Assembly: GCA_029378245.1 (NCBI GenBank)
Contig: JARKIF010000172.1
Location: 1-64,000 of the forward strand
Reading direction: 5' to 3'
From: Roridomyces roridus
Lineage: Eukaryota > Basidiomycota > Agaricomycetes > Agaricales > Mycenaceae
DNA length: 64,000 nt
Shown: positions 1-64,000 of the stretch, piece after piece
Numbering within the stretch: the stretch's first letter is position 1
Layout: the number at the start of each line of letters is the position of its first letter
Notes under the pieces: model-generated
Databases searched by the model: none
Seen by the model: the letters and a program-made list of their open reading frames with translations, nothing else
What the model was told of the DNA's origin: nothing
Program-made: the position numbers and the translations under genes

Positions 1-13
1 GAGATGTACTTAC

Positions 14-79
14 CTTGGCTGCAGCCGCGGTTGCGAGTTGCTGCGAGAGGACAAGAGCGAAGAGGGCAAAAAAGTTCAT
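14..79 (-). CDS. First exon of a secreted protein (partial, leaves window)
   Basis: Seen: an ATG at 79-77 on the minus strand opens 22 codons (MNFFALFALVLSQQLATAAA then AK) ending at 14, followed directly by a GTAAGT donor at 13-8, so the gene continues beyond the left edge. The residues form a classic signal peptide: short polar start, hydrophobic FFALFALVL core and small residues near a probable cleavage site in TAAAA. A TTAAAAA-like TATA element lies at 129-123, about 45 bp upstream. The mature part is outside the window, so function is unknown; many small secreted fungal proteins begin this way. Confidence 0.6.
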
Positions 80-607
80 TGCAGATGAGGATTGCCTACA
101 GTCTGCAGTGTTCACGCCGCCCTTTTTAACCATCCGGTGGTTGCTATTTGGGAAAGAATTCCCAGTCATGGAGGCAAAAGCCGTCGCAGTTATTCATTTG
201 GGAGAACCAGCTATATGCGGTCGCAGAAAGCACACCATGTTCAATCCATGAATCAGGTTGTTAAAGCGCTATGTCAGGCTGGTGGAGTACTTCAGGTCTA
301 CATTTACCGCCACATTTCCTCGGGTATTATCGGAACGAATCTCAAGGCTTCCATATCGAATCAGTTTCACGAGCACCTATGTATCTACATTCACCGGCTG
401 TCGTGTTCAAACTTCCGCACCAGTAACCTTGGACATTCTTTCCCGGATCGAATTTGCCCGTCCCAGGCAATTCAAAGTTTTCATTTCGACAACATGCAGA
501 ATCTAACAAGAATCTAAACCAAACCTGAAAACAACACTGTCACGATCGTTCCGTCTAAACAGAGATACCAAATGCTCACGGTGTAGCCCACTCACGGTGT
601 AGCCCAC
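80..607. other. Intergenic: promoter of the secreted-protein gene; partly duplicated downstream
   Basis: No convincing gene. The part from about 415 to 607 is similar to 3089-3240 (shared blocks around AAACCAAA, CACTGTCACG and GTGTAGCCCACTCACGGCG), so this flank was duplicated together with the gene tail that follows it. A 17-bp GGTGTAGCCCACTCACG block is repeated in tandem just before 607. Confidence 0.5.
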
Positions 608-783
608 TCACGGCGAACGTCCCGCCAGCATCCTAAACGCCGCTCCAATCTTACTCTGCACACGCAAATCGAACGACCACGGTCTGGCTGTGCTATCCCT
701 TCTAGGTCCATGACACCAGAGTTCGCCCTCGCGGGGAAGCATGGCGCCGACAACTTCCTCAGGGACCGCGTGAGACAAGGGCC
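608..783 (-). pseudogene. C-terminal exon of an unknown gene, copy 1
   Basis: Minus-strand reading frame ending at a TGA (610-608) with C-terminus AAFRMLAGRSP. The same stretch, with PEEV, LPREGEL and GTARPWS blocks, occurs again at 3239-4120, which suggests it was once a real coding exon. The two copies diverge upstream of about 783 and copy 1 has no clear upstream exon, so it is probably a detached gene tail. I do not recognise the family. Confidence 0.4.
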
Positions 784-1124
784 CGCCCAGGAACAGGAAG
801 TAAGAAGCCTGGTGTGAGTTCAAGCTCAGTCGAAGCAGGTATAATTTTGGTATCAAGAAGCACGGAAGCAAAGAAGTCTGTACGCTGCGCACAATACGAA
901 CACGCCTCGAGGCTCCGGCATTGAGAATGCCGGAGCGAACCTCGTTGAGTCATTCCAAGGAAGTTGCGTTTATAATTACATATCACCTCGTGTTTGGAAT
1001 TTGGCAGAGCAATTTCCAGAATGCGCGGCTTTCCAGATTTCCAGATGATTCGGGGCACCACATATGAGTCAATTTTCAAGCGGTGGCTGATATCGACGAA
1101 TCTCGGATTGCCCCCACTTCTCCA

Positions 1125-2005
1125 ATGAGCGACCACCACCCTGCTGCCATTCCCATCGACGACTCGGAGCCTCTCGATGGAGGGGACAAACCGGACGACG
1201 CAGGCCAAGAACCTCTCATTGATGGGACTGTTGAGCACTACAAAGGACAGGCGTGCGTGCTAGAAACTGTCCTCCGTGACCTCCTTCTCATATATCATCG
1301 CCAGCCGGGCTCTCAACCGCACACAGAGAGCGGTATCCAGAGTCCTTGTGATCAAGCATGACGTTTCTGCGCTCGCTATAGCCCGAGAGTTGGGATGGTC
1401 CGAGAATGCCATCTACAAGTCGCTCTCAAACGGGTATCGAGACAATCTTCGTAAAGATCCGGATGAGAAACATCTGCCCGCGCGGTTTGCTATGATTCTA
1501 AAAAAGGTCAGAATAATCACCAGGTTCATCGACATCCCTTCGACTGAGATCTCTGTAGTTCCCAGAAGCAAAGATCAAGGTAATGCACTCAGACCTGCAT
1601 GACTCGCCCGGCGAACGTTGTTCACACCATTCACTCCTTCGACAGCCAAGTGCACCCCATATCTCTGCGCGTCGTCGTGGCCCCAATGCCCCGCCGGCAA
1701 CTTCTGCCGCACGTATGTCGCGTTCCCCGTCCTTGACATCCGTCCCGAGCACGAGCGCTCTCACCACCGACCAACGCTACCTGCGCGACTTTGTGGAGGA
1801 GCACATTTCGCATGAAAGTCGCGACGCCATCTATCAACAGCTCCACGATGCGGGGTTCACCGAAGAGATGTTGTCCCGGGTGGCATCCCAAGTTTCGAAC
1901 GGAAAGGCGACTGAGCTGCTCAAGGAAGCGTGCCCAACCATGAAGGCGGTACATCGGCTCTTGTTTTTGGATGCATTGGAGAAGCTGCCCGTCTATGTTG
2001 CCTGA
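1125..2005 (+). CDS. Small putative DNA-binding protein with helix-turn-helix-like segment
   Basis: Proposed exons 1125-1252, 1305-1506 and 1646-2005 (229 aa). The first intron (52 nt) has a GTGCGT donor and CCAG acceptor and moves the frame exactly onto the next open segment; the second (139 nt, GTCAGA to GACAG) is less certain and could hide a short exon. The N-terminus is acidic. Residues of exon 2, around ALAIARELGWSENAIYKSL, look like a helix-turn-helix of the kind found in short basidiomycete proteins of unknown function. The C-terminal 80 residues (YLRDFVEEHI to KLPVYVA) appear to be a compact helical domain after a Ser/Pro linker. A DNA-binding role is inferred from the helix pattern only. 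Confidence 0.55.
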
Positions 2006-2455
2006 GTTTGATAACGCTGAAGTTGATTGAATGAGTTAGCTCAGATGTATGTACATGATTCAAAAGTTCGAAGAAAGAACATCAATAATACCTGCGTACC
2101 TCCACCCAGGTCCCATGACAGCCGGATTCTGCCATCTGCGCACTCATCTCTGCCGTGTATCTCTGCGAGCGGGTGAATGGCGAGTAAGTCGAGAGTCAAT
2201 ATGGACACACCACCATTCGCTGCAACGGCAATTCCTTTCCCGTGAGTCGGTGATATAAACGCAGAATGCAAGTATTGAGAGTACGCACATTCTCCTCCTT
2301 TTGCCGTTGCATATCAACCATGAGCCGCTCATGTAAAACTACAAAGAACAAATCAGCACGCACCAAAGAGAAGCGACGGGACGCGACATATTTACATGCT
2401 TGATCCTCGCTCGACTCGGGCATCCTTAGTCTTGGATGTTGTCGGGATGCTTGTG
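2006..2455. other. Intergenic, no gene seen
   Basis: Open frames on both strands are short, overlapping and without splice-supported continuation. The right boundary is the TGGATA target duplication (2456-2461) of the following element. Confidence 0.5.
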
Positions 2456-2461
2456 TGGATA

Positions 2462-3088
2462 TATGGGCGATATACTGTAAAATAATTACTACGATAACAT
2501 CCCTTTCAGAGTGCAGGCTCTGGGTCACATTTCAATTGTAATTCGGTGTTTGGATCCCATCTTGAGGGGTCGCGTCTTGGATAACATCTGCAGGATATTC
2601 ACTCCTTTTCAAAAAGAGTCTTCGTGATTCTGCCGATGTGCCGATAATGTTGGCAGTGATGCGATACTGATAGGCTAAGTATTCCGAACTTGTTGGAATG
2701 CTTACTTTCTCTGTCTCGCACCTAATGCCCAACCACTTTGGAAGTTGATATGATGCTTCCCTGAGTCTTTTAAGAAAATTCCTACATGGCAGAGCATCAA
2801 ATCTGGCAGTGCAAGCCAACTGAATATTTTGATCTACCATTTATCTTTTGAACCGAACCTCTGCACCATCAAATCTGCCGATACTCAATCAATCGGCATT
2901 CTAGCCAACGGCACTACACCACACCATGGAGGTTGAAATCCGGGGAGTTGTTGGAACCAAGTTGAAACCGTAAGAAATGTTGTACTCCAAATGTCGACCA
3001 ACCTGGAGTTGTGCTCGAAACCCGGGTTACCATATGCACATGCCATCCAAATGAGTCCCAATAATTATTTTACAGTATATGTGCCATA
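2462..3088. mobile_element. TIR element A (627 bp), TATGG...CCATA ends, 6-bp TSD
   Basis: Terminal inverted repeats TATGGGCGATATACTGTAAA (left) and its near complement ending GTGCCATA (right). Flanked by a perfect 6-bp direct duplication TGGATA at 2456-2461 and 3089-3094. It contains a minus-strand frame at 2532-2840 (102 codons) with no recognised domain; the same frame is interrupted in copy B. Non-autonomous; the 6-bp TSD does not point to the common fungal superfamilies (Tc1 TA, hAT 8 bp, MULE 9 bp). Confidence 0.85.
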
Positions 3089-3238
3089 TGGATACGTTCC
3101 TTCCAGGGTAGAATTCACCCCTCCAAATGCCATTGAAAGTTTTACATTCTCAACAAAGTGCAGATACATATCTAAACCAAAACCAATCAGACACTGTCAC
3201 GGTCGTTTGGCTTGCATATCCTGACCGTGTAGCCCACT

Positions 3239-4209
3239 CACGGCGAACGTCCCGCCAGCATCCTAAACGCCGCCCCAGTCTTATTCTGCACACGCAAATT
3301 GAACGACCATATGGCACATATACTGCAAAAAAATTATTGGGACTCATTTGGATGGCATGTGCATATGGTAACCCGGGTTTCGAGCACAACTCCAGGCTGG
3401 TGGACATTTGGAGTACAATATTTCTTACGGTTTCAACTTGGTTCCAACAACTCCCCGGATTTCTACCTCCAAGGTGTGGTGTAGTGCCGTTAACTAGGAA
3501 TGCCGATTGATTGAGTATCGGCAGATGTGATGGTGCAGAGGTTCGGTTCAAAAGATAAATGGTAGATCAAAATATTCAGTTCGCTTGTACTACCAGATTT
3601 GATGCTCTGCCATGTATGAATTTTCTTAAAAGACGCAGGGAAGCATCATATCAACTTCCAAAGTGGTTGGGCATTAGGCGCGAGACAGAGAAAGTAAGCA
3701 TTCCAACAAGTTCGGAATACTTAGCCTGTTGGTAATGCATCACTGCCAACATTATCGGCACATCAGCAGAATCACGAAGACTCTTTTTGAAAAGGAGTGA
3801 ATACCCTGCAGATGTTATCCAAGACACGACCCCCCAAGATGGGATCCAAACACTGAATTACAATTGAAATGCGACCCAGAGCCTGCACTCTGAAAGGGAT
3901 GTAATCGTAGCAATTATTTTACAGTATATCGCCCATACGACCACGGTCTGGCTGTGCCATCTTTTCTCGGTCGATAATAGAAGAGCTCGCCCTCGCGAGG
4001 AAGGAGGCGGCCGGTAACTTCCTCAGGGTACGCGCGAGACACGGGCCCCATCAGTTTTACGATACGGAGGTTTAAGATGTTCGGGTCATCGGGTGAAACC
4101 TCAAACTGTGCATGTCCCCTGCCTAGGGAGGTTGAGTAAGGAGAGCAGTTGGTTAGATGCACGTACCAACAAACGGACGAATCCTCTCGCCTCCCACACG
4201 CGAGTCGAA
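3239..4209 (-). pseudogene. Copy 2 of the unknown gene tail, split by element B
   Basis: Minus-strand exons about 4165-4209, 3938-4120 and 3239-3309. The first two are joined by a well-formed intron (GTACGT donor, CTAAC branch site, CCTAG acceptor) and carry a VSPDD...NILNLR segment leading into PEEV, LPREGEL and GTARPWS; the last ends AAFRMLAGRSP and a TGA as in copy 1 at 608-783. The reading frame is broken inside the ARPWS codons by insertion of element B (3310-3937). Upstream the gene is cut by another element end at 4210. Family not recognised. Confidence 0.5.
3310..3937. mobile_element. TIR element B (628 bp), inverted copy of element A
   Basis: Same family as 2462-3088 in opposite orientation. 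Ends TATGGCACATATACTGC and ...CGCCCATA; 6-bp target duplication CGACCA at 3304-3309 and 3938-3943. The intact site is visible in copy 1 of the gene tail near 685, confirming the insertion point. Its internal frame carries several substitutions relative to A, including a stop where A has Tyr. Confidence 0.85.
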
Positions 4210-4236
4210 TATGGCACATATACTGTAAAAAAATTA
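4210..4236 (+). repeat. Single TIR of the TATGG family without a visible partner
   Basis: TATGGCACATATACTGTAAA at 4210 matches the ends of elements A and B. No matching CCATA end followed by a copy of the preceding GTCGAA was found downstream, so this is a truncated third copy or one end of a rearranged element. Confidence 0.6.
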
Positions 4237-4760
4237 AGTTGATTACAGGTGGTTGGGATCACAGGTAAATGGAGCCCATGTTCATAAACTCACGTGGTTC
4301 TGGTTACAAGTTCGCTTGGGTAACATCTCAGGTTGGGTAACAATTCATCCTGGAGAACTCGGAACAAACCCAAGAGCGGATTCCATTTCTGGTCGATCTG
4401 ACCTCGCAATTGCCAACTACTTACCCTACCGGTTATTCAGCCATATTGTGATGTGCGTGGGTTCGAACAGCGGTGGGTCCTTTTTCCTTTGGGGGTATAC
4501 CCGGCCAAGGTCCACCCAGTATGACCTACTGGCCGGAATCTGGCTGCTACATTCCCTACTGCTGATGAGTGTGTTATGGCTCATATGTACCATGAATGGA
4601 TGGCTTCATCACCAATTCATCAACAGTCTTTTCATGGTTAATTGCCGTGGCGGCACTCTAGCGGCTGAAGCCTGAGCCTTCCAACATAACTTCACTCGTG
4701 TGTCCGGAGGGTGAGGCACGGGCATGTCAACTAATTCTGCAAGCCTATATTCGAGGCAAA
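4237..4760. other. No gene seen
   Basis: Low-quality overlapping frames only. A GGTTCGAAC-type string near 4452 resembles a Pol III B box but no A box or cloverleaf can be drawn around it. Confidence 0.4.
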
Positions 4761-4762
4761 CA

Positions 4763-5340
4763 CTAGGAACACCCGACAATAAACGTCAATCCCAGAATTC
4801 CCGTCATCTTCATGGAAATCAAATCTCTCCAAGATGCCCCTCGCGGCCGCAATCTCTTCGTCCTCATGATCGAAATGCCTGCGGTGCGCTCCTCCTCTCC
4901 ATATCCCGCCGCAGAGGTCCGGCGTCGGTACGTCGTCCCCCGGATCTGACGTCGAATGGCGGCAAAATGATCCTGGCGGTGAGGTCGGTTGGATGGCGAG
5001 CTTGCGCACGAGGCCGATCGCTCGCAGTTTGAGCAACCTAGCATATGGGCTGATTAATACCAATACTGGAAGCAGAGATATTGCCGAACGCACTTGTCAA
5101 CCGAGGGAAGCTTGTAAAACCCTGTGTCAACGGCACGAGTATCCTCCGCGAGAATCAGATTATAGACGTGGGCGATATCGAGATAATCGGATGGGAGGAG
5201 CAATTCGGGTTTCAAAGTCGATATGGGCTTGTTTCCTATAGAATTGTTCTTAGAATCCGTGGTGCAGCATTAGGATATTCACTCACGCCGTAGAGTACTG
5301 TGCCAACGAGGCCCATGGATCCCGTGTCTCGGAGCTTTGG
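4763..5340 (-). pseudogene. Possible remnant of an NAD(P)-binding epimerase-like gene
   Basis: Weak. On the minus strand a segment at about 5055-5205 reads DYLDIAHVYNLILAED then DTGFY, which resembles the C-terminal part of extended short-chain dehydrogenase/epimerase-like fungal proteins (DVADLYLLLLE...GFYF type). It is bounded by an upstream GTGAGT donor near 5282 and a GTGCGT downstream. Neighbouring frames contain further plausible fragments but no continuous gene. It could equally be chance similarity. Confidence 0.22.
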
Positions 5341-5535
5341 GATGCATATTGGATGTCAGAAAGAGGTGATAACTTCCAGGGTTTGTGAGAAGCCGCAAAT
5401 GTGCGCGGCAAGGATGAGCTGGCATCGTCCCTACGAGCGGAGTCAACGAAGAAAAAAAGCGAGGACTGGTCCGAGGAGAGTCCAAGGCCACCTAGGAATG
5501 GACGAGCGCGTCGAGTCCGCGAGTCGAGTACTGTA

Positions 5536-6080
5536 GCATGGTTCGAGTTTAAACCACAAGGTTGCCAACCTTGGCTGCGGTTTAAACCGTCTCTGGCTGG
5601 AGCTCTATAGGACTCCTGTGAGCTGGTTTGAACCACGGTTTAAACCGTGACTGCCTTCTCAGTAGACCATATCCCTGTTCAACTTGGTTTAAACCGCGGT
5701 TTAAACCCGTTTATCTTCATCTCCCTCACCTGCTGTGGGTTTGAACCATGGTTTAAACCGTGGTTTAAACCCGTTTATCTTTATCTCCCTCACCTGCTGT
5801 GGGTTTGAACCCGTTTATCTTTATCTCCCTCACCTGCTGTGGGTTTAAACCACGGTTTAAACCAGTTTATCTTCATCTCCCTCACCTGCTGTGGGTTTGA
5901 ACCACGGTTTAAACCGTGGTTTAAACCTGTTTATCTTGATGCCCTCCTTGAGGGAAAGCCCTCCCTCACCTGCTGTGGGTTTAAACCACGGTTTAAACCA
6001 GTTCATATTCAGCCCTCCCTGAAGAAAGCCTGCCTGCTGTTGGTTTAAACCGCGGTTTAAACACGTTTATCTTCAGCCTC
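5536..6080. repeat. Left long TIR of the KDZ element, packed with GTTTAAAC palindromes
   Basis: Composed of repeated GGTTTAAACC/GGTTTGAACC modules alternating with a spacer reading roughly CCCGTTTATCTTCATCTCCC then TCACCTGCTGTGG. The same modules occur in reverse order at 7855-8310. Confidence 0.85.
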
Positions 6081-6292
6081 TGCGAGTGAACTTGTGTTTA
6101 AAGTGCTGCCATTCACACTAACTGGTAGGGTTCAAACACTGTCTGTTTCAGCTCCACCCACTTACACTTGTTTTGTCAGCATGGCTTCCGAATATGTATC
6201 TTTGATTATTGCACAATTTGTAGTAGTTCATTCAAAGATTGTATAGCATACTAGTACAGAGTTATGGACTTCAGAATCTCATGTGATTCTTG

Positions 6293-7350
6293 TCAATTTT
6301 TCCCAGCCAGACCAGCATTCCAATCAATTGTCCTGTCAGGCCGCTCAGATCTGACATGCTGTGAGAGACTGACTCCAGGGGCAGGCCATGTTCCACCTGT
6401 GCTGTGGAACTTTTCTGCTGCTTCCCTGCTCATCTTCTCATACATATCCGCAGTTTTAAAGGCATACACCTTTGTACCTGGCTCATTTGGATGATCTCTG
6501 GCCAGTGCATTCCAGACTCCCTGCATTTTTTGAAAGCCTTGGATGGCACGGCGGAACTCTTGAGCCAGTATTTCAACCTCCTCTTGCCAGCGCTCGATAT
6601 CTGCGCGGGCACGGTGCCACTGAACCTTTGCTGCTGTGAAAATGTTGAGATCTCATCAGTCATTCTGGAACTGGACCTACAATCCAATGTATACTCTGCT
6701 TCCTCTACTTCAGACATATTTCCATGATGACCCTTCCGCCAAATCCAACCCTCAAGTTTACTGCCATCACCAAGATTGTGTGGTTCATTCACACTCTTGG
6801 TGTACAAGTCTTCATCCTTCAACTCTGGGTATCTTGAGTCCCTGGTGTTTAGACCAAGAGAAATCATGGCAAGGCGGGCCTGTTGGTATTTCTTGACATA
6901 GTCCTGAATCTTTGTCTGGACATCCTGGATTTTATGCACTGCACGGGTGTTTTTGTCCTGGCCATGAACAGCATTGCCCCTTGAGTTTTTGTGGTGCCGG
7001 AGGGCTTGACTGTGGCGAATATGTTCTCGCAAACTACGCAGTGCATCATTGGCTTCGCCTTCCTGGAGCTTCAGTTCCTCAGCTCCTAGAGTCTCCAATC
7101 CCAGCTTTCGGCGATCATCACTTGTGAAATCTGAAGGCAAGAACAGTTTCTCATCCTGTGCAGATTTTTGTGGCGTGGAAATGATATATGGAATGACTTG
7201 GGGGCAGATCTGTTGTTGTTGTTCATGCCATTTCTTGAGATCCGCTACAAGGCGGGACTGTTCAATGTCTTCTCCTTCTGCTTTATTTGCCTGGCCTGTT
7301 GGGGACCTCCTCTGAAGTGCACGTCTGCATTTGTTAGACTTTGGAAACAT
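6293..7350 (-). pseudogene. KDZ transposase, C-terminal region
   Basis: Two exons, 7350-6681 and 6633-6293, joined by a 47-nt intron (GTAGGT donor, CTGAT branch site, TTCACAG acceptor); 336 codons. Visible family signatures in order: LFLPSDF, EGEANDALRSLREHIR, a HGQ...NTRA block, a KYQQARLAMISLGL helix, LGDGSKLEGWIWR, then after the splice RWQEEVEILAQEFRRAI and a final AYAF-like segment (VYAFKTADMYEKM). This order is typical of the C-terminal part of Kyakuja/Dileera/Zisupton transposases of agaric fungi. The N-terminal Zn-binding and catalytic core are absent; the upstream frame at 7334-7543 does not join to it. Assignment rests on recalled family features. Confidence 0.7.
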
Positions 7351-7854
7351 TCAGATGAGGAAATGCATACGGTCTCGCCTGGAGTTTCAGCCCAGTGTGA
7401 AGAAAAAGTGCTATCGGGGTTGTTCCCCGACCTTGTGACAAGTCATCGGCTCTGTGTTCAGCAGCGATCATATCCTTCAGTATGTTCGCCTGGCTAGGTG
7501 CTTGAAGAAAGTTGAGATACTTGACTCTTGACATGCTGGACAAAATATTGCCATGCTCAAATATGTATTATGCACTCAGTTATCTCACCACTGACTACAC
7601 ATTCTGCATGGCCTCTGGGCATGTGAATGTGCCAACGTATGATATTAGTTGTCAATATCTGGCGGAGTCGATGTAAAGATTCTGTGTTCAATCATGGCTA
7701 CTATGTTTGTTCTTATGTACCTATGACGTCAATCATGCAAAGTTCCCGAACGTTATAGCACGGGTTCATTTTTTTCTTTCCCGACGGTATGATCTTTTCT
7801 CACTCTCACGATTAGCCATCAAACGGAACTCGGACTCCCTTGTTCCTATCACAA

Positions 7855-8310
7855 TATGAACTGGTTTAAACCGTGGTTTAAACCACGGTTTAAACCCACA
7901 GCAGGTGAGGGAGGGCTTTCCCTCAAGGAGGGCATCAAGATAAATGGGTTTAAACCACGGTTTAAACCGTGGTTCAAACCCACAGCAGGTGAGGGAGATG
8001 AAGATAAACTGGTTTAAACCGTGGTTTAAACCCACAGCAGGTGAGGGAGATGAAGATAAACGGGTTTAAACCACGGTTTAAACCATGGTTCAAACCCACA
8101 GCAGGTGAGGGAGATGAAGATAAACGGGTTTAAACCACGGTTCAAACCCAGTTGAACAGGATGTGTTCTACTGAGAAGGCAGTCACGGTTTAAACCGTGG
8201 TTCAAACCAACTCACAGGAGTCCTATAGAGCTCCAGCCAGAGACGGTTTAAACCACGGTTTAAACCGCAGCCAAGGTTGCCAACCTTGCGGTTTAAACTT
8301 AAACCGTGCG
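7855..8310. repeat. Right long TIR of the KDZ element
   Basis: Reverse-complement counterpart of 5536-6080 with the same GTTTAAAC modules; the outer edge shares AAGGTTGGCAACCTTG-type palindromic sequence and GAGCTCTATAGGACTCCTGT with the left copy. Confidence 0.85.
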
Positions 8311-8324
8311 GTTGCTGGAGTCGA

Positions 8325-8720
8325 CGTGACGTGGGAGAAGAAAAGAAGGAGCTGTCACAGGGTCACGGTGGGTCGGCTCATGTTTTCGGAAATCGGACCC
8401 CGAAACCTCTCCCTGACAGTTACGTTTGGATCAAGACTTGAAGAAATATGTACTGTGTACTTGAGAGCAACTTTTGAGCACTGCTGCCCGCACGGTGTGG
8501 CCCTTGTCGCGTTCGGCATGCTCCGGCAGAGCACGTCACAGCCATGGCAGCACTTGTTCCAGTGATATTTCGTTTCCGCAAAACTTTCGTGATGAATTAG
8601 TTTGGAAGCAGTTGCCCGGCTTCGGCATGGGTTTCGGGTCGAACTTCATGATCAAAAGAAGCGGCATAACGATCACTTGACTCGGCCGACAGGTATACAT
8701 GACAAATACATGATGTATCG
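8325..8720. other. No gene seen
   Basis: Right flank of the KDZ element. No splice-supported coding and no repeat boundary recognised. Confidence 0.4.
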
Positions 8721-8726
8721 CCTTGT

Positions 8727-9200
8727 TTGGACCTGCCTCTTGGCTTCAAACTACCACCATCACTAATGTGCTCGGCCAAATCCCAATCGTGCCAAACACC
8801 CTGCCACCCCTACCTGATTCATTCGACGACCATCACTTGCGACAACCACTGGCACGGAACGACGACCGCCACCGCCTGCGACTACGACCGCTCTGGTGTC
8901 GAGTCTACGGCGAATTTATGCTTTTGTTGAAGAAGGATCCGGATGAAGCTGGGGCGCTGGAGAAACAATTTCATTCGTGACTCTCGAGCGTGAATTCTTG
9001 ACAGGTCTTCACTGGTACGTCGGCGCCGGCTGACTTTTCCCCACCGCCTTTGACATCCTCTGCTACTCTGACATCCGCGACATCCTCCGCTCGTCCTAGT
9101 CTCGCCACATCCTCGAGCCCAGTCTCTCCGAAGGCCCACGCTCCCGTGAGTATCGTGTGTGCGACAACACTTGGGGAATAACGCGTGTGCACAGTTAGCA
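8727..9200 (+). pseudogene. Doubtful coding fragments
   Basis: Two short segments look coding-like. The frame ending at 8980 contains a KKDPDE motif close to the RKDPDE of the helix-turn-helix gene at 1125-2005, and 9012-9150, flanked by a CAG acceptor and a GTGAGT donor, encodes a Ser/Thr/Pro-rich linker like that of the same gene. They may be the decayed tail of a paralogue, but no continuous gene can be assembled. Confidence 0.2.
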
Positions 9201-10646
9201 ATTGTCATTCTGCTCCTTCATAGTCCGGTATGTGACTCTTCTCGTCGAACCCTCTGACAATCTTGGCGCAAATATTGATCTAGATCTTCTGTTTCTACTT
9301 TCATCTCTTCCCTTCTGCGTGAGTTGATTATTTCGTGGACGCGGCCAATCAAGTGAAATCATTCGGGGATTGTCCCTTGTCAGTTGATTCGGACTCGCCT
9401 CGCGCTGAGACTGACATCTCTGCCGCCAGACTCGCTCTCTACTCATCGGCACGCACATGGTCTTCTGGCTCGCCCCGCTTCGAATCCCTGTCTAATCCTC
9501 TCCCTTGTAAGTTCTATCGCTGTTCAAATACTTATTCAACCCTTGACATCTCCCTGTGTACGTTGTCAACATTGCTTGTTGACCCCACCCGCCACGCTCA
9601 CGGCACTTCAGGTCGCCCGTTGACCCCCGTCCGAGTCCCACTCGGCCCTCGTCTAATTCGCTTCAAAATCCTCGTGTATTTGTCGTGAAATAATCAAATT
9701 GCTTGGCTTTTCTTGAGACCTGAAAGTGGGCCAGAGGTGCAGGGCACTCAGCCACATCTTTTATTTATCGTTTTCTCAAACCAATCACACCTGCCCTCGT
9801 GAATCCTCTCCTAGTCTCTGATCCAGTCATAGACACGCGCCAAGACTGCCCGCCTTGGGGCCTCCTCCGCCTTGCCATCCAAGTCTCCGATAATGATCTT
9901 GATTCTTGGGTGTGTAACATGTGTTGCGGATGGGAACGAGAAGCAATCCCAATGAGGGACAGCCACCGGTGATCGGTCCGGCCGCTGACATGAAAGGGGC
10001 AACGGACAAAGAGCAAGGCTTTCCTCAGTACCTTTACGATGTACTGAGGTGAGCCGCTCTCTTCCTATGTTGGACGATATCTGGACTGATTTATTACTAT
10101 AGAATAGATTACTTATTCCCTGTCTAGCTTCTAACAGGGTGCTCTCCAAGTGCTCTCTCGGGAGTCGAATAAGTATTTTGTGCACCTCATTCATCACTGA
10201 TCAGACAAGTATCACCGGAACAGCGCTGTAAGGCTGCCGGAGCATGCCGAGTGCGCTGCCTAAGAATCGGGATATCCGATAAGGGTGGTGCCCAGCCCAG
10301 ACCAGCCTACGCATTTCGCTTGACCGGTTCGACGGCTTCAACACATCTGGATTCTGGAATGAGTTATTTCGTAAGCACTCTCGATTCGAACGTAACTGTA
10401 CACAAGAGAGAGGTTCCCGGGTCCGATTTCCAAAAACGTGAGCCGACGTCTGATTGACAAGCTCGACTGTCCGGCCTTCCATACTGCGCCTATCTTGCCG
10501 ATCATCGGATCATCCTAAACATTGTTCAAAGTTCCTTAAATAAGCTAAGGGCCTGCCATCGAGCCGTAGGGTAAGTATAAGGGTGAAGCCACGAAACGGG
10601 AATCACGGCGGATTCATCGTTTCGTGGTGTGGGGGAAGAGCCGTAG
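9201..10646. other. Intergenic, no gene seen
   Basis: Short frames only. The string TTGTTCAAAGTTCCTTAA near 10520 recurs as CTGTTCAAAGTTCCTTAA at 53775, directly at the truncation point of the gypsy 3' LTR, so it belongs to some dispersed repeat. A small hairpin CCACGAAAC...GTTTCGTGG lies near 10590-10627. Confidence 0.4.
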
Positions 10647-11094
10647 CAAGGGGGCACCGGGATCGAAATTTCGTACCGGGGGAGGGGGGGGGGTCCCGAG
10701 AGGGCTCGAAAAAAATTTCTATATGTATATTAGTAAATGTGTTCTGGAGCATATTGGACACTCTTGATTGAAATTTCCAAATCGGGACTGATATATTACA
10801 TAATACAGCTGCCAGTCTCATCGACTCTCACAAGACATTGCCACAGACAACAAGTGTATCATTGCTCAAGTACGCATGAGATGGGTCTAATTGACACTGG
10901 GGTCCTCTAATAAGTTTGTAATACATATTTTTCCTATGGTTGGGAGCCGCGGATTGCTCGGACCGCCGGTAAATCACATGATCATGGGAATGATCTGCCT
11001 TATATAGGAGGGGAGGGGGGGGGGGGGGGTCCAGCCAGGGTCGAAAAAAACTTTTCGACCCTATATCCGAAATTCCGATCCCGATGCCCCCTTG
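10647..11094. mobile_element. hAT-type MITE (448 bp), CAAGGGGGC ends, 8-bp TSD
   Basis: TIRs CAAGGGGGCAYCGGGATCG (27 bp with two mismatches) with a perfect 8-bp duplication AGCCGTAG at 10639-10646 and 11095-11102. Two long G runs, up to about 18 G near 11010, are followed in both cases by GGGTC/GTCC and a CTCGAAAAAAA block. No coding capacity. Confidence 0.85.
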
Positions 11095-11102
11095 AGCCGT
11101 AG

Positions 11103-14100
11103 GCTCGCCCTCTCGACCGCCTTTGGCGGGCTGCTTGAAAGCGACCGAAGTGCGGGCCGTGCCGCACCGAGAGGGGACTGAACGCGAGGGCGAGACTACG
11201 GGCTCTGAGCGCCTGGAGAGCCTCCCTGGGGAGACGGCGGGAAGCGCCGCAGGCACGGAGCCAACCCTACCCACCCGGAGCGAAGCTCACAACAGGTGGT
11301 GACGTGCCAAAGGTGCGACGCCGGCTAACCCCACCAGAGCTAAGCGAAGGGATTGCAACTTGAAGGCCGTTGTAGTATGTATTGCCCGTGGGTCATTCAG
11401 GTCAAAGATTCAAATTGGATGAGAAATGCCCCAAGTTCAAAGGTTTGACCAGCGAGAGGTTAAATTGAGGTGAGCGTTGGAATGTGATCCAAGATCAGCA
11501 GAGGGAAGGAATTGCAAGTAGGCAACAAGCAGGAGAGTCGGTGTCGGAGTCAAGAATCAAAAAGAATTAGCCCTGGGTCGAGTTTTACCAGCTCTTTTGT
11601 AGATTTAGGTTAGCATTGGAGAGTCCGTTGGAGCCGACTCAAGATCAGAGGCGGAGTTGAAGGAATTCGGGGTCGCGGTCGGGACTCGGAAGCTCTAAGT
11701 TTGCTTGGAAGCAACGAAGGGAACATCGTTGTCATCCGGGCGGGTGTATGGAGTGTGTTGAAAGAAAGGAAAGATGAGAATGAAACGTCCTGATGGCGCG
11801 CGGGGCATTGTATGGCACGAAGGAAATGCCCAGTGTTGACCAAGCCAGTGGTCGAATGCAAGCTATGGTAAGTTGAATCATGAAACCCATCGCGAGTCCG
11901 CCATTAGGTCAAGTGAGTTGCATAAGAGGATTTCGAGTTTTCAGTGTGAAGACAACAAGGATGTGAACGCGACGCCATCTCCCCTCTCCTGGGGTCGACG
12001 ACCTCGTTTGTCATGGCCTTGCTAAGCCGAGTGTGCCTCGCACGATCTATGTGCCTAAGTTGAATCGTGAAACCGAACACGGCCGCGATTTGGGAATGGG
12101 AGATTGCCGTTCCTATTCAGTGTGAAGTACCGGCGTAGGGAGATCCGTGGAGCAGTTGTCGCAGAAGCAGTGGTGGGGCGGAGGAGATTATGAAGGAACG
12201 GAGGAAAATAGCGATCGAAAGGCAGGGCTGAACTCTTGGTAGAGCGATCCGGATTCGTTCAGATTTCGGCGAAGCTGGGCTACCGTAGTTCAGATGTTCA
12301 TGAATGAACATGGGATGTAGCTCGCTGCTCGACCGAGACTGCAGCCGAGAGACCCGAGACTCAGGCGTCAGACAGGGAATATCAAAGTTCACAAGAAGCA
12401 GAACGTTCAAGAAAGGTAAGATGTCAAAACCTGGCTCTAATACGAAATTAGGTCGGAAGCATGGCTGGCAGCTCGTTGCGATAAAGGGAGAATTGGCAGC
12501 TAAAGGGAATTTTCAAAGTAGTCGGGCACAAAGTCGGTCGCGACGAAACAGGATTAGGGAGCTCGTCGAGACCGCGGCGCGGGTTTGTGTAACTGGTACG
12601 CATGCGGAAACCGCGGCGTGGTTGAACAGGTCTGTGTAAGTGTGCGAGCGGTGCAAAGGCCGGGGAACACATGAGGGAGACCGAAGGATGAGCGCATCAT
12701 CGATTGAGAGATGAATGAGCAACAGATTCTTCGCTGAGCATGGATTCCGAGACTCTGATTCCGAGGGTCACCTAGAGTGCCAAAGGGGTGGAGTGTTGGC
12801 CCAGGAACGAATATGCGAATATGATAAGCTCGATGGCCCAAAGTATGGGAACTGGAAAGTGGAGAGAGCGCGGGGGACACAAGTAATTGTCTGCCCAATG
12901 TCAGCGGCTGGACACGGTCAAGGCAAAGTCGTAGTTTGGTCGTCGTAAGAACTGGGTAAGAGGCCAATAAGGAGGAGGCGCGAGGATTCAGAAGTGGTAA
13001 ACACTAAGTTAAAGTGAGGTAGGCCCGCGGATCGATGAAGTTTGCATGCTGAGAGATGCTGGGGCGGCGATGAAAGGCATGAGATATTCGAAATTGAAAC
13101 CCCAGTGGTCACTTGTCCACCCGAACCTCAAGTCATATGATAAGTAGGTCCTTCAACAGCCAATACGCAGGTTTTGCACTTGAACATGGCTGTCCGGGGG
13201 CTTCGAAATGAATAAAGCAAAATCCTGCCGGCCAGCCACTGTGGTGTGGGCGTTTCGAGAATCGAGGATGTATTATGCCGAGTCAACTTGCACCCGTCGT
13301 GCATCGAGAGGTGAGCATGCGCGCAGTGCATGGTTTTATTGACGTAGAGGCGTTAAATGATTGTTGAGTCGAATTTGAGTGAGCGATATTAAAGCTTGTA
13401 GCAGGGGATTGAGAGTTGAGATCGGTGACCATTCCACAAAATTGCTAACTGAGACTCGAAGGGACCAAAAATTGGGAATCCGGCCTAGACAATCTCGAGA
13501 TATCGACCATCCTGAGGAACCCTCTGCGCCGGATTCCCGAAATTCGACTTAGTAGAACAGTGGGTCGCTTGTCCGCTTGCTCAAGTCCTCGGAGCCAGCT
13601 TCATTCTTCGCCACAGATTAGTCACAGCTTTTCGGAAGGATCTTTGCCAATGTGCAGATTATTGAATCGAAAAGGGAATGTAAGGCTGGATAAGCTGGGA
13701 AGGTAATATTTGAGTCAGAAAGTCGGGACGCCGCGGGCTCAATGGGGTGAGTAAGGGTAGAGCTGGGTAGGGGCGTTAAACGATCACAAATCGAAATAGG
13801 GCAAGCTCGGAGACCGCGAAGACTAGATAAGTTCGTGCATTGGGACAGGTTTGTTGAAAAGGATGAATGCCGGGCAGGACAAGTTGGCAAGGTAAAATTT
13901 GAGTAAGGAAGTCAGTATCCTCGGGGCAACGGAGGAAGTAGGCGAGTCAAGATTAAGAGGTGCTTGAAAAAGGAACCCGGGAAATAAGTAACAGCGGCTT
14001 CTCAGACAAAGCCAAATGAAAAGCTGACAGGAACCCAAAGAGGATCTCTGCAACGCTCGCAAGCGAGGCGTGAATAAAACACTGTGCGAGACTGAAAAGT

Positions 14101-16250
14101 CGTGTAGGCGGCCTGCGGTGATTGTCTGGGATAAGGGACTTCGGCGGGGAGCCCGGGTTGCTTGGCATGGAAAGCTCAACGAAAGGAAATGGAGTCAATA
14201 CTGCGCATCGTCATCGTGAGATTGTCGATTAAGGGCCCGGGATAAGAAGGGAGCAGGTGTACGGGCGTCCAAAATGCGTTGGGTTTGCGAGCAAACATGA
14301 AGAAGAAAAGGTCCGGCATGAATGGACATGCACGGAAATGGTTAAGCAAGGTACATGGGGTCCAGAGCACGATAAGATGAGGTGCACGACGCACGGTAAA
14401 GTAAAGTGCAGGATGCACGGTAAAGTAAGGTGCACGGAGCACTGTAAGGTAAGATGCACGGGGCATGATTAAGGCCCGATGCACATAGCGGAAGTAAGAA
14501 ATGTATGCGGGCACGCAAGTAAGACCCGAAAGATGTGCAGAAAGTAAGGCGCGCAAGAGGTGGGTAGGAAAGTAAGGCGCGCAAGGCGTGGGTAAGAGGG
14601 GTGTGCGCAAGCCACACGACAAAGTAAGGCACGTCAAATGCGGGGGAAAGAATGGCGGGGTGTGTATTAGACGGGTAAGTCGGTTCGTCGGTAAATGTCC
14701 GACAACGTAAGAGACTGCGCTATCCACCGCGAGTGTTGATGAGAAGGGTCGAGGAGGAGGGGTGCCGGTCCCTGGTGAAGGTGTGCGCAGTCCGCCGTTG
14801 CGAACCCAAGAGTGAGAGGATGAAGAACGGCGGGCACAGGCGACGTCGAGCGAAAGCCCTAGAGCCGCGGTGGAGCCCAAATCCGACATCTTGAACGACG
14901 AAAGTAGAAGTTCGACAAGGTGATGTGAGTCTGGGTGGCCGAGACTGTCGCCCTGCGGGGCTTGGGTAATGGAGCTTGGGAATGGTCGAGGTAAGAATGT
15001 ACAGCGTTCGGTAACGCTGCAAGCTGCAGGAATAGTGTTTGATACGAGGACTAATGGGATGCATGGATGCGCAATTCTCGGATGGACAGTGTCGCCACCA
15101 GAGGGTAAGATCCACGAGCTCGGGAATGGCCGAGGTGGGACTGTGCGCTGTTCGGTGACGTGGCAAGCGGTGGCGGAAGCACCCTCGCGTCGCAGAGAAT
15201 GTACTTGCAGCGGGGTAGAAACGCCAGGAACCCATTGCGGCTCGTTGTCCTGCACGCCAGGCCGACAACTCCGTAGCCGCACCGGAGCTGGGCGCGGAGA
15301 AGTATGATGTGTGATGAAGGAGGTGAAACATCGGAAGGTGCCCAGACGCATATATTCATGGTCTGGTTTCCTCCGGGTGCGGGAAAGGAAGAGTGTCACG
15401 ACGAACTCGTTCGGGAGCCCTGACGGGTGCGAGAAGATATGACGGGTCGTGTAGTGGGTGAGGGACATCTGTAGGCCACAAAGGAGGCAACTGGGCTGCG
15501 GGAATGCGACGGGTGGTATCATGCTGTAGTCGGATGGAGGCTCCTCACGCACGCCGCCGCCGCACGCGCTGCCCACTCACGCACATGCCCGGCCTCCGCC
15601 CCTCGGGGAATGGACGGCATCATCCCAGATGATCCGCCCGTGGTGCATCTGGACACGCCGCATTGGGAAGCGTGTACGATGGGATTTGGCGAGTGGCGTG
15701 AAGAGGAGGAAGGGAAGCGGATGAGGCTGCCGGAATGGGAAAGGACGAAAGATGTCGGGAAGGGAAGAGCGGGGATGACGTAGACGAGTACCGGGCGCGC
15801 GGAGCGAGGAGCGGCTGAGCGTGGGGAGCGGGGAGCGGATGCGCATGAAAAGGGAAGAATTCTGCAATCGGTGTTAGCATCACGTCGTCAAAAAAATGAA
15901 AAACGGCACCTACAAAGCATTGGGAGGATGCGGCTGCTCACAATCGCTCAATGCTGGTACATTGCAGATACCCGGAGAATCACACCGAGCACACAGCGAC
16001 CGGGACGAATTCGCTCTGACAGTACTTTTGGACAGAAGTGCCCGCCGGGAAAGAAGACTGCAGGCGTGTACGCCAAGACAGCGCAATAACGGGCGGGGAA
16101 GGTGTATCCAGCGTCGCAATTGAAAGTCATGGGAGAGGGCTAGTGTATCGCGAGCAAGCGAGGAGGCGGGTAGACGGAGAAGAGGAGAATCAAAGAGTGC
16201 TTCTGGGATGGGTGTTTAATGTGATCTTCAAATGAAGAAATGAAGAAAAG
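11103..16250. other. 5-kb gene-poor region with purine skew and decayed tandem duplications
   Basis: The plus strand is visibly rich in G and A over several kilobases. Partial duplications with steps of about 140-190 bp can be read: 11450 versus 11605 (GGTTAGC-TTGGAG...AAGATCAGAGG), 11868 versus 12050 (TAAGTTGAATCRTGAAACC...TTCAGTGTGAAG), 13684 versus 13868 (AAGGTAAWATTTGAGT), 14943 versus 15084 (TGTCGCC...GAGCTYGGGAATGG). Short AAGTAAGG/GTGCACGG units cluster at 14380-14640. No splice-supported gene; the long minus-strand frame at 14176-15576 is low-complexity and judged spurious. Confidence 0.5.
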
Positions 16251-17257
16251 ATGATACCTACTGGCTCATTGTGGACGTCCCTTGCTCTCATTTGCTCGAT
16301 CTCGCCGCCGGCGCGCACCACCTGTGAAAAGGGATTGATTCGGGTAGCGGAGGCGGCGGCCGAGAGCCCGGGACGATGGGTAGTGCGCAGGTCGGGAGGG
16401 TGGGTGTATCTGGCCGGGGAGATGGATGAGCACAGTGCGAATCTCGTCGTCACCAAGGTGGGAGCTCGTCGTCATGGAGGTGGGACCAGCATCCTATCTT
16501 TTGGTGCTCCATCGTGAGCTACAGACCCCAGCGGTGTATCGTCTCAAGCAGGAAGTCAGAAATCTGGACATTGTCAGTGTGGAATCGGCAGTGGAGAGTG
16601 AGGCGACGCACTCGATTGCCACCTCATCTCCCTATTCTCCCCCCCATCGTCGAGCCCAGTGGTAAAGGTACGGTTGCAAGAGGCATCGGTGCCGATATAT
16701 AGCCAGTGTCGGTCGTCGACGAGCGGGAAGCGTTGGAGAGAACGATGGTGCTGGCAAGGCGATTGCGATCACATGATTGAGTAAACAAATGTGGAATCCA
16801 TCCTACCTCGGCGTACCGTCCATCCTACCTACAGTTCTGCCCAGATTAAGCAATTAACTGGTGCCTGCGATACTATGACACGCCGCCCCAAAATTTCCAT
16901 CCAATGCAAGCTCTCCTTTGAATGGAATTACAAGATCTTTGAAGGCAGCAACTTGAGGCTGAATCTGAAGTTCCTGAGCCCATTGGGATGCATGACGGCA
17001 ATATATTCTTCATCCACAGAGTAGAATTCTAGACAACTGGAATTTGAGCCTCTATTAATGCCAGCACCCGCGGGAGTGCTCGGTGAATTCAGAGGCGTCG
17101 ACAAGCCAACTTCTCTGTCTCTGTCAGCGCAAGTGGCAAGTGGAGCCGGCGAAACGCACTGAATACATCTAAAGAGTGCTGTGAAATATTTCCAAGTGCC
17201 TGGGATTCATCGAGTGCATCCGGGAGTTGGGACAACCGGAGAACCGAAAAACCGAAA
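16251..17257. other. Mostly non-coding; one doubtful minus-strand exon
   Basis: A minus-strand segment at about 16260-16325, between a TTTTCACAG acceptor and a GTAGGT donor, reads VVRAGGEIEQMRARDVHNEP and could be an exon, but no partner exons were found. The rest shows nothing. Confidence 0.25.
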
Positions 17258-19051
17258 TATGGCGGTCCGACTGCACATTTAATCATCCCCCCCTTTATAA
17301 AGGAAATTTCCATGTTCCCCACCTTTTTAGAGCATTTTGAGTCTAAAAAAAATGGGGGGAAAAGTCGAACTTCCCCCCCCCCCCTTTTATTGAACCAAAA
17401 TTGAACATCCCACACTTTCGCGGCTCTCACTCCCCGACTTTGATTGCCGGCCTGACATCCCCACTTTTATGTCAATCTCGAAATCCCCCCACTTTTATTC
17501 GAGTTCAAAACTCCCCCCCTTTTTGGTCAACCCAACATTCCCCCACTTTCATTCAGCTCAGAAAGATTTCCCACCGGACATATCCATCGTGAAGAATCCC
17601 CTGACACATTTCATTCAACTTGCAAGGTAGTCTACAGCCTGTAGTGATGTTCAGGGCCGGGCTTGAGCCCGAAAGCCCGACCAAGCCCGCCCTGAGGCTT
17701 GACAGGGCCCAGGGCTCGGGCTTGGAGAATCTCGAGCCCGCCGAAGCCCGCCAGGCCCGGGCTTGGCTGTGTATCAGACAGCCGAGTCACTGGCGACCGG
17801 CAGGCTGTCCGACATTGCAGGGATCACTTACCAAGTGTCATTTGTCGTCTATCAGGTCAGTCGACTCATCTATATGCTGTGATTTGAGGCTTCGGCTGGA
17901 TGCCGGCAAAGCCCGGTGCGGCTCCCTCTACGGAAAGAGCACAGGTTTCGACTGATTGAGCCTCCTTCATTGAAGATAAGTTGATTTCACCACAGATAGA
18001 TGACATAGATATATTCACACTCACCTTTCAGGCCATTCCTCGGTACAAAATCAACTTTGCACGAAAGCCCGGGCCCAAGCCCGGGCTTCAGGCTTGGGCC
18101 GGGCTTGATGCGGGCTCGGGCTCGGGCTTGGGAAATGTTGAGCCCAAGCCCGACAAAGCCCAGCCCAAGCCCGGGCTATCGAGCCCAGCCCGGCCCTGAA
18201 CATCACTAACAGCCTGTGAAGAGATATCGTCACTACATAGGTAGGTTATGAGCCAGGTGCTACATATGAGAAGACGGGTAGGGTACAATGCATATGTAGA
18301 CAGCAGAGTACGTGATTAAAAGAAGCACGCATCAATGGCCGAGTTGCGACAGGCACACCACGGAGACCCAACGCGACTCCAACGCATGGCCCGCCGCCAG
18401 CTAGCTACCCCTAGCCGAGGACAATGCAGCGGCGGCACGGCATCCCACGTTGCGTCCCGCCTACATAATACTGTAGGGGCAGGCGCTGGACAGTGGAATA
18501 GGGCTGGGCAGGTTGTGTGAGCGCTAATACGGGAGGGAGAGAACGGAGGGACCCAGAAAACAAAGGGCCCCTCTGCTTTTGAAGAATCCGTGGCAGTAAA
18601 GGAGTGACTGAAGAACTTGAAGGGAAGTCATGCATCAGACTCAGAGCCGGGGCAACCGCCAGTGGTCGGGCTTCGAAGAGTGAATTAAAGGTGGCGGACT
18701 TTCTGAGTTGAATGCAAGTTTGTGGATTTTCTGAGTTGAATGAAAGTGGGGGAATGTTGGGTTGACAAAAAAGGGGGGGAATTTTGAACTCAAATAAAAG
18801 TGGGGGGATTTCGAGATTGACATAAAAGTGGGGATGTCAGGCCGGCAATCAAAGTTGGGAAGTGAGAGCCGCGAAAGTGTGGGATGTTCAATTTTAGTTC
18901 AATAAAAGGGGGGGAAAGTTCGACTTTTCCCCCCATTTTTTTTAGACTCAAAATGCTCTAAAAAGGTGGGGAACATGGAAATTTCCTTTATAAAAGGGGG
19001 GAAATCAATAAAAAAGGGGGGGATGATTAAATGTGCAGTCAGACCGCCATA
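17258..19051. mobile_element. TIR element with TATGGCGG ends and 6-bp TSD, hosting a nested MITE
   Basis: Inverted repeats of roughly 330 bp (17258-17600 and about 18680-19051) start TATGGCGGTCYGACTGCAC and contain alternating poly-C and CACTTTTAT-like strings. Flanked by CCGAAA at 17252-17257 and 19052-19057. The TATGG/CCATA ends and 6-bp duplication match the family of elements A and B. About 1.2 kb without the nested MITE; no transposase frame. Confidence 0.8.
17642..18208. mobile_element. hAT-type MITE 1 (567 bp), TAGTGATGTTC ends, 8-bp TSD
   Basis: TIRs TAGTGATGTTCAGGGCCGGGC and complement, target duplication ACAGCCTG at 17634-17641 and 18209-18216. Subterminal regions are saturated with AGCCCGGGCTT-type repeats. 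Nested inside 17258-19051. Confidence 0.9.
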
Positions 19052-19057
19052 CCGAAA

Positions 19058-19361
19058 AACCGGGATTTTGCTGATGGCGGTGTTTTGCCGTTCGGCACAA
19101 ACAAGTAGATCATTGATCAGACCACTCCTGACTCATGATCACTCGACAATACTATTACCCCGCCCGTTGTCTACGCCTGCCCCGCACCTAGCCACCCGAC
19201 TCCCTCCCGACGTCTGTCGCCTGCGAGGCACACGTGACGTGCTACCGCCGCACAGCGACGACGGTCGTACATTGTTGCATCAACGGGCAATATTTCAAGA
19301 CCCACACGTTGCCGCAGGCCCACAACAGCCATATTGCAAGAACGGTGGGACCATCGCAAGG
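19058..19361. other. No gene seen
   Basis: Spacer between two elements; short overlapping frames only. Confidence 0.4.
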
Positions 19362-19369
19362 GTTGAGGG

Positions 19370-19984
19370 TAGTGTTTTCCCGGCTCCGGCTTGGCTTGAA
19401 GCCGCCGGCTTGGGCTTGGCTTGACCCGGCTCCGGCTTTCGAAATCCCCAAGCCCAAGCCGTAGCCGGATATGCCGGCCGGCTTGGGCCCGGCTCCGGCT
19501 TAGCCGGCGGCTTTGGTTGATTTTTTAAAACCTCTTTTCTCACCCTCTACAGATGAACTACTGTTCGATGGAGCATCAGTAGTATAGATTGACGGATGCA
19601 AAGCGAAAATAAAGATTGCAAGTGGGATTTCTGAGCTGTTTCTGAAAGTCGGATTACCAGCCGGTAGCTGATGGGATCATGATGATCATGATCTGTCAAT
19701 ATTTCTACTGTCGTTCGACTCGAGAAATTCAAAGTGCAATAATGGCTGATCTTGAGTATTTTTTCAGTTACATTGGGTGCAGAGTGGTCCACTCAACAGA
19801 CTCTCGAGATGACTCTGAAGTTGGGCTCGGAAGCCGGGGCTTAGCCGCCGGCTTGGGGCTTGAGAAATCCCAAGCCGGAGCCGTAAGCCGGGGTGCACAC
19901 CCGGCTTGGGCTTGGCTTGGCCCGGCTTAGCCGGACCCCGGCTCTGCCGGCTTCGGGCTTCAAGCCGTAGCCGGCAAAACACTA
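19370..19984. mobile_element. hAT-type MITE 2 (615 bp), TAGTGTTTT ends, 8-bp TSD
   Basis: TIRs TAGTGTTTTSCCGGCT, target duplication GTTGAGGG at 19362-19369 and 19985-19992. Subterminal AAGCCGGCTT-type repeats replace the AGCCCGGGCTT of MITE 1, so it is a related but distinct subfamily. Confidence 0.9.
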
Positions 19985-19992
19985 GTTGAGGG

Positions 19993-20875
19993 AAGAGCAA
20001 GGGAGAAGAGAAACAATCGTGGGCCATGGCGAGGCTCACCCGCACTCGTGAGTCGCTATTCTTCGCCCAAGCATACACACTATCCTTCCCGCCGAGTGCG
20101 CCTCCAGGTCCTTTCGCTCAGCGTCAGCGTCTCCCACCCCTTCAAGCCCCACCAGACCTCCTTCACTACCGTGACTGACATGCTCCTGGCCCCGCCGTCG
20201 CGTCGTGCGCTCTTCAAGTACAGAGCCCTCCCCATGAAGTTCCGCCCTATCCGTTCGCCTTGCGCGCACCTCCACGCCCGCTGTCACCATGATGTCCAGA
20301 CGGCCGACCCGACCCTGCCCTCCCGCCGTTCGCCTGGTTACTCACTGGCAGTAGAAACGAATCGGACATACTTAAATATAAGTAATGTGACTATTATGAA
20401 TGAATATTACATGGTATTGAGCTTGTACCTTGTACTGAGCATGCATTAACCAAGGGAGAGAGTGAGAGAGGCGACCGTCCGATGAGGGGGGATGCATCAT
20501 GCATTGTTGTTGGCCGTGATGGCAGCCGCAGCGGCACATCACCGCAGCACAGCCATCAAATCGTCGGTGTTACGGTTGTTCCAACTCCCGAATTTTGTGG
20601 ATTCATCGAACGAGGTCAACTGAGCGAAATTTGAAAATAAAAGACCACATTGTGGAGGTCGTCCCAGTGCGATAAAACCTCCGATTTATCGCGGAATGCA
20701 CTCGTCTATGTTCCAAGCACTGGAATAGGGTCGACTTTGGGCTCAGGAGGAACATCAGCCATCGGTATGAGGGAACGAGTGTTGGTATGATGCACTCGCC
20801 ACTAGTGATGCCGTCGAAGGAATTTTTTATTGCAAGCAGTGGACACAAGTTGGTCAATCTGAGGCCTTTTCAGAG
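19993..20875. other. No convincing gene
   Basis: A plus-strand frame at 20048-20449 has a basic, Pro/Ser-rich product without recognisable domain or splice support. Nothing else seen. Confidence 0.35.
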
Positions 20876-20884
20876 GTATGGGAC

Positions 20885-21900
20885 CAAGGGGGTACCAAAA
20901 AATGAAATAAGTACTATACACCCCTAGTGATGTAAAAGGCTCGGCCTGGGCCACCAGGCCCGACCAAGCCGGGCCGGGGCTTAGTGAAGCCGAGCCGGGC
21001 CCTGTGTCGGGCTTGGGTGGGCCTAGGGCTCGGGCTTCGACAATCTCAGGCCCTGCGGAGCCCGCCAGGCCCGGGCCTGGCTGCCGGTACTGATATTTGA
21101 TGCAACTGGTGTCAGAGTTGTCTGCCGAGTACCGCATATCATACTGATGTCAATGCCTGCCGTGTCAACATTGCAGATTTGTGGCAGATTTGTGAAATCG
21201 CACCTCGGCAAGATCCGGTCATATCGTGCAAGCAAAGAGATGTTCGTTTAAGACAATTACAAGGCAACAAGTGCTCGAATTCTGCTCTTACCATTATTTC
21301 TGACAAATACAAATCAGGACACGGAAAAATCTGACGGCACCGCGGGTTTTTGTTGACGGTTGTGCCAAGCCCGGGCTCAGGCCGCGGCTTGGGGCCTGGC
21401 TCGGCTTGTCGACGGCTCGGGCTCGGGCCTGGAGAATTTGGAGCCCGAGCCCACCCAAGCCGGGCCCAAGCCCGGGCTTTCAGGCCGAGCCGGGCCCGTT
21501 ACATCACTATACACCCCTTTTAGACTCAAATGAGGTCTGGCATACAGGCACCTACCGTGAAATGTCTCAGGGTGGCGTGGTTGAGGAGATACGGGCACTT
21601 TTGTGGGCGTGATCACCTGCCTTTTCTGGGTGATGGCATACCATATATAGGCAGAATTGATCCGATCATTACGTTAGTTAGTCCCCTCGCTCCAAAAACT
21701 TTTTTCAAAAGTTGCTGGCACTGAGCCGAAACGTCCAGAAAAAAATTCAGAAAAAATATTAATATTTTTTCCGGCAAAAACGGCCAGATCTCCACGAGGA
21801 CGGACCTTGGACACATTTGGAGGTCAGATTCGGATTCGCAGCCCATTTTTAACCCCTAAAGGGGCGTATGTTTCATCACCAAAATTTCGGTACCCCCTTG
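20885..21900. mobile_element. TIR element with CAAGGGGGTACC ends and 9-bp TSD, hosting a nested MITE
   Basis: Ends CAAGGGGGTACC/GGTACCCCCTTG with imperfect inner similarity over about 50 bp; perfect 9-bp duplication GTATGGGAC at 20876-20884 and 21901-21909. About 420 bp once the nested hAT MITE is removed. A 9-bp duplication fits Mutator-like elements, although the first eight bases of the ends resemble the 8-bp-TSD element at 10647. Confidence 0.75.
20925..21509. mobile_element. hAT-type MITE 3 (585 bp), TAGTGATGTAA ends, 8-bp TSD
   Basis: TIRs TAGTGATGTAA followed by GC-rich CCCGGC/GGCCTGG blocks; duplication TACACCCC at 20917-20924 and 21510-21517. Nested in 20885-21900. Same architecture as MITE 1. 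Confidence 0.9.
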
Positions 21901-21986
21901 GTATGGGACCGTATGGGCGCTCCATTGATTAATTTCAGATTTTTCCGAGGCGGGGAATTATGTGAACGCGACATCGACGTCGTATT

Positions 21987-22276
21987 AGGGGAGGTCAGAG
22001 TGGAACGAAACGCGTCGATTCTGGATCGATTCTCAAGTCGGAACTCGGCCGATTCTTGACCGAGTTTCGACCGAGTTTCGATTCTGAGTTCCGAAACGGA
22101 TGTAGTTCCTCCTCGGGAGGAGGAACATCGATTCTGTTCGGAACTCAGAATCGATTCTGCTTCGATTCTGGCTTCGGAACTCGTGTTTCCGAGTATTTGG
22201 TCCCAAGAATCGAAACAGTTCCGAAGCCAGAATCGATGTCATAATCGACGTCGCTTCGTCCACTCTGACCTCCCCT
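21987..22276. mobile_element. Short MITE (290 bp) built of GATTCTG/TCGGAACTC repeats
   Basis: TIRs AGGGGAGGTCAGAGTGGA and complement; possible 3-bp duplication ATT on both sides. The interior is almost entirely made of TCGATTCTG, CGGAACTC and their complements, giving strong potential to fold. Confidence 0.7.
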
Positions 22277-25058
22277 ATTGAACAACCTGAACTGGCAATC
22301 ACTTGCTAGTCACACCCAGCTATGCCGTTCAAGCTGGTGATTTAATCAAATAGACCTTTATTTTGTTTTTGCTCCCAGAAGTTTTTATTTACTGCTTCGG
22401 AATGTTTTCACCACAGGGTTCCAAGATTTATTTCACGACTCATTGGCGTCGAACGTCATGCCGAGGGTGTTCGGGCTCTCCCGCCTGCCGGCCATCAAGC
22501 TGTCGGGAGGGAAGCTTCGCCGACGGCCGTTGTATCCTGATCCGGCGTTAGCTGTCTCACTCTGCTTTCACCTCCATCTACCGCAGCGGCGCAGCTTTAA
22601 CTGTGCGGCACTTCTCATGTCATCGACCGGACATTGAGCCTAACTTCCTTATTCCTCCATTGTGCGTCGACACGGAGCGTTTCTCGGTTGCGTTGGGGCA
22701 GTTGTCTCTCAGCTGCAGGGTCGCCGAGGATGGGTTACCGGTATGGGACGGGTACCCTATCTAAGGTGAGTACTGTCCGAGTCTCCGTGATCTCAACGTC
22801 GAACGACATGCTGCGCTTGTGGATGCCAGATGGCCTTGCCTTCATGCCATCGCCACGGCCCGATGCATAGACGACAACGACGCTGTCGGTCCGAACCTTT
22901 CTCCTGCCCTGCGCGCCCCGTCCTTGTTGTGGGTTATCGTCCGCACAAAGCGCGGCGTTCAAGTCAGGCAAATGAATGTCGGGTCGATTGCCGTGTCGTT
23001 CTAAGCATCTGGGAGCATGTCGGGCACGTTGGACCGGGACGTAGTAGTATGCGCACCGTCACAAATGGGTCGCGTGCTGCATATTCACTTGTCACCTATG
23101 CCTGTACCCCCGGACCCGTCTGCAGTCTTTTCGCTTGCCATTCTGGGCGGCACCGGGCAGGTTGTCCAACATTTACTCTGCATTGCATCACGTTGCACGC
23201 GCGCGTACCATCGGCTCCAACTTCCACGGCAACGAAATGTCTCAAATTGACGTGTAGGCGTCGCGTCGTGCGTCGGCGTGGCGGAGCGGCATGTGTCATT
23301 TATTCTTCAACGCCGCCGTGCGCGTTGGTGGTATATTACTTACCACTGATGGTGGCGGCTGTTGATGGCGGGGGCGGAGGGCCGCGGAGCTGCGGACCGA
23401 GTCACCGACGCGGCCTTGATTATGAATAAAGTCTGGCATGCCACAAAAAGCCTCTGAAATAGACATTTGAGACCGCTCGAAGCCTGGAAATAAAAATTTT
23501 GGAGCTGAGAAAATAAAATAAAAGTGTGTTTGATTAAATGACCAACTTGAACAGCATACCCAGCCCAAGCTGCACTTTTGAGCCATTCCACTATACACAC
23601 TCGCTCTCTTCGTGCAAATCCTCTTCAAACGTCGAATAGATACTCTGAACTACCCTCGAAAAAATTCCACAGGTCCAGAGTTGTCCTGGGACTGCACCAG
23701 AATAGTAGAATGTCGGCGCGTGCGTAATTCTCCCGCACAAATATCTTTCAAATTTGTTCTACATGATCTTGAATGACTTGCTAAAAAAAGAAAAGAAAAA
23801 AAAACCCCCCGGGTCCCACAAAATTCACAACCCGCAAACGAGCGCTGTTTCGGGAATGTCCGATGCTCTCGGAGAACCGAGTCCCTCACGAAACAGCAAT
23901 CTCAATTCGTGTTTAAACGATCCACATCGGCTCTGCATATATTAATCAGGCTGCATTCGATACGGGAAGATATGCGCGACGGGCGTGCGTGCCTTCCCCC
24001 GCAGTCCTACACCCAGCCCACCTAACAGAATGCGGCATCCTACCAGCAGATTCTGTCACAGATACACAACCCGCGCGCCGCGCCGCACATGCGTCGAGTG
24101 CAAACAAAAGTTGTGGGGATGCGAACGATTTCAATCACCTCAGCGCAGCCGGTTCCTCCCTTCAAATATGCACTGTAATCACCAGCGTCGCTCGTCGTAT
24201 GTAAATACACCAGAAAGGACGCACCGTAAGTCTGAGACAGCCTCGAAGAGGGATGAGGGAGATGGGTCAATGATACGGATTAGATGAGCGGCGGCGTGTT
24301 TCCTTCCTTCAGACAGAACAGGTGGGCGGCGACGTATGATCCAATACGCGCGAAGGCGGCCTCCCAGCGTCCGCGCGGCGTGGATAAATGCCAGGGCGAT
24401 TCCATCATGGGGGCGAGGGCGGAGGCGATCTTCCAATACACCTCGGAACGGTGGAGCAGCCGTGGGGAGTCCGGGCAGCGAGGAATGAGGGGAATATATT
24501 GTAGTGGGGTTGATACTCAAAGCGATCGAAGGACGGGCAGCGGACGAGAACGGCTGAGCCGAAACAAATCAACGGGAGCGGAGAATTGAATTCAATCCAT
24601 TGGATTCTACGATGATATAACTGCCTTCTTCAGCTCAGTGCGAAGAGACGAACGAACTCACCCACCCGAATGCCAGAGGAAGCGGAAGTGGGCAAGGCAG
24701 GATTGAAAGTGCCGTCATCGTTGACGCGGGCGAGGTGGATCAGCTCGAAGGTGCAGCAAGCCACAGCAGACTGAATTGAGCCTCGACTATGGGGACGAGA
24801 AGAAATTCATCCGATGGGAGCTGCTATCCGCAGGTTGCGGTCCGCGCCACACATGAAGCAGTACGAGCGGGTGGTGAGCTGAGGCGTGGGCGTGGGGAGG
24901 GCACTCTAGGTCGCGCTGAGGGCGGGCAGGAGTATGAGGGGGCTCGTTGCGAGGCGCACAAAGAGTAGGATGTATTCTGCGAAGAAGGGCGGGGCAGCGG
25001 CGTCGACAGCAGGGCGGGGTATAGGTTGACCCGCGTACGATAAGAGAGCAGAAGTTCC
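22277..25058. other. 2.8-kb region without a supported gene
   Basis: The longest frame (22830-23429 plus) has an irregular Cys/Arg/His-rich product, no splice partners and several overlapping competitors, so it is not called. Nothing with readable domain signatures was found. Confidence 0.35.
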
Positions 25059-25271
25059 AGCTGCATGCAAAATCGTAGGCCATCAGGAATCCGACAGCTG
25101 TGGAGCTCGGGAGAGCTCGGGTGGTGCCGCCACGAGCTGCCACGAGCTCCAACACTACTCGGAGCTGCACGGCACACCTGGCAAGCGGAATTAGAGTGGG
25201 TTTGGAGCAAGCCGGACATTCCAGCTCCACAGCTGTCGCGTTTGTGATGGCCTAGGATTTTGCATTTAGCT
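25059..25271. mobile_element. Small inverted-repeat element (about 213 bp)
   Basis: Inverted arms of about 50 bp: AGCTGCATGCAAAATCGTAG then GCCATCA and CGACAGCTGTGGAGCT, matched in reverse at 25225-25271. The centre carries repeated CACGAGCT. No clear target duplication. Confidence 0.55.
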
Positions 25272-26140
25272 GTCATTGAATTAGATCAGAGTCGATGTAT
25301 GTAGTTGCCTGCTTCTGCTGTGACGACCGTGCGACGGCGTCGGAGATGAAGATTCCGCAAACGACTCTGGCTCTGGTTCAAGCCGGCACCGTCAAGATTG
25401 ACTACGAACCACCCTTGGCTTGGACTTTGGCCGGCCTCATGGCGAGAACTTCACCTGGACCAGTTTTCATAATGCTTAGCATTCGATTCCTTAGCGCCGT
25501 TTATGCCCTATTACTCCCGCGCGGTCAAAAGCGTGAGTTTTGGGTCGTAAGATTAGAAACCCGGGCCATGCGGCGTCAATGTGAATTCAAGTATTATGCA
25601 AGCGCCACTTTCCAGTGCAATGTATACTTAACTCCGTCGCTTCTTTGAGAATATTCACTAGTTCCTTCGTCACACCAGATTCCGGTATCCTCGTTCCCTG
25701 AGCACCAGACTTGGCTCGTCTGTGCCTCGGACTTGCGAAGAAGCCACCCTGTATCATGCTGTAGCTCGGCCTCGAGTTGCGCCACCGCCACTAGCACGTC
25801 GTTTCCTTGCCAGATAGCTGTCAACCATGGGACTTCTTACCTCATTGTCAATATAGTCGAATTTGTGTTGAATCCTCAGGGAATGCTCGGGATGTTTTCA
25901 TATTAGCAGGCGAGAATACTCAGAAATTGAACACTGGTGCTCTCTTTCACTCCTCCAGACGGCCCAACAACAAGCCGAACACGGCGGAAATGAATCCGAA
26001 ATGGGAAGAGTTCTTCAGCACTGCGTGAGATCTGGGGCATGATTGATCGAGATGGCTGTCAAGCGCCACAGTGTGACGGGGGACTTGGAACTGAGTGTCG
26101 ACTACGTGGCAACCTCCGTTCCACTTTGCTTTCCACATCC
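25272..26140. other. Upstream region of the NLR gene, no gene seen
   Basis: Frames on both strands are short and lack splice support. An ATG at 26039 is in frame with the NLR start at 26141 and would add 34 residues. Confidence 0.4.
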
Positions 26141-29047
26141 ATGTCTGACCACTCAAAGCAGCCCAACTTTCTCGACAAGGTCAAGGGCAGGGTCAAGGAC
26201 GGAGCGCACAAAGCCCTTGTGAAAGTCACGGACATATTGCACTCCACTCCGCCACGCAGTCCGGCACCCTCACCGCGGCCAGCTCGAAGCCCGACACCAG
26301 CGCTCGGACCGCCACCCGGTGCAACTCCGAGTGAGTCTTTTCGTTCGCTTTCCAGCCACCGCTGATTCCTTCAACCTAGTCTCGACACCTACCCCTCAGA
26401 GTACGCCCAGCGGAGGCGATAACGGGGAAGATGCGTCGAAAGGAGCTGATACCGCTCACACTGGTGCGTGTTGTCATATCACATACCTGCTGCTATTCGC
26501 GATTGGAATCAGATATGTCGAATGTTGCGCAGGCTAAGACTGGTAGTGATCCCGTTATTAACCCGCATTTCAAGTCCCCACTCACACCTGCCAAGAGTTC
26601 AACTGGCAGGCCTGGAACATCGACGGCAACGCTATTTCCGAACTCCAGAAGTGGGGCGCCGGCCATGAAAACTCTAAATGGAGGAAACTCGCTGATGCGA
26701 TCGATCACTGCTTGAAGTCGAAGACTCTTGAAGCCGTCCAAGACTTTATACCGGATGGCCCAGTCCCCGTAAAGACCCTCGTGAAAGCCCTGTTGAGTAT
26801 TGTTCAGCTTGGTATCGTGCGTTATCCATTCCAATTTGGACTTATTCCAGTCAGCTAACTTGCTTGCTCAGAATGTCCCGGTTATTCAGAAAAAGGTGTA
26901 TGACTTCGCTCAGGAGGCTATCGAGTATATCCGTACTCTTGTTGGGATTGTCGGTGAGGAAGCGAGTGTACAGAGGGACTTAGGGGTGATTTGGTATGTT
27001 TCATTCATCTTCTAGTTCCTTCATGGATACTGACACATGTATAGTACGGCGGTGAACAAGATCTGTAAATGGGCAAACGAGCATGTTGTGAGTTCATCAT
27101 TTTCACGCGCAGTCCTGGACTCTCAACTCCCATAGCGGAAAATGACTGTATCTGCCGATGCTTTGGGGGACTGGAGCTCTGAGTTTGCGAAGGCGAAGGA
27201 AATGTTCTTGGTACGGCCGGACATCTCACTCAGGACCTGGACCTGTCTAAAATGGGTTCCCTTCAGACCGCGACTGTTCTTCAAATCAAAGTAGGGCAGG
27301 ATAATGACCGGCGGATGGTATGTTTACTCTTCTATGTCCTCTCCCTCCACAGAGAACTCACTGCCCAACCAGGATTTCATCAAGCAGCAGCTTGCCAACC
27401 ATGTTGCAACGAGGCATAAATTTACAGATCAGAGCAAGAGCCTTTGTGCAACTGGTACTCGTGTGGAAATCCAGAAGGAAATCGGGCGATGGCTATCCCC
27501 ACAGACTTCTAGCAGCGAACATATCTTCTGGATTACAGGTATAGCAGGCAGCGGCAAGTCGACACTCTCTGCAACTATTGTTGACAATCTTGGCAAAAAG
27601 AAAACACCAGTCGCAGCTCAATTCTTTATCTCTCGCAACATAGGTGAAACAATCAACCCAAACCACGTTGTTCCCACCATTGCCAAGCAGCTCGCAGAAT
27701 TTTCTCCAGCTGCCGCTCGCATCATCCATGACACATTGAAGAATCGCTTCCCTTCTTCCTTGGAAGACCAAGTGAAGGAACTTCTATTAGCTCCGATCCG
27801 GGAAATCTGTAAATCCCATGACAGGGTCGTTATTCTCATTGATGCACTGGATGAGCTCCAGGATGCCGCCAAGAGTGTAGAAGGGATCCTGTCAATAATT
27901 GCACCAAAGGGCTGCGATCTTCCTGATTACATCCGATTCATTATTACTTCTCGACCAGAGCACTGGGCTGTTATCTCCAAATCCAAAACTCTAGAGCTCT
28001 CGGTGTTCAAACAGGATGCTCTCATGACAGACTCATCTAAGGAGGAAGTGCACAACTTCATTGTTGCAAGGATGAAGGAGATTGCAGTAAAAGAGGATTG
28101 GGATGACTGGCCAACTCTGGACCAATTGGACAAGTTATCCAGAAAAGCGGATGGCCTCTTTCACTATGCCACAACTGCTCTTCAGTGGATTGAGCAGCAG
28201 ATTCAGGCTATTGGGACACCCTATCGAGAAAAGGTCTTTGATGAATTTGCCCAAAGCGGTATTGGTCAGCTCGAGGATCTGTACAAACTCATTTTGGGTG
28301 CGTTTGATGATCCCAAACAGAATACAGACACACGTAAAGAGCAACAACTTGGCTTTCAGCACGTCGTGGGGACCATTCTTGTGCTTGAGAAGCCATTGAC
28401 CATTCACCAAATCATTGCTTTATTGGGTGATATCTCACGAGATGACTTTGATGTTATCAAGTTCCTACGGCGGTTCCGCAGTGTCTTGATTCCAGGCACG
28501 ACTGCATCATTCGAGGAAGCAACACCACAGATACACAAATCTTTCCGTGATTATATCATGGGTGTGCATGCACCAGCAGAATTCCGTATCCTCACAGGCC
28601 ATGCACACATGGTAACAGCAAGGAGCTGCATGGAGGTTATTGTCAAGGCAGGGATCAAGCCCGATCCTGAAGAACAAGATGCTGTTGAGCAGTATTCTGT
28701 TAAGCATTGGTACCAACACTTGCGAAAGGCGGTGGAAGAAGGTGCGACGTTGGAGGATAAGGGGATGCAGAAGGTGTTTGAACAGATGGCAGAGGATAGG
28801 GTTGTCAATGTCTGGAAAGGAAACTTCTGGCAGGTGTTCATTGATGTGGCTGCCACAGGGTGGGGGCTATTGAAGGTGAGAACGAAACATGAAACAGAGA
28901 GCTAAGTGAATAATGATGTTTCAGGAAGGTACTAAGGAAGACAAGATCAAGGGACTTTCGGACATAGTGAGGAAAGCGAAAGTGTGTGCTAGGTCAACAT
29001 TGAAGAGCATGAGCACACTGATTCAACGTGATTCTGCTGGTCCATAG
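26141..29047 (+). CDS. NLR-type protein with NACHT domain, no C-terminal repeat domain
   Basis: Nine exons by splice signals and frame: 26141-26330, 26380-26463, 26575-26816, 26872-26993, 27045-27087, 27136-27210, 27267-27317, 27355-28875, 28925-29047 (about 816 aa). Start chosen at MSDHSKQPNFLDK, typical for agaric NLRs. Residues 1-85 are basic then Pro/Ser-rich; 95-265 form a helical N-terminal region (WQAWNIDGNAISELQ...). The NACHT P-loop GIAGSGKST lies at about 331-339 and Walker B VVILIDALDEL near 427-437, followed by the winged-helix part. These proteins act as intracellular STAND receptors in fungal non-self recognition. No WD40, ankyrin or TPR repeats follow: the frame ends at a TAG abutting the 68-bp array. 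The 37-nt seventh intron is the weakest junction. An alternative 3' end is described with the array. Confidence 0.8.
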
Positions 29048-31376
29048 GAAGTGCGTGCTGTTCGTCTGTTGCTGGTCCTTGCCTCGCTCACTGTCCCTCG
29101 CCTTCTTGTTTCTAGAAAGTGCGTGCTTTTCCTCTGTCGCCGGTCCTTGTCTTGCTCACTGTCCCTTGCCTTCTCGTCTCTAGAAAGTGCGTGCTTTTCC
29201 TCTGTCGCCGGTTGTTGCCTCGCTCACTGTCCCTCGCCTTCTCATCTCTAGAAAGTGCGTGCTTTTCCTCTGTCGCCGGTTGTTGCCTCGCTCACTGTCC
29301 CTCGCCTTCTCGTCTCTAGGAAGTGCGTGCTTTTCCTCTGTCGCCGGTCCTTGCCTCGCTCACTGTCCCTCACCTTCTCATCTCTAGTTGGTGCGTGCTT
29401 TTCCTCTGTCGCCGGTCGTTGCCTCGCTCACTGTCCCTCGCCTTCTCGTCTCTAGTTGGTGCGTGCTTTCCCTCTGTCACCGGTCCTTGCCTCGCTCACT
29501 GTCCCTCGCCTTCTCGTCTCTAGTTGGTGCGTGCTTTCCCTCTGTCACCGGTCCTTGCCTCGCTCACTGTCCCTCGCCTTCTCGTCTCTAGTTGGTGCGT
29601 GCTTTTCCTCTGTCGCCGGTCCTTGCCTTGCTCACTGTCCCTCGCCTTCTCGTCTCTAGTTGGTGCGTGCTTTCCTCTGTCGCCGGTCCTTGCCTTGCTC
29701 ACTGTCCCTCGCCTTCTCGTCTCTAGGAAGTGCGTGCTTTCCCTCTGTCGCCGGTCCTTGCCTCGCTCACTGTCCCTCGCCTTCTCGTCTCTAGGATGTG
29801 CGTGCTTTTCCTCTGTCGCCGGTCATTGCCTCGCTCACTGTCCCTCGCCTTCTTGTCTCTAGGATGTGCGTGCTTTGCCTCTGTCGCCGGTCCTTGCCTC
29901 GCTCACTGTCCCTTGCCTTCTCGTCTCTAGTTGGTGCGTGCTTTCCCTTTGGTGCGTGCTTTCCCTCTGTCGCCGGTCCTTCCCTCGCTCACTGTCCCTC
30001 GCCTTCTCGTCTCTAGTTGGTGCGTGCTTTTCCTCTGTCGCCGGTCCTTGCCTTGCTCACTGTCCCTCGCCTTCTCGTCTCTAGGAAGTGCGTGCTTTCC
30101 CTCTGTCGCCGGTCCTTGCCTCGCTCACTGTCCCTCGCCTTCTCGTCTCTAGGAAGTGCGTGCTTTCCCTCTGTCGCCGGTCCTTGCCTCGCTCACTGTC
30201 CCTCGCCTTCTCGTCTCTAGGATGTGCGTGCTTTTCCTCTGTCGCCGGTCCTTGCCTCGCTCACTGTCCCTCGCCTTCTCGTCTCTAGTTGGTGCGTGCT
30301 TTCCCTCTGTTGCCGGTCGTTGCCTCGCTCACTGTCCCTCGCCTTCTCGTCTCTAGTTGGTGCGTGCTTTTCCTCTGTCGCCGGTCCTTGCCTTGCTCAC
30401 TGTCCCTCGCCTTCTCGTCCCTAGGAAGTGCGTGCTTTTCCTCTGTCGCCGGTCCTTGCCTCGCTCACTGTCCCTCGCCTTCTCGTCTCTAGGAAGTGCG
30501 TGCTTTCCCTCTGTTGCCGGTCCTTGCCTCGCTCACTGTCCCTCGCCTTCTCGTCTCTAGTTGGTGCATGCTTTTCCTCTGTCGCCGGTACTTGCCTTGC
30601 TCACTGTCCCTTGCCTTCTCGTCTCTAGGAAGTGCGTGCTTTTCCTCTGTCGCCGGTCCTTGCTTCGCTCACTGTCCCTTGCCTTCTCGTCTCTAGCGGG
30701 TGCGTGCTTTTCCTCTGTCGCCGGTCCTTGCCTCGCTCACTGTCCCTTGCCTTCTCGTCTCTAGCGGGTGCGTGCTTTTCCTCTGTCGCCGGTCCTTGCC
30801 TCGCTCACTGTCCCTCGCCTTCCCGTCTCTAGCGGGTGCGTGCTTTCCCTCTGTCGCCGGTCCTTGCCTCGCTCACTGTCCCTCGCCTTCCCGTCTCTAG
30901 GAAGTGCGTGCTTTCCCTCTGTCGCCGGTCCTTGCCTCGCTCACTGTCCCTCGCCTTCCCGTCTCTAGGAAGTGCGTGCTTTCCCTCTGTCGCCGGTCCT
31001 TGCCTCGCTCACTGTCCCTCGCCTTCTCGTCTCTAGGAAGTGCGTGCTTTCCCTCTGTCGCCGGTCCTTGCCTCGCTCACTGTCCCTCGCCTTCTCGTCT
31101 CTAGGATGTGCGTGCTTTCCCTCTGTCGCCGGTCCTTGCCTCGCTCACTGTCCCTCGCCTTCTCGTCTCTAGGATGTGCGTGCTTTTCCTCTGTTGCCGG
31201 TCCTTGCCTCGCTCACTGTCCCTCGCCTTCTCGTCTCTAGGAAGTGCGTGCTTTTCCTCTGTTGCCGGTCCTTCCCTCGCTCACTGTCCCTTGCCTTCTT
31301 GCATTCAGGGAGTGTGTGATTCCCCTTCCATATTAAACTTCAGTCTCACTGGATTTTGTCTTTCATTGTCTTCCAG
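29048..31376 (+). repeat. Tandem array of about 34 intron-like 68-bp units
   Basis: Thirty-three close copies plus a diverged last unit (31309-31376). Each unit is a 3-nt spacer (GAA, AAA, TTG, GAT, CGG or GGA) followed by about 65 nt that start GTGCGTGC, contain GCTCACTGTC and a pyrimidine-rich stretch, and end CTCTAG (last units CATTCAG and TTCCAG). Those are donor, branch-like and acceptor signals as used by real introns in this window. One unit (near 29673) lacks one base and one (near 29931) has an 18-bp internal duplication; both changes are inside the intron-like part. It starts immediately after the NLR stop codon. Confidence 0.9.
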
Positions 31377-31538
31377 ATTGTACAACCCTCCATCCTCTTC
31401 ATGACCATTGACTTACTATTTTTCAAGCCTTATCCCAGAATCTGGAACAATGGCCTTCTTGAAACGTGGAATCAACAGCCATCCACCACTCTTGAAGTAC
31501 CTCACTCAGTGTCCGGCAACACTACTCCCAAATATTGA
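31377..31538 (+). other. Possible alternative last exon of the NLR gene
   Basis: Directly after the last TTCCAG acceptor of the array a frame stays open for 53 codons (IVQPSILFMTIDLLFFKPYP...) to a TGA at 31536-31538. If exon 9 of the NLR were spliced at the GTGTGT donor at 28982 instead of running to the TAG, codon phase 0 would be kept through every 3-nt spacer into this segment. Whether it is used is unknown. Confidence 0.3.
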
Positions 31539-32219
31539 TGACATCGGTCATAGGTCCTGATAAGCGGGTGAGTGGGGATAGATTTTGCATGTACTTTGTA
31601 TGCAGCAAGGACTGAACAACTTCCTGGATCTCAGACCAACAAGTCAAGTTTCTTGGAGAGATGGGAATGTGGGCAATGTGCGGCTGAATACGGGATAACA
31701 CTTCGCTGAAAGCGACCTCTAAATTTGAAAGAGTCAGCGCAAAATGAGATATGAATGTACTTTGTTCAGCAAGAATGGTCTTGGTAGGACCGGACGCCAA
31801 TTGAGCAGTAAGCACAGCTCTTGGAGGTTATTTCTCGACAAGCTGGCCGGTTTTGATAGATGATCACATTGAGTATCTTCTCTGATGCAGTGGGGAATGC
31901 CACACCATACATGGACTACAGAACCGCTTAAATAGTGTCCAGGTCCCGAAGTCTCGGACAACTACGGGTGAAATAGAAATTACATTGGTCAGGTTCATGG
32001 GAAGGAATAGAGCTTCGCATAGTAGGCAAGCAAACCCATTATCGTTTTTCCGGAAAAAGACTGGTTAGTTAAGATCAATGTTGAGGTCTCGAGAGATGGC
32101 AGAACATGTAGCATGATTGATATGTTTGCTTTAGTCCACAAATATGAGGCCCTAGGTTATTCCGCCGCTCAAAACACTCTTCGTTGGCTACAAGGCATAC
32201 AAGGCCAATTTCATTAGGA
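31539..32219. other. No recognised gene; one minus-strand frame
   Basis: A minus-strand frame at 31815-31522 (97 codons; LSNLEVAFSEVLSRIQ, LTRLSGPMTDVI) looks protein-like, but I recognise no family and no upstream exons fit. Confidence 0.3.
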
Positions 32220-32683
32220 AATTTATGCCGCCACACCCGTCCCGTCCCGCCTCCCCGCTGCACCAACTCGGTGCACATGTATGCCGCTGTTGTGCCCTCT
32301 CACCGTGCGCCACCCGGCCCGGCCCGGCCCACCCCACGTCCCGTCCCGTCACCACGCCGCCGCTGCACCCACTTCCCACCTCTCCCGCCTTCCCATGCTT
32401 TGCCGGCCCCTCTGCCGAGCCCCCCCGTTGGCGCCAATCTGCTCACTCCCCAATGTCCTTCCCCATGCGTCACATACCCGCACCCACCTCGCCACTGCCC
32501 CATTACGCACGCCCGTCCCATCTCGTCGTGCACCCGTTCCACCCCACGTCCATACCGCTGCTGTTCCTCTCCTGCCCCCATACTGGCATCCATGTCCGTT
32601 AGGCAGGCTATCCTGCTCCAGGACTGTGCCACATCAGACCCACCGTCCCCACCTCATCACTGCGCCCTCTGCCCGCACCCGCC
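32220..32683. other. C-rich block
   Basis: About 460 bp strikingly rich in C on the plus strand (CCCGTCCCGCC, CACCC, CCGGCCCGGCCC runs), open in all three forward frames because stops are rare. Read as low-complexity sequence, not a gene. It ends at the element boundary at 32684. Confidence 0.4.
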
Positions 32684-33851
32684 CACCTAATAAGCCCGAG
32701 TAATGCTTCCAGCTGGTAGGGCGACATATAGTCGTGTCGCTGATAAGCAGTGTATTTTTACACGCAGGGAATTTACGAATTACCGTGTTTCCAGCTTACA
32801 AGCAAGTCCCGGGAACAGTGAGGCATAACATCAATGTTGAGGGTACATGTCCGCCTCGGGGCAGTGTATTAAACTCAAGGGCTTTGGGAATTAGTTGACG
32901 ACTGTGTACTACTGCCCGAGAGTAACCAAGAGGAGCAAAAGGGACCGCCCGTCCCACTTATCAACGAGAACCTCGAATTCGCACTCGCCGGGAGTCGAAC
33001 CCGCGGAGGTCAGGGAAATGACACACCTTGAATATCCAACCAACGAGACTTATCCGTACATGCCGGATGCCAGAGAAGGCGTGCCGAGAATAGGCTAGAC
33101 CTTACGAGAATGAGAAGTTCAACATGCCGTAAAATGCCGACTACCGGCGTCACCGGCATCAGAGCTAGAGGAATCACGATGAGTGATGGCAAGACTCGGA
33201 TGGGTCGGACACTCACCTAGAGAGTCCCGGCAGGCTGGTTGAAGTACCTGCGGCAGAACATAGTCAAGCCGCGTGGTCTAGGTCAGTCTGTGGGGAGAGA
33301 GATACTCCGATGGATCGTTCTGGAATCTCCGGCCGCACGTGAAGATCGACGGCTGACTGAGGCATCAAGCACGCAATCCTGACGAACTGATCAAAACGAG
33401 AAATGAGAACAACGCTATTGGCCAGACGAGACCTTGGCATCACAGATACCATATATATTCTTCAGTCCGTAAAATGTATAAAAGCCCTAGCAAAACACCA
33501 TGTAGAGTAGTAGATTTTACCCCTCCAAACTGTGAGACCAGTGCGGACAATCAAATTGCTCAGAACCAAACCCGCGAGAGCTAAAGCTGAGCCCCGGCTA
33601 GTTAAGCTTTGAGATCGAGTGAACCGAACGCGCAAGCCTTGAACCACCCGAGCGCCCCCCTTTTGTTGTGCCGAGGCTTTGACGGACGAGACGCCTGTCC
33701 TACTACCCCGAACACACACACACGAGAAGCATTAGATTAGTTGTGGTTAGATTTGATTAGTGGTTGAGTTGTGGTTGAGTTTCATCTCACTACATTCGAT
33801 TCTACTTTGAGTGTCTATCTCACGGCTGCACCCTAGTGCACCGTTTCATCG

Positions 33852-36800
33852 CCCTTCCAAGTGGAAGGGCTTCGGTTTATTTGGCATATGGCTGGAGAAA
33901 GTGCTGGAGAAAGCCGGAGAACTGCCAGAGATCTAAGTAGTAGGACTTGTACGTGCAAGTCCCCTGTATGGCTGGCCAAAGTCTGGACAAAGAAAAAAAA
34001 ATGTTACATCAGCGTACCTCCCGCCCTGATGGTGGGCCCGCCAAAACATCTACCCCAAACTGTGTGTATGATTTAGAAAAAAAGCAGTGGTGTAAATGAT
34101 TGAAGTGGCATTACAATTGGTACAACTGGTCAGTACTGAATGCCCCCCCAAACGACAAGCATGGTCACTTAGTCTAGTGGTTACCTTCTCCTTCAGTCAC
34201 TCCTCCATTTTTGCACTGGTCTCAAGTTCAAGTCCCACCCCATCTCCCTTTTTGCCATTTTATACAAACTCAAGCAGCCCATATCACTTCATGCACCCTA
34301 TTCACATTGGATGGGTTCAGAAAAATCCCTAGTTTTAGCTGTGGACCTACATATGTGGCTGATCAGACTCCTTTGATGTTGAGTCCTAATTGGGACCACT
34401 ACTCCAAGTGGCCCAAAATGGAAGTTTTGCCCAATGCACCCACTGCATGCAGCTCTGTACAGCAGGAAATGTCAGAAGGGACTCTATGGGTGTAATAATG
34501 TGTTTTGACAGCCTCAAATGCCCATAGGGAACCAATGGCAAACTGATACGTCAGTCTTTGTTGTGCAGAGGAAGTCCCTGTTATTCCATGACTCTTTGCT
34601 ATCCAGTTTTGCTGGAAAACGTTCTAACTTACTCATTGGTTGTCCCTGACCCTCTGAAATCCTTGTACCTGAAGTCTAGGCTACAATATGTGTGAGAGAC
34701 AGCAGGTTTGATTGGAGATCAATTTGTAGTTAGAGGCCCCTTCCCCTTGAGAGGATAATCTAAAAAGTGGATCTACAATTTGTTTGAGACTCCATAATCA
34801 TGAATGTGTGCAGTCCTGAGGTCAGTGTGATGCATGGATGTTGACATAAGTCAGTTTGACTCTGGCAGTGATAGAGTCCTATCCCTCAGGCTAGGAGTGT
34901 CCCTGGGTTGCCAGCTTGTATTATATTACTCACATATCCCTGAGGACCCATAATGCCATGGGAGATCACACTTTGAGTGGTGTAGACTCTTTGAACCAGG
35001 GAAATCAATTTTAGAGTGATCAGTGAATTATGGCTCAAGGGGTTGGTCAAATGGGCTGATGGAGGGCTTAAAAGAACTCTCCTAGGTCACAGCATTCAGA
35101 ATATATATAGCTTTGCATGGGTTGACTCTTGGGTTGTTGAGTTATCAACATTTGCACACTTTCATCATGAACACACCACTGCTCATAAATGCTACTCAGG
35201 TTGCTCTCGGGTTCAACCATTCCACATGCAATTCTGAGTCAATCTGGGATAATGAGGACATATTCTGGACCAGATTTTGAAGGGGAATCCATTTTTCATA
35301 TCCCCAGAACTGAAACTCTGGGGGATGTTGGAGTTAAACATTGCCTTGGTCTTCCAGGTAAGAGTAGCAACCTACCCCAGAGTCTTTTTATGGTGCCAAT
35401 ATACCTTGTGGATAAAGAGATCAAGGCCTGTGGTGTGATACTGGCCTCATACACCATCATCAGCTTGGAGATCATGGCCTCTGAAATGCCCTTAGTATCA
35501 CTCTCAGGCAAGAGATATTGTATCAATGGTGTGTTTATGCACCTCCCCTACCCATCTGAATTTAAGAAGGGCAACTGGGAAACCTATCTTGACATGTTAT
35601 TATGGTTTCAACAAAAATCAGCTTGTGTGGCTATTATAGGCAGGCTCAAGCCTCCCTCTGCACCCAATAGCATCCTATACCATGCCTAACATATCAAGGC
35701 AGATCCTGAGGGGTTTAAATGATACAGAAACACCCTTAGTGTACAAAGTATGAGTGAAAAACCGGAAAATTTCCTTTCTGGGACTTGGGAGTAGTGGCCA
35801 AGCTGGGATAAACACAGTGGAATGACACTGATGCTGGGTGTATATGGGTAGTGGGCACCAACCAGAAGTAGTCCATAGGAGAATGGATGTTCAAAGACCA
35901 GTTGGGGATGAATATTGGGCGGGATACAAAAAGGATTGCAGAGAGAGGGGCTTGCAGTGTCCACCCTAAGCCTTAAGGCCTTAGAGGTCTTAAGCCTTAA
36001 TAAGGCCTTAAGTTAAGCCTTAGCTTGGGCTGGTCCAGCAAGTTCAGGCCTTAAGCATCACGTGTCGAGCCTGATCCGGACCCGGCAGAGCTGATGATTG
36101 ATCGGACCGGGCGGAGTTTGTTTGCTGATGGCACAGAGGGAAGGCTATTTGCAGTGGAGATTTACCTTGGCCATGGGGATGTCTGGGGAAAGTAAATCAA
36201 GGGTGGACAGTGCATAGTGAAGGTTTTTCCATAGGCCTTCAGGGTACAAATGAATTTCCTTTTTTGGTCTTAAGGCCTCAGCCCCAGACCTTAGCTTAAG
36301 GCCTCAACCTTAAGTTAAGCCTTAACTTCCCGGAGGGTCGATATTTAAGGCCTTAAGGCGAACACTGGGGGCTTGATCTTGTGACCCTAAGCAAAAGACG
36401 AGAGGAGAGATAACAACTAGACTAAGAGGACATTAATGAATTCGGTCTGGGGTCCCACTGGAGGGGCAGGTAGGCTGTTCAGTTTGCTCACCCACTACTA
36501 ACTAGTCACTCTTGATGCAACCCTGCTCTAGTGCTGCATTTTGTACAGGTTGGAGACACTTTTGGGCACCAGTTTATTCCCAACTCTGATAGTTCTTGAC
36601 TTGCTCTACAACTTCGTTTTTGATGATGCCATCAATTATTGATGACCAGTGATCAACAGTACAACTTGGCCGGCAACAGTGGTAGCTCTCAATATCTTCC
36701 ACAATGAGCAACTTTGATGCGATCACTGATAATGATGGCATCTGATTAGCAGCCGAATGCTGTCTATCATTTTTTCTGATTTCTTTCTGATTTTTCCGGT

Positions 36801-37029
36801 GAGAAACGGTTGAGATATCACTGACTTACTGTTTAAGGCAATGGCGGGCCCGCCATCAGGGCGGGAGGTACACTGATGTGACATTTTTTTTTGTCCAGAC
36901 TTTGGCCAGCCATACAGGGGACTTGCACGTACAAGTCCTACTACTTAGATCTCTGGCAGTTCTCCGGCTTTCTCCAGCACTTTCTCCAGCCATATGCCAA
37001 ATAAACCGAAGCCCTTCCACTTGGAAGGG
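33852..37029. mobile_element. Nested TIR element with about 190-bp TIRs
   Basis: Ends CCCTTCCAAGTGGAAGGG, themselves palindromic, continuing as inverted repeats to about 34045 and back from 36843. A CG dinucleotide on both sides is the likely target duplication; the uninterrupted site exists inverted at 32727-32747. The interior (34050-36840) is AT-richer than its surroundings; the only longer frame, 35189-35689 plus (166 codons), has no recognised domain. Non-autonomous, with a nested hAT MITE at 35955. Confidence 0.7.
35955..36367. mobile_element. hAT-type MITE 4 (413 bp), CAGTGT ends, 8-bp TSD
   Basis: Ends CAGTGTCCACC and GGCGAACACTG, subterminal regions saturated with CCTTAAGG, target duplication GGGGCTTG at 35947-35954 and 36368-36375. 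Nested in 33852-37029, itself nested in 32684-37085. Confidence 0.9.
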
Positions 37030-37065
37030 CGACACGACTATATGTTACCCTACCAACTGGAAGCA

Positions 37066-37867
37066 TTACTCGGGCTTATTAGGTGCCCGGGAGCTTCCTT
37101 GCACAAAGTCTCCTCCCACGTTCTGCTTCTTCCGCGCCGGCTGGCCTTGAGCGGAGCCTCCAGCACGTTTGCGCGCAGTCTGCGATTCCTTCTCGAGACG
37201 TACGACCTTGGCCTTCTTGACACGGCTACCCGACTCGCTGCGCATGGCGGAATTGCTGAGGTATTCGTACTGTTCCGGGACAGTCGCTTCGCCTTTGGCG
37301 TACATCTTGGCGCGGCGGTTCTTGAGGTACTGCTGGAGCAGGTCCTTCGTAGCCCAGTGGTTCTCGAATCGCTGGAGGTACGGGATCTTCTCGGCAGCCT
37401 GCACGAATAGATCACATCGATGTGTGTAAGTCATGTCTTTTGCACTCACCGCTTTGTAAATGATGCTGATCTTGTCTAGAGGCTGCCCCTTCCAAGTGAG
37501 GTTGAACGGCAGGTCAGCTTGCTGCGCTAACCGGCGGATAGTGTCCTTCATTGAGGTCAGTCATGTCGTCTGCGATATACCACCACAATTGACGTACCGC
37601 AATCGTATTGTAGAATTTTTCCTTCTTCGTCGTTCCAGCAAGCCTCATCTCGATCTGAACCGTGTATTTGCCGGCGGTTTTGTGGGAAGCTCCTGAGGAG
37701 GAGGATGTAGAAGGGGCAGACGGGCATGACGAGGCAGACGATGCAGACGAGGACGAGGAAGACATCGACCCTGAGGACTTCAGGCAGGCGGCAATTGATT
37801 GGGAGTGGTACGAGCGTCTCTGGGAGACGCTGGGGAGCTCACCGCTTCTCAAATCCTCACTGGACAT
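37066..37867 (-). CDS. Uncharacterised gene divergent from the Tnp2 transposase; 3' end altered
   Basis: Exons on the minus strand: 37867 to about 37600 (ends FYNTIA, then GTACGT), a middle exon from GACACTATCCGCC to a GTGAGT donor near 37450, and a last exon from GCTGCCGAGAAG to a TAA at 37068-37066. Both introns have CTGAC-like branch sites. The product has a long Ser run at the N-terminus, a folded-looking middle (YTVQIEMRLAG, LPFNLTW, RFENHWATKDLLQQYLKN) and a Lys/Arg-rich tail suited to nucleic-acid binding. Its head-to-head position next to Tnp2 suggests a second element protein. The last five codons (PNKPE) come from the terminal repeat of the element at 32684-37085. Function not known. 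Confidence 0.5.
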
Positions 37868-37918
37868 TTCTTTTCAAGCTAGATATGTCGGTCATATGCA
37901 TGGAAACTCCGCAGCCAT

Positions 37919-38776
37919 TTGACCGACGGCGCCTTCAAGAGCATGCCTCGTGCCTTTCCCGAGCTGTTTGATGAGGAGAGTGGATTGCCTGGCCTCGATG
38001 AGCATCGCTCACGCATCACTTCGCTATCTGGACTCAAGTCCGAGCCCTACGACTGCTGCGTCAATTCCTGCGTCTGCTTCGTCGGTCCGTACGCGGATGA
38101 CGTGGACTGTCCTTTCTGCAAAGAGAAGCGTCGTCGTGCGGATGGAAAGCCCCGCACGATTTTTAATTACATTCCGCTGCTGCCGCGCCTCCAATCCTTC
38201 TTCCAGAACAAGGAACTCATCAAGCTGTTGTCCGACCGAGGTGACTACGAGCATGTAGAGGGCACGATTGCCGACGTTTTCGATGGCAAGCTGTACCGGG
38301 GGCTGCGTGACGAGGAGATCGAGTTGGATGGTCCTCGGTCATCCCGGCAGCAGCCAAAGTACTTCGGGGATAGGAGGGACATTGCACTCGGACTTTCCAC
38401 CGACGGTTTCGCGCCATTCAAACGTCGGCGTCAGACTGCGTGGCCCCTCATCATCTTCATCTACAACCTCCCACCCGAAGTGCGATTCCACATGGAGTAC
38501 ATACTGTCGCTCGGCGTAATCCCCGGGCCCTTGAAGCCGACAGACATGTGCTCCTTTCTCTATCCCCTCGTCATGGAGCTCCTTCGTCTGGAGCAGGGAG
38601 TCAGCACATACGATGTCGACTCTGATACCCAATTCATGCTCCGTGCCTTCCTCATTCTCGTCTTCGGGGACATTCCTGGTGTGGCGATGGTGATGCGCAT
38701 GAAGGGCCACAACGGATACTCACAGCCTCGGCTCCCGACGCAACACAGGGTTTCAGCGCGGACCCCAAACCATTAG
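37919..38776 (+). pseudogene. Tnp2-type (Plavaka/CMC) transposase fragment
   Basis: About 285 codons with the order of blocks typical of agaric Tnp2 transposases: MPRAFPELFDEESGLPG, a cysteine motif YDCCVNSCVCFVGPYAD then DCPFCKEKRR, FNYIPLLPRLQSFF, IADVFDGKLYR, DIALGLSTDGFAPFKRRRQTAW, IFIYNLPPEVRFHMEYILSLGVIPGP and FLILVFGDIPGV...MRMKGHNGYS. The last motif should lead into a CRxC zinc motif and the rest of the catalytic core, but the frame runs out at 38776 and an LTR retrotransposon begins at 38859. No ATG at the apparent start; a 5' exon is probably missing. Dead fragment. Confidence 0.75.
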
Positions 38777-39785
38777 GAGTTGTCGACAACACATCCGCGC
38801 AGGAACCCCAAACACCCTAGGAGGAGGACAACAGATGAAGATGACTCACGGCTCACGGTGATACGGCTGCGTATTTTGCACGCGTGAAATCTGGCTATTT
38901 AGCTGTTTTGGTGCGCACACCAATGCCTCTGTCAGGTGATATACAATAAGGGATAGGACTGAGCTCCGTGTCACTATTCGTGTATTAATGAGACAAGTAC
39001 AAGTCATCAGTACACTACGCTTGGCTATTCGTTCAAGTGGTCGGTTGTAGTGACTCCAATAGGCGGTTCGCGGGGACTACTACTTGTGGAGATACCATAC
39101 CCAAGGAGATATACCAAGCCCAGGTGTATTCAGGAATGAGCTAGACTAGCTACAGAGCAAAGACGAAGGTTGCGCGGACGCGCAGTACTATTATGACAAG
39201 GTTCGCGGAGTACCTCGCGGACCGGTATAAGTCTATCTATATGTATACAAACAGAGTGGCTCGTGTAGGCGAGTTGGAGGAAATACTACCATTCGTTCCG
39301 GTATTAAAGAGACACCCAGAAAAGAGATGACGAGTGGGCGAGTCGAACTCGCGCAGGCACACTAGTATGATCGAGAACTGATCCGAGTACGATCATGATC
39401 ATGGAAAGCGGCGGAGTCGCGGCAGACGATCAGAGCGATGATTGCGTCTGACAGAATATGCCAGGAGTAAGCCTTGAATGATGAAGATGGCGGACCGAGG
39501 TTATTTATGGACCTGGGTCGAGGGCTATAGTCATAATGAGTGCTGGCTCAGCAAGAGAGTGTAATGAAACGACGGAATCAAATTACCAGGCCAATCGGCT
39601 CGAATGCCAAGACGGCATGACCACCGATCAGACGGGCCAAGCAGCGACATAAGCAACAGGACCACGCGAAGCGGTTCGAGGGGATGTAATATAGGTGACA
39701 GGACACCTAGGGTTATAGGGAAAGTACGGAAATAGGGATGGCAGGCGCGTAATAGTAGTTATATCATCAGACCAGTAGGGAGTAG

Positions 39786-39792
39786 TATATAA
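39786..39792 (+). promoter_or_regulatory. TATA box of the 5' LTR
   Basis: TATATAAGG, with transcription expected about 30 bp downstream; the AATAAA signal lies about 290 bp further on. Confidence 0.5.
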
Positions 39793-40075
39793 GGCCTGTA
39801 GATCCCGCCCTTGCAGCATTGCATTGTACGCCTTCTTGCCTAGACATTGGGTCGAAGCTTGATCTGTGGTTATAGTGCAGTCTTGTGACTTCCGCGGAGA
39901 TTTGTTGTATCATTTCTCTTAGCTTAGATGCAATATCAAAGGCACCCGAGCTCTGGTTCAACTTGGGTCAGCTATAGTAACATACTTAAGGGGTAGTGGG
40001 TTGCCCTCTGTGCTATAGTTCCTCTTCGTGTTGTATCGAAGTTGTATTGGTGTTTGGATATTGTGTGTTTCGGTC

Positions 40076-40081
40076 AATAAA
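40076..40081 (+). terminator. Polyadenylation signal in the 5' LTR
   Basis: AATAAA followed by ATATAAAAAC; its position downstream of the TATA box fits the end of the R region. Confidence 0.45.
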
Positions 40082-40420
40082 ATATAAAAACCTTTTTAAC
40101 ATCGTAACCTCGTGTTCGTTGTGAGCAGTCTACAAACCAGTCAAGAGATTCCTCTTAGTTCAAAGACATTGAACTTGGTGTGAAACCTCGAGAGTCAACC
40201 TACAAGCTTCCGAGAACCAAACCGCGGAGTATCAGTCTTATCTGTATACTTCAGACGACCCCGAACTCAACCGTTAGGTGTCAGCGTGCTAGTCAAGGGA
40301 TTGTGTGTGTGTTGTGTGGTTAGTGTGTTGTGGAGTTGTATCGCTTCGCGGTCTACTTCTAGGACATTACCTACTCGAGCTGTCTACTATACACTAGTGC
40401 GCGTGACGCTGCGTATCATC

Positions 40421-40440
40421 TGGAGCCCACCGCGAGGGGT
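40421..40440 (+). promoter_or_regulatory. Primer-binding site
   Basis: TGGAGCCCACCGCGAGG starts 2 nt after the LTR end; it begins with TGG, the complement of a tRNA CCA end, as expected. The priming tRNA cannot be named from the window alone. Confidence 0.55.
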
Positions 40441-40933
40441 CAATTTTGATATTTCGCATCAATGAAGCTTAACAAAGTCGAATCTTGAGATTCCAACAAG
40501 TCTACTTGTTTAGATCCGAGAAGAAAACCGAAGCCGGTTTAACAAAGCAAATCATTTCGAGCATACCTTAGGCAAACTGTCTTTCGGAGTACCCTTTCAG
40601 AAACAGTCCGCCGCGCAGAAAAGCCTTGTACCCGAGGCATCTGCAACCCAGTCCCAGAACAAGATCACTAGGACTACCAAAAACTCTCAAGCAGCAGCCG
40701 CAGGCTCAGCTAGAGGAACCCCTTCGCAGCGAAACGCTACACCCGTGGTCAGAGGAAGAGCGGCAGCTTCAACCCGAGTCCAAGAACGAGTATCAGCCAA
40801 CGCTGCGGATCAACAAAAGAAAGTCGCTCAAAGAACGAGAAGTCTTTCAAACAGTGCAATTGAGCTTGTCGCGAATTCGAACCCGCAGCTTCAAACTCAA
40901 ACTCCGTTTAATCCAGTAAACAGACAAACAACC

Positions 40934-42457
40934 ATGTCGATGGATAAAACAAAATTTCCGTCACCTTTTGGTGGCAGAGCATTGCATTTCAAAGCAGATG
41001 AACCCCATATGTTGGGGTGGTATTTGGACAATGTCGAGGAGCTTTGCACGGCGTATCATGCAAAGACAGATGATGAAAAGAAATGGGTAGCGATCCGATA
41101 TGCAGCCCCAGAACTTCAGCGAGAATGGGTCAACTTGGAAAGATACAAGGATGGCACCTACGATGAGTTCGTGAAGGAGTTGTACATGAATTATCCCGAA
41201 GCCAAGAAGGCTGAAAAGGGATCTGTCATGCTACTAGACAAAGTAGTAAGGAAGCAAGCAGCGGATAAACTCCACTTGGGAGAAGTGACTGAATATATGT
41301 CGTTCTTCAGGAGCTTCCGTGGGCAAGCAACCAAACTAGGGAATGTAGTATCCAATCGCGAGTTGGTGTCCAAGATTCTACCGTGTCTGAGTGTGGACTT
41401 TGAGCAAGCGCTGAAGGCCAGGCTAAGGAACACGCCCATGGACCAACTACCCAGTATCAAAGCGGCTCTAGAAGGGCATGCGATTTTGGTGGAACGAGCA
41501 AAAGTGCAAGGAACTCCGCCACCGTTGACTCTAGAGTTGGACAGACCCGCGGAGGACAGATACCTCTGGACGGATGTATTAAAAATCGGTCAGGACTTGA
41601 CCGAGGAAGAGTCGACCACGTTCTATGGCATCAGCAGTGGCTTTAGACCGTCGCGTCAGGACAAAGAAAAGGACAAACGCACCCAGAACCAATTCCTAGG
41701 GGGACTCTATGACCCCGCGGAAGAAGGAGCAGGGTCGGCGACTCAGGGCGCGGATGGAAGTCTGCGCACCGAGATGTTTGAAAAATTCCACGAGTTGGAA
41801 AAAGTCATGGCAGAAGCCGCCGACAAGCAGAATGTCGAAGAGCATAAGCGCCATGTGGAGACCGCGGAGCTACTCAAGGGAATTGCCTCGGCTTTACAGC
41901 AGAGCACCCCGCAGCAGCCCCCACCCAGGCAAAACTGGGGACCGCCTCAGCAACAACAGAGGCAGTCACAAGGCAATTATGGTGGACAATCTTACGGGGC
42001 CGCCAGGGACGATAGGTGCTTCTATTGTCTTGGACCACATTACCAAGAAGACTGCGAGATTAAACGCAAGCATTTGCTATTGGGAATGATTAGAGTTCAG
42101 GATAGGCAGATATTCCAGTACAACGGTCATAGTATTCCGTCAGAACCAAGGAACAAATCCAAAGCCCAGAAGGTCGAGGAGTTCTACATGAGTCGGAATG
42201 GGGGGAAGATGCCCCAGGAACCTCTGAAGCAAACATACATGACAGAAGAGGAGCCGGACTATGATTCGCGTGGGGATGAAATCCTTACCTTACAAGTCGA
42301 AGCTCTGCAGTTGCGTCAAATGATCCAATTATACGAGATTCGACATGGATCGTTGAAGGATACCGGAGCTGGCGAGGAAGAGCCAGTACCAGAAGCGTCA
42401 CAGAACTTGCAAACCAGGGCCGCAGCTGGGCAAGCTAATGGTCAGGGTTTTCGGTAA
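40934..42457 (+). CDS. gag: Gag of the gypsy element
   Basis: Open frame with an ATG in good context at 40934; the frame is open back to about 40745, where only a GTG could start, so an N-terminal extension is possible. A capsid-like helical region (FKADEPHMLGWYLDNVEELC, EWVNLERYKDGTYDEFVKEL) is followed by a Gln-rich linker and a zinc knuckle CFYCLGPHYQEDC, C-x2-C-x3-H-x4-C, one residue shorter before His than the retroviral CCHC consensus. It would package the element RNA. Intact in this copy. Confidence 0.8.
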   Translation: MSMDKTKFPSPFGGRALHFKADEPHMLGWYLDNVEELCTAYHAKTDDEKKWVAIRYAAPELQREWVNLERYKDGTYDEFVKELYMNYPEAKKAEKGSVMLLDKVVRKQAADKLHLGEVTEYMSFFRSFRGQATKLGNVVSNRELVSKILPCLSVDFEQALKARLRNTPMDQLPSIKAALEGHAILVERAKVQGTPPPLTLELDRPAEDRYLWTDVLKIGQDLTEEESTTFYGISSGFRPSRQDKEKDKRTQNQFLGGLYDPAEEGAGSATQGADGSLRTEMFEKFHELEKVMAEAADKQNVEEHKRHVETAELLKGIASALQQSTPQQPPPRQNWGPPQQQQRQSQGNYGGQSYGAARDDRCFYCLGPHYQEDCEIKRKHLLLGMIRVQDRQIFQYNGHSIPSEPRNKSKAQKVEEFYMSRNGGKMPQEPLKQTYMTEEEPDYDSRGDEILTLQVEALQLRQMIQLYEIRHGSLKDTGAGEEEPVPEASQNLQTRAAAGQANGQGFR

Positions 42458-42579
42458 GTCCGAGGAAGGATCTGCCGCGTGGCCCTCCGGGTAGACGCGA
42501 CGTTCCCGAGGACGCCCAGAAACCGAAAAAGACGCCGGCCAAGAAGAAGATTGAGAAAATAGAAAAACCTAAAAAGATA

Positions 42580-43803
42580 GTGATGGATGCAGTAGTGGTG
42601 CCTTCTCGGAAGAGAGATCCGAAGCCCACAGTTGAAGAGGTAGAGGATGAGGATGATCCTCCACCGACAGGTCCCAGAGCAGAAGAGTTGCCCTATCGGA
42701 ATGTACCACCGGTAGTGGATGCCAAGAGAGAGCCAGCCCTTCCGCGAAAACCGAATCCCCAGAAGACTGAGATACCAAAGGCTACCTCCAATGACACGGA
42801 GCGAGCGTACAAGGTAACCTCGGAAGTTGATGATGGAGCAGCGGTCAAAGCATTGAAGAAAAGGATCTTAGATATGGAAATTCCAGTGACGATCCGGCAT
42901 CTAATGGCAGCCAGCAACCCTCTGCAGAAGGAAATGAATAAGGTCACGGCCAAACGTCGGCGACCTATCTTCCAAGCCCTCCAAGGCTCTGAGTCGTCCA
43001 ACTTTGTAGTAAGAGTGGTAGACAAGGAAACGGGAGAGGTGGTGGTGGAAAGCGAGTTGGACACCGGGGAATCTCAGAGCGAGACAGGGTCCGAGACCCA
43101 GTCCGAGGAGTCGTCCGCGGAGGTCCAGGCTGAGTCAGGAGATCAGATTCCGGAAGGGGCGGTGCACATTGACGATTTACCATTCGATCAGTATGTATTC
43201 GTAACCACGGAAGCAAGTGGGGCTGTACCAGAAGGGTCCATCGTAATTGAGGATGCTTTTGTACAGTATCACGATAGCTTAGGCTCGGGGAAATCAGGAA
43301 AGGATATCTACGTTGGCACGTCCTCCGCAGCGTTGCGAAGTCTGTATCCGCTGATTAATGGCATTGGAACTGTCGAAACACTACTAGATGGTGGTTCGCA
43401 GATATGTTCGATAACCGAGGCAGAGGCCATTCATTTTGGGCTCGCATGGGATACTTCCGCGACCGTGTTGATGCAAGGATCCACGGGCAAGGTTGAGAGA
43501 ACGATGGGGCTAGCGCGAAATGTAGCCTTCACGTTCCCAGGTATCACTGTGTTCCTACAGATCCATGTGCTCAGGACGGCGCCCTACAAAGCGCTCCTGG
43601 GTAGACCTTTCGAAATCGTTACCAGTGCTGTGATTCAAAACAAACCGGATGGTACTCAGACAATAACCATGACAGATCCGGTGACGCAACGTACGATGAC
43701 CATTCCTACCAGCGAACGTGGCAAACAGCGCGTAGTTGGCAAGGCAGAAAAAGAGCACCCAGTATTATCAGCCGATAGCGAGTCGCCTAAAAGAAATTTT
43801 TAA
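42580..43803 (+). CDS. DUF4100-like linker and retropepsin domain
   Basis: 407 codons in a frame separate from gag. The N-terminal half is acidic and Pro-rich and then resembles the linker (DUF4100-like) region of basidiomycete gypsy polyproteins. The protease domain is near the C-terminus: LLDGGSQICSI holds the catalytic Asp but reads D-G-G instead of the usual D-S/T-G, and the flap/ALLG block appears as YKALLGRPFEI. It would cleave the polyprotein. The frame ends at a TAA directly before the next pol segment, which is in another frame. Confidence 0.7.
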   Translation: MMDAVVVPSRKRDPKPTVEEVEDEDDPPPTGPRAEELPYRNVPPVVDAKREPALPRKPNPQKTEIPKATSNDTERAYKVTSEVDDGAAVKALKKRILDMEIPVTIRHLMAASNPLQKEMNKVTAKRRRPIFQALQGSESSNFVVRVVDKETGEVVVESELDTGESQSETGSETQSEESSAEVQAESGDQIPEGAVHIDDLPFDQYVFVTTEASGAVPEGSIVIEDAFVQYHDSLGSGKSGKDIYVGTSSAALRSLYPLINGIGTVETLLDGGSQICSITEAEAIHFGLAWDTSATVLMQGSTGKVERTMGLARNVAFTFPGITVFLQIHVLRTAPYKALLGRPFEIVTSAVIQNKPDGTQTITMTDPVTQRTMTIPTSERGKQRVVGKAEKEHPVLSADSESPKRNF

Positions 43804-43805
43804 GT

Positions 43806-46800
43806 TTGTTCGAGGAACTCGAGGATGGGGGAGAACTCATGACTTCTTGGGATTACGATGAGCGTGGACAACTGATATGTACGGGGTATGCAAAACCCAA
43901 GGACAAAGTTGCTACGGAAGAGGATATCACACAAGCGTATCTATGTGCCTCGAGACAGGTAGTGGACGATGACGAAGCAGCAGCTGAGCTGTTGGATCAG
44001 TATCTAGGTCTTAGTAAGACTGAGGAAGGGATGGAAGTGTTTACTTTCAAAGAAGCAGGCGAGACTGGCGTAGCCCAGAACGCAACCGTGAGAAGCGTCG
44101 GATCAGATGCGGGAAGAATACCCGAAAGATGACGCTGATGCAACTCCGCGGGGAAACTGAGCGATCAGCGCCAAAGTCAATTAGAAAGATGTTTCGCAAG
44201 AAAGTACCTACCATACCCGAGATATTGAGGGATTGTACAGAGGAGGTAGCTAACTTCCTCGGAAAGAAGTACAAGAAAGTCGCAGACAAGGTCACGCCGA
44301 TACTGGCCACCTTGCCCGAGAAATATCGGATCGAGAGGAAGATCACGGGTGACCCCTTGCAGGACATGCCAACTCTAAACCCGAATCCCCCTGAATTTGA
44401 GGCAGTGGGAAGGTATACTGAGGAGCGCCGTGATATGGTTGACGCAATACAATGATGGACTCTTGGAACCTGAGGAGCACAAGTTGATGCACCATTTTAT
44501 GATGCAACATGAGAAGAGCTTCGCCTGGGAAGAAAATGAGAGAGGGAGATTGAAACACGAGTTCTTTCCTCCCGTGGAAATTCCAGTTGCAGAACATACC
44601 CTGTGGGTGTGTTCGCAGATTCCGATTCCGCCTGGTCATTATGAAGAAATTTGCAAGAACATCAAGGCGAAGATTGATGCAGGTGTATACGAGCCTTCGA
44701 ACTCTTCGTATCGCACTCCGATCTTTGCGGTAATCAAGAAAGATGGCAAGTCACTACGGATTGTGCACTCCTTGGAGAGGTTGAACGAAGTTACCATCCA
44801 GCATTCCGGAGTCACACCAGGTACAGAGGCCATCGCAGAGCAATTTGCAGGACGCGCTTGCGGAGGAGCATTAGACATGTTCGTAGGATATGACAATCGA
44901 GACCTCGCAGAAGGTTCGAGGGACTATACAACGTTTCAGACTCCCTTTGGAGCCATGAGATTAGTGAAGCTACCCATGGGCTGGACCAATTCGGTTCCCA
45001 TTTTCCATGATGATGTTACCTATATTCTCAGAGATGAAGTACCTCATGTCACCATCCCCTACATTGATGATGTACCTATCCGCGGACCTAAGACTCGGTA
45101 CGAGACTAAGGACGGAGACTATGAGCGCATAGCCGAAAACAAAGGCATCAGACGATTCGTGTGGGAACACTTTCAAAATTTGAACAGGGTTGTTGCTAGA
45201 ATGATCTATGCTGGAGGAACGTTTTCAGGAAAGAAAGCAGTACTTTGCAAAGGCACATTTGAAGTTGTTGGTCATATGTGTACTTATGAGGGCAGGATCG
45301 CGGATCCTAAACGGATTGATGTCATCATGAAATGGGGAAAATTGGCGAACTTTACACAAGTCAAGTCATACCTCGGAACAGTTGGCGTCCTCCGGTCCTA
45401 CATAAAAGACTTTGCGAAAATCCTAGGTCCAATAAATGACCTAACGAAGAAGGAAATACCTTTTGAATGGGGTGAAGCCCACGATAAGGCACAAGCAGAT
45501 GTTCGAGAAGCGCTCAAAGACTGTAAGGCACTCAAGCCTCTGGATTATGAGCTGGATTCGGACATAGTATTACAAGTGGACACGTCTTGGAGGGCTGTGG
45601 GGTTAATTATCTACCAGGTAGACCCCGAGGACCCGACCAAGAGGTGGTACGCGAGGTTCGCGTCAATCACACTAACAGAAAGAGAAGCCAATTACTCGCA
45701 ACCAAAGCGCGAATTGTTCGGGCTCATGAGGGCTCTGGATGCAATGTCGTACTGGTTGTTGGGATGTAGGCGGCTGGTGGTTGAGACAGATGCCTTGTAC
45801 ATCCGTGGAATGTTGAAGAATCCTGGAATGGGGCCAAATGCGACTATTAACCGGTGGATCGAGAAGATTCTCATGTTCCATTTTAAGTTAAAACACGTAC
45901 CTGGTGCGACTTTCGCGCCGGATGGTCTGTCAAGAAGGGATCCGCACCCCGGGGACGAAGTCTTTAAGAATCCAGAGGATGGTTTCGATGACAATGATCC
46001 ACCCGAGGACCATGAGGAGATTGATCCAAATGGGCCGCAACCGCTGGAATTCGAGGAATTTAAAGACAAGATAGACACAAGGGGCGGCTATTTACAGACA
46101 ACTGAGTGCGCGGAGAGCCCCGCGGACTTCGAGACTGCCTGGGCTTGGGCCAGGTCTTTGGAGGAGCAAGTCAGGACTTCTGTGAAAAGAGTGTATGAGA
46201 AAGAAGGGGAACCTGTACCACAGTTTGTGCAGGCCGCGGAACCACTAATTCCAGACTTGGAGTTGAAATGGGATCCGGACAAGCGGGAGCCGTATGACGA
46301 GAGTCGGCGCTCTAACTTGGCTAAGATGCAGGATAACAGACTGGCCGGTTTAAGGACTTGGCTGGAAAATCCACTGAAAAGGCCAAAGAGTGTTCAGAAG
46401 AAAGATTACAGACACTTCGTTCGGTGACATTTCTTTTTGAAAGAGGGGAGGATGTATCGAAAAGGAATCAGTACAGCACACCAATTGGTGGTAGATAAAG
46501 AGCACAGGATGTACATGATGCGTGCAGCACACGATAGTCTAGGACATCGAGGATTTTGGGCAACCAAAGAATTGATCAGCCTACGATTCTGGTGGCCGGA
46601 GTTGGATAGGGATGTCAGTTGGTATATTAAAACGTGCCATAGCTGTCAAGTACGGCAAACGACACTCTTGAAAATCCCGCCTGTCATCACGCACACACCG
46701 AGTCTGTGTCAGCAAGTTCACATTAACGTGATGAAAATGGGAGCAACGTCGAATGGATATTCAATGGTTGTAGATGCCCGCGATTCACTATCGAGTTGGT

Positions 46801-47882
46801 TGGAAGCACGACCAATTAAGAACGAAAATGCTGAAACGCTTGGGATGTTCATTCTGGAGGATATTATCTGCAGATGGGGCTGTCCGCGGGTTATCGTAAC
46901 AGATAATGCGGGCGCGTTCAGAAAGGCTTTAGCGTGGTTGGAAAAGAAATATGGCATTATTGGAATCAATATATCGCCTTACAACTCGCAAGGTAACGGC
47001 AAGATCGAGCAGGGGCACTTCCCGCTTCGACAGTCGCTAACCAAAGCTACGGGTGGAAACCCGGGGAAGTGGTTCTACTTCTTCCATCAGGTGTTGTGGG
47101 CAGACAGGATTACCATTAGGAAAGGCAAGGGGTGTTCTCCCTTCTTCCTAGTCACCGGAGCGCATCCAATCCTACCTTTGGATTTGGAGGAAGCGACCTG
47201 GTTGGTAGAACTGCCTGGCAGGGTTTTGACCAACTCAGAATTAGTGGGATTCCGGGCACAGGCCTTGGCCAAGCATCATCAGCATTTCGAAGCCATGAGG
47301 TCGCGCGTCACCCGCGAGAAAAGGATGGCATTACGGAAGTACGAGAGGTACTTCGAGAACACCATCCAACAGTACGATTTCCAACCAGGAGAATTGGTGC
47401 TGGTCAGACATACCAGTGTAGAAAAGAGTTTGAATTCAAAGATGGAGAACCAATACCTAGGACCTATGATAGTGGTTCGACGAACCAAAGGAGGAGCGTA
47501 CTTGGTCGCGGAAATGAACGGTGCAATGTTTCAAGACAAAATTGGAGCGTTTCGGGTTATCCCTTATTTTGCACGACAATCCATTCCGTTACCAGAGAAC
47601 ATCCATAGGGTCATCGACATCTCGAAGGAAACTCTGGAGAAGCTAGCAAACGACGAGGAATCTGTGGAGCCGAAAACGAAGAAATCTAAGGTGTACCAAG
47701 GAAAGGACATTCAATTCAAGGATGTTCGCCTGCGGGTAACTTCAGAAGACTTTGAGGAGCCAGAGACTGAAGACAAAGAGCAGTCCGAGGACTCCTCCGC
47801 GGAAGATTCGAACGATGATGCAGCAGACAGGATTCGCAAGTCCAAACGTTTATCGAAATTGGTAGACAAACTACGGACATGA
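43806..47882 (+). pseudogene. pol: RT, RNase H and integrase of the gypsy element (broken)
   Basis: Segments 43806-44132, 44129-44455, 44397-46427 and 46437-47882 lie in three frames, so at least two frameshifts interrupt the N-terminal part; a TGA at 46425-46427, probably from CGA, separates RNase H from integrase. Readable domains: RT with LPMGWTNSVPIF and YIDD in PYIDDVPIRG; RNase H from LQVDTSW to the DALYIRGML block; an HHCC integrase finger (HDSLGHRGF...CHSC); core with VTDNAGAF and NGKIEQGH. The first catalytic Asp of the integrase core appears as Asn in HINVMKM. The C-terminal tail is Lys/Glu-rich. Not functional. Confidence 0.85.
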
Positions 47883-47907
47883 ACGGCGAAGCTATAAAAA
47901 GCGTACT

Positions 47908-48566
47908 CTAAGGCGTACGAACAGGGCGCGCAGTCGCGGTGAAAGTCAAGGTACCGGACTGGCGAATAGCAAAGAGGGCGTTGAGGCTGTCAGGGTGGCC
48001 GCGCTCAATAAGAACCCTGAGGGCGAGGTGCTCGACGTCCGGGTGGAAGTAAGGGTCGTTTTCGTGTTGCATAAGCCAAGTGAGGATCGCAGAGATCGAC
48101 ATGCGCTCGAAGGTGGACTTGATCTCACGACGAGTACGGTTGTGATATGACTCGCGGAGGATCTCGAACGCGCGAGGCACGAAGGGAAGGAGCTGCGAGT
48201 ACGGCACGGGCTTGCAATGAAAAGGAACCGCTGAAGAAAGTGGTGAATGAGTAAAAGCATTGAGGGAGGTGAAAGTAGACGCACCCTGCTCGTCGCAAAT
48301 TGGGCTCCGGCGGAACGACAGGAACTCGTTCATCTCCGTAAACTCGCAAGGGCAGAAGCGATAGGTGCACTGACGGCAAGCACGCCCCCAGGACACGAAG
48401 ATACAAGGCAGGCGCAACTCTTGGCAAGGACTGCATATGGTTCCTCCGGGAGGCTAAGGAAAGGCAGTTTAGGCGAAGTGTTGGGATCAGGGCTAAGATG
48501 GGAACATACCCGGAGGTCCTCCAGCATTTGGATGGTCTGAACTTCGCGAAGGTTGCGACGAGGCAT
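47908..48566 (-). CDS. Antisense gene 2: 182-aa protein with six-cysteine (Zn2Cys6-like) cluster
   Basis: Three exons: 48566-48510, 48453-48285, 48230-47908; introns of 56 and 54 nt with GTATGT and GTGCGT donors and frame kept throughout. A TATAAAAG box lies at 48618-48611, about 45 bp upstream of the ATG. Residues 26-55 contain CSPC, C36, C45-R-Q-C48 and C55, spaced C-x2-C-x6-C-x8-C-x2-C-x6-C, as in fungal Zn2Cys6 binuclear clusters; an extra Cys is at 53. Residues 85-165 (LLPFVPRAFEILRESYHN, LTWLMQ, LALRVLIERGHPDSL) form a helical domain shared with antisense gene 3. It ends 25 bp from the pol stop, tail to tail. DNA binding is inferred from spacing only; intact in this copy. Confidence 0.7.
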
Positions 48567-48610
48567 GTCGCTGGGAAAGTAGACAGAGAAATCGGTCAGT
48601 TCGAGGGGGT

Positions 48611-48618
48611 CTTTTATA
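48611..48618 (-). promoter_or_regulatory. TATA box of antisense gene 2
   Basis: TATAAAAG on the minus strand about 45-52 bp upstream of the proposed start codon. Confidence 0.5.
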
Positions 48619-48729
48619 GCAAATAGAGACCTCGCGGAAGTGATCGAGGGTGATACAGCGATCGGAAACTGAAGATTTTCGAGGACCAAGATAGCAGCAG
48701 CCGCATGTTTTTAGAAAGGGCAATTACGT

Positions 48730-49206
48730 CTACTCCATTACATGAAGGCTACTATTTTGGGTTGCGGCTCGGCTGAGTACAATCCGAGCCTGGATAATCT
48801 GCATGGTGTCATGGACCGTCTCGGGATAGCATAATTCCGTCAGACGACACAGCGCCAAGTCCAGGAAAGCTTGGGGCGGAGGTCCGGCACCGTAAATAGC
48901 GACAGTCCAGTCGATCAGAAGATCGAGGCTCAGTTCGCGGAGGTTACGATCCAGCATATACAACGGCCAGAGATAGTATTGAGTATGGAGGATCGCAAAA
49001 ACCTCGGGAACATGAGGGAAAAGGAAAGCGGTTGGCACTGAATCAAGGAGCGCAGGCTCTAGAAAAACGTTGGGTGCAATCCGAAGAGTACGGAAAACAA
49101 GTAGCGCACCCGGAAGTTGGTATCCGTTCATGACAGGAATAATATGACAAGTTCGCGGGGCACGCCCGAGGACGGTCGTGTTATTTTGTGAGGGGGAGAG
49201 AGCCAA
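48730..49206 (-). CDS. Antisense gene 3: 158-aa protein related to the C-terminal domain of antisense gene 2
   Basis: Single open exon. LFPHVPEVFAILHTQYY, LRELSLDLLIDW, LALCRLTELCYPETV align by eye with LLPFVPRAFEILRESYHN, MSISAILTWLM and LALRVLIERGHPDSL of the neighbouring gene, which suggests a tandem duplication that lost, or never had, the cysteine cluster. No TATA box seen. Function unknown. Confidence 0.6.
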   Translation of the reverse strand: MALSPSQNNTTVLGRAPRTCHIIPVMNGYQLPGALLVFRTLRIAPNVFLEPALLDSVPTAFLFPHVPEVFAILHTQYYLWPLYMLDRNLRELSLDLLIDWTVAIYGAGPPPQAFLDLALCRLTELCYPETVHDTMQIIQARIVLSRAATQNSSLHVME

Positions 49207-49887
49207 GATGGCGCCAAGCTTTTCAAGAGATAAGTTTCAGACTTGCAAATAGACCACCGACAAATCACTATGGCGTTAGACAAAGCAATTTGCAAATATG
49301 TTACATGCGGGCACCGATCGGCAGAACTATAGTTAGAAGCTGAGTTCGAGGAAACGTGCGCGGGTGAGCAGATAAGAGTTGGCCAAGGATTATTCGAGTT
49401 TAGAATAAGGAATGGTCAATAAGAACCCGTGTGGGGTTCGAGGATGATGAGGGATCAAGAAGTTGTGATCCGAGAAGCGGTCCTAGAAGCAGTTTGAGAA
49501 GTGGTCAAAGCCATGATACAAGGTCGCATGACAAGGGTATCAGACTACGAATGTACTAGGACTAGAAAAGACTCAATGCACATTACAGTAGACAACGCTT
49601 ACTTGAAAGAAAAGAACAAGAATATTTGTATTATCTTAAGAGTGGAAGTTCGTTCGTCATACTATAAAGGCGTGAGTCAAAAGCAATGATATTTGAGGCC
49701 ACGATTAGGCCGACTACTAGATGTACAAGGGGAGAGCACTCTACTACTTCTACTCTAAGTAGGTAGAGACGACGTATGTGACGTCGGTTGTAGTCCGCGG
49801 GGTGAAAAAACAAGTATACAAAACGCGATTGGCCGTTTTGGCTCGCAGCAAGATGCCCGCATCCCAAACCCATCCAGCAGATTCCAC
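49207..49887. other. Spacer between antisense genes 3 and 1
   Basis: About 680 bp without coding support. Contains one CCGCGG site at 49795. It may hold the promoter of antisense gene 3. Confidence 0.4.
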
Positions 49888-52663
49888 CTAATCCGTCGGT
49901 TCAGCAGCCGTGAGATGAGGAGCAGGCGAGGAGTTGGGCGAGCCCATCAGCTCGTCCTCCGGCGCGTGATCCGTCATCGGCGTGTCGGGAGCGTTGAGAG
50001 TTGCGATGGCAGGCGTCGACGGAGAAGTCAGCCGAGACTCGTCCAAGGCTAGACCCGAATATCAGACCAACACAGAAAAAGAATAAGAAAGAAAAATAGA
50101 CGTACCACCACCCAGAGTACTAAAACGCGAGATCGGCGTTGGAGGGTGAGATGGATGCGCTGAAGACGAAGCCGCAGGGGCCATTGGGGGAGCCGTCTCC
50201 ACGGGTGCCGGGCGCAAGAAAACGGGCGCAGAGTTGAGGCGCAATAATCCGCTGGTCGACGCTTGAGCAGGGACGAGAGGCAAAGCGATCAACTACAAGG
50301 CATAGAATCAGGAAGGAAAGAATAAAGGAACGCTGTGACGTACGCGGGTAGGCTCCATGTGCGCAAAAGCGAACTGGTGACGGTCCTCGAGGTCCTCCAC
50401 GAAAGCAGTCGCCGAATCCATGTCGATGTTGTGGAAACGGAAGAGCGAGAGGAGCACGTCGAGGTCGTCGCGACCGTTCTGGAACTTCTTGAAGAGCTCG
50501 GCCTTGGGAAGGGACTTGCGGAGCGAGAAGATGTACAGCGCCAACTCCTGCAACTGCATCCGATAGAAGGAGCGCTGGTTGAGGAAGACGGCGAGCGACG
50601 ACTCGAGGTTGTGGCGTGCGAAAGCCAAACCTTCCAAGCGATGGATCAAGCTTACGAAAAGAAGTTAGGAATAAAAAGAAGTGCGGAAAGAGAAAAGATG
50701 CACTGAAGTTAGACATCTCGATGGCAGGCCGAAGGGACTCGAACATTGCGCTCTGTTCGTATTCGTCAATAGAGTTCGAGCAAGTCCCGTGGCCGACGCC
50801 ACAGCCAAGGCACGCGTGTTTCGGTCCCAAAGACCCACAGACGTGGTTGCGCTTGGCACAGTTCGAGCACGGAGCAGGCGCCTAGCACAAAACAGGTTGA
50901 GCTAGGGCCGCACCAGAAAAGAAAAACAAAGAAATGACCACTCACTTGGAAGTAGTTCTTGCCCGGGATGTGCGAGGCGATGATCAGAGCCGGATCGAGG
51001 GTCGGATCGTCGGGCAAATCCGTGTCCTTGAACAAAGATGGGGCGGGGGCAGGAATCGAATCCTGGTCGATTGAGTATTGAGGATTGCTGAAGTAATCGA
51101 CGACGTCCATGGTCTCGGGGATGGGCGTGGCTTTGACAATGAAGTCGTGCGGGATGACGCGAGGAATAACGCCGGGCATTGAACGCCCTAGTTTCAAACG
51201 TCAGGACGTCGGAAAACAAAACAAAAAGAAAAGAACATACGGAGACTCTGGGTTTTCGAATGCATCGAGTTGGCGTACCACTCGTGGGTTTGAAGACCGT
51301 CCGGAGGGTTGGTCGGGACCTCGGGCTTGGGGTCGTCGAGGATGTAGCTTTTATAGCCACCGTCGGGGTTGGAAGCGTAAGGATGCAGAAACAGGCGTTT
51401 CTGGTCAGGGGCCTCGGACGGTTCGCTCTTTTGTTTGCGTTTGCGCGAGGTTTTCGGAACCTCGGCAGGAGGAGCGTCGGGAGGTGGTGATTCGGCGGGA
51501 CGAGCAGCCACGGTCGACGAGCGCAGCGAACGACGAGTAGGGGGTGCCGGCGACTCAGCACGAGTTTTGGGCGGAAGGCCTTTAAGGATTAGTGCCTCGT
51601 CCTGAAAAACGCTTTAGCATAAAAGAAAAGAAAAGAGAATTCGAGAGACACACCTCGGAAGGGATCTCCTCGGACTCGACATTACCCAAAGAAGGACCAG
51701 GAGTAACGTCGTTCGAACGACGACGACCCTTGGCCTTGGAGTTCTTGTTTCCCTTCTTCTTGGGTGGAGCTTGGAAGAACGGGGCGGTTGCCGATTTGGG
51801 GTGAGTAAAGAGGCTGACGGAAGGAGCGGTTTTGCTTTTGGGCTTGGTGGACGAATAGCCGAAAGGCGAAGGCGAAAGCTCCAGCTGGTCCTCGGGCATC
51901 TGAAGAGAATTCAAAAAGAGAGCAAAGAAAAATGGACGAGAATGGACGTACGCGGTCGTCCTCGTTAAGATACAAGTTAGGGGTCGTGAGCCGCGGCGCG
52001 GGAGCCTTGGAAGAAGACTTCGCGGGCGTGGGAGCGAGGGCCTTGGCAGCAGACTTCGATGGCGGAGGGACGGGAGCGGCGTCGGAAACCTCATCGTCGT
52101 CATCGTCCATGGCCATAGCGAAGCGATCGTCCAGCAACAACGGCGCCGGAGGTGCAGGAGGCGCCGGGATGTCGAACGAAGGGGGAAGGACGGGCTGTAA
52201 AAAGCATCAATAAAAACAAGTGAAAGGAGAGGCGTATTGAAACGCACGCGAGAAGGATCCGCGGAAGGAATCATGGGTCGATAAGCGGCCGTGCCCTTCA
52301 AGTTCTTGTTGCCAAGACCAGAAACGTCGTTGAGACGGGCGAGCACGTCGAAGCATTGAGAAAAGAAAGCCTCGATTTCGGGGATGACTTCCCCTTGCGC
52401 GTGGTCACGATAGCGCTTCTGAAAAAGAAGAGTTAGATGTTTCAAAGGAACAAAAGAACAAGACGTACCAGGAATTGAAAGTAGTGCTGGGTCTCTCGGA
52501 CGAGCACGGGCAAAGTCACCGGTTCCAGCGGACGAGTGACGTCGAAACGCTCGGTGAAGAAGACGAAAGCACGGGCACCACCGTCGCGGATGGGTTTCCA
52601 AGGATCCGCAAGGAAACGCGCCTTGGCCGAGGCAGGATTGAGAGGTCTGGGCTTTGGAGCCAT
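49888..52663 (-). CDS. Antisense gene 1: 756-aa protein, ten exons, with Zn2Cys6-like cluster
   Basis: Exons (minus): 52663-52469, 52418-52248, 52194-51952, 51899-51654, 51601-51241, 51187-50946, 50881-50704, 50630-50344, 50292-50106, 50048-49888. Nine introns of 50-73 nt, mostly GTACGT/GTGCGT donors and pyrimidine-rich 3' ends; the frame is open throughout. The seventh intron's acceptor (GGAAG at 50631) is the least certain. Residues 1-65 start MAPKPRPLNPASAKARFLAD; a Pro/Ala-rich, acidic linker and two basic stretches (KKKGNKNSKAKGRRR, SRKRKQK) follow. Residues 491-520 hold CSNC, C501, CLGC (510-513), C520, with spacing C-x2-C-x6-C-x8-C-x2-C-x6-C, identical to antisense gene 2. A helical region and a Pro/Thr-rich tail follow. 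Probably a nuclear DNA-binding protein; this is inference. Not recognised as a named family. Confidence 0.7.
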
Positions 52664-53371
52664 GAGTCGGTACGGGCTTGGTGGGACCGCCACGTAGTCG
52701 AGAACGAGAGGAGGCGTGGTGGAGACGCGAGTGGAAGACGAGTAACCAGGAGAGCCCGCCAGGCGAATGCGGGAAGACGACAAGCAGAGTAGAGGAAAAG
52801 AAAACGAGAAGGGCGAAAGTCTTGATGAGTCGGCTCTTAAAAAGGGGCTCATGGAAGGAGATTCCTGGGAAAAGATCAGAAATAGACTTGCCATAGAAAT
52901 GACTCGAGGCCAGGACCCTGAGTGGAAAAGAAGCCAAGACGACCGGGCGTCCGGTACGGCGCTAAAATTGAATGGCTGGGAAAAACAAGTAAAGATAGCA
53001 CGAACCTCGAGGATGGTCTCGCTGGTTCGTGGGCAGTCTACCAGCACAATACAAGCACGGAACGAATAAGATAGTGCAGAAGACGCGTGTCTTCAATAGT
53101 TGGAGCGAAAAATCGCGAGAGGGGCGCGTGAGACTCCGGTGAAATAAAAATTAGCGGAAAATCCAGCACAGCCTTTCAATTAAAGGTGGATCAAAGATCC
53201 GCGGAAGCTACCTCGTGGAGCACGGGAGCTATTGGTGAATGAACGAAGACAATTTGGGCTCAAAATAAAAACAATTGAAACAGGCGTTCGAGGGGGCTAT
53301 CAGTCCTCGAACCTCTAAATCGACGAATTATGATCGCGCATGTTCACGACCGGGGACGGTCGAGATTTAGT
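52664..53371. other. Upstream region of antisense gene 1
   Basis: About 700 bp between the start of antisense gene 1 and the polypurine tract. The frame stays open upstream of the chosen ATG, so a longer N-terminus is possible. One CCGCGG at 53199. Confidence 0.4.
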
Positions 53372-53381
53372 GAAGGGGAGA
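53372..53381 (+). promoter_or_regulatory. Polypurine tract
   Basis: GAAGGGGAGA directly precedes the TGATACG start of the 3' LTR, as expected for the plus-strand primer. Confidence 0.75.
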
Positions 53382-53770
53382 TGATACGACTGCGTATTTC
53401 GCACGCGTGAAATCTGGCTATTTAGCTGTTTTGGTGCGCACACCAATGCCTCTGTCAGGTGATATACAATAAGGGATAGGACTGAGCTCCGTGTCACTAT
53501 TCGTGTATTAATGAGACAAGTACAAGTCGTCAGTACACTACGCTTGGCTATTCGTTCAAGTGGTCGGTTGTAGTGAATCCAATAGGCGGTTCGCGGGGAC
53601 TACTACTTGTGGAGATACCATACCCAAGGAGATATACCAAGCCCAGGTGTATTCAGGAATGAGCTAGACTAGCTACAGAGCAAAGACGAAGGTTGCGCGG
53701 ACGCGCAGTACTATTATGACAAGGTTCGCGGAGTACCTCGCGGACCGGTATAAGTCTATCTATATGTATA
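53382..53770 (+). repeat. 3' LTR, truncated to 389 bp
   Basis: Nearly identical to 38859-39247, then the match stops at ATGTATA. The missing 1.17 kb would include the TATA box, AATAAA and the CGTATCA end. The sequence that follows (CTGTTCAAAGTTCCTTAA) also occurs near 10520, so another repeat or a rearrangement cut the LTR. Confidence 0.85.
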
Positions 53771-54685
53771 AACACTGTTCAAAGTTCCTTAAGCAAGTTG
53801 GAGGGATGCAAGCTCCTGCAGTGTCTGCTCAAAATTTGAATGGAGGAATACTGCATTAAATTTCCATCACACTCTCTGGCGATCGCTGTCTGACGGTTGA
53901 CCTTTTCCACTCACACTGGTGTACTCCATTCGAATCGGTGGACTCACATTAGAGGCTGAGCTAAACTGGATAGAAATGGTACAAGCTCAAGGTCGTATGA
54001 TGATGCATTGGCTAGATTCACCTGGTTACTGGCTCTGATCCATTACACAATCAACACTAGTACTACACGGGCCTGAAGGTGGAATTGAATTACTTACATG
54101 TGGCTAGCACCGCCTAGAGAGCCAAATGCAAGTTCAAAAAGGGGTCACCCGAGTTACATTCGTCATATGACCCGGCCTCGGTTCGAACGAGGACATCTTG
54201 CCTGCAGTGTCGTAAGCAGACACCATTCGCTCCAGGGTCATCCACTTCTTACTGGATTCCTCCCTAGCGCTGGTTTGCTGCGACCGCGAGCACGCCGTGA
54301 TATATGCATCGTTCATCCAGGTACGTAGGTATGCAAGTATGTATTACAGTGTGAAAGAAATGAAAGTTGAAAGTTGAAAGCAAACAACGTATTGTAATGC
54401 AAAATCATGCCATGCCCGTAGATAGCAAGAGGGAGGGAAAAGGTCCAATCCAGATAGCAGTTGATTCTTGAACAGGTAGAGTAGTCGGACAAGTATCGTA
54501 TCGTAACGTAAGTATCGTACAGGAATGAATACCAATATTTTGGGGTGCTTGGTATCCCGGAAGTATACACGGACGGACGGACGGACTGTTACACAGGTCG
54601 GGGTTCGGTGTTATGACCCGGGGAGTATACCAGCGGCTTTTTTCTGCAGACCATCCATTAGCCTTTCGCCCCTTTCCCGAAAAAT
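53771..54685. other. Spacer; one short protein-like remnant
   Basis: A plus-strand frame at about 53934-54040 reads IRIGGLTLEAELNWIEMVQA and continues to a TGA; it may be the end of some transposon or host gene, unrecognised. The remainder shows nothing. Confidence 0.3.
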
Positions 54686-56978
54686 TCAAATTGAGGACAG
54701 TACACTCACAACCGGAGTCCCCATCTCCATCTCCTCCCGATCCTGATCCTGCGAATAATTCGAATGCCCCTGAGCATGAGCATGGTCAAATGTGATATTA
54801 TCCCCCGTCATCTCTGTATCCGTCTTGGGTCGGAGGAATGCGAGCGGCATCGTTCCCTACATGTTCCATACAACTGGTCAGAATCCGCCGAAACCCAGAA
54901 CATATCGAAAGAAGGGAGGGAGGGAGGGAAGAAAAGAAAAGAAACACACCGTCGACCCCGTCGCCCTACTCGTCGACTTTGTCGTCCTCTCCGAATTCTC
55001 GGGGTCCCCTCGGCCAAGGATCACTCGACGCACGTTAAGCGAGGCGAGGATCGAGTTGACGTACACTGTGTGGGGCAGGGCGGGTATTAGCGCTGTTTGC
55101 TTATACGAATGTGATTGTGCCTGGCAGGCAGGCGCAGACGGAGTTGCAGAAGGGAACACACGTACACTTGCCGACTAATTGATGGAACGGTTGCCAGTAT
55201 GTGTGGTCGGGGATTCCTACGTTCTGTGTGAAGACGGTAAGTTGTATTGAATTTCGTCCGCCCAGAGCCAAGAGATGCGTACCAGCCCGAGGAAGAGGAT
55301 TTGCGTAATGCTGAGAGCGTCGGGGAGGTCAGGGCAGGAACGACATGGAATTTGGAGATGGAGATTGGAGATGAATGATGAAAACTCACGCCGTCACGAT
55401 CCCTCGACACATGGAGTATAGAATCAGTGTATCAATCATGTCTTCCGTCCTATAATGTGGAACAGACAGACGTATCAGTGTTAGATGGTGGTGCATTGGA
55501 AGGAAGGAAGCATGAAGGAAGGAAGCATGAAGGAGGGGAAGAAGAAGAAGACAGACGTTCTGATTCCCGACCGACGCTTCGAGCGGAGGTAATAGATGAG
55601 CGAGAGCATGATGAGGATGTCGCAGACGGCGGCGGTGCCTTGGACTGGTCCGCTGACAGCCTAAATTCAAATTCATGAATATGAGATGAAATCTCGGAAG
55701 GAAGGAAGGGAGCCCAGTGCATACTCGGAAGTGGTGTGTGGAGATGGAAGCTACGGTCGGATCCTGGAATCTAAGTACATTGCGGTCAGGCGATGTCAGG
55801 AGGGGTTCCGAAAAAGACGGGGACGGGGACGTGGACGTACAGATGGACGGTGATATCTGGAGGTCGAGGTGAGCCCAGCTTGTGCGGAAGGGACAAGACT
55901 TACAAAGCCCCAATCCTGTTGCCGATGAGCAATACTCCAAAAATAAGAAACGAATAATAACGCATACCACATGAAGCGAGGGCAAGCATCATCTACGGCC
56001 GACATTCAGCATGACCGAGGTGTATGCCGAGAGGGTACTTCACGACCTGTGGCCGTGAGGAAAATATTCCCATTGCTAACTGCAATCCGCGGTTAATTGA
56101 GTTGCAGGATAGTTTGAACGGCATCATTACTGTTCCATATTTGCCACGAATAATAACTGGCGAGTTCAGCTTAATCAAATAACACAGGCTGCAATAGACG
56201 CTGCAGGGTCGTACCTTTGAGCCGTAATTGTGACCATCGTCTAGTAAGGCGTCAACAACCTCGCGGGCGACGCCGTGTGTGGCAATCGACTGACCAGAAA
56301 CCCATTTTCGAGCTATCGACGAATGAGCAGGGGTAGACGTTGAGGCCGATGGTATAATACTCACAGCAAAACTCCTGTAACCAGTTGATGGATGAGTGGC
56401 CATTGAAATGCGGACTGCAGGCAGGCGACGCACCAAGGGACCTCGGCGTCCGCAGCAATGTCGCCAAAGTTGAGCACAAAGTACGTGTAGAGCGAATGCG
56501 CCACCATTATCGTCGATAGCGTGTCGAACAGCCTGAAATGCAGTCAGTCTGTCTGTCATCTTTTTTTCCAAGCGAAAGCGAGGGGGCGCCGACACGCACC
56601 ATAGCAGTCCCACCTAGCGAAGTCCAAATCCGGTTGCGAGACTAGACTAGGCTGGATGCTCACCGTCAATTTGAGGTGTATGCTATCCTTGGGGTAGTGC
56701 CTCAAGTACAGGTAAATTTGGAGGAGCGCGATCCCGTATACCCTGCGGAAAGTTGTCCTTAGTAGGATCCAGGAAACTTGAACAGTGAATTGACATACGT
56801 CGTAGCGACCGCAAATCCTATAGTACGAGGCGGTTCAGGCCAGCAGTCACTAGGACTTTAAAAGCTTACCTATGAACGACGTGCCAAAGACCTCCTTTAC
56901 CTCTGCTATCGCCGCTGCGAGGGCTGCTGCCGCTGCCGCGGGGTCGGGAGCACCTGGAGGAAGGCCTGGGGCGGACAT
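54686..56978 (-). CDS. Seven-helix membrane protein, DUF6534 type
   Basis: Start MSAPGLPPGAPDPAAAAAA. Exons resolved: 56978-56870, 56817-56799, 56742-56664, 56613-56600, 56532-56365, then 55763-55725, 55660-55557, 55449-55390, 55310-55283, 55223-55166, 55092-54950, 54856-54686; all joins keep frame. Between 56365 and 55763 the exons could not be settled. Family-typical pieces: TVYGIALLQIYLYLRHYPKD, a helix LFDTLSTIMVAHSLYTYFVL, AAVCDILIMLSLIYYLRSKR, RTTEDMIDTLILYSMCRGIV, and the C-terminal VYVNSILASLNVRR followed by a Ser/Thr- and acidic-rich cytoplasmic tail. Such proteins form a large agaric family of plasma-membrane proteins of unknown function, often with tiny exons as here (14 and 19 nt). 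The unresolved middle could mean a missed exon or damage. Confidence 0.7.
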
Positions 56979-57525
56979 GATGTCAATGCGCGCAGTGGGG
57001 GAAAGGCGCTGCTCGTCCTAAGTACTCCGTGCGTGGGTCGTGGTCGCGGTGAAAGTGGAAGGAAGGCAACGTAAGAATAGGCTTGACGGCCGGGATAGAC
57101 CATGACATTTCCGACCGACTCCTTGGGCCTAAATTAAAATAAGACTTTGAGCGCCGCTCCACCCCGGAGAGAAATCTACATAGAAGATGATGTGTATCGC
57201 TGGCAGGCATATTCAATTGACCGTGGTCAAAAGACCCTCCTTTCACTACACGTGGAATACGACATTGTCGTTCGTGGAGTCGAGCTGAGATGGTGCCGCG
57301 CCGTCGGGGTCGGGGGGCCAAGGCGGGAGAAGTGATGAGGGGGGAAAAAAAGGTTATGTAAGCACGCCCCGACTTCCTTCCACGTCCGTCCTATCTTTGT
57401 TCGGTCGGTCCATATGCTTCAAATGCACAATACCCGCCCGAAGCACCCAGGCCGCGGCCACACTCACGCCAGAATGCCGACATGATGGATTTCGGCGCTC
57501 TTCTTCCACACTCTGCATCCTCGTC
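56979..57525. other. Divergent promoter region between the DUF6534-type and GMC genes
   Basis: About 550 bp separating two head-to-head genes. No clear TATA box on either side; no coding support. Confidence 0.4.
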
Positions 57526-60109
57526 ATGGGTGTTGCTCCCTCCAAATTCGTGTCCAATCCCACTCAGTTCGCAACTCCCGTCACCGAGGAAGATGTCCCT
57601 GGCTCCACCAAGTCGTGGAAAACGTACGACTACATCGTCTGCGGAGGCGGTAGGTCCAGCGCTACTAGGCTCGGCGTCGGGCTCAGACTACTCCAGGAAC
57701 GGCGGGCTGCGTGATGGCGTCGAGGCTGAGTGAGAATCCCGACGTCAGTGTCCTCCTCATCGAGGCCGGTAAAAGGCGCGTGCTCCGGTGGCCATGGTCG
57801 ATGCTGCCCCGTCTGACATCCGTGCAGCCACAAAGGGAATCTTCTCGTCCGCATCCCATTGGCGTTCACCCAGCTCTTCCCGACCGCGGTCAACTGGAAA
57901 TACAAGACCGTGTACGCAAAAAGATGCATGCCGCTCCTACCTATTTTAATCTAAATCTCGGTGTCAGCCCTCAGACCAACCTGAATAGTCAGCCACTCCC
58001 CTGGGATCGGGGTAAAATTCTCGGGGGCTCAAGGCGAGCGCGGTCCGTCTCTTCTGCGCGCTGATTCTCATCACCGCCCACTAGCTCTGTCAATGCGTCC
58101 GTATATCAGAGATGCTCCCCTGAAAGTGCGTGGTCGCCACTCGGTACCAGTCGTCATTGCTGATGACTCTCCATAGACTTTGCGGCATGGGAGAGGGCGG
58201 GCGGTACGGGCTGGGGTCCCGCCCAGATGACCAAGTACCCAAAAGCTTGGATTCCCTTTCAAGTCGTCTGACGGCATACTAGATACTTCACCAAGGCGGA
58301 AAAGTACGCCCCCAACGCGGACTTTCCAGACATGGACACCACGCTACACAGCAATGCGGGACTGTCTGCTACGCGTTACGGGCCTGTCGCAGTGCGTGGC
58401 CTCCCATCCATTCAATCCATGCCTGACGTCTACTAGCCAATTAGTGCTACGATCGTCGATTCGGCGGTGAATGTCGGCATCCCGCGCCTCAAGGACATGA
58501 ACAATGCGGATAAGGGCCCTGCCGGTGTCTCGTATTTCGCCGCGTCGGTCGATCCCCGTGGAGAACGTACGTCGTCATTCCCAAAAAGTGTGGGCCCATT
58601 CACCGAGCACCGTTTTCAGGAAGCTCCGCCGCTACGGCTTACCTCACTCCCGAGGTGCTGCGTCGCCCAAACCTCACCGTCGCTGTCGACACGCAGATCA
58701 CGCGTATCGTGCTCGAGGATGGTGTTCCTCCAGCGGACCCAAGGGCCACAGGCGTTCTCATGACGCAAAAGGGGCGTGTCTTTGCTGCTGCTGCCCGCCG
58801 CGAGGTGATCATCAGCACGGGCGCGGTGGTGACGCCCCAACTCCTCATGGTCTCTGGCCTCGGACCCGCTGAGGAATTGGAGAAGCATAATATTCACGTC
58901 GTGCGCGACTTGCCCTTCGTCGGGAAGAACCTGCTAGACGTATGCCGCCTCTTGCGCTCGTTCCCGGATGACTGACTGACGATTGGGGCCATAGCACTTC
59001 TCGGCAGGCTCACTGGTACTGCGCGCCAAGGCGGGCAAGACGTGGGACCACATTCTCTCCCCCATGGGCGGGGTCGTCGCGCTCTGCAAGTGGCTCATGT
59101 CAGGGACGGGCGAGATGGCGTCAACGGCTGCGCCCGTCGGTATCTTCGTGCACTCGGAGAGCATCCTGTGCGTGCCTTGCGCCTCCTCCCTCCCTGCCTC
59201 CCTGACCTAACTGCTCTCTGTTTGCAGCCCCGAGCCCGGGAAGGACGATAACCTCTTGGACCTATCCGCCATCCCCAGCTCCCCACCCGACATCGAGATC
59301 TTCTTCGCGCCCTTCTGCGTAGTCGACAGCGGGGCGACCAAGACGCCCGGTATGCACGGTATCACTGTCGTACGTGGCTCTCCTTCTCCCGCCCGCTAGG
59401 CTTGTAGCTTGTGGCTGGTGCTGATATCCGACACTTGCAGGGTAGCATCGCGATCGACCCCAAGAGTCAGGGCACGATCGCCCTCTCCAGCGCGAGTATG
59501 CTCGACCCGCCGGTCATCGATCCCAAGTACGCATTACTTGCTTGCTTTGGCTTGCTCCTGACCGACCGCCCCATAGCTACTTGTCCGACACGCGAGACCT
59601 CAGCGTCCTCATCAAAGCCACACGCCTCGCCCTGCGCCTCGCACGTGCAGAGCCGCTAGCCAGCACCCTCTCGCTGCCCGCCGACTCGAAGGACGAGTCG
59701 ACTTACTTTTGGCCTGGGGATGCGGACCCTGATACCGTGCGTCTACTTTCTTGTTCTCTCTCCCCTATGGTATGCTAAGTGTCTGTAGGTCTCGGACGAG
59801 GCGCTCACAAAGTGGATTAAAAGGAACGGCCAGACGGCGTGGCATCCCGTGCGTACCTCCCTCCCTCCCTCTTCCCTTTCTCCCCCCAAACAATACACGC
59901 TCACGCTCACGTGACTCCAGACCTCCTCAGCGAAAATGGGCACCTCCCCCGCAGATAGCGTCGTCGACGCGTCATTACGCGTGCACGGCGTAGCGGGCTT
60001 GCGTGTCGTCGATGCGTCTGTGTTCCCTACGTCTGTTTCGGGGCATCCGTGTGCTGTGATTATTGCTGTGGCTGAGAAGGCGGCGGATTTGGTGAAGGGT
60101 GATGTCTGA
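57526..60109 (+). CDS. GMC-family FAD-dependent oxidoreductase
   Basis: Fifteen exons, about 607 aa: 57526-57649, 57697-57787, 57828-57909, 57975-58033, 58085-58125, 58177-58234, 58283-58391, 58437-58566, 58620-58939, 58995-59167, 59228-59369, 59441-59526, 59577-59736, 59789-59848, 59921-60109. FAD-binding [15 protein letters not shown] with LLIEAG near residues 40-65; [21 protein letters not shown] is GMC signature 1; [21 protein letters not shown] is signature 2; the catalytic pair is His in AWHPTSSAKMG and His in [10 protein letters not shown]. The family oxidises alcohols (aryl-alcohol, methanol, glucose-type substrates); the substrate cannot be told. No signal peptide is evident, so it is probably intracellular. 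The exon 2/3 junction is ambiguous: the obvious GTAAAA donor at 57769 breaks frame, a GTGGCC donor at 57788 keeps it. Intron 4 starts with GC. Confidence 0.88.
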
Positions 60110-61445
60110 TTCTTTTCGTAGAAAATCTTTGGGGTGGATGGATGGTTACTCGAGTATATTAATTTCCGTCTTCTAATCATTGACATGCTGCTTCATTCAA
60201 TGTTACTCATTCTGAATCTCAGATGCACCCTTTCTTTTCTCTGTTGAACGCGCACTACACTACAAACTACAATCGACCTTCCTTCCTTCCTTCGCCGGAC
60301 CTCTCCTTGTCGTATCCTCTCCGTCCATGGATTGGCGTTACTCCAATTCTAACTAACTTCTAACTGTGAGTTTGTCCTTCTTTCTTTCTGGAATCTGGGA
60401 CCCCCCGTATTGACTTGACTTGAATAAGTCAGCCGTGCATTTGATTTGATTTTGAACCGACTCTATGTAGATCTTTTTTTCAGTTGTACTATGTGTTCCC
60501 CGCCATATTTGATTAATTTCATTCCACTCTGTCGCTGAGTTTGTGTGTCCGAGGCTTTCGCGTCTGTCATTGAATTTGGGTTTGGTCACGGTTCTACGAG
60601 TATCCATCCAGCTCCGTTCATGTATGTACTTTACGTACCCCCATTCATCGGGCTGTCTCTGAATTGCATTTCCAATTAGAACTCACTGATGGTTTGAAGA
60701 CCAATCCCTTCTTCTCGGTTCTAACCAGCGCGCGCTGTGCGTGTAGTAAATTGTTTGTGCGGGACGTTGTCTTCACGCTTGATGGATCTGGCATTGGCGG
60801 CATGTTCGCGTTGGATTTACTTGCGCGTGTTCTTGACCGGTTGCGGCGCTCGCGACACTTTAATGATTATCCTCATTCGCTTACTACTGACTGGATGCAA
60901 GATTGGTCTTCTATGTACCTACTTACTGGCTCGCTGACTTGAATTGCAGATTCACCTCACTTTCTCCACGGAGGTACGCCTGCGCTCGAGTGCGGATGGT
61001 TACTCGAGTTCATTAATTTCCGTCTTCTAATCATTGACATGCTTCATTCAATGTTACTCATTCTGCGTGTTGTTGGATGGCTGGTGGCTGGCTGCTGGCA
61101 TTTGGGACACTGGATGCGATGGGATGAATGTTGGCCTGCCGGTGACTGTGGGTTGACGCCACAAGTCCGACGGCGTTTTGCGCCCCATCGTCGGGCTGGT
61201 AATTGGACGTGGGTCACCCGGCTGCATTGCGCGATTAATTTCTCGCAGACATTTCTTCTGTGATGCGGCTACACATCTCGACGGCGAGCTTCTGCTTCTC
61301 TGTCCGGGAATTCTGAACGCTGGAATACATCTTTCTGATAGATGCATGTGAGTTATCTTGTTGGATTCGATATCAAGCCGCACACTGAAGTTCCTGAACA
61401 CAGAAGGCCGGTTGGAAATGAACGATCGATATTAAATTGCTACTA
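60110..61445. other. Intergenic with a local direct duplication
   Basis: No gene seen. A 70-75 bp block just after the GMC stop (60141-60214, GATGGTTACTCGAGT...ATGTTACTCATTCTG) is repeated at 60995-61064 in the same orientation. Several pyrimidine-rich CTTCC runs occur near 60275-60300. Confidence 0.5.
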
Positions 61446-62719
61446 TCACGCAGTCAACTTGAACTGCTCGAAAAGGGCCATCCCAGTCAGGGTTGCGGTC
61501 TTACCCTTCCCTCCCTTAACCGCCGGAGGCTGCACAAGCTCGGCGCTCAAATTCCCAATAAGCCTAGCATACTCGGGGTTCGGGCTGATCAAATGCGAGA
61601 GGACGTTAACCTGCACCGCAAGTGTGCCCTCACCGTTTTCAAGCGGGAGGGTGATGGTATAGCCCGTAGGGACGGGCGAGCTGATTACGGGTGGGTACGT
61701 CGCGTTGACGCCCGTGGGGCGTACGCTGATGCTGCCTGGGGCGCAGCTGGCAGCGAGGATACGCCCGTTTTCGGACGCGTAGGCGCTGACGAATTCCGTG
61801 CCGGTGCGATCGAGAAAGTCGAACCATACGATGGAATACGGGCCGACCCGGCCGTGGCCCCAATACCAGGACGCAACGTTTTTGGTAAAGGGCTGGTCGC
61901 TCCAGTTCTGCCGAAATGTTAGCTCCATGGACTCTGATCGGGGTTGGAGCCCGAAAATTGAATGGACGGACCTTGTCGTGGTAGCCGGTGCCTGTGAACG
62001 CCAGGCCCGCGCCGTTGATCTCCAGGTTGACGACGGCAGAGGAATCTGGAACGGCGTTGGCCCACCCAATGTGCGGGCCCACCTCGAGATTCTGTCCCGC
62101 GCTCACAGGCCCACATGGGTAATGCGCAGGGGCGGGCTATTAATTGAAGGACAGTTACGACATCTCCATGGGAGTATGTAAAAAACAGACGCACCGATGG
62201 GAAAGTAATTGTACCCTTGACGCCTGCCGCGGGAGCGTCAATGTTGATGACATACTCTCGGGTGTACGGATTGCTTGTCCAGCTGAAACCAGTTCCGTGC
62301 CAGTCACCGCAAGAGCTATCGCCGTCGGTGGTGACTGTAGCACCTTGCTCGCCGTTAGCAGTGGCTTCCCAGAGCGTGCCATTCGGGTAGGAGACCCAGA
62401 TGCGTGCGACGGTGATGGTGTCTGCGGGGTCGAGGAGAGGGAACGCGGGTTGGGAGCTGGCGAAGAAGGTCACGACGACAGAGGCGAGCATGGAGGGATC
62501 GGTGGAGACGACGTCAAAGTACCACCAGTCAAAGGCGGACCCGTTTATGGGCTCCACCATGAGCCCATCGAGCCCGGACGAGCTGGCGGTGAATTGGGCG
62601 ACGCTGGTGCCATTTTGCAGGGCGGAGGGTATGTGGAAGACTTTGGAATGTGCGATGGAGACGGTGGCGAAGGCCGTCCAGAGCGCGCCGAGGAAAGATG
62701 TCGGCGAAAAGCGGACCAT
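61446..62719 (-). CDS. Secreted lipocalin-like protein (AttH/CrtC type)
   Basis: Three exons, 62719-62195, 62136-61972 and 61907-61446 (383 aa); introns start GTGCGT and GTCCGT and frame is kept. Signal peptide FLGALWTAFATVSIAHS; an upstream in-frame ATG at 62758 would lengthen the N-terminus. Features of the two-lobed lipocalin fold related to AttH and hydroxyneurosporene synthase: EPINGSAFDWWYFDVVSTD, GTGFSW, HIGWANAVPDSSA, a GTGYHDKNW...WYWGHGRVGPYSIVWFD motif spanning the second splice, and a C-terminal ALFEQFKL. Related fungal proteins include Diels-Alderase-like enzymes and proteins of unknown role; the activity here is unknown. Several Asn-x-Ser/Thr sites fit secretion. Confidence 0.75.
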
Positions 62720-62760
62720 GGAGAAGAAGAACAAGGAACGAATGTGGGGGAACTTCAAAG

Positions 62761-62848
62761 AAGCAAGGTTAAAAACAGTTGCGGGCGGTGATGGAGCGGT
62801 CAGTTCATTTTCTTTCGATCAATGATAACAACAAATGGCCCCACATAA
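62761..62848. repeat. Upstream region of the lipocalin-like gene, duplicated at 63668-63760
   Basis: AAGCAAGGTT...GCGGGCGGTGATGGAGC...TTCATTTTCTTTCGATCAA...CAACAAA-GGCCCC is repeated nearly unchanged about 900 bp further out, so the gene carries a second, displaced copy of its own promoter. Confidence 0.7.
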
Positions 62849-63000
62849 TAAGAGGACAAGGCAGGCCGGCTAGAATGTTCAGGAGCGGCGCACAATAGAA
62901 GACAAAAGATGGTTCGTTTCATCTGGAGCGGAGGAATATTCAGTGATTTGTATACGAGTCTCCGATGCGTGGCAGCAAATTAAAGAAACGGTTGACTTGA

Positions 63001-63071
63001 AGGTTGAAACACAGGGTCAGAAAGTCCCGTTCAGGCTGCAAGTTCGCACCCGCCAAAGTTACGAGCCTTCT
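63001..63071. repeat. Direct repeat, second copy at 63481-63557
   Basis: GTTGAAACA-GGCAGGGTCAGAAA...CAGGCTG-AAGTTCG-ACCCGCC then AAAGTTACGAGCCTTCT occurs twice about 485 bp apart, in the same orientation. Together with the repeat at 62761/63668 this marks one or two nested tandem duplications. No gene is seen in 62849-63667. Confidence 0.7.
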
Positions 63072-63767
63072 ATCCTCTTCTATCACACCAAAATGGTAGC
63101 CATGTATGCGCCAGCTTTACGTTGCTGGAAGCGATGTCAGTGTCGGCTGGAATCCTCTGGAATCTGGCCAACTAATTTTGGTCAAATCCAGCCAGGTACG
63201 GTAAGTACTAGTACTATTATACGTACGAAGTACGAGTCTAATACGACGGCTCCCTTGTTACTTACGGTGCGCCGAGTCTTTTGGCCTTGATCGTGTCCGG
63301 TCTCAGGCTTGAAGGTGGATTACAATGCTTGTTCCTCAATGCACTGAGACTCGGATGCACAACCCAGCCAGATGATATGTCGAGTCCGGCTGGCGGTTCG
63401 GTGTGGTCCAGAGATTGCTTTCAGCTGGGTTTCCGAACCTTCGTATCCCCGCTCCGTGGCGGCAAAGAAACGGGAAAATTAAAAGTTGAAACATGGCAGG
63501 GTCAGAAAATCCAGTTCAGGCTGGAAGTTCGGACCCGCCAAAGTTACGAGCCTTCTGACCTACTTGAAATTCTGTGCATACAGTTTGGTTCCTTTCATGC
63601 GAAGAAGTTCAGATTCTCCTGGGTAACCATCACTGGTCCTCGAGAAGCGGACCATGGAGAATCAAGGAAGCAAGGTTTAAAAACAGTGGCGGGCGGTGAT
63701 GGAGCTAGTTCATTTTCTTTCGATCAATGATAACAACAAACGGCCCAAACGGCCCCACATCAGTGAC

Positions 63768-64000
63768 GGCCCTAGTAAAATAGGGCCCTATGAGATAGGG
63801 CCCTATCCGGCCCTGTCGTAGGGCCCTATCAAGTTCGAGGTCAAGCAGTAGGCCCTATTAGGCCCTGTTTCTTATCTTATCTTATCAACACGTGACCACA
63901 CGTGATTTCACACGTAAGCAGCTTGCAAATTTACTTCTCGCTTTTCTCGCCCTTGACACGATCTGTCCACGTCGGAATCCGTGCCGAATGTCCCGCGCGG
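63768..64000. repeat. GGGCCC-palindrome repeat, probable left end of a TIR element
   Basis: CAGTGACGGCCCTA at 63771 followed by four or five AGGGCCCTAT palindromes to about 63865. The start resembles hAT ends (CAGTG), but no complementary end is seen before the window edge. The rest to 64000 is unassigned. Confidence 0.4.

Follow-up and report, generated by a model that had tools for sequence, protein, structure and literature searches.

A Ty3/gypsy element of 14.9 kb, located in a 64-kb stretch of Roridomyces roridus DNA (the window), carries on its antisense strand, between the integrase and the polypurine tract, a module of genes with the exon-intron structure of spliced genes, as a first-pass annotation of the window had proposed. 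The module is coding and subject to purifying selection of about the strength seen on the integrase, and the cysteine clusters of its products lean towards the fungal Zn2Cys6 domain. Our best explanation is an old antisense zinc-cluster module, common to the diverged families of one Ty3/gypsy lineage and acting on its own element; taken as a whole, we judge the chances that this is right to be evenly balanced.

The order LTR-gag-PR-RT-RH-IN-LTR, together with a primer-binding site and a polypurine tract, identifies the element as a Ty3/gypsy LTR retrotransposon (Table 1). A single frame of 1363-1366 residues, comprising reverse transcriptase-RNase H and integrase, is listed for six of the ten close copies. 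A nested foreign transposon was considered and rejected; there are no inverted repeats of at least 40 bases at 36000-58000, and six other families have the module in the same orientation.

Table 1. Features of the element copy in the window
Feature	Position	Strand	Remarks
5' LTR	38859..40418	+	TGATACG...CGTATCA; the same ~1.56 kb serves as 3' LTR in several other copies
Probable primer-binding site	40421..40437	+	Begins TGGAGCCCACC; assigned by its position right after the LTR
gag ORF	40514..42457	+	Knuckle-like C-x2-C-x3-H-x4-C, motif spotted by eye
DUF4100 / aspartic protease ORF	42439..43803	+	Pfam: DUF4100 above cut-off, protease below cut-off
Reverse transcriptase-RNase H ORF	44379..46427	+	Stop codon between RT-RNase H and integrase in this copy
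Integrase ORF	46428..47882	+	Pfam Integrase_H2C2
Gene B	47908..48566	-	3 exons (2 introns), 182 aa
Six-Cys cluster of B	48346..48435	-	aa 26-55, exon 2
TATA box TATAAAA	48612..48618	-	52 nt ahead of the B ATG
Gene C remnant	48730..49116	-	Cluster half gone from this copy, retained in copies elsewhere
Deletion junction	49116..49120	.	~2 kb lost (gene D and 5' half of C); 5-base overlap
Gene A	49888..52663	-	10 exons / 9 introns; intron 7 acceptor altered in this copy
Six-Cys cluster of A	50780..50869	-	aa 491-520, exon 7
Polypurine tract	53369..53381	+	AGTGAAGGGGAGA
3' LTR, truncated	53382..53770	+	385/389 positions identical to 5' LTR

The start of A (52663) and the stop of B (47908) are exactly where they had first been placed, and the claimed match between the two clusters is confirmed: the cysteines of A (C491, C494, C501, C510, C513, and C520) and of B (C26, C29, C36, C45, C48, and C55) both follow C-x2-C-x6-C-x8-C-x2-C-x6-C. 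All nine introns proposed for A can be placed, with GT-AG borders in the window, but the proposed 756-aa product would require an unusual splice because the intron 7 acceptor is altered in the window copy. The aligned position is AG across the copies except in the window and L009, where it is AA; otherwise AG is conserved in the A introns and GT in every one of them. Applying the intron 7 edge of the other copies gives a model of 763 residues. Gene A is present at 13 loci, and its introns diverge more between copies than its exons. The NCBI gene models P0001, P0003, P0004, and P0005 match the present models in most exons.

Three antisense genes had been described. A and B are real; the third (ORF 48730-49236) is a chimera formed at the deletion junction. 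Six other copies have about 1.86-2.06 kb of extra sequence at this position, which restores C to 185 aa, as a B paralogue that carries a third six-Cys cluster, and, ahead of C, contains a fourth gene, D, the most complete module being A, D, C, B. Instead of the suggested pair, the fullest copies have three cluster proteins, accompanied by the fourth gene. B and C are similar (E = 3e-16), with a first exon of 57 bases in each and identical intron phases; they are paralogues with matching introns, a gene duplication inside the module. A match of C to a DNase in the PDB search (E = 0.062) is regarded as chance.

Pooled over copy pairs, dN/dS is 0.16 for A (9 copies), 0.22 for B (6 copies), 0.14 for C (4 copies), and 0.12 for D (4 copies), and 0.17 for the integrase (8 copies); pairwise values for A range from 0.06 to 0.21 (6 copies). 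Constraint comparable with pol, which characterises LTR elements with antisense extra genes (aORF-3R), is therefore found here.

In the same genome, clusters are located downstream of the integrase in six of the seven further families examined (integrase 46-66% identical), and all 11 are antisense. This count was obtained with a cluster pattern whose second gap was lowered to a minimum of 3 only once the L042-L044 resemblance had been noticed; the stricter earlier pattern gave nine clusters in four of the seven families. In shuffled DNA the relaxed pattern has a background of 0.0135 matches per 10 kb, and 48 kb of window sequence beyond the element contain none. The second gap is x7 in L043 and x4 in families C35 and C2 (L042 and L044). 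L041 and L045 have three small cluster genes in common, plus one gene adjoining the integrase. B, P0005, and P0004 match 16 loci; 15 of these lie within a gypsy element or next to one, and the remaining locus reaches a contig end, so that homologues are not mainly stand-alone host genes, the finding that would have spoken against a module belonging to the element. Protein searches with B, residues 420-680 of A, and an alignment of eight proteins return only R. roridus proteins and one other, although these searches rely on common 5-residue words, which fast-evolving relatives can escape.

The same data bear on whether the module is host cargo, captured by chance and passively carried. Retained introns would be expected of captured genomic DNA, and LTR elements are known to capture genes. 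Against this stand a purifying selection about equal to that of the integrase, the shared strand in diverged families, and the lack of any stand-alone homologue among the 16 loci (one cut by the contig end). Given the dN/dS values and the presence in diverged families, we regard cargo as very improbable.

The Zn2Cys6 motif has the spacing range C-x2-C-x6-C-x(5-12)-C-x2-C-x(6-8)-C, typically with basic residues in the Cys2-Cys3 interval and a proline ahead of Cys4. In the window family, all three cluster proteins (A, B, and C) fit the spacing, as the first-pass annotation had held for A and B, and the other families mostly do. A has both the basic residues and the proline; in B and C the interval holds a single basic residue, and the proline is missing. 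Pfam gives no match for B or C at E ≤ 1; at E ≤ 10, three of the eight aligned small proteins match Zn_clus (best E 0.19), and the single score shown (10 bits) does not reach the gathering score of 21. In a profile search of the PDB, all 12 matches with E no higher than 10 bear the names of zinc-cluster regulators. The AlphaFold model of the B cluster exon (pLDDT 72.9) resembles zinc-cluster DNA-binding proteins in all 13 PDB entries listed, and the predicted structure of whole P0005 was poor (pLDDT 47) and set aside. The profile and the predicted fold thus lean towards a fungal Zn2Cys6 domain, though below the Pfam cut-off. Alternatively, the spacing might belong to a zinc or redox motif with a different fold, such as an RNA-binding one; the few family-typical basic residues in B and C, the x4 variant, and a tryptophan invariant between Cys3 and Cys4 in all eight aligned small proteins would suit such a fold, but every profile match and listed structural neighbour is a zinc-cluster DNA-binding protein, and we consider it unlikely.

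The proposed TATA-driven unit holds in part: besides the box ahead of B there are TATA-like boxes ahead of C and D, but the 715 bases upstream of A yielded no such box. A promoter and terminator scan that uses bacterial consensus sequences performed at chance level and was disregarded. Internal RNA polymerase II promoters at the boxes would produce separate antisense mRNAs. The LTR-driven genomic RNA would retain the introns through reverse transcription, and they would survive RNA-based replication because they are located on the antisense strand. Most likely, A, B, and C act through the Zn2Cys6-type domain in the nucleus on the DNA of their own element, raising its transcription or protecting it from silencing.

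The likeliest role, though unproven, is to regulate or de-silence the element. Self-activation or anti-silencing seems to us a little short of an even chance, self-repression or copy control is improbable, some other role is a weaker candidate, and action on host genes is doubtful. Repression could take the form of copy-number control by antisense transcripts or proteins, through double-stranded RNA or LTR repressors. Antisense RNA of this region would be complementary to the genomic RNA, and work on plant antisense ORFs discusses a comparable role. RNA pairing alone requires no protein constraint, however, yet dN/dS is 0.12-0.22 in the four genes; repressor proteins may act even so, and overall we find repression rather unlikely. 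The cluster proteins might also be cofactors of the integrase or the pre-integration complex that select insertion sites and do not regulate transcription. The module does lie downstream of the integrase with constraint at its level, and DNA-binding domains are used for targeting in other elements; but packaging together with Gag-Pol would not be the normal outcome for antisense genes that have separate promoters, and each element has several cluster genes that differ from one another; this leaves the cofactor role with a slim chance.

Motif counts do not identify the target of the preferred self-regulation. CCGCGGA occurs 21 times in the element against 2.0 expected (matched by 0/40 shuffles), and no other 7-mer is as prominent; these are 15 distinct sites because six are the palindrome TCCGCGGA, each counted twice, and the window has no TCCGCGGA site outside the element. 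Family C90 has CGGATAC (16 against 1.1 expected, 0/40 shuffles), and C2 has CCGAGCC (12 against 1.2, 0/40 shuffles), with 11 of the 12 sites bunched at 6049-6600 of L044. In C458, CCGGGA occurs 32 times against 6.9 expected, and the best 7-mer is equalled by 1/40 shuffles. For the best motifs of C469, C35, and C223, the shuffle counts are 14/40, 1/40, and 3/40, and the top motif is not CGG-type in C35 and C223. Controls lacking the module pass as well, namely L047 without a cluster (GTCGAGA, 12 against 1.9, 0/40 shuffles) and flanking DNA (AAGGAAG, 12 against 1.3, 0/40 shuffles; low complexity), and the distant cluster-free element L049 has, by raw count, AACCCGA 19 times against 1.2 expected. 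The enrichment is therefore no evidence on the protein target.

The first-pass annotation knew of antisense ORFs in plant elements but not of this arrangement. Plants are known to have elements, among them Retand, Grande, and RIRE2, with conserved genes that run antisense in the interval from pol to the 3' LTR (PMC11963269, PMC7264820), and the fungal Boty/BcGypsy1 of Botrytis cinerea carries the antisense gene brtn (Zhao et al. 2011, via PMC8365987 and PMC7264820). What is new here is a multi-gene, spliced zinc-cluster set antisense in an LTR element. As far as those sources describe them, the genes of the plant elements, like those of the R. roridus module, lie antisense, occur in most copies, are conserved as other element genes are, and have a proposed DNA-binding or nuclear role; for Grande an own promoter is reported, as the TATA or TATA-like boxes of B, C, and D suggest here. 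The plant proteins have TRP28 or SMC domains, whereas in this basidiomycete the set comprises four genes, their introns are short, and several are zinc-cluster paralogues; TRP28 (PF04195), the Retand hallmark, has no Pfam match at E ≤ 1 in A, B, C, or D. Boty is likewise a fungal gypsy element with an additional antisense gene; its cited title gives one gene. Gal4, Put3, Leu3, Hap1, Ppr1, and Pho7 share the cysteine spacing, the top profile matches, and the predicted cluster fold. The R. roridus proteins differ from such fungal regulators in their sub-cut-off scores, the absence of a further Pfam domain, the tryptophan of the small proteins, and their encoding by a retrotransposon.

VANDAL is a DNA transposon, unlike Ty3/gypsy elements. 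The VANC proteins of Arabidopsis VANDAL are element-encoded, DNA-binding anti-silencing proteins reported to act on their own element (PMC5735166, PMC10398659); for the R. roridus proteins such action is a proposal. Tentatively, this may be a Ty3/gypsy clade with its own diversified antisense Zn2Cys6 transcription factors, which activate the DNA of their own element or keep it from being silenced, as a multi-protein fungal equivalent of VANC, factor and target coevolving in each family.

Antisense genes of LTR elements have been on record since the 1990s, with no function demonstrated in the sources cited. Here, the resemblance to a well-understood DNA-binding domain, the duplication and diversification, and a plausible target DNA nearby make self-regulation directly testable. 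The antisense-strand introns are an example of how an RNA-replicating element is able to keep spliced genes. If self-regulation is confirmed, it would also provide one way in which zinc-cluster genes could pass between elements and hosts.

The Ty3/gypsy element of the window belongs to a family whose fullest copies carry, between the integrase and the polypurine tract, an antisense module of four genes (A, D, C and B) that is under coding constraint; antisense cluster genes recur in diverged element families of the same genome. The contig is 66,109 bases long, of which the window covers the initial 64,000, and the fungal genome measures 90.8 Mb. The RT and integrase frames are separated by a stop codon in the window copy; six of ten close copies have a single frame of 1363-1366 aa, which in one of the six is interrupted by a stop. 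The 3' LTR, cut in the window, is about 1.56 kb long in several other copies.

Features of the element and its antisense genes in the window
Feature	Position	Strand	Details
Ty3/gypsy element	38859-53770
5' LTR	38859-40418
3' LTR of window copy			cut to 389 bases; 385 equal to 5' LTR
ORFs		+	order gag, DUF4100/protease, RT-RNase H, integrase
Gene A	52663-49888	antisense	ten exons; nine introns of ~50-64 bases
Gene B	48566-47908	antisense	three exons

The six-cysteine clusters of A and B are as the first-pass annotation gave them. Aligned over 13 loci, gene A has a mean identity of 92-98% in exons and 84-94% in introns. Most of the length differences among introns are not divisible by three; gaps of this kind occur in exons as well, as expected from the broken copies. 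All introns keep GT, and all but intron 7 keep AG; at the aligned place in intron 7, AA stands in the window and in L009, its sister copy. The joined exons are open in 9 of the 13 copies (L010, L012, L016 and L017 are broken), counting the window and L009 as open only with the intron-7 edge of the other copies, and L013 and L014 without exon 1. A phase-0 intron directly precedes the cluster of A, and the similarity of A to C is weak (E=0.019). One partial match of A was seen at C438.

At 49116-49120, where the window sequence jumps, extra DNA is present in 6 of the 12 other fetched copies of the family, about 2.05 kb in L010, L012, L016, L017 and L019 and 1.86 kb, with a gap of its own, in L015. 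L020 holds 1.4 kb of it, and L011, L013, L014 and L018 hold it only in part; L009 has the deletion of the window together with an insert of 770 bases. The DNA absent from the window copy codes for gene D and the 5' half of gene C, and the third cluster is present in all six fuller copies. Gene C (185 aa) matches B at E=3e-16, with exon 1 likewise 57 bases long and the same intron phases. Deletions between module genes have produced fusions, C-B (L019, protein P0001) and D-B (contig of L018, protein P0002), annotated as hypothetical proteins. The copies are not all independent, since L010 and L012 have a common 3' flank, L013 and L014 have common deletions, and L009 has the deletion of the window; the contigs of the first two pairs may be alleles in a heterozygous assembly.

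Pooled over copy pairs, which are non-independent and include the near-identical window/L009 and L013/L014, dN/dS is 0.16 for A (9 copies), 0.22 for B (6), 0.14 for C (4), 0.12 for D (4, without the last exon) and 0.17 for the integrase (8). Left out were the four broken copies for A, L016 (cut short) and L012 (missed by the pattern of the script) for B, L010 (frameshift) for C, L010, L012 and L020 (stops) and copies holding D in part for D, and L025 and L030, two of the ten close copies, for the integrase. Values of this size are expected of proteins that matter while copies are active.

The alternative, that homologues are mainly stand-alone host genes, was checked by genome searches with B (36 matches), P0005 (18) and P0004 (19), together at least 16 loci, a lower bound as only the best candidates were scored. 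None of the 16 was shown to stand alone. Eleven belong to the family of the window; among the other five, C458, C469 and C201:760k have an integrase nearby on the opposite strand, upstream of C201:413k the opposite strand encodes RT, and at the C257 locus the contig ends before pol would come. The three protein searches returned only R. roridus proteins and P0007, which matches the third small gene of L041 in two pieces (64% and 43% identical); by this match, the family seems to exist outside the R. roridus genome.

An integrase search of the genome gave 90 matches, and the DNA downstream of the integrase was read in seven further families (L041-L047). Compared with the window, their integrases are identical at 65% in C469, 63% in C458, 59% in C35 and C2, 56% in C90 and, from the genome search, 53% in C223 and 46% in C461. 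The seven represent about five lineages, as C458/C469 and C35/C2 are 81% and 80% identical to each other. Six families have antisense clusters (three in C458, four in C469, one each in C35, C2, C90 and C223), and every one of the 11 is antisense; none was found downstream of the integrase in C461. The 1.5 kb adjoining the integrase in L031-L040 contains no cluster, those found being further out. The C458 and C469 modules match in antisense frames, over three cluster genes and the gene adjoining the integrase, and in L045 a TATA box lies about 53 bases upstream of the ATG of a cluster gene. In the distant gypsy element L049, whose integrase is 27% identical to that of the window in the genome search, no cluster occurs in 6 kb, 2.6 kb of that past the pol frame.

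Two side features were seen in these families. A further antisense gene (MSxAEFE...) adjoins the integrase at L041 ~7170-7600 and L045 ~6360-6600 and is common to both families; it stands elsewhere than D. A variant cluster, C-x2-C-x4-C with W between Cys3 and Cys4, occurs in two related families (L042 5922 and L044 5260, antisense-forward).

Some LTR families have family-specific dispersed 7-mers with a CGG core, at ~11-16 times expectation and in both orientations: CCGCGGA (38859-53381, 15 distinct sites), CGGATAC (L039 and L043) and AACCCGA (L049). The carriers include one element without antisense clusters. A repeated motif as evidence of self-targeting looked positive in the window and C90 families but was also positive in L049, L047 and flanking DNA, and was therefore not counted. 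The heptamers GGTTTAA and CACGCAC are strongly over-represented in the flanks (window 1-15000 and 20000-35000), perhaps as tandem or minisatellite repeats.

An antisense gene, brtn, is cited in PMC8365987; among the titles and abstract openings listed from an open-licence library, none describes the present arrangement in basidiomycetes or with zinc clusters. The module would be expressed as separate transcripts from the antisense strand, and its proteins would be predicted to bind DNA in the nucleus, where they may regulate their own element.
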